Of a DNA stretch of 64,000 nt, positions 1-64,000 are shown one piece after another. The notes beneath the pieces are model-generated. The model was given only the letters and a program-made list of their open reading frames with translations. It ran no database searches and was not told the DNA's origin. Source of the DNA: Stentor roeselii (Eukaryota > Ciliophora > Heterotrichea > Heterotrichida > Stentoridae); NCBI GenBank assembly GCA_006503475.1, contig RSEH01000218.1, positions 19,222 to 83,221 on the forward strand. The letters run 5' to 3'. Position 1 is the stretch's first letter. The number at the start of each line of letters is the position of its first letter. The translations under genes and the position numbers were made by a program.

Positions 1-94
1 TCGTGTCTGCAGGGAAAATGTTCAAAATAACGAATAATGGAAACCAAAAAATAACGGTGTATGTAATAAGAGATAGAGTTATTAATTAATGTGT

Positions 95-3000
95 CTAAGT
101 TGTTAAGTTGCTTTCAATATAAACCACGTTTTGCATGTATTTATGCATCAACTTGCAGGACTCACTGGGAGATATGATGTGGTCTTTGATGAAAAGTGCT
201 CCGTCAGTTACCAAAAACCCTGATAGTACAAGTAAAATTGTTAAAAAAAAACGAGGAGAAACTATAACGCAGTAGATACTTGAAGCGAAAACTCCACTTG
301 ACAACAAGTCATATAAAAGTATCATTGAAATATACAATAGCAAACTGAATAAGAGAATTGCGGTCACATGATAAAAGGTCCAGTACCTGGTGCTTAAAGC
401 GAGCTTCAGGTTTACTAAAATAATGATACTAGTGAAAGATGTCACTGAAAAAAACACATAATCTGTCTCAGATCCTTCCTCATCTAGCACCTCCTTGCTA
501 GAAACATAAAGAGGCACGAAAAACACCAGCGCCGAATGTAAAATTCCAACAAACACCGCAGATGCAAAATTCCACCCTGTAAAAATCGTATTTAACTTAC
601 CAGTTTTATAAAGTTTAGGAACCTCATATCTTAATCTCGAACTAATTTCCGCATCATTCTGTTCAATTTCCAAACGATCCGGAATTCTAACATCTTTTTC
701 CAAGAGTCCTTTAACCATAAGTGGAAGAGCAGTAAGAACCATGTTATACATAGTTATATACCAATCATCATAAACAGTCTGCCCACTGAACGCGCAATAA
801 AAGCAGAACCAAAACTGAGGAAGAGTAAAAACCAGATTTTTATAAATGAAGTAAAGAATCATCTCGCTTTGCCTAATATAATTAAACCTTCCATGTACAA
901 AAAGTAACTCCCACAAGAACCTGAATTCACCGACTGCATAATCACTGGCCTGAACAGCTTGCATTCCTTCTTCTCCATAAATCCCTACCCCGATATTCCC
1001 TTCAAGTATCATAGGAACATCATTAGCTCCATCCCCGACACTTAAAACAACAGACCCCTGAGTCCTTCTGACCAAGTCGACAACATCTCTTTTCTGTCCA
1101 GGAGTCATTCTACAGCAAATGACACTTTTGCATCTTAAAGTCAATTTCCAGAAGTTTTCAAGAATTTCACTTTTCATATCTTTATAAGTCTCAGAAGGTG
1201 ACATGATGTGTTGAAGACTGTCTCCTTGAATAACTAAACAAATATCGTTTTCCATCAAAATTATCAACTCAAGGCTCTCTTGAATCATGTTGTTAACAGT
1301 GACGAAATCACCTGCATCGATTTTTATCACATGCATTGATTCTGATATCAATGAACAAGTTCTTCCAATGTTTTCAGCTGTTTCGAGCTTGTCACCTGTT
1401 AACATCCAGACCTTTATATCAGCTTTTAAAAAGTCTTGAATCGTTTCAGGGACTTCTTCTTGTAAAGAGTCTTCAACTGCTGTGCAGCCCAGGAGGACTA
1501 GATTGCATTCGACTTGATTAGAAACTTTATTCAAGGACTCAAGACGGTTTTGGACTAGGTTGGAGGCTTGGTCGAAGTTATTTTTTATTAAAGTGAAATC
1601 TTCGAAGCTTACTTCACGAAAAGCTAACAACAAAGTCCTGAGTCCTTTTTCAGAAAAAACATTAAGTTCCCTTTTTATCTTTCCTGAGTACTGAGTACTT
1701 GCCTCACTCAATAACTTCAACATGACATTATCAGCACCTTTTGCATAAACGAAGTACTTTCCACTTTTCATCTCTTTAACAAGCACCGAGTTCCTTTTTC
1801 TATCAGAGTCAAATTCAAAAAAACAGCAAATCTCAAAAATTTCTTCAAAAATTTTTTCACCGTTTTTTAATTCAAGGGTCACGAAATTTGAGTTCTTTTT
1901 AGCGAACTTGACTCCAACTTTAGCAGCAGCGTCGATTAAGGCGATTTCATCAGGACTTTGCCCGATGTAATTAGTTTCGCCTTGACTGGTCTCTACGAGG
2001 CACTCATGGCAAAGAGCCATGCAAAGAAAGAGATGTTTTATGACTTCTTTTTGTAGTTTAAAGGAACTTACTGGGTAAGGAAAAATGAAACTTTCTGACC
2101 AGAGGTCTTCTTGGATCTCTCTTCCGTTGAAACTGTTGCTGTTGTTTTTTTCGTTTTGGTTTGTCATTGATACTAATGTGCTGTTTATTAGAGTTGAATT
2201 GCTGTCGCCGTAGATCTTGTCGCCTACTGCACAGCCTTTGAATAACATTTTGTTGCAGGTTAGTGTTCCGGTCTTGTCTGTGAAAATGTGCTCGATCATC
2301 CCGAGTTCTTCGTTTAGGCTGAATGATGATACTTTGCATGTTCGGTCTCTGAGCATACTATACATATTCAGATCTTTTTGCATGAAGAACCCTTGCGCAA
2401 TTTTCAAAAGTTCAAGACTAATAATAAGACTAATTGGCAGCATGGTATTAAGCAGCAAAAAGTATGTAAAATAATTCAAAAAACCTTCAAGTAAACTAGA
2501 ATCATAAACTTTCAAGTCAGAGTCCTGCAGATCACCATCTATCCAATAAACATACAAAACAGAAGGTACAAGACACATACAAAACTGGAGTAGTAAAATA
2601 TACAAAATATATTTATTAACCACTCTTTCAATGCGACTCTGTTTATCCTTCCTTTTCATCATATTCATCCTTAACTTAGTATCAGGCCCAGTATAAACCG
2701 CAATCCCAATAACCCAAACAGTATTCCTCAACACAGCCCCTCCCAACAAAACATGATTCTTACCAACAGGAACAACTTCTCCATTCAAATTCAAACTTCC
2801 AGCAAAAGTATAAATGCTATTATTTGGCAAGTCACAGTTAACCTCACTTAAAAACCTTAAAATTTCATCAGGTTTAGCAATTTGATGAGTTTGTTGAATA
2901 GAGTTCCTAACTTTCAAATTCTTTTCTCCGTCAATGCTGGCAGTTTCTATATAAGCGATATTATTTTCAGTGGAATTAGAAAGCATAATCAAGTCACAAG

Positions 3001-3424
3001 GAAAAAACTCGTCTTTGTGAACAAGGACAATATTTCCAACCTGAATATCTTTTGACTTCATTTCTCTAAACGACCCTCTAATGTAAATCCAAACTTTCGA
3101 AGAATTTTCTTCTTGATCCGAACGAAATCGAAGGTAATCTTCGATGCCTTCTCGAATCATGCTGACTGACAAGACAAAGACCAGAGGCGCCACTGCACTG
3201 AATGGGTTGAGTGGAGAAATAAAGGAGATGCTCTGAAGGACTGCTGTTATTAAGAAGTAGATATTCGCTACTCTCCGAAACTGGGTAAATAACGAAAATG
3301 GAAGAAAAGTCAGCAGGGTGTATTTCGTGGTGCTTCTGTAGTTTGAAGGGAATTTAAATGGAAGGTTCAAGTCGTCGCCATTTGCGTAGAATTTTCGGGT
3401 TTTTGAGTTGATTTCATTTGACAT
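95..3424 (-). CDS. P4-type ATPase (phospholipid flippase)
   Basis: A 1109-residue P-type ATPase of the P4 class, predicted to use ATP to move phospholipids between leaflets of a membrane. The phosphorylation motif DKTGTLT lies near residue 382, the hinge motif GDGANDVPMI near residue 793, and the fourth membrane helix carries PISL, the P4 hallmark where ion pumps have PEGL. The length fits the family and about ten membrane segments are visible. Odd point: the dephosphorylation loop near residue 163 reads DGEKNLK where the family normally has DGETNLK; the catalytic Glu is kept but Thr is Lys. The start ATG follows an A/T-rich leader. Family assignment is firm; lipid specificity cannot be read from sequence. 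Confidence 0.95.
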   Translation of the reverse strand: MSNEINSKTRKFYANGDDLNLPFKFPSNYRSTTKYTLLTFLPFSLFTQFRRVANIYFLITAVLQSISFISPLNPFSAVAPLVFVLSVSMIREGIEDYLRFRSDQEENSSKVWIYIRGSFREMKSKDIQVGNIVLVHKDEFFPCDLIMLSNSTENNIAYIETASIDGEKNLKVRNSIQQTHQIAKPDEILRFLSEVNCDLPNNSIYTFAGSLNLNGEVVPVGKNHVLLGGAVLRNTVWVIGIAVYTGPDTKLRMNMMKRKDKQSRIERVVNKYILYILLLQFCMCLVPSVLYVYWIDGDLQDSDLKVYDSSLLEGFLNYFTYFLLLNTMLPISLIISLELLKIAQGFFMQKDLNMYSMLRDRTCKVSSFSLNEELGMIEHIFTDKTGTLTCNKMLFKGCAVGDKIYGDSNSTLINSTLVSMTNQNEKNNSNSFNGREIQEDLWSESFIFPYPVSSFKLQKEVIKHLFLCMALCHECLVETSQGETNYIGQSPDEIALIDAAAKVGVKFAKKNSNFVTLELKNGEKIFEEIFEICCFFEFDSDRKRNSVLVKEMKSGKYFVYAKGADNVMLKLLSEASTQYSGKIKRELNVFSEKGLRTLLLAFREVSFEDFTLIKNNFDQASNLVQNRLESLNKVSNQVECNLVLLGCTAVEDSLQEEVPETIQDFLKADIKVWMLTGDKLETAENIGRTCSLISESMHVIKIDAGDFVTVNNMIQESLELIILMENDICLVIQGDSLQHIMSPSETYKDMKSEILENFWKLTLRCKSVICCRMTPGQKRDVVDLVRRTQGSVVLSVGDGANDVPMILEGNIGVGIYGEEGMQAVQASDYAVGEFRFLWELLFVHGRFNYIRQSEMILYFIYKNLVFTLPQFWFCFYCAFSGQTVYDDWYITMYNMVLTALPLMVKGLLEKDVRIPDRLEIEQNDAEISSRLRYEVPKLYKTGKLNTIFTGWNFASAVFVGILHSALVFFVPLYVSSKEVLDEEGSETDYVFFSVTSFTSIIILVNLKLALSTRYWTFYHVTAILLFSLLLYISMILLYDLLSSGVFASSIYCVIVSPRFFLTILLVLSGFLVTDGALFIKDHIISPSESCKLMHKYMQNVVYIESNLTT

Positions 3425-3500
3425 TTTTATTTTAAGACTTTTGGATAATTAAAACTTGGCACTTGAAGAGACTCTGTGAGTTTGACTGTTAAGATAATTA

Positions 3501-4175
3501 TTACATCAACTTATCCAAAAAGTCTAAATATTCTTCTCGGGTCTCAAAATTAAGGATCCCTTGCAACACAAAGTTAGTAGAAATCGGGAAATCAACTTTA
3601 GAATAAAAGATCTTGCCTGTCCAAACCCAACTCTTAAGTTTTTCTCGATCTTTTTCCTTCCAAAACTCAATCATCAGGTCAATTATAATTTTACTCAGTA
3701 CATTCAATTCACTACTAACAAAAATCTTGCATTCTTCGCAGATCAAAGCAAGTTTCAAAGGATCTTCCAGGAATTCTTCAATGATTTTACTTTCAAGATT
3801 CGAATCACAAGCGAAAAACTTAAACAAAACCTTTCCTGTCTGTCCATAAAACTTGAAATTTTGACTGAAACTTTCACTTTCCTCATCATCAAAAAAAAGT
3901 GAGTCTTCAAGTAGATGTTTTTTTAAAGGAATAGAAACAATTGAGGTGCTTGGTCTAGAGACTTGCATCTTGCCTTTACTTGGAATCATTTTCCAATAAG
4001 GGATTGAGTGATGATGTGCCTCAACCTCTTCAATATTCCACTGATCGAAATGACGCGAAAGGTCCAAGTCGGCCTGTTCAAGGTCCTCGAATTTCTGGTT
4101 GAGAGACATGTGAGGAGATGAAGAGTAAGGCACTCGGATATGAATACTTTCTTCTTCTATATAACTTAAGTCCAT
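3501..4175 (-). CDS. hypothetical acidic protein, 224 aa
   Basis: I do not recognise this protein. It has an N-terminal half rich in Ser, Asp, Glu and His and a C-terminal half of mixed hydrophobic and charged helices (from about residue 115) with three cysteines, no signal peptide and no membrane segment. It lies between the flippase and a coiled-coil gene on the same strand, with about 76 bp before the flippase start and 18 bp after the upstream gene's stop. The uninterrupted frame and ordinary codon use support it as a real gene. Confidence 0.75.
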   Translation of the reverse strand: MDLSYIEEESIHIRVPYSSSPHMSLNQKFEDLEQADLDLSRHFDQWNIEEVEAHHHSIPYWKMIPSKGKMQVSRPSTSIVSIPLKKHLLEDSLFFDDEESESFSQNFKFYGQTGKVLFKFFACDSNLESKIIEEFLEDPLKLALICEECKIFVSSELNVLSKIIIDLMIEFWKEKDREKLKSWVWTGKIFYSKVDFPISTNFVLQGILNFETREEYLDFLDKLM

Positions 4176-4193
4176 TATTATCAGAATTTAAAG

Positions 4194-7100
4194 TTAGTCC
4201 ATGTTGAATGAAGATTCTTCAAAGGAATCTTCTTCAAGTACTCGCCTTGAAAGGTTCGGTGAATCGATTTCAGGCTTTTCAACTGATGAGATTACTAAAG
4301 AGTTTTCTTTTGAAATTTTAAAGTCTTTGAAAAATGACCTGGGAGATGATATCAAGTTGCTCTTGTCGAAAGAGTTTTCTGAATCTTTTTTGTACTTTTT
4401 TACCTGTTCTTCTAGGAATGAAAGGTTTTTTCCATAAGTCACTTCAGAATTTTTTAATGAACTTTTGGCTTCTGTTAAAAGTTTAGAAATTTTTTCGTTT
4501 TCATTTTGAAGGTCTTCTGAGTTTTTTTTTATTTTTTCATGCTCTTCACATTTGATTTTAAAAGAATTTTCAAGATTTATCAGGTTTTCTTTAGTTTTTT
4601 CAAGGGCTTTTCGAGAGTCTTCAAGTTGAATGGTGCAGTTGGTTAAGTTGATTTGAAGACTGTTTTTTTCATTGAGTGATTCTTCGAGTTTTTTGCTTGT
4701 TTCGATTAGTTCGTATTTGATTTTTGCCAGGTCTTCGGAGGGTTGATTTTTAGATCGTGGCGAGCAGACCATGAGACAATCTTCTAAAGCTGAATTTTCG
4801 TTGTTTTTCTTCAGAAGTTTCGAGGTGAGGCTTTTAACGTCTTCTTCTAGTTGAATGATTTTACTGAGTAAGATTTCTTTTGTTGAGGCACCGATTTCGT
4901 TTTGAGTCTGGGAATCTGTTAGTAATTTCAGGAAATTTTCAGGAATTGGAGAGAGATCATTGTATTTTTTTTCAAGAATGTTGAAAGAATTTGAAATAGT
5001 TTCGAGTTTTGATTCGTAGATTTTTAAGGTCTTTTCGTATTCGTATTTGTCTAGCTTTAAGTCCTCGATTGAGTCCTTGTAGGACTGATGCCGATGTTTC
5101 AGGTCTTCAATTAAGAACTTGCTAATTGACTCAGTTTTTTCTTTTTCAGCTGACAAGTTATGAAGATCCTGCAAAAGTCTTTCATTTTCTAACTTCAGGT
5201 CTGAGATTTGTGTGGTTTGCGAGTTGATGATAGACTTGAAGTTAGAATATTTTCGTTTTAAAGAGTTCAATTTTTCTTGAAGATGGTCTTCTTTTGAGTC
5301 TTTAATCTCAGGATCGTTTTCAAGTGACTCAAAATGACTAATCTTTTCTTTGAGTAAAATAATTTCTTCCTGCAATTCAGAAGGTTCACAGATTTTGATT
5401 GAGGACATTTCTTCTTTAAGTGACGAGTTTTTAACTTGCAACGTTTTGATTTTGTCTTTCAAACTGCTTATCTGATCGTGTGAAACGATTTCAACAGCTT
5501 CCATTTCAGATACCTTCAACTGAAGTGTTTGAATGAGATTATCTTTTTTATCCATATCATCATTTTTTTCGACCACCTTCTTTTCACTCAGTTTTTCACG
5601 TAGTTCTTCAACTTGTTTTTCAAGACTTTTAATTTTCTGGTCCTTTGTTTTGACTACCTCTTCAATATTTTGTATTTTTTTCAAAAGTAGGCTGTTTTGT
5701 TTGCCTTGTTCTTCAATTTTTTTAAAGTTTTCTTTGATTAAAGCGTTTTCAGTGGTTATTTCCTTAAGACTATTCTCAAGAATAAACTTTTGTTTGATAA
5801 GCTCTTCTTTTTCCTTCTCAATCACTTGGAGTTGATTTCTTTGAACAGTATTGTTGTAAATAAAATTTTCAATTTCTTGATTATACTTCATTGTAAGATT
5901 ATTAATGCACTCATGGTACTCTATCTTCTGTATCTCCAAAGAATTGATATTCGTTAAAAGTTCATTTTTATCAGCATCAAGTTCAGACTTTTCAAATTCT
6001 TTTTGCTTCAATTCAAATTCCTTGATTTTTAAAGACTTTTTCAAGGAATTCACAGTTTCTGACAAGTGTTCAAGTTCTGAAATCATGTTCTGAGTATCTT
6101 CCTGGTACTTCGGAAGTGCTTTGTTCGCTGATTCTAGTTCTAAACATTTTGACTTGATTTCTAAGATCTCACTTTCTTGAATCTTGCATTTTTCAAATAA
6201 TTTCCTGTTGTTGTATTCAAGTTCGTCGATTGTTTTTTGAAAGACTTCACCTTGAGAATCGAAAAAGTCATTTTTGCTGGTCATTTCAACAGCTTTTTTT
6301 ATCTCTTCTAGTCCGAGTTCTAAGTTTTTCTTGATTTTCTTCTCGATTTCAACGAACTGGAGTTTGATTTTCATGACTTTTTCACTAACGACTTCAAAAA
6401 AACGTTTTTCTTTCAAAGAGATTTCCTGAAAATACACGACAAGTCCATGTTTGAGCTTTTCAGACTTGTCAGACCAGTCCCTTTCTTTTTTTCTTAGAAT
6501 GAGAATTGTCTCGTTTTTTATCTTAAGTCGTTGTTCTAACATCAGAGCCACTTTTTTGCAATTTTCGAGTTCATCTTTTAACTTGATCTCTTCTGCTGAA
6601 ACTAGAACTTCTTGATTTTCGATTTTTTCAAGTTTTTCGTATAATTCGAAACATTCACCGATAATTTTTTCGACTTTGCCGAGAGGTTGAGGGTCATTTT
6701 CACAAAGATTTTGCACATTTTTCAAAAAACTTTTCGTATATCTTAAAGTCTGTTTCAACTTATTTTCCAATATTTGATTCTCCGGGTTAATCGAGTCACG
6801 AATTGAATGAAAAGCCTTAATTTTTTTCAATCTCACACTATTCGCATTTTTTTTTGAGTTTTCTGTCTGAATCGGTGAAAACTCTTCAATTTTATTTAAT
6901 TTGAGCCTAGGCACATTCTTTTGATTGGTAAAAACTTGACTTTTATTCGCATTTTTACTACTTTCCCTCGACAAGTCTCCCGTATGAAACACGAGGGAAG
7001 TCTCTTCAGTTTCCCTATTAGAGTCCTTCACTTTCAAGCTCATCGGCAATGAAAAGTCTTTTTTTTTCTTCAAACTTTGAACAGCTTCAGGACTCGTAGA

Positions 7101-7517
7101 CTGAAAAGCTTTAGGAATCCTGTTGCTAAGCCTATAAATGTACTTCAAGGTCTCAGCTTTGAAGTCAGAGAATTCGTTTTCGTATTCTGGTGGAATCACT
7201 TTCGAAATACTCAAAAAGTTCTCGACTATCTGAGAAAAGTGGCAAGATTCATCTTTTGCCCCTGCTTCGTTTGAATATTTTTTCATTTCTTTGGAAAGGT
7301 CTAAATTATTTTTATTATTTTTGTCCTGGTTTGCTACTTTTTCAAGTGTTGAGCAGTACCTGGAGACGAAGTTTGAGTACTTTTCTTGAAGTTGGTTTAG
7401 TTTTGATTGGATTATTTCAATGGAGAAGACTTGAGATGATGTAGATTTTTTATGGGTCATTATCGTTGAATGAGCCTTTGCGAGTTTTCGAGACAGGTTG
7501 CAAGTCCGAGAATCCAT
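4194..7517 (-). CDS. long coiled-coil protein
   Basis: A 1107-residue protein, nearly all heptad-like coiled coil from about residue 235 onward, rich in Glu, Lys, Leu and Asn. The first 230 residues are Ser/Lys-rich and less ordered. No motor, ATPase head or membrane segment is visible. Such proteins are usually structural parts of basal bodies, cortex or fibres in ciliates, but here that is only inference from composition. The C-terminus is Ser/Glu/Asp-rich. Orthology cannot be settled, because coiled-coil composition gives false similarity to myosin, SMC and golgin tails. Confidence 0.85.
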   Translation of the reverse strand: MDSRTCNLSRKLAKAHSTIMTHKKSTSSQVFSIEIIQSKLNQLQEKYSNFVSRYCSTLEKVANQDKNNKNNLDLSKEMKKYSNEAGAKDESCHFSQIVENFLSISKVIPPEYENEFSDFKAETLKYIYRLSNRIPKAFQSTSPEAVQSLKKKKDFSLPMSLKVKDSNRETEETSLVFHTGDLSRESSKNANKSQVFTNQKNVPRLKLNKIEEFSPIQTENSKKNANSVRLKKIKAFHSIRDSINPENQILENKLKQTLRYTKSFLKNVQNLCENDPQPLGKVEKIIGECFELYEKLEKIENQEVLVSAEEIKLKDELENCKKVALMLEQRLKIKNETILILRKKERDWSDKSEKLKHGLVVYFQEISLKEKRFFEVVSEKVMKIKLQFVEIEKKIKKNLELGLEEIKKAVEMTSKNDFFDSQGEVFQKTIDELEYNNRKLFEKCKIQESEILEIKSKCLELESANKALPKYQEDTQNMISELEHLSETVNSLKKSLKIKEFELKQKEFEKSELDADKNELLTNINSLEIQKIEYHECINNLTMKYNQEIENFIYNNTVQRNQLQVIEKEKEELIKQKFILENSLKEITTENALIKENFKKIEEQGKQNSLLLKKIQNIEEVVKTKDQKIKSLEKQVEELREKLSEKKVVEKNDDMDKKDNLIQTLQLKVSEMEAVEIVSHDQISSLKDKIKTLQVKNSSLKEEMSSIKICEPSELQEEIILLKEKISHFESLENDPEIKDSKEDHLQEKLNSLKRKYSNFKSIINSQTTQISDLKLENERLLQDLHNLSAEKEKTESISKFLIEDLKHRHQSYKDSIEDLKLDKYEYEKTLKIYESKLETISNSFNILEKKYNDLSPIPENFLKLLTDSQTQNEIGASTKEILLSKIIQLEEDVKSLTSKLLKKNNENSALEDCLMVCSPRSKNQPSEDLAKIKYELIETSKKLEESLNEKNSLQINLTNCTIQLEDSRKALEKTKENLINLENSFKIKCEEHEKIKKNSEDLQNENEKISKLLTEAKSSLKNSEVTYGKNLSFLEEQVKKYKKDSENSFDKSNLISSPRSFFKDFKISKENSLVISSVEKPEIDSPNLSRRVLEEDSFEESSFNMD

Positions 7518-7561
7518 TTATTAGCTTTCCTTAGAATTTCTCTAAAAGCTGGATAATTTCA

Positions 7562-8380
7562 TTAAACAGGTTCATGATGATCAAGGTTTACTATTAACTA
7601 CCCAATCATTACACTTCCATTGTCACCTAAGGTCAACTTGTCACTTTCCGAGGCAAAGAGTATTTTTTGAATGTCCATCAAATATTCACTTTGCTTGAGT
7701 TCATGATAATCACAGTAATTTTCAATAATTCGAAGTTTACTAAAGTAGAAATCTTTTTCTTTTTCAGATAAAAGAAGCATTTCTTTCAGTTCTCTTATCT
7801 CGCCTTCAAGTTTTTCCAATTTTTCAGTTTGAATGACTGGCTTGGCCTGAGTTGGACTTGTCGGAATTCTGAGGCCTGGAGAAGGGCCTCTGGGCGATAA
7901 GAGCTTCGGCGAGGTGCCTTTTTTATCTGAGCTTCTGTTGCGAGTATCGCGCTTGTCAGGAGTGTCCCAAGGGGTTTTCGCTCCTCGTCTTCTGTCAGTC
8001 GGGTTGTAGTCGCCTGCAGTTCCACAGTTTAAATCGAAAAAACGTTTAAACCATTGAAAAAACTCGAGATTGTCTTGATATTTCGCTTTTATTAGTTTTT
8101 CTACGTCGATGTGCTTCTGGATTCGGTGCTTGTCAAATGCCGCTTGGAGAATTTTGTAGTTTCCGACGAATTCGTGGTCGTATTGAGCAAGCCAGTTTAT
8201 TTTGTTCATTGGAATCGATGCCGGGTACATTATGTCCAATATTTGGCAGTATGCGGCTCCGGAAGCCATTTGCTCGACTTTTGTGATGTGGATTTGGAGT
8301 AAGTCGTTCACCCATGAGATTAACTCGTTTTTAGATACGAAGAAAGCACCTTCCATCATGCCGATGTTTTCATTTGCCAT
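7562..8380 (-). CDS. EB1-family microtubule plus-end binding protein
   Basis: EB1 (MAPRE) proteins bind growing microtubule ends and recruit partners. Residues about 14-115 form the calponin-homology domain, with the family's pattern of helices and a conserved segment around residues 85-118. A Pro/Arg/Ser-rich linker follows, then the EB homology coiled coil near residues 185-245 with a FYFSKLR-type motif. Unspliced, the frame stops at 7598 (260 aa). A 15-nt GT...TAG segment at 7598-7612 contains that stop; removing it gives 267 aa with a different tail ending HHEPV. Neither version has the C-terminal EEY/F that binds CAP-Gly domains in animals. Domain call is firm; the tail is uncertain. Confidence 0.93.
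7598..7612 (-). other. candidate 15-nt intron in EB1 gene
   Basis: Minus-strand GTAATGATTGGGTAG. It contains the in-frame stop and closely matches the intron at 36391-36405. Unlike the other seven 15-nt introns seen here it has G, not A, at position 10, so it is the least certain. Confidence 0.5.
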
Positions 8381-8794
8381 TATTTATTAGGAATGAATGC
8401 ATATGGAAAGGCTGGATAAAGGTTTTTAAGGATATAGAGAAAAGATTTGAATTTTTTAATTTTTTTGAATTTTTGGAATTTTTTTATTGGTGAGAGTAAA
8501 ATTTTTATTTGGTGAGGATTTTTAAATGATTTGTATGTTTTAGGATTTTTTCTTTTGATTATCTGAGTTTTTAAAGTTTTATGAGTATTTTTTTCGTGGT
8601 CAAGACATCAAATAATGAAAAATTTTCGAACATTCTATAGAAATATAGAATTTTTTTATTTACCTTTCATGTAATTCAATCTTATGATTAATGATATTTT
8701 ATTTTGCTTTTCAGTTGTAACGATGAATCGTAATACAATCATGTTTCTAATTCCAATTTTCAATTTTTATTTAATCAAATACATATGGCCATAA
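8381..8794. other. intergenic, divergent leaders
   Basis: About 414 bp between the divergent EB1 and 8795 genes. The EB1 side is T/G-rich on the plus strand, that is A/C-rich on the EB1 sense strand. I see no gene; both promoters probably lie here. Confidence 0.6.
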
Positions 8795-9784
8795 ATGTTA
8801 AGACCAAAACAAAGAAGTTCAATTCCTCAAAAGCTGACGAATACTCTTTATCAATCTTCGTGCATACTAGAGGTTGACAAAAAACCTAAAAAAAAACAAA
8901 TTAAGTTAAAAAAAAAGACTCCAACTCTTGAAAAGCTTAATTCACCTAAACCACCAAAGCCTTCGAAACTAAACCAGCCCAATACAGCTCTCCGTATAGT
9001 AAAAAACTTTTCATTCAAAAAACCATCTCAAGAAGCTCTAAAAACACAAGAAAACCCATTAAAAAGATTCGAGTCTCCTAAAACTTTCAGAAAACAGTCA
9101 AATTTAAACAAATCAGGATCACCAACGTCCTTTCTGCTCCATTCTCCAGGATCTTTAAGAACCCTTCATCGTTTCAGTTCAGTTTCCAACCTAAGAACAG
9201 ATTCCCAGTCAAGTTTGAAGTACCTGGGTCTAAAAGAAGATCTCGAAATCAACAGAAAAATAGGAACTGGAGAAGCAAGCCTTTCATGCAAAAGTTGCTT
9301 AGAAAACATTGTCGTTCTCAATGGACTGGCTTCTCAAGAAAACTTTGGAAACATCGAAGAAAATTTAAATGTCTGCACTTCTATTGTCAGAGACATCATC
9401 GTTCGAATGAAGCAAGCCGGGAAAAGTAATGAAGGAGTTTTGATTGAAAAACTTTGGAAACATCTGGTTTTCACTGTTGATAACTTGATGGATCAATGTA
9501 GAGAAATTTCATTGAAATCTGATGAAAGCTCAGAAGCAAGTGTTAAAGTCAGCATTCTTGATCAGGTTGTTAATAGTTTTTCTCTTGACTTCGAAGAAAC
9601 TCCTCTTATTGATCAGTCCCAAATGAAAAAAAAGGTGAAAAGTATTCAAAGTCGCTTTGAAACACTAAACTCTATTGTAACTAATGATTGGAAAGAAGTA
9701 AACAAAAAGTACCTCGAGTCTCTGAATTTCAGCAGCATCTCCTCGAAACCCCGAGTAACTCATAACAAGTTAATTAAAAACTAA
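8795..9784 (+). CDS. hypothetical basic N-terminus protein, 329 aa
   Basis: No family recognised. Residues 1-150 are basic and rich in Lys, Pro and Ser, likely disordered. Residues about 155-310 are helical and more conserved-looking, with a CKSC motif near residue 166. There is no signal peptide or membrane segment. Its TAA stop is one base from the stop of the convergent ANP32-like gene, so there is no room for a separate 3' end. Confidence 0.8.
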   Translation: MLRPKQRSSIPQKLTNTLYQSSCILEVDKKPKKKQIKLKKKTPTLEKLNSPKPPKPSKLNQPNTALRIVKNFSFKKPSQEALKTQENPLKRFESPKTFRKQSNLNKSGSPTSFLLHSPGSLRTLHRFSSVSNLRTDSQSSLKYLGLKEDLEINRKIGTGEASLSCKSCLENIVVLNGLASQENFGNIEENLNVCTSIVRDIIVRMKQAGKSNEGVLIEKLWKHLVFTVDNLMDQCREISLKSDESSEASVKVSILDQVVNSFSLDFEETPLIDQSQMKKKVKSIQSRFETLNSIVTNDWKEVNKKYLESLNFSSISSKPRVTHNKLIKN

Positions 9785-9785
9785 A

Positions 9786-10412
9786 CTATTTTTTTTTTCC
9801 TTTCTGATCCGTAGTTTTTTTCCTAAGCTTGGGGTCTTCACTTTCACTTTCCTCATCACTTTGCCCACTCAAGTCATCATCATCATCAAATTCCTCTCCA
9901 CTATATTCTTCACTATCATCTCCTTCAAAGTCCTCTTCACTTCCAAAATCGACTTCTTCACCTTTGCTATCAAATCCATCAACAACCTGCAAAGAAGGAA
10001 TAATACTAAAAAGCTTTTGTCTGTAGTTCTCATCTTGAGCAACTGGATTTCCTTGAACCATGATCGACATTAAACTTTCAAGACCAGCTAAATGTTTGAA
10101 TTCTTCCAAGTCAGCGATTTTGTTGTTTTCCAAGTCGATCTGCATGATACCTTCTAAATGCTTCAAGTGATGCAAGCCTTTCGAGATCTGATTGTTGGTT
10201 AAATCAAGTCTTGCAAGGTTTTCAAGAGCTGGAAAGTTTTCTAAATTCTTTAGACCACATCCGGAGAATGAAAGAGAATCAACAGATGAGTATTTTTCCA
10301 GAATAAGTTTTTCGTCTGGAGAAATAGAATCTGAGGTCCAGCCTTCTAATTCGATTTCTATTACATCTTCTGGAGCTTCTCCTTCTGTATATCTCTGGAT
10401 AATTCCCTCCAT
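9786..10412 (-). CDS. ANP32-like leucine-rich acidic nuclear protein
   Basis: A 208-residue protein with the ANP32 plan: an N-terminal cap, four or five leucine-rich repeats (about residues 45-125, with LxxLDLTNNxI and IDLENNxI consensus), an LRR cap around residues 125-148, then a strongly acidic Asp/Glu/Ser tail (about 150-190) and a basic end of the nuclear-localisation type. ANP32 proteins act as histone chaperones and phosphatase regulators in other eukaryotes. Length is slightly below the animal proteins. The family call is strong; function in this organism is inferred. Confidence 0.9.
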   Translation of the reverse strand: MEGIIQRYTEGEAPEDVIEIELEGWTSDSISPDEKLILEKYSSVDSLSFSGCGLKNLENFPALENLARLDLTNNQISKGLHHLKHLEGIMQIDLENNKIADLEEFKHLAGLESLMSIMVQGNPVAQDENYRQKLFSIIPSLQVVDGFDSKGEEVDFGSEEDFEGDDSEEYSGEEFDDDDDLSGQSDEESESEDPKLRKKTTDQKGKKK

Positions 10413-10501
10413 TCAATAGTATCAGATATTAGATGGCGGAATTAGTCACGGAATAATGTTTATTAAATTTGAAGTTTTTCATTTGTGGGCCCCCCTAGAT
10501 A

Positions 10502-11080
10502 ATGAAGTCGTCTTTTGCTAAGAAGTCTACTGGAGGAGCTGTTGTTGAGTTTAAAACTTTGAAGCTCAATGAGGAAACTTATAATATTGGAGATGTTGTG
10601 ATGATAAAAGAGTATGCAGACGATACATGCTATGGAACCTTAGTTCGAATTTGGAAAGCCAAGGACAAAGTAGACCCTTTAGCTCGGGTCCGTTGGTTTT
10701 ACAAATCAAGTGACATATTTGGAGAAGATTACGACTTTATATCAAGATATGAACTATTTGACTCCGACCACGAACAAGACATTTGGGTGGTTTGTTTATA
10801 TGGAAAAGCCTCAGTGTTGTCTTTCGATGACTACCACTCCCTAGACGAGGTGGACGACGATGTATTTTTCACTCGATCAAAATATTTCCACAAAGAAAAA
10901 ATAATCCGTCCAGGTTTCGAAGAATGGCATCGATCCTGCACTTGCAACAGCATCATAAACCCCGACTCACTCTACCTCTCCTGCGACAGATGCTCCGAGT
11001 TATACCATCCCGAGTGCATCGGGTACATCGAGCGTGAAGAAGAGCCTTGGATATGTCAAAATTGCCAGAAGCCAGAATAG
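10502..11080 (+). CDS. BAH-PHD chromatin reader
   Basis: A 192-residue protein with a BAH domain (about residues 25-130, containing VRWFYK and the acidic DxDHEQD stretch) followed directly by one PHD finger (about 143-190) with Cys4-His-Cys3 spacing; the key residues run from CTC through CDRC, YHPEC and CQNC. This short BAH-PHD plan is the one seen in plant EBS/SHL, which read methylated histone H3 tails. It is predicted to be nuclear. The start is the first ATG, 89 bp from the start of the divergent ANP32-like gene. Confidence 0.9.
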   Translation: MKSSFAKKSTGGAVVEFKTLKLNEETYNIGDVVMIKEYADDTCYGTLVRIWKAKDKVDPLARVRWFYKSSDIFGEDYDFISRYELFDSDHEQDIWVVCLYGKASVLSFDDYHSLDEVDDDVFFTRSKYFHKEKIIRPGFEEWHRSCTCNSIINPDSLYLSCDRCSELYHPECIGYIEREEEPWICQNCQKPE

Positions 11081-11091
11081 TTAATTTAAAG

Positions 11092-11580
11092 TCATTCCCT
11101 TAGTTTCCTTAAAATCGTTTCTGCCAGTTCATGAAGCTGAGAACAATACTCTCGGCTTGCCTTGTTCAAGTTAGACCGACTGATGACGCTTTCCAGTCTT
11201 ATCAGAGTTTTCATCGGAAAGACCTTTTCGATAGTGTTGTTTAAAGATTTACTTCTTTTCAGTTCTGAAGCACTTACTGACCTTTCTTTTGATAAGGCTC
11301 TTGGAGAGTAAACTTCACTTTTTAACTCTCGAAGGTACTTCTGTTGAGATAGGTTTTCTTTGTATTTTGAGAGGTAGTTCTTGTAGGGCGATAAGGTGAA
11401 ATCGTCTGAGTCGCCTCCGGAGAACTCTTGGGCTTTTGGATGGACTCGTTTACGGATTTCTTCTCGGTACTCGCGCCAGGCGAGTAATGAAGCTCGGTTG
11501 TTTCTGTCGTAGATCTAGGTGAAGATTACGTCTTCGACTTGACGTTTGAGCAATAAGGAAAGTTGGAGTTCTGAACTCAT
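11092..11580 (-). CDS. hypothetical protein, 157 aa, two exons
   Basis: This gene is easy to miss because the frame from the ATG at 11580 meets TAG after 21 codons. Removing a 15-nt intron (11515-11529) joins 17 codons to a 141-codon exon ending in TGA at 11092-11094. The product is basic and helical, with a Ser-rich middle and motifs such as LAWREYREEIRKR just after the junction. I do not recognise the family. Its stop lies 12 bp from the stop of the convergent BAH-PHD gene. The precise match to other introns in the window supports it. Confidence 0.85.
11515..11529 (-). other. 15-nt intron
   Basis: Minus-strand GTAATCTTCACCTAG, with GTA start, A at position 10 and TAG end. It lies between codons and restores a 158-codon frame. 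Confidence 0.85.
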
Positions 11581-11764
11581 TTATGTGAAAGTTAATAGAA
11601 TAGCATTAAGACTCTGAAATGATTAAAATTTTTATCAAAACTAATTTTTTACTATCTGATGATTTTAATCTAAGTATCTTGTGACTGAAGTAATTCCGAT
11701 CATCAACCAATCAACTTAAATAATCAGCCCAAGTAAAAATTTCTTCTATCACATCTCCAAACAG

Positions 11765-11965
11765 CTAGTTTTCAAACTTGCTAAAACTCGGCAATGGAAA
11801 ATCCGAGCTTTTCGCGGGTAGAACATTTCGAGACAAGAAGAAAAATTTACTTATTTTCCTTTCTTTCAAATCACCTGATGCAGAAGTCGAGTTAGAATTT
11901 TTTTTCTTTTTCTTGAATTTTTCGATTTTCATTAAAACTTTTATAATCAGATCAGGTTCGGCCAT
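11765..11965 (-). CDS. small Lys-rich ORF directly after CFAP77-like gene
   Basis: A 66-codon frame that begins ATGGCC only one base after the TAA of the upstream 201-aa gene on the same strand. The product has a Lys run near residue 20 and a Ser/Phe-rich end. Codon choice (TCG, CGA, AAG) looks like neighbouring genes, not random AT-rich DNA. No intron that would fuse it to the upstream gene is visible, because there is no GT near the junction. It may be a second product of a two-gene transcript, a separate small gene, or chance. Confidence 0.45.
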   Translation of the reverse strand: MAEPDLIIKVLMKIEKFKKKKKNSNSTSASGDLKERKISKFFFLSRNVLPAKSSDFPLPSFSKFEN

Positions 11966-11966
11966 T

Positions 11967-12572
11967 TTAATTATTTTTTATTTGATTTTTGAATTTCGAG
12001 CCAATTATCTGAAATTTTTTCATTTTGAAGACTTTTTTTACTTCAGGAGAAGAGGATTTGTCCTGTTCCTTGTAAAAGTTCCTCTTGACTGGCGAGCGGT
12101 AAGACAAGTTGACTTGATAAGCCCTTTTTTTTTCCTCAACTGCTTCATTTCCATAGTCAAAACAAACGATTTGCCCCATGGGAGTGCTTGGACGGTTCCT
12201 AATTCCGAAGTACTCACCTGAATAGCTCCGAAAGCCCTGACTGGACCTTTTTCGTCGGTCTTGAACCCGAACGTCATTATTTTTGACGAAGTTTGAAACT
12301 TGCTTAGCAGTGATCAGCTTTTGATTGAGACTCATGCGGTTGAGTCTTCTGAAGTCTTTTTCAGTCTGATGAGATTGAGTCGGTTTATGTTCTTGCCAAC
12401 TGGAAATAACTGCCCCAGCGCCTTCTAAGTCTTTTTTCTGTCTACATCCGTAGAAGTAAGAATCATCAGGAAGGTCGCGAATAGACTTTTTCCCTCTTCC
12501 GATTTCATCTTTTAACAATAAAACATTTTTCGAGTTCTGCAGTTTCTGGTAAAAAGGATGAGAAGCATCCAT
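11967..12572 (-). CDS. CFAP77-like cilia and flagella associated protein
   Basis: A 201-residue protein whose central part (about residues 70-145) fits the CFAP77/DUF4483 family: a DFxxLNR segment, then LITAKQ, NDVRV, and the clear hallmark FGIRNRPSTP, followed by an aromatic Y-G element. In Tetrahymena and animals CFAP77 is an inner protein of axonemal doublets near the outer junction. I recognise the pattern from memory of the family rather than from an alignment. The basic C-terminus ends in an Asn/Lys-rich stretch. Confidence 0.72.
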   Translation of the reverse strand: MDASHPFYQKLQNSKNVLLLKDEIGRGKKSIRDLPDDSYFYGCRQKKDLEGAGAVISSWQEHKPTQSHQTEKDFRRLNRMSLNQKLITAKQVSNFVKNNDVRVQDRRKRSSQGFRSYSGEYFGIRNRPSTPMGQIVCFDYGNEAVEEKKRAYQVNLSYRSPVKRNFYKEQDKSSSPEVKKVFKMKKFQIIGSKFKNQIKNN

Positions 12573-12758
12573 TATCTATAAGAATCCCTATTTCCCAAAG
12601 CAAAATCACCGTCATAAACCAAAATAATCCTTCCTCTCTCTAACCCAACTAAAATTTCATCTTTTCCCCTTCAAAATTTCTTATTGAAAAACTTTCATCA
12701 TCCCCTTCTTTCCTTTGAACTACTTTTATCTAAATCCAGCCAATGAATCACTATAAAA

Positions 12759-13679
12759 ATGGGTCCTTACCTGTCAAGTCCAATCCGTGACAAGAAGACG
12801 ACCAAAGGAGAAAACAGTTCAGTTCGATTCGCAAGCTGCGAGATGCAAGGTTGGCGTAACACAATGGAAGACGCGAAGTTGGCGAACCTTTCAGCCGATG
12901 ACCAAACCATGCTCTTCGGGGTCTTCGACGGTCATGGAGGTAAAGAAGTAGCTGAGTTCGTTTCTCGTCATTTAACCCAGGAGTTCATTCACAACTCTTC
13001 ATTTAAAGCAGGAAGGGTCGAAGAAGCCTTGAAAGAAACCTTTTTGAGAATGGACGAGTTGATAAGGACTCCAGAAGGACTGAGAGAAGTCATAAGAATC
13101 GCTCGTGACTTGCCTGATAACCACCCCGTCCAAGCAGACCCGAGTCAACTCATGGCTGGGTGCACGTCAGTCGTCGCCTGTATTCAGAGGTCGAAGCTCT
13201 ACGTCGCCAATGCGGGCGACTCGAGGTGCGTCCTGAGCAGAGATGGAAGAGCTGTTGAATTGTCTCTTGACCATAAACCTGACTTGCCTGTTGAAAGAGA
13301 TCGCATTATTCGCGCTGGGGGCATCGTTGAGGACGGTAGAGTCATGGGAAATCTCAATTTAAGCAGAAGTATTGGAGACTTGGAATATAAAAAAAATAAT
13401 AGCATTCCTCAGAAGGACCAAATGATTTCAGCTTATCCTGATGTCAAGATTGAAAATTTGACTCAAGCTGATAAGTTCATGGTACTTGCTTGTGATGGAG
13501 TCTGGGATATGCTTACTTCTCAGGAATGCATCGATTTTGTTGCGCAGAGAATTGGAAGTAAACCTCTTGAGGTCATTGCTGAAGAAGTTCTTGATAGGTG
13601 TCTCGCTCCGGATATTGCTACTAGTGGAGGACTTGGATGCGATAACACTACAATTGTCATTGTGCAATTTAAACAGTAA
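12759..13679 (+). CDS. PP2C-family Ser/Thr phosphatase
   Basis: A 306-residue PPM phosphatase of normal single-domain length. Metal-binding motifs are present in order: ENSSVRFASCEMQGWRNTMED near the N-terminus, VFDGHGG near residue 55, GCTSVV, ANAGDSR, LSLDHKPD, NLSRSIGD and the final LACDGVWD. The N-terminus MGPYLSSP fits the MGxxxS pattern for N-myristoylation, as in many plant and protist PP2Cs, so membrane attachment is possible. All catalytic aspartates appear intact. Its upstream leader is A/C-rich. Confidence 0.96.
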   Translation: MGPYLSSPIRDKKTTKGENSSVRFASCEMQGWRNTMEDAKLANLSADDQTMLFGVFDGHGGKEVAEFVSRHLTQEFIHNSSFKAGRVEEALKETFLRMDELIRTPEGLREVIRIARDLPDNHPVQADPSQLMAGCTSVVACIQRSKLYVANAGDSRCVLSRDGRAVELSLDHKPDLPVERDRIIRAGGIVEDGRVMGNLNLSRSIGDLEYKKNNSIPQKDQMISAYPDVKIENLTQADKFMVLACDGVWDMLTSQECIDFVAQRIGSKPLEVIAEEVLDRCLAPDIATSGGLGCDNTTIVIVQFKQ

Positions 13680-13858
13680 GTTAGAGGTTTATTATTGATT
13701 GATTTTTGGAGTAGATTAGAGGAAGTTATATACCCCAGATGGTTCCCATCAGTAAATCTCCCAAAAATAATCTTCCCTAACTTAATCCTATTCTAAAAAA
13801 TAATCCTAATCAGAAACTTAAACAATAAGACCCGCTGATAACGCCAAACAATTAAAAA

Positions 13859-16855
13859 ATGGACGAAAGCTGGAACCACCTTCAAAACCTAGAAGCTCAC
13901 ATCAAAGAGCACAACAGCCACATCGAGAAAATAACCCCTTTACGCACTAAACAACATTCCCGTCAAAGTTCACTTCTAGAAGACCTAACAAAGCGTTCAA
14001 CTGAAACCCCATCAACAGCGAAGCTTCTTTCAATGGCAAAAGACTTACGAGAGAAAGACTTACAAATAATGTACTTAAAGAGTGACGTGGCAAGTCTCGA
14101 AATCTACAAAGACCAATGTCTAAACATGCAGAACCAAGTGAAGCTTCTTCGCGAAAAAGCCGTTCTTTGCGAGCGGGAGTCCCAATCAAAGACTTCCAAA
14201 CTAAGCAACCTTGAAACCACAGCAGTTCCAAGACTAGAACAATTAGAGTCCGACTTGAAAGACTTAAAATCCATCAACGAAAACCTTCAAAGCGTCTTAA
14301 GCCAAACCCGCAAAGACTTAGAAGAAAAGACAAGTCAAGTCACAAGTTTGAAACAAGCCACTTCAGGGCAAGACTCAAGTATCAAGTCACTTGAAGAAGA
14401 AAAACGTCAACTCAAAGGGAAACTTGCTGAACTTCAACAGAAACTTGACGAGCTGATCAGACAACATGAGAAAAATAAAGAGTATCTCAAACAAAAGGAA
14501 CAGCTCAGCATGGCCTTGGAAGAAGACAATGAAAGACTTCGGGCTCAGATTGAAAATACGATGGAGTCTCTACAAAAATGCCAATATGAAATCAGCTTAT
14601 TGCCCATGCTTCGACAAGATGTTCATCATCGCGAGCAACTCATTTCAACTGCTTCAAGAGAAATCGAAAGAGAAAAAAGTCTTCGGCAGAAAATGGCTGA
14701 AGATAAAGAAAAACTGGAAATTCAACTTGCTAATCTTTATGAAATCACTGAAGGCACTGACCCTTTTGAATACCTACAGGAATTAAAGGAAATCATTGGA
14801 AAGTCGAAAAAGGAACATTTGAGTATCAATGAAGAACTGGTTAGAATGAAAGAAACTCATTATAAATATGAAAAGGATAATTCAGAACTACTGGAATATA
14901 CTTCTACCTGCATTGAAAACTTCTGTAAATTTTTTCAGTCTTGCCTTTTTGATGGGGAAAATGTTGAAACTCCTGAACTTGATGAAAGTGTAAAACTTGT
15001 AATTGAACCACTTTATCTTCATCTGAAAAAAGCTAAAAATCGGATGGAAGAAATTATTTGTGAACTTCAAGATACCAACGAAATTCTAAAGGAAAAGAAC
15101 TCGCAAATCCGCAAAAGAATGGAAGAAACTGAAGAAATGATCATAAAACAAGAGTTTCTCACTGAACAACTCACTCAAGAAAACAAGAAAATAAAAAAAG
15201 AACTCGAATCTCTTCGAGAAGACCTGGTCGAAACTAACAACAAAGCTGAAACTGCTGAAATTGAACTGAATGAGTCACTCAAAACAAGTGAAGCACTAAA
15301 AAAAAATTACTTTCTTCTCAAAAAAGAACTGGAAGATAAAGTCTCTGCTCTCACTTCAGCAAAGCAAAACAATTTCAAACAAGAAAACCTTATCGAGCAG
15401 ATAGATGATGAAAAAAGATACATCGAGTCAGAAAAAAATACTTTAGAAGACCAGATAAAAATCCTTGAAAACCAGAAAAAAATCCTGGAAGAAGAAAAAA
15501 AAATCATGATGAAAAAATTTTCTGAAATTCAAAAAGAATTCGAAACTTTCATCGGTCAACATGAAAAAAACACAAAAAAAACGAAAGAATTAGATGAGGT
15601 TGTTTCTGAACTTAAAGATGAAAATGATGTCTTGAAAGAAGAAGTTGAGAGAAGTAACGAAGCGAATAAAAGACTTTTCGAGGAAAATGAAAGAATGAGT
15701 CGAGAACTCGAAAACCAAATCGAAAAAATTGAAGAGTGTCAGAATGAAATCATCAACATTCCCAAAATGAAACAGGAAATCAAACAACAAAGCCAACAAA
15801 TCGTCGTCCTTACCTTAGAACTCGAAAAAGAAAAAGAAAATCTTTTAAAATCTCAAAAAAATTCCAAAAATCTCGAAGAAAAACTCACAAAAGTCAAAAC
15901 CGCAGCTGAAAACAACGACCCTTCAGAACTAATCCAAACTTTAAAGTCTGAAAAACTAAAACTCACCCAAGAAAACTCTTCTTTAAAGCAACTTCTGGAA
16001 AAAACTGAAAAAAACTACATAGACCTTGGAAAGACCTTTGAAAAGTTCGAAGAATCTGTTCAAGAAATGTTAAAAACCGAGTCAGAAAAGGTGAAAAAGT
16101 TCTTCTTATCTCAAATTCCTCAATCTTCATATGAAGGGAAGCTAAAGCAAATATATTCTACTTTCTTCTCTCTTATCTCTTATCTTCATCAAGTCTCCAG
16201 TGATAAAATTGCAGACTTAGAAGAAAACATTGAATACCTCTCTGAAAGGGTAGCTTTCCTCGAAACCAACCCAGAACTAATGAAAAAAATCGAACAAACT
16301 GACGATCTCATCGAAAAACAAGAAATTCTTTCACAGAAACTTTCCTCTGAAAATGCACGTCTTCGACAAGACTTCGAATTCGCTCAGAGCCAACTTGAAG
16401 AAAATGCTCGAACTCAAGAAGACTTAGAAGAAAAACTTCAAGTTTTCATGGCAAAAAACCTGAAAATCAAGAAAAAATGCAGCCAACTTCAAAAAGAACT
16501 CACTGAAAAATCATTACTTGTCACATCCTTAAGTCAATCAGGACAAAAACATGAGTCTCTTCTGAAAGACCTCGAAACAGACCGACTAGTCTGCGAAGAA
16601 GAAAAAGAAAGAATGCATGAAAAACTCCAACTTTTAAAAGAAGAAAAAAAAATCCTAATTGAAGAAAAAAAAGAACTCGATAGTAAAATTTTTAAACTTC
16701 AAAATGAATTCGAGAAGATTTTCGAGAAACAAGAAAATAACTTAATGAGCATCACGAATAAAAAAGACTTGGTGACTGCCATGGTCGAGGACAACAACCG
16801 TTTAAAAAAACACGTTCAGAACCTTTTAGAGATCTTAAAGAAGTATCGAGCTTAA
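13859..16855 (+). CDS. long coiled-coil protein
   Basis: A 998-residue protein with almost continuous Glu/Lys/Leu heptads from about residue 55 to the end. Two stretches break the coil: one near residue 345 with cysteines and aromatics, and one near residue 750 with Phe/Tyr. The two halves look internally related, because each contains an EEKxxLxxKLxELQ...FExxxxQxEKN pattern followed by a VEDN or EEDNxRLxxxxxN stretch, and motifs recur around residues 200, 560 and 980. There is no head domain. Likely a structural fibre or centrosome/basal-body component by composition only. Confidence 0.85.
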   Translation: MDESWNHLQNLEAHIKEHNSHIEKITPLRTKQHSRQSSLLEDLTKRSTETPSTAKLLSMAKDLREKDLQIMYLKSDVASLEIYKDQCLNMQNQVKLLREKAVLCERESQSKTSKLSNLETTAVPRLEQLESDLKDLKSINENLQSVLSQTRKDLEEKTSQVTSLKQATSGQDSSIKSLEEEKRQLKGKLAELQQKLDELIRQHEKNKEYLKQKEQLSMALEEDNERLRAQIENTMESLQKCQYEISLLPMLRQDVHHREQLISTASREIEREKSLRQKMAEDKEKLEIQLANLYEITEGTDPFEYLQELKEIIGKSKKEHLSINEELVRMKETHYKYEKDNSELLEYTSTCIENFCKFFQSCLFDGENVETPELDESVKLVIEPLYLHLKKAKNRMEEIICELQDTNEILKEKNSQIRKRMEETEEMIIKQEFLTEQLTQENKKIKKELESLREDLVETNNKAETAEIELNESLKTSEALKKNYFLLKKELEDKVSALTSAKQNNFKQENLIEQIDDEKRYIESEKNTLEDQIKILENQKKILEEEKKIMMKKFSEIQKEFETFIGQHEKNTKKTKELDEVVSELKDENDVLKEEVERSNEANKRLFEENERMSRELENQIEKIEECQNEIINIPKMKQEIKQQSQQIVVLTLELEKEKENLLKSQKNSKNLEEKLTKVKTAAENNDPSELIQTLKSEKLKLTQENSSLKQLLEKTEKNYIDLGKTFEKFEESVQEMLKTESEKVKKFFLSQIPQSSYEGKLKQIYSTFFSLISYLHQVSSDKIADLEENIEYLSERVAFLETNPELMKKIEQTDDLIEKQEILSQKLSSENARLRQDFEFAQSQLEENARTQEDLEEKLQVFMAKNLKIKKKCSQLQKELTEKSLLVTSLSQSGQKHESLLKDLETDRLVCEEEKERMHEKLQLLKEEKKILIEEKKELDSKIFKLQNEFEKIFEKQENNLMSITNKKDLVTAMVEDNNRLKKHVQNLLEILKKYRA

Positions 16856-16863
16856 TAATAATT

Positions 16864-18039
16864 CTAAAGATTTACTTTGTCAAGTGCTTGGGACAGGTCC
16901 TGGATAATGTCCTCAATATGCTCGACTCCAATTGAAAGTCGTATCAAAGAATCAGAAATTCCCAGCTCAGCCCTAACCTCTGCAGGGACTGAGGCATGGG
17001 TCATGATTCCAGGGTGTTCCATAAGACATTCAACAGCTCCTAAACTTTCAGCACATATGAAAATTTCCGTAGAAGATAAAAAAGTCCTTGCCGCTTCAAG
17101 TCCCCCTTTAATGTAAAAAGTGATCATTCCTGAAAACAACTTCATTTGTTTTTTCGCGATTTCATGGTGAGGATGAGATAAAAGCCCTGGGTAAATCACT
17201 TTTTCCACCTTTGGATGACTTTCTAAGAACTGTGCAACTTGAAGTGCATTATTAGAATGAGCCTGCATGCGAAGATGAAGAGTTTTCATACCTTTCAATG
17301 CATTGTAACAGTCAAAAGGTCCAGGAACGCCGCCCATGGCGTTTTGCAAGAACTTAAGTTGTTCGAATAACTGAGGGTCATTCATGGCAATGACTCCCAT
17401 GACGACGTCAGTGTGGCCTCCGATGTACTTGGTGACTGAATGGACAACCACATCAGCCCCAAGCGCAAGAGGCGACTGACAATAAGGACTGGCGAATGTA
17501 TTGTCAACAAAAACCAATGCTCCTTTTTCATGAGCAATTTTACTGATTTCTGCGATGTCAGAAATTTTTAAAGTCGGGTTTGTCGGAGTTTCAATCCAGA
17601 TCATTTTCGTGTTTTCTTTGAAATTACGACGAACCTCTTCTAAGTCTGAAGTGTTTACAAAGGAAAAGTCGACTCCTTGTCTAGGCCTCGTCACACGGTT
17701 CATCAGTCGACGGGTCCCGCCGTAGACGTCGTCTGATGTCAAGATGTGGTCTCCTGAACTGTACATCGCGAAGATTGTGTTTGTTGCTGCAAGACCACTT
17801 GCAAATGCCAGGCCGAATTTCCCACCTTCAGATAATGCCAGGCACCTTTCAAATGCTTCTCGGGTCGGGTTGCCTGAACGGCTGTAATCGTATTTGGAGT
17901 AAAGAACACCTGGACTTCTTTGGGCGAAGGTTGTTGATAAAGATATCGGAGTCACCACTGCTCCTGTTGTAGGGTCTGGGTCTTGACCTGAATGGATAAA
18001 TCGGGTCTCTTGGTGGTACTTTGAATACTTATCAACCAT
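16864..18039 (-). CDS. CTH: cystathionine gamma-lyase (Cys/Met PLP enzyme)
   Basis: A 391-residue fold-type I PLP enzyme. It has YSRSGNPTR near residue 52, FASGLAA, DDVYGGT, ETPTNPT and the PLP-binding lysine in SVTKYIGGH (about K204), then MTHASVP and RLSIGVE at the C-terminus. These mark the cystathionine gamma-lyase/gamma-synthase group. The FYIKG and FLxNxMGxVPxPxDCY segments favour the eukaryotic gamma-lyase that makes cysteine from cystathionine. A cystathionine gamma-synthase or methionine gamma-lyase role cannot be excluded by eye. S-adenosylhomocysteine hydrolase, from the same sulfur pathway, lies 8 kb away. Confidence 0.93.
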   Translation of the reverse strand: MVDKYSKYHQETRFIHSGQDPDPTTGAVVTPISLSTTFAQRSPGVLYSKYDYSRSGNPTREAFERCLALSEGGKFGLAFASGLAATNTIFAMYSSGDHILTSDDVYGGTRRLMNRVTRPRQGVDFSFVNTSDLEEVRRNFKENTKMIWIETPTNPTLKISDIAEISKIAHEKGALVFVDNTFASPYCQSPLALGADVVVHSVTKYIGGHTDVVMGVIAMNDPQLFEQLKFLQNAMGGVPGPFDCYNALKGMKTLHLRMQAHSNNALQVAQFLESHPKVEKVIYPGLLSHPHHEIAKKQMKLFSGMITFYIKGGLEAARTFLSSTEIFICAESLGAVECLMEHPGIMTHASVPAEVRAELGISDSLIRLSIGVEHIEDIIQDLSQALDKVNL

Positions 18040-18188
18040 TGTTTATTGAGAATGGTGTGGACCTTTTAGAATGATTTTTTTGGGGCTGGGGTTTTTCTTG
18101 GTTTTTTTTTTTTGAAGAGATTTTTTTGGTTTTATTGGTTTAGGCTTGATTTTTACGGAAGATTTTTTGAAAGATTTTTTTATTTGGG

Positions 18189-18710
18189 TTAGTTTTTTGA
18201 TGTTTTGGGTTGATGGGATTGGAGTTGTAAAAGATTTTGGAATTTTAAAGAGATTTCTATCAAGGATTCTGTCCATTTTGATAGAGCGTGGCAGTATCGA
18301 GAGAAAGGTTGCAGGGATTCTGTTAGGCCTGGGTGGGAATCATATATTGACTTGATTTGGTGGATTTTTGGGATTGGGAGAAAATCGTTGGGAATGTGGA
18401 GGTTTTTTATTTTTGTTAGAAATTCTTGAGGGTTTCGAAGTCTTTTTCTTATTGATGCTGGAGTCGCTTGATCTTCATCAGATATTGCTATAAAAAAAGC
18501 TGAAAATAAGGGAATCAATAATTCTGAAGGTGGTAATGAAATCTTGACTTCTGAGGTTTCTTTTAAGGTTAGGTTTTGAAGTAGTTGTGATGATTGTTGA
18601 AATAATTCAAATATTTCGTTTATCAGTTTCTCTTCTTGATTTTCTGGAGGTGATTCGGATACTGAAAATGTTTCCATATAATAATCAGGCTTTTTAACTT
18701 TATCAATCAT
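18189..18710 (-). CDS. stand-alone dynein-stalk microtubule-binding-domain-like protein (divergent copy)
   Basis: A 173-residue protein and the most divergent of four tandem relatives. After a short helical N-terminus (about residues 25-50) it has the conserved block starting near residue 52 (SEV, then LPP at 59-61), an FL at 97-98, an IYDSHP segment near 122 identical to the 20103 copy, and W146 followed by ESL. This order matches the dynein heavy-chain stalk tip. It lacks the first Trp (TPASIRKRL in place of TWxxIRxxL). The coding part ends at 18189; the K/P-rich frame overlapping its end belongs to the leader of the next gene. Function is inferred from fold similarity only. Confidence 0.75.
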   Translation of the reverse strand: MIDKVKKPDYYMETFSVSESPPENQEEKLINEIFELFQQSSQLLQNLTLKETSEVKISLPPSELLIPLFSAFFIAISDEDQATPASIRKRLRNPQEFLTKIKNLHIPNDFLPIPKIHQIKSIYDSHPGLTESLQPFSRYCHALSKWTESLIEISLKFQNLLQLQSHQPKTSKN

Positions 18711-18992
18711 TGGATACTTATTGAAGAAACTGATAAATATACGATATATATTTTTTTCAAAGAATACAAATCACAAATATAAAGCACACCAAGTCTCAAC
18801 ATAATCTAAATATCAGTATTGCTTAAGTAATTTCAATTTCTCAGTTGAAAAAAATATCAATTTACTTGAATTCCTATTACTCCTCTTTCCAGCTTCAGTG
18901 AATCCTAATTATTTATTATATAAACTTAGAATATTGTTAAACAGAAAATGCATTATTATTTTTACTTATCTTAACTCTAAATCATTATGCAA

Positions 18993-19475
18993 TTATGATT
19001 GACTTCTCAATCGATTCCTCACATCTGATAACATCTGTTGTTTCAATGAAATCCTGAGTACTGACTCGAGCCAAACAGATAAAAAATAAACACATTTCGA
19101 AATTTGCCTGACATTTTCATTCAAATTGGGATTTGAATCATACAAATGTCTTATTCGAGTGACCTGAGCTGCTGTAAGTGGATGAGCCATCAAATCTAGA
19201 TTAAAAAGAGTTGAGAGAAATTGATTTTGTTTCAGCTTTGGTTTAATCTTTTCCCAAGTATTGATATTTCCTTGAAAATCTAATACTTGAAAGACTCCTA
19301 CTAATACGAGAACTAATGTTTGTGGAGGTTTAGCATATACTCTTATTTCATTTATATCTCTTGCATTTATACTACCTAGTGCTTGAATTCCATTTGCCCT
19401 CAGGGTTTGAATCTCATTAAGTAAATTTTGTTCTTCACTTCTGAGAGTATCTGATGTATTTTCATCACTTTCCAT
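18993..19475 (-). CDS. stand-alone dynein-stalk microtubule-binding-domain-like protein
   Basis: A 160-residue protein. Residues 13-36 form a short coiled coil like the end of dynein CC1. Residues about 37-140 match the dynein microtubule-binding domain in order: RDINEIR then AKPP (48-51), W74, FLSTL (86-90), LYDSNP (110-115), SKxxxxLSxW (to W134), then a short CC2-like helix (ISLKQQ...). In real dyneins this domain sits on a ~15-nm stalk of a >4000-residue motor; here there is no AAA ring, stalk or tail. The gene is complete, with no intron. Microtubule binding is a prediction. Confidence 0.82.
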   Translation of the reverse strand: MESDENTSDTLRSEEQNLLNEIQTLRANGIQALGSINARDINEIRVYAKPPQTLVLVLVGVFQVLDFQGNINTWEKIKPKLKQNQFLSTLFNLDLMAHPLTAAQVTRIRHLYDSNPNLNENVRQISKCVYFLSVWLESVLRISLKQQMLSDVRNRLRSQS

Positions 19476-20102
19476 ATTTATTTTGACTGAAATAGTAAAT
19501 CGAAAATTTTATAAAATTTACTTTCATTAGACTACAAAAATTGTGAGTAGTACAGTTTATTGCTGATTTCAAGGAAATTAAGTTTATAGTTAATCCATAA
19601 GTAATCGATAATTTAAACTTTTTCGATTTTTACACATTTGCTCTGTGCTTACTAAATTCTAAGTAATATTTGATTTCAAATTTCAAATTTTTTTATCCAG
19701 TATTATATAATATCATGTAATTCTAAGTACTAATTCTCATTAAACAGTTCTTGTATGTAAATCATTTTATTATTAGATATCTAATCATTAAAGAAAATGA
19801 TAGATTTGCAAGATTTTATTAAATTTATTTATTCAAATTCAGAAAACTATCTCTAAAATTGGATATATTTATCTAACGTGATACTGAAATACAAAGAATA
19901 TCACTCAAAGATTCAGAATATAATATAATGTGTTAATATATTTAGTTTTAGACTGTTAAGAGGTAGAATTGAATTAATTATGAGTGGTTGAATTTTACCT
20001 ATAGTTTTCATTCACTAATCAATAATCTGCTTTAAATTTACAGTAGCAAATCCGATATTAATAACCTAAAAAAACACTAAAGCTATAAAAGTAAAACAAA
20101 AT
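19476..20102. other. AT-rich intergenic between tandem stalk-head genes
   Basis: About 627 bp, very AT-rich, without a credible gene on either strand. Spacing is much larger than elsewhere in this compact window. Confidence 0.6.
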
Positions 20103-20561
20103 CTAATTAGTCATCTCGTTTCTTATCTCTGACAACCTCTGTTGTTTCAATGAAATCTCAACTGATGACTCGAGCCAAATAGATAAACGATGCAAGAATC
20201 TAGAAACGTTCTTTGCACTTTCAGTTAAGCCAGGGTGAGAATCGTATATTCTCTTGATATCTTCCACTTGAGAAACTCCTAATGGCTGGAGTTCGAAGTC
20301 TCTATTCAAGAGAGATGATAAGAATTGATTTGGATCACTCAGATTTCTTCTGATTAAATCCCAAGTATTGATACTTCTGTCATTGTTGACTGCGACAAAC
20401 ACAGCTGGTAGAATAAGAAGTACATCATCAGGAGGCCTAGAAAAAAATATAACTTCACAAATTTCATTCTTTTTAATACTGAAAAGTGACTTATTTGCTT
20501 TATTTCTAAGGTTTTGAATATCATTTTCGAGAGTCTGCTCCTCGAGTCTTGAAATTTCCAT
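20103..20561 (-). CDS. stand-alone dynein-stalk microtubule-binding-domain-like protein
   Basis: A 152-residue member with the clearest dynein likeness. A helix at residues 6-26 leads into SLFSIKKNEICEV (25-37), then RPP (42-44), W67 in TWDLIRRNL, FLSSL (80-84), IYDSHP (105-110), a NVSR segment near 118-121, W129 and ISLKQQ. Dynein 1 has the same series: SIKK...EV, NPP, DWKQIR, NF, YMSNP, NRAS, KW, and then CC2. No intron, membrane segment or signal peptide. It is separated by 627 and 958 bp of AT-rich DNA from its neighbours. Function is inferred. Confidence 0.85.
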   Translation of the reverse strand: MEISRLEEQTLENDIQNLRNKANKSLFSIKKNEICEVIFFSRPPDDVLLILPAVFVAVNNDRSINTWDLIRRNLSDPNQFLSSLLNRDFELQPLGVSQVEDIKRIYDSHPGLTESAKNVSRFLHRLSIWLESSVEISLKQQRLSEIRNEMTN

Positions 20562-21519
20562 TATATGATAAAGACAAGATGGAAAATGCTATGTGAACCT
20601 TCTGCAGTTTTAATATGTTAATAGTGGCTTGGAAACTAATTCGCTTACGTTATTATTTATATTTTAGCAATAAATTAACTTAATTAGTTTATAAGAGCAA
20701 ATTATGAAAGGTGAATTAGCTGAAATTATATTTCTTGAATAATTATTCTTCGAGTTTATTTGTATAAAATTTATACTTATAAAGCAACATTCATCTATCA
20801 TTAATTCACTGCACCTTTGATATCTAAAAGTTTCGAAATTGAGTTTTTTATTGAATAATTATATAAAGACTTACGCTTTATATTAAGTTTAACATATATA
20901 TTATCGAGTCCATATTACATATAACAAGCCTAGCGCTAAAAACAACATTAAAAAAATAATTATCGAGAATTGATTGAATTTTTTTCGGTATTTCTAAATC
21001 TTTAAACAAATACATCACATCATATTGGCTTGCCATATATATCATATATACTTAGATTTTTTAAGAAATGCCTTAGCTTAATTGATTCATTATTTAGCTT
21101 TAATCCCAAAGATATTCAGCAAAATAATCAGAGTATTTCGAAATCATCTCTGTTTTTACTCTAAGATATTTTGTGTAAAAAAATATCAATAAGTGCAAAT
21201 ATATGTTCTTAAGCTCATGAAATAAAAAGTAATTGAAATGATGAAAACTTAGATTTCAAGCTAAACCTAATAAGTATATATTCTTTTGTGTCCTACAAAA
21301 TTTGATAATAAAATCTGCTTTTTTTAGAATTATAAGCCTTCCATATTCTTCTCCTTATTCGACTTTCTAAGATTTTACCTTGAAAAATACTATTCTACTG
21401 CAAGATATTATCCATCAAGAATTATCTACTTAATAAAATGTATTATATTGTGTGATGTACTATTTCTGTTGATAATTTCTTTATAATTTATATCTATCTA
21501 TATACTCAATAATTAATCT
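20562..21519. other. AT-rich intergenic between tandem stalk-head genes
   Basis: About 958 bp of AT-rich DNA. I find no open frame of useful length. Decayed copies of the neighbouring gene family could be here but I could not recognise one. Confidence 0.55.
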
Positions 21520-21975
21520 TTAATATCTTAATCTTCTCCTAATTTCTAATAACTCCTGTTGTTTAAGGGATATCCTAGTTGATGACTCGAGCCAAGAAGC
21601 TAAATGATGAACAACAGTTGAAAATCTTCTTGAATTTTCAGTCAAATTAGGTTGAGATTCAAATAATTTATTGAGCTCCTCGATCTGGGAAGCCAAAAGA
21701 GGCTCAGCTGCGAAATCTCTATTAAAAAGTGACTCTATAAATTGATCTGTGTATCTTAGTTTCCCCCTTATTTGATCCCAAGAGATTTCCCTCACGTTAT
21801 TCACTGCGAATAGCACATTTGATAAAATAATTTGAATTATTTCAACTGGTTGAGCAAGTGCTCTTAGTTCATGCAAGTCATTTTTCCGAATACTGTTGAG
21901 TGATTGGCCTGCTTTTATTTTTAGGTTTTGAATTTCGTTTTCTATTATCTGCACCTCGTTCAGCGAATTTTCCAT
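21520..21975 (-). CDS. stand-alone dynein-stalk microtubule-binding-domain-like protein
   Basis: A 151-residue member. Residues 7-28 form the entering helix, followed by SIRKNDLHELR (28-38). The PP motif is reduced to QPV (42-44), then W66 in SWDQIRGKL, QFIESL (78-83), LFESQPNL (104-111), W128 and ISLKQQ. Compared with the 20103 copy it shares NRDF, SSxxISLKQQ and the AVNN loop. It keeps the two tryptophans but loses the second proline, which in dyneins shapes the start of the microtubule-binding head. Otherwise complete and without intron. Confidence 0.8.
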   Translation of the reverse strand: MENSLNEVQIIENEIQNLKIKAGQSLNSIRKNDLHELRALAQPVEIIQIILSNVLFAVNNVREISWDQIRGKLRYTDQFIESLFNRDFAAEPLLASQIEELNKLFESQPNLTENSRRFSTVVHHLASWLESSTRISLKQQELLEIRRRLRY

Positions 21976-22309
21976 GATTTTATTATATACTATTCACATC
22001 TATTTATATTATCTTAGTAAATCAAAGGTTTTTTTCTGAAATTTTTCAAGTTTATCGTTTTTAATATAAATCTCTTGCTAGATACTTAAAAATAACAAAA
22101 ACATGAAATAATTGAAAGATTTTACTTAATTTGATGAGGATAGTTCAAGTTTGTCAATTTTAGTTATTCGAATCTGGTGGATATTGAGTTGAAAATTAAG
22201 AGTGGTTATGGAATAATTTTACTAAAATCACTAAATCGTTTACAATTTGATCCCTGATTCAATTCTTTGCTTCATTTTAATAGCAATCAAAAGGCCTAAG
22301 GAATTAATT

Positions 22310-22456
22310 TCAAGTCTTCAAGAGTTTAAATAATGCTGAGATTTCTCTTATATCTCTCGATGTCATATTCAGAACTTGAATTACAACATGAGATACCGAT
22401 TGTAAAACTTTAACATTTTCTTCTTCCTTTCTCAGATTTCTTTCAAATCTGTGTGA
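22310..22456 (-). pseudogene. relic of a dynein-stalk-head-like gene (N-terminal part)
   Basis: A 48-codon open stretch with no usable ATG, preceded by in-frame stops and ended by TGA. Its translation has the family's entering helix and then IQVLNMTSRDIREIS, which lines up with IQALGSINARDINEIR of the 18993 protein. It stops before the PP motif, and nothing resembling the rest of the domain follows in 21976-22309. I read it as a decayed fifth copy at the upstream end of the tandem cluster. Confidence 0.5.
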
Positions 22457-22645
22457 TTATATTTAAATAATCAATAATTCTTTCATAAAATTACCTAAAA
22501 TATTCTACAGCCTTAAAACGATAACCAAACAAAAATTCTTCTCCCAGAAAAATCAACTAAACCTAAAAATCCAAAAAACCATTCACCATATCTTCCTGCT
22601 AAAAAATCCTCTAAATCTGCAAGAAACAAACAAAAATGCTAATAA

Positions 22646-23716
22646 ATGAAAGTGTTTATTTTGTTTTTAGTGTGCATCTTCGCACACACAACTAAACAGC
22701 ATCATAAACACGATAACGGGCATCATCACATGCACGACCACCTCCACGACGATCATTCCCACGACCACAGCGACGAGGGTTTTTCTCCAGAGCCTTCTCT
22801 GCACGATCATCATCACCACGATCATTTCTCGTCTTTAACCTCAGCGAACTCTCCTCTAAGGCCTTACATCCAGTGGTTAACATCACTAATCTCATCGAGC
22901 GGTCCTCTGTCATCAGCAGTGGCTTCATCAATCCTGACAACAGGAGCTTCGTTCATTATTTTTATCTTCATCTGGTTCATCCAAAAGTTTCAAGTCCTCA
23001 CAGACGACCTGCTAAGTTCCTTGACGAGTTTCGCAAGCGGAGCTCTTTTAGGAGACGTTTTTTTGCATTTGATGCATGAAATTCCACATTCGACCTTTTC
23101 AAACCTGCTGATTCTTGGAGGAATTTTGATTTTCTTTGTACTTGATCGAGTGCTTTCACATAACCATTCTAGTAAAAAGATAGAAAATGAGAAAGAAAAG
23201 AAAGAACTAGGAAAAAAAGGGAAAAATACTCAAAATTTGAGAAAAGAGGAAAAAAATGAAGTTGAGATTAAATCGCATCATGAAGAAAGTGCTTTGTTGT
23301 TGTTAATGGCTGACTTTCTTCATAATGCGACTGATGGAATGGCGATTGGCGCAAGTTACGCGATTAATCCGACACTGGGAATTAGTACAACTATCGCGAT
23401 TTTTTTGCATGAAATCGCGCATGAAGTAGGAGATTTCATCGCTTTTTTGAAGTTTGGGGTCAGTCTTACCCGAGCCTTGTGCATGAATTTGCTGACGGGT
23501 CTTGGGTCGTTGATTGGGACTCTTATTTCTCTTTATTATGGCTCGACTGATACCTTGACTCGTATTGTCTTGCCAATCATCGCAGGAAACTTTTTGTATG
23601 TTTCAATGATTTCCATGCTGGCTCCCATGAAGAAACAGAAAAAATCTCTTATTATCTGGGAAGTTTTTTTCTTTTGTAGTGGGGTAGGGCTTATGGTAAT
23701 GATTGAGGAGCTTTAG
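22646..23716 (+). CDS. ZIP (SLC39) family zinc transporter
   Basis: A 356-residue membrane protein. A signal-like hydrophobic start is followed by a His/Asp-rich luminal loop (about residues 17-60, metal-binding in type). TM segments follow from about residue 80. TM4-TM5 carry the zinc-site motifs DFLHNATDGMAIGAS (near 225) and HEIAHEVGDF (near 255), the signature of LIV-1/KE4-type ZIPs. A charged His/Lys loop (about 170-215) separates TM3 from TM4, as in the family. It resembles SLC39A7/A13, which move zinc from ER or Golgi to cytosol. The substrate is inferred. Confidence 0.95.
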   Translation: MKVFILFLVCIFAHTTKQHHKHDNGHHHMHDHLHDDHSHDHSDEGFSPEPSLHDHHHHDHFSSLTSANSPLRPYIQWLTSLISSSGPLSSAVASSILTTGASFIIFIFIWFIQKFQVLTDDLLSSLTSFASGALLGDVFLHLMHEIPHSTFSNLLILGGILIFFVLDRVLSHNHSSKKIENEKEKKELGKKGKNTQNLRKEEKNEVEIKSHHEESALLLLMADFLHNATDGMAIGASYAINPTLGISTTIAIFLHEIAHEVGDFIAFLKFGVSLTRALCMNLLTGLGSLIGTLISLYYGSTDTLTRIVLPIIAGNFLYVSMISMLAPMKKQKKSLIIWEVFFFCSGVGLMVMIEEL

Positions 23717-23800
23717 TTTAGATTAACTCTTTTTTCAATGTTGATTAAATTGTTCGATTATCATGAAATTTTTTGAAGGATTTTTTAGAGTTTAAGTGAA

Positions 23801-23950
23801 ATGAAAGTCAGACTGGATGATTACGATTTGAAAAAAGAAAAATTATCAGAGATTGATGAGGAGAAAGAAAAATTGTTAGGAGGTAAGCGTCGTTGCTTCG
23901 GTCAACACCCTAAACGTGATAAAAAAGATGGTTTTAGAGAAATAATGTGA
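23801..23950 (+). CDS. short charged ORF, 49 aa
   Basis: ATG to TGA, 49 codons, Lys/Glu/Asp-rich first half and a basic end. It lies alone between the ZIP gene and the next candidate. No family recognised. It might be an exon of the candidate at 23962, but I find no 15-16 nt intron joining them. Could be chance. Confidence 0.3.
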   Translation: MKVRLDDYDLKKEKLSEIDEEKEKLLGGKRRCFGQHPKRDKKDGFREIM

Positions 23951-23961
23951 TTTGTAAGATC

Positions 23962-24219
23962 ATGGAAATTGCACCAGATATTCTGTATTCGCAGATTGAG
24001 AAGCGCTGTAAGGGTTATTCGAGATTTTAAAGTAAGAATCTTGAAAGTTCTGTTGGTGCAGATCTGTCTTTTCATTTAGCGAAATTTTTGAATCAAGACC
24101 AGATGATCGCTTATGTATTTCTTCATAAAAAATTATTAAAATCAAATACCTTAATCTCGAATCATGAAAATAAGGATTTGCCTACATCCAGACCTGAAGC
24201 CTTACTTCTCGAGTTCTAA
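23962..24219 (+). CDS. candidate small gene, 69 aa, with three 16-nt introns
   Basis: The frame from ATG at 23962 meets TAA after 22 codons, while the same frame is open again for about 60 codons further on. Removing three 16-nt GT...AG segments (23985-24000, 24008-24023, 24032-24047) joins exons of 23, 7, 8 and 172 nt into one open frame ending TAA at 24217. No subset of these three introns gives an open frame. The product begins MEIAPDIL and is helical. The introns end GAG or AAG and do not share the A10/TAG pattern of the secure introns, so a broken gene is an equal alternative. Confidence 0.33.
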
Positions 24220-24650
24220 GGTTTCATGTCCAACTTTACAACATGAGCAGCGGTATTACCATTAAAATGCGTGGTTTATGAATGGCTTCACTCTTCCAAA
24301 TATTCAACCCACTCACATACATAGACTTCACAAAAAAGGCCTTCATAAAACTTTACCCTGATATTCCATCGGCGACTAAAGGTACATAAACATCATTCTT
24401 CATTATTTCATCCATATCACCCTTCACTCAAGCCTTTTAAAAAATTATTCTAAAAATACCTCCATTTGGTGAACTTGAATCAAGTCATTGCCCTGAACTA
24501 CTAAAAACCATCATATCAACCGTTCCAGAAAATCATAAAAACCTTAAATCACAACTAAAAAATAAAAAATTCATTGAAAGCCCTTCAAATTCAACCCATA
24601 AAAACTTACACCCTCTCTCAAGTCCCAGCAAAACCTCTGTAATATTAAAT
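24220..24650. other. A/C-rich leader with open but unstarted frame
   Basis: About 430 bp with no secure gene. The frame of the next gene is open upstream from 24441 without an ATG, and a 35-codon ATG frame (24282-24389) lies in the same register, cut off by TAA at 24387 and 24438. No 15-16 nt intron removes both stops. Either the 5' end of the next gene is unresolved, or this is its G-poor leader. Confidence 0.5.
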
Positions 24651-25439
24651 ATGCAACTCAAACACTTCAGATCTGCTCATTACTCAACCCCCGGAGAAGG
24701 TCCAGCCTACCAAAAAATCATTCAAGACCTTCAAGAAAAAATAGAAAAACGCTCCAAGTCTTCCCTTCACGACTCTTACTTCATGTTTCCATCAAAGCTT
24801 CCCTACGATAAAGGAAAATACGCCGAAGAGCTAAAAAGACAAATCACTGAAAAACAACTCTTAAAACAACGTGAAAAAAACGAGAAGTCATCACCAGCAA
24901 TATCATCAAACTTTAACGGATACCCAAACCTGCCCCATACCCCAGACGACTTAAAACGATTCAACCGACGTACACGAATGAAACAAGTAAAAGAAGACCT
25001 CGACAAACAAATCATCACAAAAAGTCTCGAACTTAAAAATTGGACTAAAAAAGATGAAGACCTGGAAAAAAAAATCAGTGAAGAAAATTTTCAAAAGTTT
25101 TCTCAAGAAATGCTTTCAAAGCATAACCAAAAAAAAACTCAGAAAGAAATTTTAACTGAGTCCTGGAAACTCGCGATTCAAACAAACGAACTCCGAAAAC
25201 AACTGGAAAAAGTAAAACCAAGTCAACCTGTTAATTTTTCTGAAAATCATGAAGGACTTGAAGAACGTCGAAAGCGCATCAGCAGGTCGAAAGAATTAAT
25301 AAAGCATCGAGTGATCCAGTTAAAAAAAGACCTTGACGCTCGATTGCGGCGTAGTTTCGAGTTAAAAATCGGAAAAATAATAAAATCAAGTCGTTGCGAG
25401 TCACGAAATTTTTCCTTATCCCAAAAAAAAAGCTATTGA
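24651..25439 (+). CDS. coiled-coil, basic protein, 262 aa (start uncertain)
   Basis: A Lys/Glu/Gln-rich helical protein. Around residues 55-75 it has YAEELKRQITEKQLLK, a motif type common in ciliary and centrosomal coiled-coil proteins such as CCDC66 and CSPP1. The C-terminus (about 205-262) is strongly basic. No membrane segment. I chose the first ATG, but the frame remains open for 70 codons upstream, so the true start or a first exon may lie further 5'. Stop is TGA, 39 bp from the convergent gene's stop. Confidence 0.75.
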   Translation: MQLKHFRSAHYSTPGEGPAYQKIIQDLQEKIEKRSKSSLHDSYFMFPSKLPYDKGKYAEELKRQITEKQLLKQREKNEKSSPAISSNFNGYPNLPHTPDDLKRFNRRTRMKQVKEDLDKQIITKSLELKNWTKKDEDLEKKISEENFQKFSQEMLSKHNQKKTQKEILTESWKLAIQTNELRKQLEKVKPSQPVNFSENHEGLEERRKRISRSKELIKHRVIQLKKDLDARLRRSFELKIGKIIKSSRCESRNFSLSQKKSY

Positions 25440-25478
25440 TATTTAAACGAGTTATCCTTCTAAATAGGATTAATCTAT

Positions 25479-25943
25479 CTAAAGTACTCGCTTGGACACC
25501 CTGTTGACAGGCCAAACTCCTTGTTCAATAGTATTTTGATCAAGAGTAGAATAATAAATGAACCAAGTGAAAGCAAATTCATAAGCCAAGAAGAAAGTCC
25601 AGAATCTAACTTTATGCTGCATTGGGTAGCTTCGATAAGGAATTCCTTGAGGACAGTGCTTTACGTAGGTGTTGTTGCACAGCCAGAAACTAAACGGCGA
25701 GATCAGCGCAGCGATTGCGAACATTTTCCTCTTTTTTTGAGCTTCGAATTGTACACTTTTGTGATACATGTCCACTTGCAACCGACGTGTCGGGTCCGGG
25801 TGAAAAGAAGAGTCTTTATACGACTGGTCTCTGAACTCCTTTTCAAGTTTATCTAAATAAGCCAGCTCCTCAGCACGACTTGGCAACGGAGGGACTTCCG
25901 AGTGATCCTCAGGTGCGATGACTCTTGTCCATTTGCTATCCAT
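25479..25943 (-). CDS. small two-TM membrane protein, 154 aa
   Basis: Residues 1-70 are hydrophilic and Pro/Glu/Asp-rich. Two hydrophobic helices follow at about residues 74-97 and 112-133, with a short Cys/Pro-containing loop between them. It ends in a basic tail. The form would suit a small subunit of a mitochondrial or ER complex, but I do not recognise a family and this is a guess from shape. It begins 45 bp from the stop of the SAHH gene on the same strand. Confidence 0.7.
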   Translation of the reverse strand: MDSKWTRVIAPEDHSEVPPLPSRAEELAYLDKLEKEFRDQSYKDSSFHPDPTRRLQVDMYHKSVQFEAQKKRKMFAIAALISPFSFWLCNNTYVKHCPQGIPYRSYPMQHKVRFWTFFLAYEFAFTWFIYYSTLDQNTIEQGVWPVNRVSKRVL

Positions 25944-25988
25944 ATTTATAAATATGACAGCATCATCTTCCCTTTCTTTATTATCTAC

Positions 25989-27422
<1,434 letters not shown>

Positions 27423-27747
27423 TTATATGGTGACGTAGGACTCGAAGGTAATGGATTTGGTAAGTGAAAATTTTACTGGATTTTAGGGATTATAGAAGAT
27501 TTTTAGATTTTTAGGAAATTTGGAAAGGTTGAGGGATGGAGGAGGTTTATTGGCTTTTTGAATTTCGGAGGTTTTTTGTGGTTTTTTTTTGAAATTCTAG
27601 TGGATTGAAGGATCTTATCAGAAATGATCGTAATTAGGAAATTATTCAACTATTGTCTAGAAACTTGAAAATTTTCACAATGACTAGCAATAATCTTCAC
27701 TATTAGAAACCATATCACAATCTAAACTATTCCAGTAAATTAAGTTT
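27423..27747. other. intergenic leader of AHCY
   Basis: 325 bp. The half next to AHCY is G/T-rich on the plus strand, i.e. A/C-rich on the AHCY sense strand. No gene seen. Confidence 0.6.
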
Positions 27748-30222
27748 TCAAGGTTCTAAAGTTCGATACAACTTATTCACATCAGCATTCATCTTCGTTC
27801 TGCCAAGCTGAAACAACATATGAGAAATATCTTTAAAAATCTCAATCGCCTGGTTAAACTCCTGTAACCTGAAATAACAGACCCCAAGCCAGTACTTCGC
27901 TTTAACTTTATCATCCTCATCCTTCTCAATCCCTTCCTTGCTCCAATAATGGTGAATATTAAGAAAATCCTGTAAAGCCAAAACAGCTTCAGGTAGTCTA
28001 AAGTCATGTTTTACACAAGTTTTTCCGATTTTATACAAAAACAGATAAGAAGTTGTAACAGAAAAGCCGATATTCGCAGAGTCGCCACAAGGAATAGAAG
28101 AAATTCGCGATTTCGGCAGAGGTTCAGGTGCTCGGCTTCCAATTAGTTCAGACTCGGACCTTTCAATTGAAGTGGCTCTTGTAAGGACGTGATTGCTTTC
28201 ACTGTCTTCGTCGTCGTCGATGAAGGCGAGGCTGATGTACTGTTTGGAACAGACAAGTTTTGACCTTTGCATGTGAAAGTCTTGAATGGAACTTGAGAGG
28301 TAACTGTATCTTGTTTCTTTTGAAGTTACTCGATGCACTACTCCTTCCATGTCTTCTTTTGTATGGGATCTTTGAAGCTCCCGCGTGTAGTCTAAACCTG
28401 GAATGAAGGGAATCGGCTGAACTTGAGCGAGACTTTTGAAAATTAGAAGAGATTCTGAGGGACGACCTGATCTTTCGAGACATTTCGCGTAGATCATGTT
28501 TGCTTTCACCCATATTTGAACTGGAACTGTTGGACTTCGGCATCTTTTTACCATTTCTTTTGAGTAGTAGAGCATTGACTGGCCATCATCCAGCTGTTCA
28601 TAAAGTTCAATCAACCTAAAATAAACTTTCATCTTAGCCCTAGTCAAGTTCAACTGAGCCTTGAGTACTTTTTCAGCTTTACTTGGGCGACAATTTCTTC
28701 CAGGTTTCGTCCACATATTCGCTTCACAAATACTTCCTTCAACAACATCAAATTCTGCGATTTGATCCTTTAAACTTTTGCACTGTTCAATATTAAACGG
28801 TGAATTTTCCAGTTCTTTCTCAAAATCTTCAATTCTCATAACATTGGTAATCATTTCATTTAAGACTTTCTGCATTTCATCGATTTTTTTAAGTACTCTT
28901 CTGTCATGTTCAGGTGAAAAACAATGTTTGTCCTGTAGTTTTGCCTCTAACAAAGCGATTCCTTTGCAGGCACTGGAATAGGCCTCGAGTTTTTCATCAG
29001 CTTTTTGATAAGCAAGAGTAAGCCAATAATAAATCTGCCCATGACGCGAGTCTGAACAAGTCTGAAGAGCTTCTTCAAGAGCTCCTATCGCGGAACCTAA
29101 AAAGGCACTTTCATCTGATTTAACGCAAAGACGGCCGTAGTGATAGAGAATGACTGTAAACACTGAATGCTTCGTGTATTCTAGTTGCAGAAGTTCGAGG
29201 CTGTTGTGGATTTTCTTGTTTTTGTATAGAGTTCTTGCATAGTTTAAAGAAATTACTACTGTGTATTCGGATTTCTTGTTTGTTTCTTCTAGGTAGGCTT
29301 TTTCTATTATTTGAAGAGCTGCTTCGAAGTTTTGGATGGTATAATAATAGTAATTCCACAGTTTCAAGTACATCTCAGGACGATAACTGAAAGTCGCGAT
29401 CATTTCCTTTAAAAGCACTTCACCCTTCCACTGATTCCCAACTTTCCTCAGAAAAATTTCACTCCAAGCAAGAGCTCCAAAGTAAAAATCAATATTTTGA
29501 ATCTTTGCAGCGAAATGTTCAGGACACTGAATTTCCTCAGGAAATTTCAGAAGATCCCTAAGCGCCAAATGCATAAGTCCCCAATAAATTTCAACCATGT
29601 AGTGTTTTTCCCTAATCAACTCCTTAAAAATCCTCTGAGCCGGAATGGCTTTTCTCCTCGAGTTGACTTTAAACAAATTCAAAACAGCGAACCAAATCGA
29701 ATATTCAGGACTTTTCATTTCACTTAAAGCGACTTTCACATGTTCCAAGGCAGTGTCGAATTCGCCTTCATAAGCTTGAATCAGTGCAAGTCCGAAGTGC
29801 GCTTCAGGACAATTAGAAATTTGTGAAATCATCTGATTGAAGTCCTGGCTGTACTTCAAAGCTTCAATATCAGGGATCAGGTCTCGTATTCTTTTGCTTC
29901 TAAGAATAAAAAGCTTGAAACAGCCAGAAACAACAGGAGACTCTGAATTCGATGCAGAAGGCGAGATGCGATTTTTCACCTCTTTTTTTTCTATTTGACA
30001 ATTGTTGGCAAAACTTGTGAAATCAAAGCGAATTTCCTTGTTTCGCTTGGAAAAGCGAAGATTGTTCTTAACTCGCATCAAAAAGTCCTCATTGGGACGC
30101 TTTGGAAGGTCGTTTGAAGTATTTAAAGAAGTTTTATTCATATGGTTCATTGATTTAGTATGGAACTTTCTTGCTGAAAATGAGATGATTATTGTTTCTT
30201 GTAGGGTATCTTGGGAAATCAT
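27748..30222 (-). CDS. TPR-repeat protein, 824 aa
   Basis: An all-helical protein with tetratricopeptide-like repeats spread from about residue 105 to the end. The clearest are around 140-170, 295-420, and the last 80 residues (YWLGVCYFRLQEFNQAIEIF). A charged, less ordered middle (about 620-720) contains Ser-rich phosphosite-like stretches. TPRs are protein scaffolds; a relation to TTC7-like proteins is possible but not shown. The start is uncertain: the first ATG lies only 10 bp from the ATG of the divergent gene, and an alternative Met at residue 25 would leave about 80 bp for promoters. Confidence 0.88.
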   Translation of the reverse strand: MISQDTLQETIIISFSARKFHTKSMNHMNKTSLNTSNDLPKRPNEDFLMRVKNNLRFSKRNKEIRFDFTSFANNCQIEKKEVKNRISPSASNSESPVVSGCFKLFILRSKRIRDLIPDIEALKYSQDFNQMISQISNCPEAHFGLALIQAYEGEFDTALEHVKVALSEMKSPEYSIWFAVLNLFKVNSRRKAIPAQRIFKELIREKHYMVEIYWGLMHLALRDLLKFPEEIQCPEHFAAKIQNIDFYFGALAWSEIFLRKVGNQWKGEVLLKEMIATFSYRPEMYLKLWNYYYYTIQNFEAALQIIEKAYLEETNKKSEYTVVISLNYARTLYKNKKIHNSLELLQLEYTKHSVFTVILYHYGRLCVKSDESAFLGSAIGALEEALQTCSDSRHGQIYYWLTLAYQKADEKLEAYSSACKGIALLEAKLQDKHCFSPEHDRRVLKKIDEMQKVLNEMITNVMRIEDFEKELENSPFNIEQCKSLKDQIAEFDVVEGSICEANMWTKPGRNCRPSKAEKVLKAQLNLTRAKMKVYFRLIELYEQLDDGQSMLYYSKEMVKRCRSPTVPVQIWVKANMIYAKCLERSGRPSESLLIFKSLAQVQPIPFIPGLDYTRELQRSHTKEDMEGVVHRVTSKETRYSYLSSSIQDFHMQRSKLVCSKQYISLAFIDDDEDSESNHVLTRATSIERSESELIGSRAPEPLPKSRISSIPCGDSANIGFSVTTSYLFLYKIGKTCVKHDFRLPEAVLALQDFLNIHHYWSKEGIEKDEDDKVKAKYWLGVCYFRLQEFNQAIEIFKDISHMLFQLGRTKMNADVNKLYRTLEP

Positions 30223-30232
30223 TAGATTATAA

Positions 30233-31102
30233 ATGGACGACTTCGATAGCTACAGTTTTTTTGATCTGCAGGGTAAAAAAAATGAAGAAGGCAGGACTAC
30301 GAAGGTCTTGACGCATTCACAGGAAATTGCTCAGAAGGAAAAAGAATTAAAAGCACTTGACGAATTTGTCAATGTTCTATCAAGAGAAGCGAGAGAATAT
30401 CTCATTTACAGGCTTCAATACACTCCTCACTCTTCCTCTCGACGGGTGCCTTACTCCTTAATCAAAAACTCTGACATTCAGAAACATCTTCGATACACCC
30501 TGATGTTGACTGCAAGTTTGATATCAAAAGGCGATCCAAGCAATCTTCTGATTGAAACTGTTGAAGACCTTCAAATAGCGAGAAGTATGAGCATTGAAGA
30601 CCCTTACTCTTCGAAAAACCTGAGAAAAAGACGTCGTCAGACAAACACAACATCGAAAGAAGACCTGGCATCTCGTTTGTTGAACAATTTATCAATTGCT
30701 TACAAGCAAAACTGCAAGAAAAGAGCAGAAAAAAAAAGAATTTTATCTGTCGCTGCTGGTGAAATCACTTATTCTGAAGGAAAAAGACTCTTTGAATGTG
30801 GACCTGTTCAGTTCTCCGAAGCAAAAAAACATTACACCCAGTTCGGACCTTTCGCTGAAACTAATGCAAATAGTTGCTCTGCACTTAATATTGTAGAAAA
30901 CTTTAGGAAAAGGTTTCAGCATGTCGATGAAAATGTTGCTTGGGAAGAGTTTTGTGTTGCTCAGAAGGAAGTCGCGGAGAGTATTGGAAAAGAAGCTTTT
31001 ATTCGGAAAATCAGGGGGACTCCACAGGAAAGCTCGATTGATTCTGTTGATGATGTATTCGCTGAAAGTCCTGAAGCTCTGAGTTTTATGAATAATGAGT
31101 AA
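30233..31102 (+). CDS. hypothetical helical protein, 289 aa
   Basis: No family recognised. Residues 25-130 form helices with a long Leu/Arg/Tyr-rich segment, residues 130-165 are basic with a bipartite nuclear-signal-like KNLRKRRRQ stretch, and residues 190-290 are mixed with an acidic end. No signal peptide or membrane segment. It is divergent from the TPR gene with only 10 bp between the first ATGs, so their control regions must overlap coding DNA or the TPR start is further in. Confidence 0.8.
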   Translation: MDDFDSYSFFDLQGKKNEEGRTTKVLTHSQEIAQKEKELKALDEFVNVLSREAREYLIYRLQYTPHSSSRRVPYSLIKNSDIQKHLRYTLMLTASLISKGDPSNLLIETVEDLQIARSMSIEDPYSSKNLRKRRRQTNTTSKEDLASRLLNNLSIAYKQNCKKRAEKKRILSVAAGEITYSEGKRLFECGPVQFSEAKKHYTQFGPFAETNANSCSALNIVENFRKRFQHVDENVAWEEFCVAQKEVAESIGKEAFIRKIRGTPQESSIDSVDDVFAESPEALSFMNNE

Positions 31103-31179
31103 TAATAAATTGAATTTCTTAGTTTGTATTTTGAGAGAAGATGGGAAAGAGTGATTTTGTAAATTTTAGAGAATTTTAT

Positions 31180-31635
31180 TTTATATTCAGTATTATCAGT
31201 AATTACGAGGATTTGAAAGGAAAGATGAGTGAATTATTTACTGATAAGATTTAAGTTTAAAAAAATCTTAATTGACAATTTCTTTCTGTCACCTCAACTC
31301 TTTGCTTATTATACAGCTTATTATTAATTAAACTTCATATACCCAGTATTATAAGTAACTAAAAGGATTAGAAAGGAAAGATAATTGATTATTTACTGAT
31401 AATATATAAAATTTCATAAAATGACTATTACTTTCTGTCACCTCAACACTTTGCTCAACATAATCTTCTTATTAATTAAACTTCATATACCCAGTATTAC
31501 CAGTACTGCAAGGATTAGAAAGGAAAGATAAGTGATTATTTACCGATAAGATAAAAAAAATCCATAATTTAACAATTTCTTTCTATCACCTCAACACTTG
31601 CTCAAAATACATCTTATTATTAATTAAACTTCATT
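31180..31635. repeat. tandem repeat, about three copies of ~150 bp
   Basis: Three imperfect copies begin near 31188, 31344 and 31492 at the shared CAGTATTA word, giving periods of 156 and 148 bp. Each copy contains AGGATTAGAAAGGAAAGAT-like and TTTCTTTCTGTCACCTCAAC-like blocks and ends in TTATTAATTAAACTTCAT. The last copy ends inside the final codons of the USP gene (minus strand), so the unit seems to include that gene's 3' end. Confidence 0.9.
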
Positions 31636-34600
31636 CCCGCGCTTTTATGTTCTATAAAAATCCCACATCCCGGAAACTTTTTCACGAAGTTTTCATCAAG
31701 TTCATCAAGATCTCCTACAAGTTTATAACAACTCGGAGAATTTTCACAGTCAACCCTGGCTACTTTGACATTATCAGGCAAACAAGCCATTTTCTGAACA
31801 ACTTTTCTTTTAAGATCCTCACAAGTAACATTTTTCTACATAATCTTTACATTCACAACAAAAAAGAAAGGTTTTCCCGAGCCCTGGTCAATAGAAAATC
31901 CATGAAAGCCTAAAATGATGATTTTATTAGCAGTTCTTTCAGGTTTATCAGGGTAAATCGCGATGGAAACACCTCCAGGAAGTGCTTTAATATCCTCATC
32001 ACCTTTCAATAGTTTTAAAATCGCTCTTTGCTGATATCGAAAGAGAACAACTTGGCTATTGTTGAGTGAAAGACTTTTAACAGCTGTCATCAAGTTGCTC
32101 TTAGTCTCGCAGTTGATACTTCTGATGAATTCGAAGGTCTTGGAAAACTCAATCACGTTGAAGTGAGTCACTCCTTCTTCTAGCACGTTGAAAGGAACGA
32201 TGTCGAAGTGCACTCGGAAGTGACTCATTACTTTTGATAAGGAAAAGTTTGAAGCTTTTGCAGGCTCGAAATTTGGGAAAAGAACTTGAATTGACTTTTC
32301 GGATATTGATGGAAGGTTTAGACTTGAGTGGATTTCTTTCATTAGGATAAATAGAGGACTTGATAGGTCTGCTGAGATCTTGAATTGTGTTTTGAATGAA
32401 TGCTTTTCGAGAAGGTCTTTGGAATAGGATTTTTGTTCTGAGTAGTTTTCTTTGTCGTGGAAAATTAATTCGATTTCGATTTTGTTGTAGGTTTGCATTA
32501 GCAGGGTTGGGGCGTCCACAACATCTTCTCCAAAAATAAAAACATCTCCAGTAAAAATTTTCCAATTTTTTTCCAAACTCCTGAAACAATAAGCCTCCCT
32601 AACAAAAGGACTATCAGACTTTGAACTTTCAATACAAGCCCAAGCATCACATCTCGAGTCAAAAACTTTTTTAAAAACATTTTCCTTCAACTCCTTCAAA
32701 ACTTCAATTGTGTAACAATTTTCCCGAAGCCATTCACATCCCAAAATGCGAGTATTTCCATTTTCAAACTTTTTAATAAAAACAAAAGTTTTTGAAAAGT
32801 CATGTTTTTCGCTTTCTGGAAGAGTTTCCAGTTCATTCCAAGTCCAGTTTTCAGGCCCACCAGTGAAGACCTTATGAGTGGATTCCACAAAAAGACACCT
32901 GGAGCCTTCAGCAGTGAAAGCGCAGGTTGAAAGCGGGTCGTTGAGGTTGACTTCGACGAAGTTCCAATTGGAAGGTCCTGGGGTGAAAGTCCAGAGTTTG
33001 TATTCAGTGAACATTTGCATTTGGTTGCGGAAGTAATTTCCGATTGTTTCTTGGGTTTTAGAAATTCTGATGAAAAAAAGGTACTTTGAATGCCACCCGG
33101 CCACTCCAGCCCCTTCCCAACCTGTAAGTGTTTCTTTTGAGGCAAGCGCGATGATGAAGGTGTTTTTGCAGTTGCGTTTTTTGTCTCTTTTGATTAATTC
33201 TAAGGGCTTTTCGGTTATTAGCAGCTGAGCTGGAATGCAGGAGCTGGACATCTGAGGGAGAACGGAGGATGAGTCGGATATTCTGATGTATACTAACATG
33301 TAGGCACTTATGTCTGATTTCTTTTTTAGGGGAATCACCCGGCCACCCTCCCCCAGACCAATATCTTCAAAGTCTCCTCCCCAATTAGCCTCAATGGCCT
33401 GGCAAGGTAAAGCAAGGTCAACCATTTCATCATTAAACTTGAACCAGCAGTTATCAAGCTGAGGAGAAATAAACGAAGAATAATGTCCCTTTCCAAGAGT
33501 CCCGGAATGCACCGTGATCGAAAACAACTGAAACACATCCTTAGTTCCCATATCTTCAGTATACTTATTCAAATCAATAATAGGATAAAACTCGAATCTT
33601 TCATTAACTTTCATCATCATTCCTCTATTCTGGTTATATTCAAATCGTTTTAATTGTATCTGAAGCACAGAAGGTAATTTTTTAAATTTCACTACTTTTA
33701 CAGCATCCTGCTTTCCGAAGTTCATCGCGTCATACTGGATTTCGCCCTTCAAAAGAACAGGTTCTACGTATTTATCAAGACTTGTGTAAATATTTCCGCA
33801 ACCTTTGACATCAAGTTGCAAATCCATAAATTCTTCAATACTTTCCGAGCAGTAGTCAACTTCAATGCACTTTATCTTCTGCACAATGGAACCTTTAAAT
33901 AACTCTGAATAAATCCCCTCAGCAGGTGTTCCAAACATAGACTTTTCCATCGTATCTGAGAATTTATAAAGAAACTCTTGAACATCTTGCTGCTCATGCC
34001 ACTGATCACGTCCCCATCCGAAGCTTTTAAGAAGGTCTTGCGTTGAAAGTGATTTCGGGTTCGTTTGAAGTGCTGCGAAAAGCTTGCCAAGTGCTTTTGG
34101 GATGCGACATTCTTCTGAATCAGAAAAAGGAATTTTGTAGATTGCCTGACGGAAAGAAGTGATCATGAAGAGTGTTTGAAGAAGCGAGTTCATGTAACAA
34201 GTAGTTCCTTCATTGATAAGCCCAACGTACCCAGTTATTTTTTTGCTTATTTCTTTACTAGTCGACGCTCGAACAGTAGAAGTAACAAAGAGACTCTTAT
34301 CATTAACCATTGCAATCCGTGATAGTAAAATCGACTTCGGGTACCCAATCATAAAGTTCTCACTAGTAAAGGTATCCTTCGAAGTTTTATTCAGAATTTT
34401 TTCCAGTTTTCCATTCGCCTTTAAGATTTGCACAGAAATTGTGTGATGAGCGTCTTGAGGAAAATGGTTGACTGTTGTTCTCGCTTCTAAAAAAACAGAT
34501 AAATGCTGCTTTTCTTGAGTACTGCACATTGTCAGTCGCCACTGGCTTCCATTGGCGGCTGTGAACCATTCTGACTCGATCTGCATGTTGAGTACCTGGC

Positions 34601-34790
34601 TTTCTGAGGAAATCACGCATTCTTCCCAGTCCTTCACAATCCAGATCGACTTCACTGAACCTGGACCTTTCTTTGATTGGAATTTTTGATTGGATTTGGG
34701 GATTGGGTCTGTTGACGCGCGGAATGGATGAGACTCGGCGCTGGGACTTCGCGATCGCTTTAAGGGATTCAGATTTGGTTCTGTTGTCAC
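31620..34790 (-). CDS. USP7-like ubiquitin-specific protease
   Basis: A cysteine protease that removes ubiquitin. A MATH/TRAF-like domain at about residues 45-175 precedes the USP catalytic domain, with the Cys box GLINEGTTCYMNSLLQ (C198) and the His box KGHYSSF (near 434) followed by CWFKFND and the closing YMLVYIR (about 500). This MATH-USP order is that of USP7. A ~480-residue C-terminal part follows, as in USP7's ubiquitin-like modules. Unspliced, the frame stops at 31836 (984 aa); a 15-nt intron at 31836-31850 restores 71 more residues, giving 1051 aa and ending at TAA 31620-31622. Confidence 0.93.
31836..31850 (-). other. 15-nt intron in USP gene
   Basis: Minus-strand GTAAAGATTATGTAG. 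It lies between codons, carries A10 and ends in the in-frame TAG; its removal opens 71 further codons in very AT-rich DNA. Confidence 0.85.
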
Positions 34791-35412
34791 TTGGTCCTAG
34801 ATTGCAATTACCATGAAAAATGATTATTGAGAGCTTTTTATTATTGTTTATATAGGCTTGAATGGAAATTTTAGGCTTTGAGGAAGAAGGGAGAAGGGAA
34901 TTTGGGGGTTAGGGAGAGGTGAAGATTTTGGGTGTTTTGGAAGGTTTTTAATTTGGGGTTTTTTGGGGGTTTTAGTGTGGATTAGAAGAGGTTTTTTATG
35001 GGGAAAATTTGTGATGGGTCTTTTGAAAAGAATAGAGTAGATTTATGGTTAATTAGAATAATAAATTTCAGGTCATTTTTATACTCATGAATACTTTATT
35101 AAAATTTTTATTTATATAACCAAGTGAAGAATTTTCATCAAGGACTCTTAAGTATTGGACCTTGTAAAAAGAGCTTAAAGTCTACAATTTCAGGTTCTAC
35201 TCAATCTAGAAAACTCAAAAAACTTTAAAAACCTGACAAAAATATTTTCATATCAATAATTTTCAAACACTCAACCTTTCAAAACGATAATTAAAGATTC
35301 TATCTCAGTTTGAAACATTTTAAAACTTTACAATTCATTAATAATAAACAAATAAATCAAAAAATGATTTTATACAAAACTAGGTCTAGAACAATAAGCA
35401 TCATATATAAAT
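34791..35412. other. intergenic, divergent
   Basis: 622 bp between divergent USP and four-TM genes. The USP side is G-rich on the plus strand (A/C-rich on its sense strand), the other half AT-rich. No gene seen. Confidence 0.6.
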
Positions 35413-36318
35413 ATGAGTGGTTCTGGTTTAACAAATGACCATCAAGGTGTACTTCACGTCGGGCAGCCGATCTACAAGGCGAATGAATTCACAGGTTCCG
35501 GTAACATTCAGAACATAACCAATGATTACAAGGGTGCTCTTTACGTTGGAGAGGCCTCTTACAAGCCAAATGATTTTTCAGGTGCCAGCAACATTCTCTT
35601 CAACAATAATGATTCACTGATCCATCCGCAAGAACATGGAAGCAGCGAAATGCACTTAGCCAAAGAAATTTCAGTAACAGCAGCAGTTGGAATGAAAGGA
35701 AAAGATATTTTAAGGGTTATTGTCTACCTCTTCCTGAATATAGCCCAGATAGTCATGATTTCAGTTTCTCTTGGAATGAACTGGATTGATTACTGTTATT
35801 GGAGTTTTTCTCTGTTTGAACCACATAAAATAATAGCAAATGATAGGTCAGCTGGTGATGACGCTGATACAATAGAGGACTTTTACAATGATGTCTGTGG
35901 AGAAAATTCTAATTTTTTCCCTGAATGTCCAGATCTCTGTGATGGAGTCAATAAAATGAAAAATGCAGGAAAAGTGATTTACGGTCTTTACATTCCTTCT
36001 ATAATTTTCTACTTTATCGTTTGTCTCATATTTCTCCTAAATATAAAAAAAAGATTTTCAAAAAACCAAAAAATAGTTCTACTCGTCATGACCTTCCTAC
36101 CGTTCATCCTTTTCCTATCAGGGTTCATCGCCTACTACCGAGTGATCGACCCCGACAACAACTTACAAGAAACGAAAAGAAAAGAAATAAAATCAGGTCC
36201 AAAGCCCAGCAACTTTGAATGGAACACAGGTCTTTTCCTAAGCATTCCAATATTCATATTAGAATTCTTAACAATCCTATCAATCCACGAACTAATCTTT
36301 AAATTCCGTAGTTATTAA
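35413..36318 (+). CDS. four-TM membrane protein with duplicated N-terminal segment
   Basis: A 301-residue protein. The first 62 residues contain two copies of a ~32-residue unit (NDHQGVLHVGQPIYKANEFTG and NDYKGALYVGEASYKPNDFSG, each followed by a GSGNI or GASNI end). Four hydrophobic helices follow, at about 97-120, 190-212, 222-244 and 278-298. The loop between the first two (about 125-185) holds several Cys and acidic residues and is probably extracellular or luminal. I know no family with this N-terminal repeat. No cleavable signal peptide; the N-terminus is predicted cytosolic. Confidence 0.8.
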   Translation: MSGSGLTNDHQGVLHVGQPIYKANEFTGSGNIQNITNDYKGALYVGEASYKPNDFSGASNILFNNNDSLIHPQEHGSSEMHLAKEISVTAAVGMKGKDILRVIVYLFLNIAQIVMISVSLGMNWIDYCYWSFSLFEPHKIIANDRSAGDDADTIEDFYNDVCGENSNFFPECPDLCDGVNKMKNAGKVIYGLYIPSIIFYFIVCLIFLLNIKKRFSKNQKIVLLVMTFLPFILFLSGFIAYYRVIDPDNNLQETKRKEIKSGPKPSNFEWNTGLFLSIPIFILEFLTILSIHELIFKFRSY

Positions 36319-36327
36319 AACAACACC

Positions 36328-36837
36328 TTAAACTTCCATCTTCATCAAGGCCGCTTTTTTCTTCAGTTCTCTTTCAGCCTTCATCCTTCTCTAAATAATC
36401 ATTACAAGTCTTTCCTGACGAAGCAATTTTTGCAATTCCTGCAAAGTTTTTCCATCAAAATCATCAACTTCCAGTTGTTTTGAGTTGAAAGTACTTGATG
36501 TCTGTTTTCGCCCTGTCACTGATGACGAGGCTCTTGATTTAAGAGCTGGAAGAGTGATGCTTTCCATGTTGTTCACTGGTCTTGAGTATTTTCCTCTTAC
36601 TTCTGCGAAGACGTTTAAAGAAGAAAAGTCGTCGTTTGGCTTCTGATGGGACTCGGTGACTGTTGAGTCGTTGTCAACTGTCCGGTATCGGTAGAGCAGT
36701 TTTGGGTTCAGCTCGCGGTAGATTGGACTATTTTTGGCTTACCTTGTACGATGAGCTGAAGTTATTTCTTTTTGAACTCGCTGTTGCCAGGCCAGGTGCT
36801 CGTCGAAGTAACTTAGAGATACCATTTTATTTTGCAT
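36328..36837 (-). CDS. hypothetical basic protein, 159 aa, three exons
   Basis: Hidden by two introns. From ATG at 36837 (or 36825 in the same frame), removal of 15-nt introns 36728-36742 and 36391-36405 gives one frame to TAA at 36328. The first intron splits a codon; the second lies between codons. The product starts with a helix including YFDEHLAWQQRVQKE, has a Ser/Thr-rich middle, and ends in a basic helix (RRMKAERELKKKAALM). No known domain. Convergent with the four-TM gene, with 9 bp between stops. Confidence 0.85.
36391..36405 (-). other. 15-nt intron
   Basis: Minus-strand GTAATGATTATTTAG, with A10 and TAG end. It contains the in-frame stop that would otherwise end the product. Confidence 0.88.
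36728..36742 (-). other. 15-nt intron
   Basis: Minus-strand GTAAGCCAAAAATAG, with A10. It splits a codon after its second base. The unspliced frame stops at the TAA formed by the GTAA start, not at the terminal TAG, so this intron supports the TAG end independently of how it was found. Confidence 0.88.
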
Positions 36838-37064
36838 TAAAAGGAATAGATGTTGATTAAGAGAGTTTTGATTTTGGTGATTTGAAGGGGTTTGATTTAG
36901 GTTATTATTGAGAGGTTTGGGTTTTTGGCTTGATTGATATTTTTATTTGGTTGTGTTAGGAGGATGAAGATTATTGAAATTAGTATTTAAGCCTATTATT
37001 TTAGATTTAGAGACTGAACTTGTGGCAGGGTTAATAGTATTAAGTTCAGAATAAAACTATAAAC

Positions 37065-37589
37065 ATGTCAGATGATTATCAAAAAAATCTCTCTTTTTTC
37101 GTGTTTATCAGTCCTAAAGGAAGCAAAGTACATGACCGATCTACTGTAGTAAGCCGATCACCAAATGTCAGAAATAAAAGTATTTCTCAGTCTCGAAACT
37201 TTTTGAATAGTCCGATTTTTCATAGAAATCTTGAAACGAAATACAAGACAGTCCCAAGAAATATGCAGTTGAGCAACATCGACACTGAGGCAATAAAAGA
37301 AATATTTTGCAAAAAACAAATAGAAAACATTTTGACTCCCAGAAGAAAAAAAATCCACAGTGATAAAATCAACAGAGACAAAGTAAAATTTAATTAGATC
37401 GTTACATTGAAAAAACTTTGCATTCTGCCTAATATCGACTTGAAGAGCACTCGTTCTGATTTCAGTGTTGAGAGAATGTTTTTAAAAGAAAAAAAATCCA
37501 GATTTGATTTGATTAGTTTTAAAAATAAGGCTCGGCCTGATAATTTGAGCAATTTAAGTGAAAATTATGCGAGTGATATAACTAGATGA
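37065..37589 (+). CDS. hypothetical basic protein, 169 aa, two exons
   Basis: Two adjacent open frames become one gene when the 15-nt intron 37383-37397 is removed: 106 codons before it, 63 plus the TGA stop after it. The product is rich in Lys, Arg, Ser and Asn with scattered SP and TP sites, and looks largely disordered. No family recognised. It lies between two gene pairs, with 227 bp to the start of the divergent upstream gene. Confidence 0.82.
37383..37397 (+). other. 15-nt intron
   Basis: GTAAAATTTAATTAG on the plus strand, with A10 and TAG end, between codons. It contains the in-frame TAG. Confidence 0.87.
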
Positions 37590-37746
37590 GAGATATTAAT
37601 CAGATATCTAAATTAAATAAAGAATAATATTCCTTAGTAATCCAAAAAACCCAAAATAAAAAACCCAAAAACTTCAAAATCTACCAAAAAACCCAAATTT
37701 AAAACCAATCCAAATACCTTTATTAACCCCAAAAACCCTAAAATCG

Positions 37747-40419
37747 ATGAGCATTCAATCTGAAATCACAAAAGCTCTAGAAACCCTAAACCCTCTAGTG
37801 GAAGGTTTCCTCTCAATCGGTTTTTCCTTAGAAGACGTTCAAAGCTACCAGTCAAGCCACCAGCCGATATCTCCAAGTGTATTAAGTTTCTTTCCCCCAG
37901 GCTTAAAATACCCAGAGTCAATCCCAATGTTCGCCTTTCCATGGGGTCTGAAGATCCAGCGATCAGCTCAAGAGACACTTGGAGAAAGTTTCAACTTTTC
38001 AGTTCTAAACAACCAAGGCCAAGAACTATTCTGCGCAGCTTTAATGATTCACCAGTCAGTGGGAAGCCTAAAGCCCCAGACTTTATTTCGAACAGTGACT
38101 CGAGAGAAGATCGACCCAAGTCTTTATCTGACAAATTCACCAGAAATCGACTTACTGGAGTCCCAAGGTCACTCTGAAGGAAACAGAAGAAGTCGATCAG
38201 CGTATAAGAAAAACCGTTCTAGGAAGACGAAGGAGATTTACACGAATGATGAAATAAAACAATTGTGCCCTGGACAGGCCATTGTTCCTAAGTGCTTGGT
38301 GCTCATGTCGAAGTACCCGTTTTTTGAAGTGCTTAAGAAAATTTTGATGGGAATTTTTCATTTGATGAGACGAAAACTTGACTTGCCTTTTGAGTGCTAC
38401 TTGAATCATTTGTTTCTTAATGTCCCGCTGCCGCCTAAGGGTAGTATTGAGGTGGTTTATCAGATAATGGACCAGATGATCTTGATCAAAGTCCCACCTC
38501 CCAATATGCTGCCTTTATTTGACTGTAACTTGACTTATCTCTTCAAGTCTTTGCAGGTTTCTGTTATTTTGAAGGTCTTTGGACATGTTTTGATGGAAGA
38601 AAGTGTTGTTTTTTTATCGAATTGCAATGATAAGTTAACTGCTGTGATTTATTCGGTTCTTTCTCTTTTGTACCCTTTTAAATGGAGCTTTTTAACTGTT
38701 CCTATCCTGCCTTTTCAGTTGATTGACTTTTTGTACTCGCCGGTCAAGTTTCTTTTTGGAATCAGTTCCAAGTTTAAAGAAGAAGTGATTCTAAGATGTT
38801 CAGCAGAAATCCTCATCATCGACCTCGATGAAGGCTCAGTCATCACCCACGATGAAATCATTCAAATCAAGCAAAAATTCGACCCTGAACCAGTTTGGCT
38901 TCCAGAGCACTACAGCAAAAAACTAGCGAAAAGAATAACAGACCTTACTGAAAAACTGAGAAACAATGAAACAAATCGTTTAGATTCAAGTACAACTGAA
39001 CTTCTTCGATTTTGCTTTTTTCAGTTTTTTGTTTCAGTCTTCAAGGATTATCAAGGAAGTCTCATTGGAGGCGCCTCGGATTTCACTAAAGTGAAAAATT
39101 TTTTCAATGTCGAAGAATTTTTACATAAACAAAGAAATGATAAAGAATTTTTTAGAAGTTTCTTCAAAACTCGCATGTTTGCTTATTTTTGTGCGAAAAA
39201 CTTGAAACCTGAAAACATTGAACAACAAATGGAGAATCTTTTGTTTAATGATCATATTTTACTGAAAAAAAACAGGTCTGGCTTCTCGATACACAAAAAG
39301 CAGCCGACATTTATATATGACAAGTCGCATAACTGGAGAGGAAAATTCGTTGTTCCCCTTCCTGAGAACTGTTTTGGCATGAAAAGTAGCAACTTTTATT
39401 ACACTTTTCCTGAAATCGACTATGAAGTGATGCAAAAATTCGGACTTCCTAAAAATTTCATCAATCGAGTCCCTGCCGAGTTTTCTTTTCCAACTGCGGA
39501 AAAACCAAAAGTTGATAATTTAGAACAAATCAAAGATTTCGGCATTTTCGGGATTTGGATCAAACTTTGGACTTCTTGTCTTTGGGCACAAGAAGAAGTA
39601 GAAAAAATGGAAAGAGTTGAAGAATTGGCTTCTGTGCTTGAAATAATCTCAAAAAACAACGAAAAACTCACAACACAAGATTTTTTATTCGTTGTTAAAA
39701 AAAGCTTGGAAGTCGACCCAGACATAGCTCTTCACATTTTCGCTCTGATGCAGCGAAACAACGTCCACTTCACCCAAAATGCAAGAAGGTGGCTTTTGAA
39801 AGTAACAGAAAAAATCTTCAACCGCAGCGTTTCAGTCAAGGTTGACATAAGCGACTGTTCAAAAGTCCTTGAACCGAATTCAGAAGTTTTAGGTTTTTTT
39901 AACCAAAAAGTAAGAAAAAGAGTTTTTAACAAAAAAGGAGTAAAAGTTTCGAACCCTCAAAGAGTCAACATTCATTTAGTTCAAAAATGCATGATTTGTG
40001 GAAAAGTTGCAGTCATTCAAGATGAAACTCTTAAAAACTTCTGTTGTAAACTATTAATGAGAAATATGCTGCTGGTGTCTGTTGGAGAAGGAAATAACTG
40101 TCGTGAGATGGTCATCTGCTCGTCGGTCCAGTCGTTGTCTGAACATTTGGAAATTTTTTTGAAGGAGCAGCAAGGTATGGCAAAGTTGGAAGATTTGAGA
40201 GCTGATTCTGAATTGTTTTGGAATTTGGTCTGGCATTTTAATAAGAATTCTTTGAATATCAAGTTCTTTGTGCCTTATGAGAGACTTGACGACGATGAAG
40301 AGTTTAAAATTAGAGTTTTTTCGGATGATTACTTGAAAATTGACTTAACACCTGGATTGGCAGGGAATAAGTCTGTGCAAACAGAGACTTTTTCTGGATT
40401 CCTATTTGAAACCAACTAG
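37747..40419 (+). CDS. DENN-domain protein
   Basis: An 890-residue protein. The DENN module, which in other eukaryotes activates Rab GTPases, spans about residues 40-480. A uDENN-like part (with FPPGLKYPES near 50) comes first. The core cDENN follows with CLVLMSKYPFF (about 182), then VFGHVLMEESVVFLS, LTAVIYSVLSLLYPFKW and PFQLIDFLYSPVKFLFGI (about 275-340) and an IDLDEG strand. A helical dDENN part with FKTRMFAYF follows near 475. Residues 480-890 are less typical and include a CMICGK zinc-like motif near 750. Which Rab it serves is unknown. The leader before ATG is markedly A/C-rich. Confidence 0.9.
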   Translation: MSIQSEITKALETLNPLVEGFLSIGFSLEDVQSYQSSHQPISPSVLSFFPPGLKYPESIPMFAFPWGLKIQRSAQETLGESFNFSVLNNQGQELFCAALMIHQSVGSLKPQTLFRTVTREKIDPSLYLTNSPEIDLLESQGHSEGNRRSRSAYKKNRSRKTKEIYTNDEIKQLCPGQAIVPKCLVLMSKYPFFEVLKKILMGIFHLMRRKLDLPFECYLNHLFLNVPLPPKGSIEVVYQIMDQMILIKVPPPNMLPLFDCNLTYLFKSLQVSVILKVFGHVLMEESVVFLSNCNDKLTAVIYSVLSLLYPFKWSFLTVPILPFQLIDFLYSPVKFLFGISSKFKEEVILRCSAEILIIDLDEGSVITHDEIIQIKQKFDPEPVWLPEHYSKKLAKRITDLTEKLRNNETNRLDSSTTELLRFCFFQFFVSVFKDYQGSLIGGASDFTKVKNFFNVEEFLHKQRNDKEFFRSFFKTRMFAYFCAKNLKPENIEQQMENLLFNDHILLKKNRSGFSIHKKQPTFIYDKSHNWRGKFVVPLPENCFGMKSSNFYYTFPEIDYEVMQKFGLPKNFINRVPAEFSFPTAEKPKVDNLEQIKDFGIFGIWIKLWTSCLWAQEEVEKMERVEELASVLEIISKNNEKLTTQDFLFVVKKSLEVDPDIALHIFALMQRNNVHFTQNARRWLLKVTEKIFNRSVSVKVDISDCSKVLEPNSEVLGFFNQKVRKRVFNKKGVKVSNPQRVNIHLVQKCMICGKVAVIQDETLKNFCCKLLMRNMLLVSVGEGNNCREMVICSSVQSLSEHLEIFLKEQQGMAKLEDLRADSELFWNLVWHFNKNSLNIKFFVPYERLDDDEEFKIRVFSDDYLKIDLTPGLAGNKSVQTETFSGFLFETN

Positions 40420-41301
40420 TTAATTAAGAAATTCGATTATAACTCTTTTTATTAGACCAAGGCTTAGATGGCCTAAAGGGTGACAGAAAGCTTTTTTCTT
40501 TAACTCGCTCCAGACCCAAATCGCAGTTTTTCTGTTTTTCCAGTATTTTTCTGAAACAATTTTCCATTTTTCATTGATCCTATCATAAACATGCATGAAT
40601 CCAAGTGTATCAACCGCAGTAACCCGTTCATCTGACAATTTCAAAGAACTAACATTAAAAATCGCAGGTTTAATCATTTGCTTCAAATATCTAACTGCTG
40701 AATTTTCAATTTCAATCTTAAGAAAATTCGAACTCGCCCATCCCATGGCGAGTTTTCCGCCAAATACAAAGATTTCATTATCGCTTTTAAATGACAAGGC
40801 GCCGCCGATGAATTCGATTCTTTCATTGAGGGGCAGATTGAAAGTCTTGTCAATTTTTGTCTGATGACAGAAAATCTGAGTCGCTTCGAGTTTTCCTTCA
40901 GGGTTGGCCAAAATGAACAAATTTTCATTGTGGCAGGTTTTTGTGATGATTTTCATGTTGGTGATAAAAAGACTTGTTTTTCGGACCATTTTCGTTTTAA
41001 TGTCGAACTTTAATGAGGCACTAGACAAGAGGTAGACTTGGTTTGAACATGGAATCATACCGGAGAAGTCTTTTATTGGAAGATCGTATCGATGAAGGCG
41101 GCCGTTGATTAGCTTTAGTACGTGGATTCTTGTGTAGAGAAGGAAAAATACTCTTTTGTTTGAGTAGCAGATGTCGATTATCTCTGATGGAGAGATAAGT
41201 ATTGAAAACTCAGCAACTTTTAAACCTGTTAAAAAGTGCTTTGCGGTCAATTTGCAGGAGTTGCTGTCGAAACCCCAGACTATTGAGTCGGAGTCAATCA
41301 T
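40420..41301 (-). CDS. kelch-like beta-propeller protein
   Basis: A 293-residue, beta-rich protein with repeated strand patterns about 45-50 residues apart and one recognisable kelch element (FIGGALSFKSDNEIFVFGGKLA near residue 165) followed by an aromatic pair further on. It is short for a full six-bladed propeller and could be a partial or strongly diverged one. No membrane segment. Its stop codon abuts that of the convergent DENN gene with no base between them. Confidence 0.65.
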   Translation of the reverse strand: MIDSDSIVWGFDSNSCKLTAKHFLTGLKVAEFSILISPSEIIDICYSNKRVFFLLYTRIHVLKLINGRLHRYDLPIKDFSGMIPCSNQVYLLSSASLKFDIKTKMVRKTSLFITNMKIITKTCHNENLFILANPEGKLEATQIFCHQTKIDKTFNLPLNERIEFIGGALSFKSDNEIFVFGGKLAMGWASSNFLKIEIENSAVRYLKQMIKPAIFNVSSLKLSDERVTAVDTLGFMHVYDRINEKWKIVSEKYWKNRKTAIWVWSELKKKAFCHPLGHLSLGLIKRVIIEFLN

Positions 41302-42163
41302 TATTATGAGAAGATACCATATTTTTATTGTTTAAATCTTTTTTGTTCGAGTTCCCGCTCTTTGTATTATGTCTCGAAAAAATGTGTTAGGTTTCTTTGA
41401 GGATTATGAATATGAGGTTTCTACCCAGTCTGAAGAGTATTTAAGCAGGCTGTGACTATGAACACGGCAAGTATCAAACTCAGATTAATCATCTTCATGT
41501 TCAATAGAAAGCTTTATAATTAAAGAGATTAATCAAATTTCAATTATTAAGTTGATTTTAATTGAATAAGTAAAGTAGTTAAATAGGATAAACTTAGAAT
41601 ATTGTGAACAAAATATGATCAAGCACAGAGAATTGAATCCCAAGCCAAAAATCATCAAATCCTATATGAAATGTATCATATATTTTATCTTATAATCAAA
41701 TTCCTGTAGAATAAATATTTTTAGATTTTTCTTAACTTTTAACACTGAAATTTAAAGGTGCCTTTAATATTATCAGATATTTATTATAATCTCAGTTTTT
41801 AAAAGATATCAATGTATTACTTGAAAAATATATGTAAACACTAAAAATTGAGAACCGTATAAATAGTAAAAACTTCCGAATAATGATATGAGGAGTAGTT
41901 ATATTAGAAAAATTGAAACATGATTCCAGCTTCTATAATAAAATTTGTAATAATATTATAACTATCCTTACCAATAATATTGAATGAATGATTATCACTA
42001 AATTAATAGCTAAAGAACATAAAATAACTAATAATCAAACAAAATCAAAGCACCTAAATTTATAATAAATTATCTTTACCCGATTAGTAAAAAACCTTTA
42101 AATCCTATTAAACTGAAATCAATCCAATACCCCAAGTTTTCTGGCCATTCCCAATATATTAAA
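41302..42163. other. intergenic, mostly empty
   Basis: 862 bp of AT-rich DNA between divergent genes. A 28-codon plus-strand frame starts at ATG 41369 and looks gene-like in composition but is too short to claim. The last ~100 bp before 42164 are A/C-rich, like other leaders here. Confidence 0.55.
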
Positions 42164-45100
42164 ATGAGCGGATTTCAAGAATCTCGAATGTTAAGCCTCG
42201 AAGACAGTCTTCACAGGTCTCTTCTAACCAAAAAAACAATGACCCTATCAGAGCCCCAAGCAAGTCTCTACGCCGAAGAAGTTCTAGACCTTCAGATAAA
42301 GACTTTAATCGGAGACCTTGAAGGTCACTCAGGTCCAGTCACTTCTCTTTCAATGACCCCTGACGGAAGCAGCCTAATCAGTGGCTCATCAGATAAAACA
42401 ATAATAATTTGGAGCACTCTTCACAAGAAGCCAGTTTCAGTCCTTTCAAGTCACCAAGACGAAATAAGCGACCTTTGCCTTACCTCAGACTGTTCTCTTC
42501 TCCTTAGCGGTTCAAAAGACAAGACCGGGAAACTTTGGAATTTCCAGTCAAAAGCTCTGCTTTTGACACTTTCAGCTCATGAAGCCGCAGTCACAAGTGT
42601 TGCTTTTTCTGAGAAATCTCAAAAAATTCTGACATGTGCTGAAGACGGTTGGGTGAATGTCTGGAATTACTCTGGAAGTCTTTTAGGACAACTGTCTTGC
42701 AGGCAAGAACCTTGTAAGACTTGTGTTTGTTTTAAAGAATTGGCTGTTGTTTCTTGTCAGACGGGGAATTTTTTTATATGGAATCTTGTCAATTTTCACG
42801 TTGTTGAAGAAAATCGCATGCAAGGCGAGGTGAGTTCACTTGCTGCCAGTTATGACCAAAAAATGTTGGCTTTTGCCTCAAGTGCTGGGAAAGTCAAGAT
42901 ATTTAAAGGCCAGACTTTGAAGATTTTCTCAGAATTCACTGACAGAAAGGGGTTGATCTGTGTAAGGTTTTCAGGAGACTCAAGATTTTTACTTACTTGC
43001 TCAGATGATTATTATATCTATGTTTGGGATATTTTGAAAAGACAAAGAGAGGTCAGTTTAAGGTTCTTCCCCAAAAAACCTCAAGTTTTTTGTGTTGACT
43101 TTGGGTTTAAACTTGTCGTTGCAGGGTTCAATGACAAGTCACTTCGTATCTGGGAAACTTGTGAAAGAAAAGATGTGAAAAGCTTTCAGATGCATGATGA
43201 TGAAGTCAAAAGTATTGCTTTGTCTGGGGATGAAAGGTTTTTAGCCACGTGCTCTTTTGATCGGACTGTGAAAATCACTAGTTTTCATGATTTTCAAGAG
43301 GAAGTCGTGATTAGACAGGAGGACTTTTCGAATTCGGAATGCCTTGCACCGTTTAAAAGATTTTTTTTGAGTGGGCATCGGGATGGGTCGGTTCTTGTTT
43401 GGGATCTGATGACGCAGAGAAAAATTAAAGAGTTTAAATCGCACTCTGGGGCTGTTGATGTTTTGAAGGTTTCGGAAGAACTTCAATTCGCGGCTTCTTG
43501 GGCAAGAGATAAAAGTATTGTTGTGTTTGACTTAGAAGAGATGAATGAGAGTTTTAGGATGAATACCTATGATCATGAAGTTAATGCACTTGTTTTTGTA
43601 TACCAGATTAGAAGGCTCTTCAGTGCAGGAAAAGATGGTTTAATCAAAGTTTGGGATTTGGATTCCAAGATTGAAATTTCTCAAATCATTACTCATCAAG
43701 GCCCAGTTTCAGATTTATTTGCTGAGCAGAAAGCAAATTTTATTGCAAGTTCTGGAAGTGATGGGACTATTAAATTCTGGAATACATCAACTCTAGATAA
43801 AGAGTTTTCAATTAATGTTGATTTGCCAATTACTTGCATTACCCATGGCATAATAAGAAATGATTTGTTTGTTGCCCTTGATGATGGCTTGATTGTCTGT
43901 TATAGCTTGGAAACTAAAAATAAAAAATTTACTCTTACAGGCCACAAAGGTTTGATAAACTCAATGGCACTGACCAAAACCGAAGACAAACTGCTAAGCT
44001 GCGGTACTGAAAACTCAATATTCATCTGGAACCTGACTTCAAACCAATTCGAATGTTTTTTACCCGGCCATTCACAGTCCATCAACGACCTAATCCTGAT
44101 AAAAAGCTTTATAATAACCTGTTCCGCGGATTCTTCAATAATTCTCTGGAACTTGATAGAAAAGTCCCAAAAATCTCGTCTTCAATTCAAGTTAGGAAAA
44201 TCCCTCTGCATATCTTTTGCCTCAAACAACAAGTTCTTGACCTTTGGAACAGACCTTCCCGAGTTAAACATTTACGACTTAACAACGAAAAACCTTCTTC
44301 AAGTCGCAGGACATTCAGGAGCGATCCATTCAGTGGGGGTATCTCCAGACAACGAAAAAATAGTCTCAGGTTCAGCAGACACGACGATAAAAGTCTGGTC
44401 AGTGAATGGTCCACTAAAAGACTTCGAACTTTCCGGCCATTCCTCAACAGTGACTTCAGTTTCCTTTACAAATAAGCCAAGCACTTTAGTTTCATCGTCT
44501 CTGGACAAGCAGATAAAAGTTTGGAACACAAAAACAAGACGCCAGGTCTTTTCCTTTAGTAACTCTTTTCCTATAACCTGCATGACAGTCGGGAATTTGA
44601 AGCACTGTCTCTACGCGGGTTCAGAAGAAAAGACAATAAAAGTGCTGGGTCTAAAAGAAAGAAAGGTTTTGTACTGCACTCCTTTATCAGACAGTCAAAT
44701 ATCATCGATAGCGATAAACAGTCAAGAAACTTTTTTGGCCTATGCAGGTCTGAGCATTATTTACCTGTTCGACACTGGCTCAAGAGAAGTCCTGTTCAAA
44801 CTCACAGGCCATGCTCGGAACTTTATCAATAGTCTGGTCTTCACGGTGAACAACAGGATCGTCAGTAGTTCCGCGGACTACTCAGTCAAGGTCTGGAATT
44901 GTCTTCAGGTCTCTGAGCTTCGGAAAGTGAGACTTGAGGATGACTTGACTATCACCATGACTCTCACCAATGACAAGGAAAAGTTGATTTGCGGACTTGA
45001 TACTGGAGAAGTGAAAATCTGGAATATTAAGGACAAGTCGCTTTTTTGGGCTTGTCAGTCTCATCTAGAGGCTGTTTTAACTGTTAAAGTACTCACGGGT

Positions 45101-48100
45101 GATGACTTGTTTCTCACGGGGTCGAAAGATAACACTGTTAAACTGTGGAGTGTTAAGGATAAAAGACTTTTAAATACTTTTCTAGGACATTCAGATTGGG
45201 TCAAGGACCTGGCCTTGCAAGGCTCTAGGTTTTTTTCTGCCTCTTTTGATGGAAAAATTATTTCTTGGAGTGTTTTGGATTTTGATCAAGAAGGCGAAAT
45301 GACTGGACATTCAGCCCCTGTTGAATGTCTTCATTTTTTTGAAAAGTTTTTGGTCAGTGGCTCGCAGGATAAAAGTATTGCTTTTTGGAAAGATGGTGAA
45401 AAAAAGTTTGAACTACTTGGCCATTGTGAAGCAGTTGTTGCATTGAACCATGTTAATAAGGTTCTTATCAGTGGTGGAAATGACTGCTCAATCAAGTTTT
45501 GGGATCCGTTTCAGAAGGTTTTGATTTCTAGTTTAGACAATCTTTCAGGTAAAATTTCAAGCATTCTGGTTCTAAATGATAACTATTTTGCATGCGGTTT
45601 TTCCGACTCTTCCTTAAAACTTCTAACATCAACAGACCAATCCTCAAATCTAACTTCACACAATGAAAAAATCACCTCCCTGGTAAAATTATCAGAAACC
45701 CTAATAATCAGCAGTTCAGAAGACCGAACAATTCGCACATGGAACACAAAATCGCAAACCGAGTCATCATTATTCAAAGGAAAATCCGAGAGCATCTCAT
45801 GTCTAACAGTATCTCGTGACTATTTATTCGCAGGGACATCGACAGGAGGAGTGTTTTGCCTGAGCCTAGAAGAAAACCGCGAAGAAGCCTATTTATGGGC
45901 GCATTCTTCAATAGTGAGAGCACTGGCTTATCTCGACGACGAAGACCTGCTGATGAGCTGTTCAAATGACTTTACTTTGAAATTCTGGGACATGAGGACG
46001 AAAAAACTGTTATCAGTGAAAAAAGACCACAGCCACCGAGTGCGTCATTTAGAAATCACTTCAAATAAGCAGTTTCTTGTGAGTTGTTCCAGTGACAACT
46101 CAATAATCATCTGGAACCTTCAAGAAAAAAGCTTGAAATCAAAACTTCTCGGACACAAAGGTTTCGTGAATCATTTAAAAATCAGTCAAGACGGCTCTTT
46201 CCTTGTTTCTTGCTCTGCTGACCTGTCGATAAAGTACTGGAAACTTGAAACAGGTCAAGAAATCGGCTCGATCAACAACGCGCACTCTGACAGCATCTTG
46301 GCTATTGTCCTGCTTGAAGACAAGTGGCAAGTAGCGACCAGTTCTCGAGACAAGTCGATTAAACTCTGGGATATCGACCGAAAAAGACTAGTTTGCACTT
46401 TTTTAGGGCATAAAGGAGCTGTTGAAAAACTCATTTCAAGCCAAAATCGAAGATTTCTCATCAGCGGGGCAGAAGATCGCACTGTGAAGCTTTGGAATAT
46501 TCAAGAAAAGAGACTAGAGTTTACTTTGCCTCCTCATTCTGGAAGTATCACTGGTCTCTGCCTGAGTTTCGATAAAAAGTCATTATTTGTAAGTTCGGAA
46601 GCTGGAGAACTGAAAGAATGGCGGATTAGTTCTATTGAAACTAGTGAAGAAAGGGTTGTTGACGTACTTGAGTCTGACTTTCAAGTCTCCTGCGATGCTT
46701 CGAAGACGAGTCACATGTCGAAAAAAGAAGCATCTTTAAATGAAAACCTTTCATTTTTCGACAATTCTCCAAGTCACTGCCTGGACGTCTTCATTAACGA
46801 CCCTTCCCGATTTTACAACATCTGCTTTGCAGTGAAAACTGGAAGCGTTGTTAAAGGATTGACTGGTCTTTCTCACGTTAAAATCTCCAACTGTGCCTTC
46901 GGCCTGGCTCATATCCTGGCCTTCACCGGGAAAGAAGAAATGCTTTCCCAGCTGCTTTCCAATGATTCTCTTATCTTCGCAGATGGTTTCGGAAGATCTC
47001 CATTTTACTACGCTTTTAAAAGCAACCACAACCGCTGTGCAGAGATTTTACTTGACTTTTTAATCAATTTGTACGAAAAAGACCTGGCGGATGATCTTTT
47101 CACTGCAACTTATGCACTTAGAAATGATTTTTCAATGATTCTCAGCAGATCAGTTCTGAGGATCGGCAAGTTTCTGAAGGTTTCAATGGTTGCTAGCAGG
47201 TCAGCTTTTGTTTCAGTTGAAACTCGAGTCCCAACAGCGATTTTTTCATCTTTACCAGTTCCGGCAGGAGAGGATCTCGGCACATTTTTAGAAACAACTG
47301 AAAAATTCCAGATATTTTTCCTTTCTTTTCCTTTTGAACTGCCGGTGAAGCCTGGGTCGCAAGCGAGTCTTGAGCTTTTGCAGGCGATAAGCCAGTGCCA
47401 GGATCAGGAGATTTTATCAGCGGTGCCTATTCAAGAGTTTGTGAATTTTCAACTGGGAGCAGTGGTGGGATGGGTGCGGCTTTACTCTTTTCTTTACTTC
47501 TGCAATTTGGTCCTGCTCATTGTTCTCTGCTCTGAACCGGGTTTAGTTGTTTTGACGTGTTTTCTCGTCGTTAATTCTTTCTTGGTGGTCTTTGAACTGT
47601 TGCAGGTGGCGACTTCTCGAAGAGAGTATTTTAAAGAGTTTTGGAATTTGGTTGATTTGATGAGAATCGCTTTGATTGCAGTTTGGGTTTTTTTTATTGA
47701 CTCAAAAGTAGACTATTTGGAAGAAATCGTTGTTTTTTTGAATTTTGTTCGAGGTTTGACTGCTTTCAGGATATTTGACGGGACACGGTATTACATCAGG
47801 TTGATTCTCAAGTCGTTGAATGATGTGAAGTACTTTTTGATCTTGTTTTTTTACTCGAACCTCATGATGGGGTCGCTTTATTCAGTGCGAAGCGAGAACC
47901 AAGTGAACTTCAAAACGCTTTGGTTCGACATGTACAGCTTTAACTTCGGGTACTACGACGCTCAAAGGGTTTCCACAGCAGCAGACTTCGCTATTTTCAT
48001 GTTTGCCTCTGTTCTTAATATCATCGTCATGCTCAATCTGCTCATTTCAATACTCGGGGACTCACATGATCAGTTCCAACTGGAAAGAACTGCGATTAAC

Positions 48101-48628
48101 TTCCAGGAAAAGACTGAAATGTGCCTTGAAGTTCAGAAACTCATGTTTTGGAATCGGAAGCTTAAGGACCTCGCTTTTATGCATCTCGCTCGCAAGGTCG
48201 GACAGGATCAAAATGATGGCTCTTGGGAAGGAAGGGTTCTTTATATTGAGAAACAGATTCAATCTGTTAATTTAAATGTCAAGACTTCTAATCAGGCGCT
48301 TTTGAATGAAATTGCTTTGAAAATTGACTCTAGTGTTGCGGAACTAAAAAATCATTTTGAAAGTGATAAGGTTCTTGGCAGAAATGAACCTGCTTTGGAT
48401 GAGTCTGAAAGGTATCATGATGTTCATGGCGTTTTTGATTATCGGATTAAAAGAGTTGAAAATATTCATGAGGCTCTTTTCGCAAAGATTAGTGAGATTA
48501 AAAATTCTGATCATGAGGATAGGATTTGCGGCCTTGAAATGAAATTTGATGAAAGGTATGATTCTATTGTTGGTAGAATTGAAAAACTGGAAAATGGTAT
48601 TGCAAAGATTCTTGAAAAATTTAAGTAG
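42164..48628 (+). CDS. giant WD40-repeat / TRP-like ion channel fusion
   Basis: A 2154-residue single-exon protein. Residues about 50-1490 contain 35 consecutive WD40 units by my count, each ~41 residues with GH...SGS.D..IK.W-type ends; 35 would make exactly five seven-bladed propellers. An ankyrin-like helical pair follows near 1570-1640 (GLAHILAFTGKEEMLSQLL, then a second unit). Six hydrophobic segments at about 1770-1975 form an ion-transport domain of TRP type, with YLEEIVVFLNFVRGLTAFRIF before the pore region and LNIIVMLNLLISILGDS as the last helix, where TRP channels have their S6. A coiled coil closes the protein (about 2030-2154). It is predicted to be a cation channel with a very large cytosolic sensor; selectivity and ligand are unknown. 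Confidence 0.93.
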   Translation: MSGFQESRMLSLEDSLHRSLLTKKTMTLSEPQASLYAEEVLDLQIKTLIGDLEGHSGPVTSLSMTPDGSSLISGSSDKTIIIWSTLHKKPVSVLSSHQDEISDLCLTSDCSLLLSGSKDKTGKLWNFQSKALLLTLSAHEAAVTSVAFSEKSQKILTCAEDGWVNVWNYSGSLLGQLSCRQEPCKTCVCFKELAVVSCQTGNFFIWNLVNFHVVEENRMQGEVSSLAASYDQKMLAFASSAGKVKIFKGQTLKIFSEFTDRKGLICVRFSGDSRFLLTCSDDYYIYVWDILKRQREVSLRFFPKKPQVFCVDFGFKLVVAGFNDKSLRIWETCERKDVKSFQMHDDEVKSIALSGDERFLATCSFDRTVKITSFHDFQEEVVIRQEDFSNSECLAPFKRFFLSGHRDGSVLVWDLMTQRKIKEFKSHSGAVDVLKVSEELQFAASWARDKSIVVFDLEEMNESFRMNTYDHEVNALVFVYQIRRLFSAGKDGLIKVWDLDSKIEISQIITHQGPVSDLFAEQKANFIASSGSDGTIKFWNTSTLDKEFSINVDLPITCITHGIIRNDLFVALDDGLIVCYSLETKNKKFTLTGHKGLINSMALTKTEDKLLSCGTENSIFIWNLTSNQFECFLPGHSQSINDLILIKSFIITCSADSSIILWNLIEKSQKSRLQFKLGKSLCISFASNNKFLTFGTDLPELNIYDLTTKNLLQVAGHSGAIHSVGVSPDNEKIVSGSADTTIKVWSVNGPLKDFELSGHSSTVTSVSFTNKPSTLVSSSLDKQIKVWNTKTRRQVFSFSNSFPITCMTVGNLKHCLYAGSEEKTIKVLGLKERKVLYCTPLSDSQISSIAINSQETFLAYAGLSIIYLFDTGSREVLFKLTGHARNFINSLVFTVNNRIVSSSADYSVKVWNCLQVSELRKVRLEDDLTITMTLTNDKEKLICGLDTGEVKIWNIKDKSLFWACQSHLEAVLTVKVLTGDDLFLTGSKDNTVKLWSVKDKRLLNTFLGHSDWVKDLALQGSRFFSASFDGKIISWSVLDFDQEGEMTGHSAPVECLHFFEKFLVSGSQDKSIAFWKDGEKKFELLGHCEAVVALNHVNKVLISGGNDCSIKFWDPFQKVLISSLDNLSGKISSILVLNDNYFACGFSDSSLKLLTSTDQSSNLTSHNEKITSLVKLSETLIISSSEDRTIRTWNTKSQTESSLFKGKSESISCLTVSRDYLFAGTSTGGVFCLSLEENREEAYLWAHSSIVRALAYLDDEDLLMSCSNDFTLKFWDMRTKKLLSVKKDHSHRVRHLEITSNKQFLVSCSSDNSIIIWNLQEKSLKSKLLGHKGFVNHLKISQDGSFLVSCSADLSIKYWKLETGQEIGSINNAHSDSILAIVLLEDKWQVATSSRDKSIKLWDIDRKRLVCTFLGHKGAVEKLISSQNRRFLISGAEDRTVKLWNIQEKRLEFTLPPHSGSITGLCLSFDKKSLFVSSEAGELKEWRISSIETSEERVVDVLESDFQVSCDASKTSHMSKKEASLNENLSFFDNSPSHCLDVFINDPSRFYNICFAVKTGSVVKGLTGLSHVKISNCAFGLAHILAFTGKEEMLSQLLSNDSLIFADGFGRSPFYYAFKSNHNRCAEILLDFLINLYEKDLADDLFTATYALRNDFSMILSRSVLRIGKFLKVSMVASRSAFVSVETRVPTAIFSSLPVPAGEDLGTFLETTEKFQIFFLSFPFELPVKPGSQASLELLQAISQCQDQEILSAVPIQEFVNFQLGAVVGWVRLYSFLYFCNLVLLIVLCSEPGLVVLTCFLVVNSFLVVFELLQVATSRREYFKEFWNLVDLMRIALIAVWVFFIDSKVDYLEEIVVFLNFVRGLTAFRIFDGTRYYIRLILKSLNDVKYFLILFFYSNLMMGSLYSVRSENQVNFKTLWFDMYSFNFGYYDAQRVSTAADFAIFMFASVLNIIVMLNLLISILGDSHDQFQLERTAINFQEKTEMCLEVQKLMFWNRKLKDLAFMHLARKVGQDQNDGSWEGRVLYIEKQIQSVNLNVKTSNQALLNEIALKIDSSVAELKNHFESDKVLGRNEPALDESERYHDVHGVFDYRIKRVENIHEALFAKISEIKNSDHEDRICGLEMKFDERYDSIVGRIEKLENGIAKILEKFK

Positions 48629-48819
48629 ATAGAAGATTTAAGTAGATGATAGAATGATAGGAAAATTCTACAGTTTAGATAAATTTTTTTAGATTTTTTT
48701 TTATTAATATTTCAGGAATCATCAATCTTGAATGATTACTAAGCCAAAGCCTCACCTGACTGCTTTTCATTTGTAAAACACCTTATAAGTCAATAACTAA
48801 CCTAAATTAATCTAACTAA

Positions 48820-49244
48820 CTAATAACCCCAATCTCGATAAAAACATTCAGGATATCGATCCTTCCACATTCTTGATTCTCTAGTCATATGCTGAGCGCT
48901 AAATTCTTTTTGTCCTGAATTCACATTCAAAACATCCACTAAATTTTTTCCACATTTTTCTTCATAAATCCTACGAGCTTCTTTTATAGTACTTGCTGTT
49001 ATTATTTCTACCAGCTTCAGACAATTTTACGATCTTCATTTCATTTACTCACTAGATATCAGATACAATCTTGTTAAAGTATACCTGAATGAATTTTACA
49101 AACAAAGAGATAATTGCAATCATTTGTTACTTTCACAGTTACTAGCTCAGCTTGAATTGACTGATTGTATCCAAATCGATTCATAAGTAATGCGGCTTGT
49201 TGTTCTCTGCTCATATGTGGTACTTCTTGAGGCTTGAGCGACAT
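48820..49244 (-). CDS. candidate small gene, ~115 aa, split by a run of mini-introns
   Basis: An ATG at 49244 opens 56 codons. A second, out-of-register frame of about 59 codons ends TAG at 48820-48822 and looks coding (ends CFYRDWGY). They join only if five successive GT...AG units (15,15,15,16,16 nt) are removed, leaving four 3-nt pieces between them; each unit is needed, because each holds a stop in the frame created by the one before. The result is 348 nt, 115 aa. I know no family. A degenerate gene, or a longer intron across part of the run, is possible. Confidence 0.45.
48960..49099 (-). other. array of eight 15-16 nt intron-like units
   Basis: Minus-strand order from 49099: GTAAAATTCATTCAG, GTATACTTTAACAAG, GTATCTGATATCTAG, GTAAATGAAATGAAG, GTAAAATTGTCTGAAG, GTAGAAATAATAACAG, GTACTATAAAAGAAG, GTAGGATTTATGAAG. 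After the first two, which touch, each neighbour is separated by exactly 3 nt. All six 15-nt units have A at position 10, like the secure introns. Confidence 0.55.
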
Positions 49245-49834
49245 TTTATAGGTTTAATATTTCTCTTAATTTCTACAATTTGTATGTTTAAGATAATTAT
49301 TTATATATTCAGAGCTCAGGCAATGTCGATTATTTAGAATTATTTTAATATAGTTAAAATACACTAAAAACTTCAATCATAATCTTAGTCTTAATATTCT
49401 GCATAATATTCATATAGTTTAATAATAGATAAAGTATTGAAATTTATCCTAATCCCTTAGTAAAATTAACTAAACTTTAATATTAGAATTAATTTTAAGT
49501 TCTGTACTATACTCCTCTTGAAATCTAGTGATTTTTAATAGAAATCTTTAAACTCATCTTGAATTGTTCTAATATTTAAATTTGTCTCAATTTCTTCTTC
49601 TAATCCTTCAACTAATGAATACTGTTATCAACTTCTTTCAATTTTGTCTATATTTCTGATTAAATAAAATAATCGTAAAGCCCTGATGATAACTTGATTT
49701 TTTTGTAAAATTAGTCTAGAAATACATGGGTTGCATATTAAATTAAAAATTTCAGATGTTCCTTAATACCATATAATCTATTGATTGAAAAATTAAAAAT
49801 ATCTTTAATTCTAAATCTTTTTATTTCAACTAAG
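49245..49834. other. AT-rich intergenic
   Basis: 590 bp without a recognisable gene or repeat. Confidence 0.6.
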
Positions 49835-52800
49835 TTAACAGCCTGAACTTATTTGACCATTAAAAGTTTCCCTCTGATTTTGTCTTATTATTCTGTCATT
49901 AGCGCTCGAAGCAAACTGCAAGGCTCGGGATTTTTCAAGCTTTAAATAAAGTTTCCTAACTTCCACAGCAAATGTATAAAGCCCAATGATAATCTGAGTC
50001 CCTGTGGACGTAACAATGATATAAATGCAAGCATTTTCTATTCTCTTGATCTGATCCTGATCCTTAATCAAGAGAAAAAAACTCGAGCAAATGAAAACAG
50101 AATTAACACAAAATTCTCCAATCAACGCAGAAGCCATAGCTGCAGGGTTTTTGAAAGGCCGAGCATAGATCAAGAAGACCAAAATAATCAATGAAAATCC
50201 GATATTCGTCCAAACAGCCACCCAAGGAAACTCTACCAAGAAGATCTGCACAAAAACATATTCAAGTCTTCGTAATAAAATGATCGGGTAGTAAAACGTC
50301 CTGACCCATTTTTTTTCTTCTTTGAATTCTTCGAACAAGCTTCCAAACTTTAACCTAAAATTTCTTTCAAAGGTTTTCTGCTCGGAATACTTCAAAAAGT
50401 AAAAAAACATGAAAGGTGAAGCAATGAATAAAATCTTTTTAGATGTTACTGTTAGAATCAAAGCGAAGCACATGTTGAAAAAACCTGCAACGAAGGATTT
50501 TATTTCCTAAATAAAAAGTACGGACTTCAGTTGAACAATAGAAAAAATCCCGAGTTCTAAATAGCTTTGAATCCAAAACCTTATAAAAAAGCCAAACTGG
50601 TACTTCTGCTTAAGGATCGTCAGTTTTGGAGACCTGAAACAATACTTTTCAATGAGGATTAAAATAAATAAGCATATTGAGGTGAAAATCAAAATGACTG
50701 AGATTTGGCCGATGTTTATAAGTAATACTGAAGTATTGATACCGAATTCAAATGCTTTGTTATATGGTAAAGATGTACTGTTGTGACCAATGAAAAGTGA
50801 GAAAATATTTGGAATTGAATTATAAGACATTAAAGAATTGGACATTTCCTTGAGCTTCTCGGGATAATCTACTGAATTCAAGGGCATGAAAATTATCAGT
50901 TGGATGGTGTTTAATAAAGACCACAATGATGATGGGTCTGAAGCGAGTGAAGTGGCAACACTTATCAGAACTGCTCCTTTTGCCCCCTGAGTAATACTAA
51001 TTCCCATTAAAACCACTTCTGCAGGCAAGTAATTCAAGTACCCTTCAAAAGTTTGATTAAACAGCAATGATCCTGAAACACTGTAAATTTTTGATTTAAT
51101 ATGAATAACGATTCTCTTTTGTTGATCTTTCTCAACATTAACCTCTGGGACGATTAAAACACTGTTATATCTCTTTTGCAATAAACTAAATTTCAATCTT
51201 TTCCCTTGATATTCCAAAAGCAGGTTAACTGCTGATAAATTCTTTTCAAGGTCTTCTGAAAACCTTATTCGCAATTTGTTATTTTCAGACACAGTCAGCT
51301 TGCCATAAAAGAAGCTTTCAACACAAGAGTTATTCACTTTTTTGAATCCTTTACCACAGATGCACCTTTCATGAACTTTTTCACTATTTTTAATACACTG
51401 GGTGCACCTTAAATCTTCATCACACTGAGTGCAAAGATCAGGGCATTGAAGGCAATTTGATGTATTCAAAGAGTTCTTCCAGCATAAAACAACACAATGC
51501 TTCAATGAATTCAATTCTCCTTTACCCTCTTTGCATTTTAAACATCTATCAAAAGATGAGCAGGTCTCGCAGTCATCGTGGCAGGGCTGGCAAGAATCGG
51601 ATTCCGTGAGAGTTGAATGATTAAAATACCCTGAAATGCATTGACAGCCATTTTTTTCGCTAGGAAGAGAATTTTCAGCTTTGCAGCTTAGACAGAACTG
51701 CGAATTATTACAAGAAAGGCAGTCAGGGTTGCAAGATTTACATGAATTTTCTTGATCAAGCATAGAATTATTCCAATATCCTGCTTTACATTCGCATCCT
51801 TCTATATTGTGAGGCTTTGCAGCAGAACTTTTACATGTCAAGCAACTTTTTTCTGAAATGCAGGACTGGCAATCTGCATGACAAGGTTTGCAAGAATCTG
51901 CATCGGACATCTCTCCATCAAGCCAAAAGCCGCTTTCGCAGATGCATCTATTACCTTCAACAAAAGTATTCCAAGAAACGCATTCAAGACATTTTAATTG
52001 CTCACATTTGCGGCACCCTACTTCACAAGGTAAACAATTGGGACCTTCAATGAAAGAACTTGCCGAAATACACTCGAGGCATTTGAATTGATCACATCTT
52101 AAACATTCAGGTTCACAAGGAATGCATTGATAATCATTTTCAGTTTTGAAAAACCCATTTTCGCAAACGCACTGGATTGAATCAGGTAGAGAATTCGCGT
52201 CCAAACATTCCTGACATTCAGCAGCTGTGCATTTTGCGCAACCCAATTGGCAACTGATACAATTCTCGATATCCAAGTTTCCATAAAACCCATCATCACA
52301 TTTACATTTTCCCCCATCAACTTTTGAATTTGAATCATAGCATTCAGAGCAATGTGTCAAATCAGTACATTTCGAGCATCCTGTATCGCACATAATACAG
52401 AGATATGAAGAGTCTTGAAAATATCCATCGGGACAAGAACAGACTCCTCCGTTTTTTAAGCCTAGAGCATCCTTGCATTTAATACAAATTTGAGCTTCTG
52501 AGCAGTCAGCACAGGTTATATCACAAGACAAACATTGAACAGAAGCATCTCCATAAAATCCTTTATCACACAAGCAAGATCCTCCATTAGTATGAGAATT
52601 TTGAACCTTACATTCACTGCATGATGTCGAAGATGTACACGATTTGCAAGAGCTATGACACTGATCACATGTCAACCCATTCCCAAAGTATCCAACCTTA
52701 CAAGTACACATATTGTTTTTAACTTCAGCATTGATATTCTCACACTCAGTGCAAAAGTCAAGCGCAGTGCACTTCTTACAACTAGCACGGCAATCTTGAC

Positions 52801-54025
52801 AAGAAGTAGGGTTTCCAAAATATTTATCCTTACAAACACAGTACTTTCCATTGGCGATGGCATTTGAATCCGAGCATTTTGAGCATAGAGTTGACGAGCA
52901 AATATCACATCCTTCTTCACAAGCAACACAATTATTAGATTTAGAAAAATCCCCTGCACTGTAATACCCTTGATCGCAAGTACATTGACCCCCTGAATAT
53001 TTTGCGTTGTTTGAATAGCACCCTGAGCACACGCCTAGATGATCACAGATGCTGCAGATCCCATCACAACATTTGTCATTTCTGCTCACATAAGGTGATT
53101 GACACTGGCAGCTGATAACAGTACTTGGCTTTAGTAGCATATCACTTGAAATACTCTTAGAATAGCAGGTATTTGTCTCTTGATCGTAAGTGCAAAAAGA
53201 ACTCGATAAATCACAAGAAAGCAGAACCGTTTTGGTGCATCCACCTGATGAGCAGCTAGTTCCAAACGCATTCGAATCCTCATCGAAGCTTGTAGTTAAA
53301 CATCCTGTCTCAAGATCTGGATCATTGAAAGCTACTGAGCAAGATGAGCACGAGCCCTGTCCCTGAAGACAGTTGGAAGAGCCAGTTGTTGTGATAAGTG
53401 AACTAAAGTCAACCACTCCAGAATGAATCTGAAAATTCCAAATAATGCAGTCTAAAGCGTGATACCCACTTGTATAGCCGAGACCGATAGTATAGCTTGA
53501 AGCTGGTGTGAAGGACTTGCTCACTGTTATCGAATGCTTGAGATTCGAATAAGCTGTGAATGAAGAACTTGAGTAAACCAGTGACAATAAGTACCATTTA
53601 CTAGCATAAAAATCGTTTGGGTCTGCGTAGTTAACTGCTGAATTCAAGTAAAGCCGAATCCTGTCCTCTCCTCCACCTCTTGCGAAGATTATATTTGATG
53701 AAGAGTCTTTATAGTAAAAAATGCTTAAAGTTGTATCTTTGCTCATTATCCACACTGAGAATGTGAATGGGCTCGGGAATGAGCCAGATGCTTTTATGTC
53801 AACGGAACTTGTTGTGTGCTGCAAATAAATTCCTCTGTCTGTTGAAAGTACATTGGAAGATGTACTGGAATCGCCATTTATTCCGTAGTGCCCATTCAAA
53901 GAATAGTCGAAAAAGTAGTCCCCGTAGTCACGGTTGAATCGATACTCTAACCATTTTGTTGACGAGGCAATTACGACGCAAAAGACCAAAAAATTCATTA
54001 TAACCATAATTAATCGCTTTAACAA
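49835..54025 (-). CDS. cysteine-rich LamG-like multi-pass surface protein, 1391 aa
   Basis: Two frames are joined by a 15-nt intron (50507-50521). Order: signal peptide (1-21); one LamG-like beta domain (about 25-210) with an RGIYL motif; about a dozen CxxC-type furin/EGF-like repeats (215-895), each near 45 residues with a G-Y/F turn; a beta domain (900-1000); and about eight membrane helices to ~1345, with a FYYPIILLRRLEYV motif in the loop and a PF motif after a later helix. Ciliates have many such proteins, often of unknown function; a receptor or channel-like role is inferred. It is divergent from and homologous to the gene at 55580. Confidence 0.9.
50507..50521 (-). other. 15-nt intron
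   Basis: Minus-strand GTACTTTTTATTTAG, with A10 and TAG end, between codons. It joins the large extracellular exon to a 224-codon exon holding the later membrane helices. Confidence 0.9.
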
Positions 54026-55579
54026 TTACTTTGATTAATTTAATCGACTCTTGTAAAAGGGATCTGGAGAATTTTTAATCTCTTCCCTGTCAAGCCAGAC
54101 TTTCGAATTGTTTTAAGATTATTCACATTTTTCAAGACTTGTGATGATCGACTAATTATTGTAGGTGAATACAGCTGAACTTTCCAGTTTTTATTACTTA
54201 TATATATCTTAAGTTCTGATGATTACTCATAGATTTAATCAATCAACTATTAAATCAAGATTGAAGAGGATTTATAAGGAAGTTAATTTTAGTTTACGTT
54301 TTGAAAAAACATTTTATTTTCTGTTTATCTTCTAAAAATACAAGAATACCTAATATTAATCTAATAATCAATTACTTATAAATTTATTATTATTTCCTAT
54401 TTTGTTTGAAGTTTTAAGGCCTCATTCAAATAAATATCATATTTTGCGAAAATAGGCTTCGGCTTGTATATAATAATAAAAAATTATCCTATAAAACTCA
54501 AAGTTATATATTCAGTATCCAAGTAGTTTGAAAAATCGCATTGAAGAAAGTTTGAATTAAATTAAGAATGGTCATATCCAAAAAGCTTCTAATGAAGAAA
54601 TTATCACTTAAAACCCTTTATTAGTTTTTTCAAAAAAGCATAAAGTCTATGTTCTCATTCGCACCGAAAAAACTTAAGATGAATGTAAATAGAAGGATTA
54701 ATTTAAATAACAATATATAAAGTCTTCAACATCCTAAGAAATCTGTAAGATATTCTTTGAAATCTTCATTTATTACATATGAAATAAGTTTTTTGAGAAT
54801 GATCAAGGCAGTGATAAAAGATTTCTCTTATATAAAATTTTTCGAGTAGCTTAGTTCTATATCTATCAATTTTTCAAAAGATTTATCAGTTTAGTCAGTT
54901 TAAAGCTTGATTTATGTAGGTTATTTTGGAAAAGATTCTTTATAAAGTATATTTTAAATTTGTTTTCGAATAAATCTAAGTACACTATTCTATGTTTTAA
55001 GTCAGAATATTTGATATTCTAAATACTTGGACATTAAATAATCTTTGGTAAATTTAAAGATAATTAGATGCACTGATTTCAATCGAACTCACTATTATAA
55101 GCTTCAAATGAATCTAGATATTTTTATTATTAAATTGTGCAAGTTGATCTGAATAACTAAAACAATTTACATCAGTAATAAGACTTAGATTTCTTTTTAT
55201 GTAAAATAAATTTATATTATTAATCTGGTCATTTGATTAAACAACTGGAACTAATGTAGTTGTTAGTATCATCTCTGAAATATATAATAATCATAAACAT
55301 AATTACAAATATTTGGCGACTACTGTTAAATATTGAAAATTTTGAATTTTATTTGAAATTTCTAAGTGCCTAATACTTCATGTTATAAAAATAACCTCTA
55401 AATTATATTTGTCTGAGTAGTTTTCAAGTATATAAACTAATTAAATAATCTTCTTGTTCTTACCAAATTGATTAATATGGACGTATTTGGATTTGAATAT
55501 GTAAAGAATAACTTTTACCTGCGATCCAAAGATCCTTGAAATCAAATAATTAAAACCCATACCCTTTATTTTCAAAAAT
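54026..55579. other. long AT-rich intergenic between divergent surface-protein genes
   Basis: 1554 bp, the longest gene-free stretch in the window. I see no open frame of use, no clear repeat and no RNA gene. It must hold both promoters. Confidence 0.6.
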
Positions 55580-58500
55580 ATGATAGGCTTACATATTATG
55601 ATAGTGTGGATAATCAATTTACTCACCACCTGCATAGGTAAATTGTACTGCACGTCAGCTGATTGCAACTCATGCATATCTGGCTATTTAAACTTCGAAG
55701 GTGTCAGCTGTTTAAGTTTCTGCCCCGAAGGTTACTATATTCAAGGCACATCATGCAAAGCGGGCCAATCTCAAGAACTCTTTGTTCTCAATTTTTATTC
55801 TTACAGACAATTCGGAGGAAACAAGATCGAAACTTTTGCCCATCCTCAGCTGTACAGTTTTAGTAAAGATACTCATGAGACTCCGATTCCCTTAATCGAC
55901 AGAGGTTTTTATTTCTTTTCGAATTCTCAATTGGTTTCAGACACTTCCTGGGTGTTGGGTCCAAGGTTTTGCATGGCGATCCATATTAAAGCCATAGGAC
56001 CTGGGACTATATTTGAGATAGCTGATGGAAGTAAGGTTTACTTTGAATTTGCTTATAATGGGAGTTATCAGTTCAGCTTTCTTTATACAGATGGGGTAAA
56101 TGAGCATATGCATGTAGGTGGGTGGAGCTTTCCTAACAAATGGGTCATGGTTATCTTTTTAGTATATCAGTATGAGTATGGATTTTTTTATCATTATTAT
56201 GGACTGAGCGATTGGGCATTTATTTCAAGTTCTGAGTTTCGAATGGATTCTCAGAATGCTAAGTATACGATTGGCTCATCTACAAAACAAGGATTTCAAG
56301 GTTTTATTAGTTATCTGTGTATAAGAAATACCCATATCTGCACGGCAAAATATCTTCCTGTTAATGACTGTCAATATAACCAATATATTGATAATTCAGG
56401 TTGCCATGACTGCAACTGTGCTTCAAATCCTTTTTGCAATGGTGCATTATGTCGAAGATGCCATCCTTCAACCTGCACAAGTTGCAAAGGTTACTTATAC
56501 GAGGGATGTGAGCAGTTCTCAAGCACTCCGAACCTCGGTAAAAACTGCATAACCGGTTCAAATTTGATCTGTAGTCAATGTGCTCAAGAATACACATTAA
56601 GCAGTGGTCTATGTGTTTCACCCAGTACCTTTTCAACACTAATTCTACGATTCGATTTATTTTCACAGTACAAAGGAGACTACTTCAAAAGTGGAGTTGA
56701 TGCCTCAACATACTCTCCTTGGAACAACCCAGAGGCAGATGATCCAATTGCCTTAAGTCTCCGGGGTTATTGGTTTAATAAAAATCAATTTTTCATTTCA
56801 AGTGACTTGACTCTGAACCACTCTTTCACAATATCACTTTGGGTCGCAGCTGGATCTTTATGGGTGATCAATTGTAATAAGCTTTACATTACTTATGATT
56901 CTACATTGGTCCTCACCTTGTCAAACGCAGAGCATTCTTACACAGAAGTAGTTAACGGGGAGTGCTTTTCAGGAATCTGGATATTTTTCTCAGTGATCGT
57001 AAACTACGCTGATGGGTCGACCCACTTCACATCGGTCTGCAGACAGTCAGTAAAAACAACTCTATCTATTAAAGGCTTCGCGTTTTATGATGTTCCAGGT
57101 CCTTTGAAAATTTCTCCTATGGACGGATCTAGCAATTTCATTTACAGAATGACAATAAGTCAATTCGCGCAGTTTGATTTTACCTCAGAACAAATTATTT
57201 GCGATGTGGCTGGATCATATTCTTGTCTAGTTTATCCTAATCAAAATTTTGTAAGCAGTTCTTGGAGACTCACCCAGTGTCACTTGTCCTGCCCCAGTGG
57301 GTGTAAAACTTGGGGCACTTGCAACATGTGCTCGAAGCCTCGGTGCAAAACATGCAATTACTTTCTTGATACTTGTACTGAAGACCTTTCTTATGAACCT
57401 TGTCTTAGTGGCTTTCGATTGTCTGATGACGGTCAGAATTGCTGTCAGGAGCGATGTACTCTGTGCTATGGACAAACAGCTTATATGTGTCTTAAGTGCG
57501 CACCTGGATTCGTACTAGTTGGAAGTCTTTGCACTCACAACTGCCCTTCTCTCTTTGTTCTTACCAACGGGGTCTGTGATAGTCCTATCAATTTGTTTTT
57601 GCTTGATGTGACTTTTAATAAGATTGCTGATAGTTTCAAAGATTCATTCAATAATACTTTTTTCACTGGAAGTAGTCAGGAGTTTTACCCGAATCTCACT
57701 CAAAGCGACCCGATTCCTGCCAAATCAAGAGGATTTTACTTTACTGGCATTTCTTATGTGAAAACTTCTGACTTTGCGATTCCGAACAATTTTTCTATTT
57801 CTTTTTGGATAAGACAGACATCTCCTGGGGTTCTACTTAAGAAAAATAGTCTTGTCTTTTCTTCTAAGATCAATTTAGTGTATCAATCATTTAATATGAA
57901 TATCAGTAAAGAATACAGTGATAAATGGGTTGTTGTGAATTTGATTGGGTGTAATTCTAACGATTACTACTTCTTTATTTTTCAGGATTCACTTGGAGGA
58001 TATTTTAATAAGTACCCTGATATACCATTCGACGATGCTCCAAGTTCAATTTGTTTCGGATCAGACACGTCTGGATTTGTTGGATTTATATGGCGAATCT
58101 TTATTTATTCTGGCCTACGCTATGCATCACAGCCAGTTGTCTGTAGTCAAGAGACTCAAAATAACTGCCTTTGGGATTGCGACCTGACCTATATCTTGAC
58201 AGGTTCATCTTGCAGCCGCTGTTCAAATTCCTGCCTTCAAGGCTGCGTAAGGAACTCAGACTGCAACTTATGCCAAGACCAAAAATGCTACGAATGCGAA
58301 GACTTCACCTTACAGTGCAAGACCTGCATTTTAAATTCCTGGAAAAGTGCTGAATGTGAGTGCAACCCAGCCTTTTTCTGGAACTCCATTGAAGGAAAGT
58401 GTTCTTCCTGCAAGGCCAACTGTTTGAACTGCACATCAGAGCGAAACTGTTTCGAATGCAACGAAAATTCCACCCTGAAAGACTCAGAGTGCCTCTGCAA

Positions 58501-61432
58501 AGACGGTCTCTATTTTGAAAACCAGATATGCAACCCTTGCAATGAAACCTGCGTAACTTGCACAGGCCCTGCTCTAAACAACTGCACCTCATGCTTTGAG
58601 AATCAAAGTCTTGTCAATGGTTTTTGCCTTTGCCATCCAGGTCTATTCTGGAACGGGTCGAAATGTGAAACTTGCAATCAGAACTGTCTTGAGTGCTCAG
58701 GAGGATCAGAAGTTGAATGCATAGCTTGTAATGAGAATGCTTTTTTGAGTGAATTTCAGTGTTTCTGCATGGATGCCTTTTACAAGGATAAGAGTTCTGA
58801 TGGGCAGTTTTGGAATGGAAAATGTCTTGAATGCGATTCTACTTGTTTAACATGCTTTGGATTTGATTACTTTAGATGTGAGTCTTGTAAAGGGTATCTA
58901 CTGGATGGAATTTGTTTTGAAAAGTGCCCAAGAGGATATATTGGTAAAAAAAATGAATGCGAAGTTAAACTTAGACTCGCTCTTAGCTTACGTTTTAACC
59001 TTGAGTATCCTTTGATTGATGATATCAGCAGCCAAAATGCTAGTCTTTGCAAATATAAAACTGACAATAACCCCTTTGTTCTTCCCTTAAGAGGTATTTA
59101 TTTCCCTGAAAATTCTGACTGTATTAAGTTTGAAAGCAGGCCGTATCCACTGATTTCTTGGGTTTTTACAGTTGCAGCATGGTTAAAACTCAAACAAGAT
59201 TCAATTATATTTACAATAAATTCTTCAGAACTCTTCAACTTGAAATATGAAGAAAATACCAGAATTTCACTTATCATATCAATCGACGGTCTTCCTGAAG
59301 GGTTCAGCTTTGAGTCATTATCCAACCTTTCAAACTGGCATCGAGTTTCAATCAGTCTTTCAAACGATTCTTCATATTTCATTTACACGAAACTCAACAA
59401 TATGGAATATCCGAAGATAACCCTTCCTTTCCTCCCATATAAAGACTCTTCGAACTCAACTCTGGTTTTAGGCGATGATACAGAAGGTTTTGTCTACTTA
59501 TTTCAAATTTTCACTTCGTTTGTCCAAGATATTCAAGATTGTTTTCCATTTTGTCCAGTGGATGAATGCGATGCTCAAGAGTTCATATTCAATGAAACTT
59601 GCCACAAATGCCCAAGTGACTGCAAATATGGCTGCGAAAATGCCACAACTTGTATCATTTGTAGTGAAAAACCATGTCTATTATGCAATAATCTTCTTTC
59701 AAATATATGTGAAGAGTGCCCTTCTCCTTTGGTGCTCAACAAAAGTAAATGTGCACCTTGTAAAGATGATGAATTTTATGAAAAAGTTAATCGTAAATGT
59801 GTGAAATGTCCTTCACTCTGCACTAGGTGCATAGATGATGAAAAATGTGAAGTTTGTGTGGAGAACAGTAGTATTTCCGATGAGTCGCTGTGTGAATGTG
59901 ATTTCGGCTATAAAGATAATAAAGGAGTTTGTTCCAGACTTTTGTTCAATGTTTCAGTAAAAATAGATGATTTAAATATTGTTTCAATTACATTTGATCA
60001 ACTACTTAAAACAGAATTGTTGAAAGATCATGTACAATTCTTTATTAATTCTAAACTCACTAGCGCCTCCATAAAAATGAAAAAAAAATTCATTTACTCT
60101 GTAGAAGTGGAGGTACCTAGTGACTTAAAAAACGAGAAAAAAAGGAATCTTAAGATTGAGTTTTATTCAGATATAGAATCTATTAAGGGTGCTCTTTTAG
60201 CTAAAACCGTTTTTTATTTTAAAATGTTTGATCAGGAAGATATAGTAATTGCAGAGAACCTTGAAAATTTGCAGAAATCAGGAACTATTATAACCATAGC
60301 CGCTGCAGCTACCGCGTTGACATCTGGAGCGTTTCTCATGAATCCTACAATCTTTTTTAACTTGCTGAGTCTGGTTGAGATGTTTTCATATGCGCTGCTC
60401 TATGATGTTCAGTTTCACAAAAAGTTTATTGATTTTTTGGTAAGTTTGAAAAAATCTTCTAAACTTCCAATGTTAAATTTACCGATCAAGACAGCAGATA
60501 CAAGCATGCCTAAAAAGTATTTTATTTATGGAATAGAATCGAGCCTTTTGGCAATCAATGCAGGATATTTGATTATGTTCGTATTAGGAGTGCTGATTTC
60601 AACCTCTGTTTTATACATGATGACCTTTTCAACGATTCAAAAGATAAAATCAGCTTCGCAGAAATTATTAAAATTTGTTTTTTATGGGTGGTTTCACCGA
60701 AGTTGCATTCAAAGCAGTTTTGACCTATCACTCTTTAGTTTACTTAGTTTGAGGTATTCAGAATTCGATACTTACAAAATTTTTGATATAGTTGCTGGTT
60801 GTTTATTGGCTGTAATACTTATGCAGGTCTATTTTGGGGTCTGGGTATTTATCAATCTTTTTCATTTATTCAAGTCTAAATTTCCAATGACTGATGTGGA
60901 TTTGAAGGAGGCTTTAAAGAGTTATTCTGCAATTTTTGAAGAATTTGATTGTAAAAATTGGAACAGCTGTTGTTTTTATCTTATGTTTATTGCCAGGAGA
61001 TTCTGTTTATCAGCTATGATTATTTATTCAAATGGAATATTTCAACTAATGGCAAGTATTTCGTTTTGTTTTGCTGTAAGAAAAAAATAGATCATCTTTT
61101 ACTTGACTTATCTTAAGCCTCTCTCACAAAAGCAGGAGAACTTGATCATTGTTGTTAATGAATGCTTACTTTTGGCATTTTACGCTACAATAGCACTAAA
61201 TGAACTTGATTTAATTCGAATTAGAAGTGAAAGCGTTGCTGTTATTTCGATCAGGATTATTATCGGAACACTTAGTTTTAATGCTATTACAAATATTATG
61301 AGAATGATCATTCATTTCTATCAGAAAATAAGAAAGAGGCGTCATAAAGTGAGAAGAAGGGTTGGTCCTCAAATTTCTATTACTTCCATATATCAGCCAA
61401 GTTTTACTAAAGCGAAGCCTGATATTAGATGA
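55580..61432 (+). CDS. giant surface protein with four LamG-like modules, Cys-rich repeats and multi-pass C-terminus, 1945 aa
   Basis: Joined by a 15-nt intron (61076-61090). Order: signal peptide (1-20); four LamG-like modules at about 68-255, 350-545, 668-850 and 1129-1317, each with a P...RG(F/Y/I)(Y/W)F motif near its start; Cys-rich repeats between and after them (the largest block about 870-1125, then 1320-1450); a beta domain (about 1455-1555); and about seven membrane helices from ~1563 to ~1915 with an RRFC motif at the place where the neighbour has LLRRLEY. The intracellular tail is basic. It is a longer relative of the 49835-54025 protein. Cell-surface location is predicted; ligand unknown. 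Confidence 0.9.
61076..61090 (+). other. 15-nt intron
   Basis: GTAAGAAAAAAATAG on the plus strand, with A10 and TAG end, between codons. It opens a further 114 codons that carry the last membrane helices. Confidence 0.9.
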
Positions 61433-61842
61433 GTTTAAAATTACATAATTTTAATAAATTTATCTGGTTTACTCTTCCAGTATTAATATCGTTAATACAA
61501 TGCAGCCAAAGCATGTTCAAAGTTTAGTGTAGATTTGCTCTTTAATCTGTAATGAGTTAATTTCATTTCTTTTGAAAATCACTTCCAACTCCTTCAAAAC
61601 AAAACTTCAAATAGAAAACAATAAATCTTACCTAAAAGATGAAGTTCTAATCACCAAGTTGTGATCAAAAACATACATCCAAGCTTAATGAATTTAATCA
61701 AGTGAAGATAATCACTGGTGAACAATTAGAATTATTTTTCATGGTAAGCAGTTAATTGAATACGCTTGAGCTAAATTTGAAAATCAAATATAAATAAAAT
61801 TCCTATTTCTTAGTTCGAAGTAACTATTACCTATTAGAAACT
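61433..61842. other. AT-rich intergenic
   Basis: 410 bp between convergent genes; nothing recognised. Confidence 0.6.
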
Positions 61843-63063
61843 TTACTCTTCAATTTTCTTCAGCCTTAGCAGCTGCTGATTGCATTTCTGATGCGAGTGC
61901 TCATTGTCCCTTCCCATGCAGACTATACAAAAATATTTTCTGCATTCAGGGCAATGAAAAAAAGATGTTAACATCTTCTTAGAGCATTCATGCCTCATTT
62001 CAGGGCACCTTTCTTTACTAGAATTTCTAATCCTTGAAGTGCACGGCCCTATATGTTCCTTCAATTTGCATGTTTTGCAAATAAACCTGCATGAACTGCA
62101 GAAAAATTTGTTGCCTTGATTGAGATACAAATTTCCACACGAGCATCTCATAAAATACTCGGGTGTGGTGAAGTTATGACTGCAGTCCAAGCAAAATAAC
62201 TTGCTCATCCTACAATTTTTGCAGAGTTTCTTTGAACAAAATGTCTGAGCTTCGCAGTTCTCGAACATACATATGGAGCATTTCTCGAATGGAGTCCTGA
62301 TTAATTTATCTAATTCATTGTTAAGCTCTGATAAGCTGGTTACCGAGTCATTCTCTCTTTCTAATAGTAATTTATTGAAGAATGGCCGAAGGAATTCATT
62401 TTGGTTTAAAATAATCTCAGTTATTATGTCTTTAGTTAAATCTTCTGGAAATTCGATCCTGCTAACGATTTCAAGGAATCTTACCCCAAGTCCATAAACT
62501 AAAAGTCTAGAAAGGCTGCATGAAAAGTTTTCAGATACTTCTCCTATAAAAGTCCTGTAATATTTTATAGATTTTAAGTGGTTCAAGTCATATGCCATGT
62601 TAACAAGATAGGTTTTTGCGAAGGGATTAATGATAAGCTTAAAAGTATTTGCTATTTTTACGGTGTAAATGCTTGAAATTAATAATTCAATGTTTTTAAT
62701 GTTTGCATTTTTCATCTTATTTAAAAGTGATACAATTTTTTTGAATTCTTCCAGCAAGGATTTTAGTTCTTCGTTTACTTGGTTCAAATTAACTATATCT
62801 ATCACAGCAACTTCGAATAGATATTGCTCTTCATAACTTTTATAGATGTTGCTGTAATACTTTGAAATATTTATATCAAGAACACGAGCGATATTTTCAT
62901 CTTGAGAATTGTTTTCCAAAAATTTCACAAAAGGTTTCAGGCTTTGAAAAATTTTCCCGAAGGCCCTCAACTCAACTTCATTATAAACTGGTATGCCATT
63001 ATGTTCAGGTTTTAAGGTCTCTGAGTATCTAATTATCTCTTGTTCCATTATTTTATATACCAT
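61843..63063 (-). CDS. cysteine-rich zinc-binding protein, 406 aa
   Basis: Residues 1-265 are helical with no known motif. Residues about 270-400 contain some 25 Cys and several His in CxxC pairs (CSIC, CKNC, CLDC, CSCG, CSSC, CKTC, CPEC, CIVC and a final HSHQKC), so several zinc sites are expected, perhaps a RING/B-box or IBR-like set. No exact RING spacing is clear, so a ubiquitin-ligase role is only possible. The start could also be Met6. No membrane segment. Confidence 0.75.
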   Translation of the reverse strand: MVYKIMEQEIIRYSETLKPEHNGIPVYNEVELRAFGKIFQSLKPFVKFLENNSQDENIARVLDINISKYYSNIYKSYEEQYLFEVAVIDIVNLNQVNEELKSLLEEFKKIVSLLNKMKNANIKNIELLISSIYTVKIANTFKLIINPFAKTYLVNMAYDLNHLKSIKYYRTFIGEVSENFSCSLSRLLVYGLGVRFLEIVSRIEFPEDLTKDIITEIILNQNEFLRPFFNKLLLERENDSVTSLSELNNELDKLIRTPFEKCSICMFENCEAQTFCSKKLCKNCRMSKLFCLDCSHNFTTPEYFMRCSCGNLYLNQGNKFFCSSCRFICKTCKLKEHIGPCTSRIRNSSKERCPEMRHECSKKMLTSFFHCPECRKYFCIVCMGRDNEHSHQKCNQQLLRLKKIEE

Positions 63064-64000
63064 TAATTTAATTTGATTGTTAGCTCTAATGTCTAAAATT
63101 TAGTTTTGCTTTGAGGATTCTGCCTCTGATGATTGATGTTATTCTTGTTACTTTTAGAAAGTTACTAGAATTTTGATACAAAATATCTCTAAAAATTTAA
63201 GATTTCTTAGCTTTCAATGATTCCTTTAACAAATGGAATAAGAACTACATGAGTCTTCAATTCTTAGTCTCCTTAGGAATTCATATTGCTTTAAAAACAA
63301 GAAAAGAATTTCAAACTGTTCAGAATGAATTCTATATTTGAACAAAAATCAGAAAAAATGCTTTACAAGGTTAAAATATCTAAACTAATAATTAATTTCT
63401 GCTTTTATAATAATCACGAAGTTCAAACTTATTTCAAAACTTGAGATTTAGCTATTCTTAGAATCAATAATAAATTTAGCCAAATTTTGTTTTAGGATTG
63501 TATATTCACGCCTTTTTGATTCTGATTGATGAATCTGAATAGATGCTCAAGGATTTTAGTTAAGTTGCGGGTAAATGTTTATATTTCATAGTAAAAGCCT
63601 CCCAAGCATTTATGTGATTTTATAATATTTTTACTTTTGGAATCTAATAGATGAGTGAGACTCGATACTGTCTATATTATTAGATGCTATGAATAATATA
63701 AAATCAATCTAGATAATTAATTAGCCAAAATCATTATGAAATAATATGATAGAAGGTAAAAAGGTAGGTTGATGATTTTTTCAAAGTAGACAATATTGAC
63801 TCAATTCTATAATTAAAACGAAACAATTTTAATAAAGTCTGTTTCATTATTCTTAGAAAATAGATAATGAAAAGCAACTATAATAAATAATCGAGAAGAG
63901 CATAATCTTTACTTAACCATCCATAAAACTCTTGGATAAATTTTCCTTGTGAAGTCTGTTCCAAATGATAATATCTAGATGCTTTTTGATGCTAAAAGTT
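63064..64000. other. AT-rich intergenic to window end
   Basis: 937 bp with no recognisable gene, repeat or RNA. Confidence 0.6.

Follow-up and report, generated by a model that had tools for sequence, protein, structure and literature searches.

The microtubule-binding head of dynein is known as an insert within a motor exceeding 4,000 residues, in which the register of a long stalk determines its affinity. The H2, H3, H4 and H6 interface of the head has been described as primed for binding whatever the nucleotide state, and weak binding has been reported for the dynein-c head (PMC6629372). A purified fragment of C. elegans DHC-1 that holds the microtubule-binding domain (MTBD) was reported to precipitate with microtubules (PMC4230729). 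For Stentor-like cells, a preprint describes disturbed cortical rows and mRNA placement upon knockdown of dynein intermediate chains, with effects on single transcripts that were significant for one of two constructs (PMC9882060). No stand-alone dynein head was found in the literature that we searched, which covered titles and abstract openings and included subscription journals thinly, such that this is weak evidence of absence; passages of PMC12338079 and PMC9371601 likewise contain nothing on stand-alone dynein-head proteins.

We have analyzed a 64-kb stretch of DNA (the window) that carries a gene family encoding the dynein microtubule-binding head alone, with short stubs of both stalk helices and without a motor. 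The original prediction placed four ORFs for proteins of 151-173 aa on the minus strand, and all four are present, each with its own ATG and stop: g1 (21520..21975, 151 aa), g2 (20103..20561, 152 aa), g3 (18993..19475, 160 aa) and g4 (18189..18710, 173 aa), the last being a divergent member with an N-terminal extension. A fifth member had been claimed as well, and this part was not established by peptide-score and profile comparisons. The candidate relic (22313..22456, minus strand), which would be the 5' part of that member, scored 4.4 bits (E 2.8). Its peptide score of 45 was the highest of 848 fragments, yet scores of 44 and 43 follow and 25 of 2000 shuffles reach 45, while its DNA-level profile score of 0.7 bits was reached by 43 of 500 randomized sequences. 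The intact copies are paralogues, with the other three 47, 43 and 36% identical to the g2 protein and g4 sharing 36, 27 and 28% identity with the other copies. Their ORFs have roughly equal limits, and the starting methionines align between copies. GC content is 0.215-0.295 between the genes as against 0.33-0.35 within them, and no frame of any 300-base flank is free of stops.

Long ORFs of the window stay open with all three standard stops counted. AT-rich GT..AG gaps joining long frames peak at 15 nt, with five sites (at least one of which may be chance) compared to zero to two for every other length between 10 and 25. Most Stentor introns are reported to measure 15-16 nt (PMC9505925). Introns of 15 nt probably exist in this genome, and the open frames together with this gap length support, short of proof, a Stentor-like ciliate as the source. 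Stretches of 15-16 nt bounded by GT..AG occur inside g1, g2 and g3, where the frames are open across them, and none occurs in g4. Near g4, a Lys-rich frame at 18043-18276, a conceivable continuation of that gene, is without a Pfam match. Thirteen of the window's other 26 ORFs of at least 150 aa were checked by their listed Pfam matches, and no dynein family is among these, ORF 42164-48628 having been judged from 25 of its 51 matches. The Pfam scan also identified an EB1-like gene with a calponin-homology domain at 7598-8380.

On sequence grounds, the four proteins share common descent with dynein heads. In phmmer searches of the PDB (E <= 1), dynein heads made up 31 of 33 matches for g1 (best 2.5e-5, with the dynein-1 head of mouse), 25 of 27 for g2 (best 1.8e-5) and all 32 for g3, whose best value of 1.7e-8 is the strongest single-sequence match of the family; the reversed g3 sequence returned no matches. 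The single match of g4 was a PCI-domain protein (E 0.0033) and not a dynein. When a profile of all four was used, the best 60 of 62 matches were dynein heavy chains or dynein heads on their own (top 2.7e-10). This count includes a few chains under other names (RSPH9, CFAP57 and 'AAA+ ATPase' among them) that are as long as a dynein and align where the stalk head lies. Profile-profile comparison of the family with dynein heads yielded E 1.4e-15. In the opposite direction, a profile of six dynein heads was searched against 1709 six-frame fragments of the window and ranked g3 (56.2 bits), g2 (49.5 bits), g1 (46.1 bits) and, most weakly, g4 (16.3 bits, E 8.4e-4) above all others, with the next fragment at 5.6 bits and the best reversed fragment at 5.3 bits; its six pieces were drawn from the family's own PDB matches, making this a reverse test that is not wholly independent. 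The divergent g4 scored 242 bits against a family profile that was built with g4 included.

The independent, curated profile PF12777 had been proposed as a check, and the anticipated match was not obtained: g1 alone was listed, at 11.6 bits, and all four proteins missed the gathering cut-off of 24 bits, which control pieces of three dynein heads (110-137 aa) exceeded with 42.1, 81 and 30.7 bits. The predicted identity as stand-alone stalk heads is supported by the other profiles for all four copies (weakly for g4) and by a confident fold for g2, and not by the PF12777 cut-off. Relatives were also sought with short patterns; 207 pattern matches in prokaryotic genome contigs and 105 in viral contigs included none that was confirmed, a result that carries no information on other ciliates.

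Structure models cover g2 and g4. The AlphaFold model of g2 (pLDDT 90.7, pTM 0.86; five models ranged from pLDDT 90.7 down to 43.3) contains CC1, H1-H6 and CC2, which is the arrangement of a dynein head, six helices between two antiparallel ones. By AlphaFold helix and alignment, the entering helix (CC1 stub) comprises residues 2-27 (20481..20558, minus strand) and the leaving helix (CC2 stub, aligned to DNAH6) residues 121-151 (20109..20201, minus strand). Between them, the globular head occupies residues 31-116 (20214..20471, minus strand), with helices at 31-38, 45-59, 67-74, 77-85, 96-108 and 112-116. A Foldseek search of the PDB with this model placed dynein or dynein-bearing axoneme structures at ranks 1-32, with a TM of 0.80 to 3err and 5ayh; four of 270 fold matches had E <= 0.001, and the first non-dynein row had E 0.56 and probability 0.15. 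The best value in a viral fold library was E 0.99. For g4 the model was poor (pLDDT 54). Its fold search was also topped by dynein heads, which were not counted (E 0.044, TM 0.41, no match with E <= 0.001).

Residues of the dynein head (mouse numbering) are kept in part. E3304, P3311, F3345, P3373, S3384 and W3393 are present in all four proteins, W3333 in three, and a basic residue at 3306 in three. Among the motifs originally predicted, the second Trp holds for all four copies, the PP pair for three (g1 has PV) and the first Trp for three, being absent from g4. H1 has its basic pair as SIRK in g1 and SIKK in g2, and the H1 lysines are lost in g3 and g4. R3382, a residue proposed to contact tubulin, remains in g1 alone, although g1-g3 are basic at the preceding position. 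None of the four is basic at 3342, and the same holds for five of seven dyneins. Three of the four copies carry a slightly acidic overall charge. These losses of contact residues and this charge count against the reading as microtubule binders.

The boundary between head and stalk differs as well. P3285, the CC1 hinge proline, is Pro in all six dynein pieces that cover this position, and g4/g3/g2/g1 have E/T/N/N (Asn17 in g2). At the CC2 hinge proline, known from two dyneins (mouse and DNAH6), the four copies have Q/D/E/E, with Glu in g2. The E3289 position reads Q/N/K/K in g4/g3/g2/g1 (Lys21 in g2), where the dynein pieces have E in five of seven and A and Q in the other two. E3378, the other residue at which a change to lysine raised affinity, is kept in all four copies, and its retention makes it harder to read the family simply as heads with 'all brakes off'. 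Change of E3289 to lysine was reported to lengthen dynein runs, and the proposed E3289 salt bridge was not seen by a simulation study (PMC4987762).

We favor the explanation, with a probability of roughly 0.55, that a dynein head freed of its motor and of stalk control has been reused as a small protein that would bind microtubules. Each protein would dock on the tubulin intradimer cleft like the dynein tip, serving as a small microtubule-associated protein. Such binding would not switch with ATP, because the proteins lack a ring that could press helix H1 down and have lost the two prolines at the head/stalk boundary. The proteins would act by occupancy, with cortical microtubule bundles being decorated or stabilized and with bound heads limiting the access of dynein or other proteins to the intradimer site; coating of microtubules or competition with dynein, as originally proposed, is a plausible putative role. 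Copies g1 and g2 are the best candidate binders because they keep the H1 basic pair, while the diverged g3 and g4 may bind otherwise. More tentatively, and at somewhat less than even odds, this natural family of heads without a motor, uncoupled from the stalk through the missing hinge prolines and, in two copies, through Lys at the E3289 site, would represent a new class of microtubule-associated proteins coating or gating the dynein site on the cortical microtubules of a giant ciliate. The weak points of the stand-alone-head reading are the relic and g4, in which the H1 lysines and first Trp are lost and the model is poor. Flap-bearing classes would be disfavored as the donor dynein, because no long insert lies between H2 and H3.

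Alternatively, the head fold might persist as a compact helical scaffold for some other partner (dynein itself, a protein resembling a light chain or a structural component of cilia, for example), with tubulin binding lost. Several proposed tubulin contacts have indeed changed (R3382 in three copies, H1 lysines in two) with most core positions kept, and an outer-arm head binds a light chain too, as the title of PDB 6l4p indicates. We nevertheless consider such reuse rather unlikely, given the H1 pair retained in g1 and g2 and given that K3299 is missing from two of the seven dynein heads in our alignment, which makes single contact losses compatible with binding. That the genes are debris, i.e., functionless fragments of a duplicated dynein gene open by chance, is distinctly improbable. 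A tandem cluster, a divergent g4 (branch 2.13) with its poor model and a relic that may exist would all suit debris, but there are four intact ORFs with similar limits, the same two prolines are lost in every copy, and stops would be expected in neutral sequence so diverged. Moreover, g1-g3 evolve under constraint, with dN/dS (taken as the ratio of the separate values) of about 0.30, 0.39 and 0.41 among their pairs, values being saturated in every pair containing g4. An unrooted tree also gave a 100/100 split of the four copies from seven dyneins, which were picked from the family's own matches and do not come from this organism.

Splicing across tiny introns could in principle turn the four frames into exons of a longer protein, whether a dynein or not, and the probable 15-nt introns of this genome and the GT..AG stretches within g1-g3 are in keeping with it. 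The frames run open through those stretches, however, the AT-rich flanks are stopped in every frame, the starting methionines align, and the neighboring ORFs scanned lack a dynein domain, which leaves this very improbable indeed. Hardly credible is a chance likeness of some helical protein to the dynein head: the PF12777 result and the lack of a dynein among the PDB matches of g4 alone would allow it, and against it stand the profile-profile value, the first four places out of 1709 under the dynein profile, the empty reversed controls and the lead of dynein heads among fold matches, viral proteins reaching no better than E 0.99.

A natural protein consisting of the head alone would mean that the module is able to exist on its own. 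It would also offer a ready test that separates residues of motor control (the hinge prolines and E3289) from those of tubulin binding, and it would supply a candidate for the regulation of dynein traffic in cells like Stentor.

Among known systems, the family shares a sequence profile with the dynein heavy-chain stalk head (PF12777; mouse DYNC1H1, human DNAH2 and DNAH6, trypanosome IDAf-alpha), as well as the helix order in the g2 model, the six residues kept throughout and the lack of a long H2-H3 insert. Unlike a dynein heavy chain, the proteins are whole at 151-173 aa, with stalk stubs, no AAA+ ring and closed flanks; hinge prolines are found in none of the four at either boundary, and PF12777 scores lie below the cut-off. 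EB1 resembles the family in proposed action alone, as a small non-motor protein on a tubulin site, and differs in its calponin-homology domain, an unrelated fold. Other counterparts are the engineered SRS-MTBD fusions (PMC6629372) and the purified C. elegans DHC-1 MTBD fragment (PMC4230729), motor-free heads that are reported to be still able to bind microtubules. Those constructs are laboratory fragments or fixed-register fusions, whereas g1-g4 are natural genes.

Four intact, stand-alone ORFs occupy 18189-21975 on the minus strand, at 18189-18710 (g4, 173 aa), 18993-19475 (g3, 160 aa), 20103-20561 (g2, 152 aa) and 21520-21975 (g1, 151 aa), bearing out the original prediction of four adjacent minus-strand genes of 151-173 aa. 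Its neighbours on either side are the gene for a Cys/Met-metabolism PLP enzyme (16864-18039) and that for a ZIP transporter (22646-23716). Each ORF is readable without any intron, all frames are interrupted by one or more stops within every 300-base flank, and GC content is 0.33-0.35 in the genes versus 0.215-0.295 in the spacers between them. The genes are paralogues whose alignment has 29 invariant columns; identity to g2 is 47% for g1, 43% for g3 and 36% for g4, and that of g4 is lower still to g1 (27%) and g3 (28%). Ratios of Nei-Gojobori dN and dS values were 0.30 (g1/g2), 0.39 (g2/g3) and 0.41 (g1/g3), and g1-g3 are under constraint; synonymous sites were saturated in pairs involving g4. 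A Lys-rich 77-aa minus-strand frame (18043-18276) overlaps the 3' end of g4 in a different frame and stops three bases short of the next gene's ATG. It had no Pfam match and may simply be open by chance in DNA rich in A and C.

Elsewhere in the window, the lengths of AT-rich GT..AG gaps that can be removed to join long frames show a peak at 15 nt: five sites (25847, 31836, 37383, 50507 and 61076) have this length, and every other length in the range 10-25 nt has 0-2. The 25847 site faces another ORF and could be a chance occurrence. This peak, together with standard stops, would fit a Stentor source, the introns of Stentor being described in excerpts of PMC9505925 as mostly 15-16 nt. The ORFs at 50507-54025 (minus strand) and 55580-61090 (plus strand) encode very large, cysteine-rich proteins that have membrane segments at the C terminus and look, by eye, mutually related; a 15-nt intron at the end of each probably extends it. 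A 2154-aa protein with many WD40 repeats (42164-48628, plus strand) has a C-terminal part that resembles an ion-channel membrane region by eye, an unusual fusion. About 10 kb from the four-gene cluster, an EB1-like microtubule plus-end protein (7598-8380, minus strand) carries a CH domain and the EB1 C-terminal motif.

Single-sequence searches of the PDB (E<=1) returned dynein heads, the microtubule-binding tips of dynein heavy chains, as 31 of 33 matches for g1 (best E 2.5e-5), 25 of 27 for g2 (1.8e-5) and 32 of 32 for g3 (1.7e-8); reversed g3 gave zero matches. By itself, g4 matched no dynein at this threshold, its sole match being a PCI-domain protein (E 0.0033). The best 60 of 62 matches to a four-protein family profile were all dynein. 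Conversely, a profile built from six dynein heads, not fully independent because its pieces came from the family's own PDB matches, ranked g3 (56.2 bits), g2 (49.5), g1 (46.1) and g4 (16.3; E 8.4e-4) as the top four of the window's 1709 six-frame fragments; the fifth scored 5.6 and the best reversed fragment 5.3. Comparing the two profiles with hhalign gave a probability of 98.6 (E 1.4e-15, 112 columns). The predicted likeness to dynein heads thus held for g1-g3 singly and for all four by profile, but not for g4 alone or at the curated Pfam threshold: hmmscan placed none of the four above the PF12777 cut-off of 24 (g1 11.6 bits; g2-g4 unlisted), although real dynein head pieces of 110-137 aa scored 42.1, 81 and 30.7. 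On sequence grounds, the four are therefore diverged relatives of dynein heads beyond that cut-off. An unrooted tree split them from seven dyneins of other organisms with support of 100/100 and a long g4 branch. For the predicted relic of a fifth copy, a possible 5' fragment at 22313-22456, the family profile gave 4.4 bits (E 2.8); its peptide score (45, the highest of 848 fragments, next to 44 and 43) was matched by 25 of 2000 shuffles, and its DNA-level profile score (0.7 bits) by 43 of 500 randomised sequences.

Structure prediction agreed for g2 but was weak for g4. With the four-row alignment only as input, the best AlphaFold2 model of g2 reached pLDDT 90.7 and pTM 0.86 (remaining four models, pLDDT 84.4, 62.1, 58.9 and 43.3). 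Its predicted helices (2-27, 31-38, 45-59, 67-74, 77-85, 96-108, 112-116 and 121-151) follow the dynein head order of CC1, H1-H6 and CC2. Foldseek returned 270 matches at E<=10, four of them at E<=0.001; among the best 50, ranks 1-32 were structures of dynein or of axonemes that contain dynein (best E 1.1e-4; TM 0.80 to 3err and 5ayh), and other folds first appeared at E 0.56 (probability 0.15). Nothing in a viral fold library fell under E 0.99. The g4 model was poor (pLDDT 54.0), and its fold matches were weak (E 0.044) with dynein at the top.

Twenty-three positions were compared across the four proteins and seven dynein heads (mouse dynein-1 numbering). E3304, P3311, F3345, P3373, S3384 and W3393 are common to all four, and W3333 to three. 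Both prolines at the head/stalk boundary, called universally conserved in dyneins in excerpts of PMC6629372 and highly conserved hinges in those of PMC4987762, are missing from all four: P3285 (P in all six dyneins with a residue there) is N in g1 and g2, T in g3 and E in g4, and the CC2 proline (P in DNAH6 and mouse, the two dyneins in which the site was examined) is E, E, D and Q, respectively. At E3289, where E3289K reportedly gives longer runs (PMC4987762), g1 and g2 have K, g3 N and g4 Q, but an acid is missing there from two of the seven dyneins as well. E3378, the second site at which a change to K reportedly raised affinity (PMC4230729, PMC4987762), is retained by all four, and this retention counts against a simple release of brakes. 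The picture for proposed tubulin contacts is mixed. At the H1 pair K3298/K3299, g1 has R-K, g2 K-K, g3 N-A and g4 T-L; only g1 keeps R3382, and the position just before it is basic in g1, g2 and g3; basic residues occur at 3306 in three of the four (7/7 dyneins), at 3337 in all four (6/7) and at 3342 in none (2/7).

The dynein stalk register is described as moving H1 into the tubulin cleft or out of it, with H2, H3, H4 and H6 remaining binding-primed (excerpts of PMC6629372). A head carrying only stalk stubs lacks a ring able to push H1 down, and loss of the hinge prolines fits release from stalk control. A purified worm head fragment reportedly binds microtubules by itself (PMC4230729), but a dynein-c head was reported as weak (PMC6629372). 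We therefore propose, with microtubule binding, binding site and role all inferred, that the four may be small ATP-independent microtubule-associated proteins acting by occupancy, most likely in the case of g1 and g2. Among the papers listed in targeted literature searches of partial coverage, none described a naturally occurring, motor-free dynein head; g1-g4 present a known domain in an apparently undescribed architecture.
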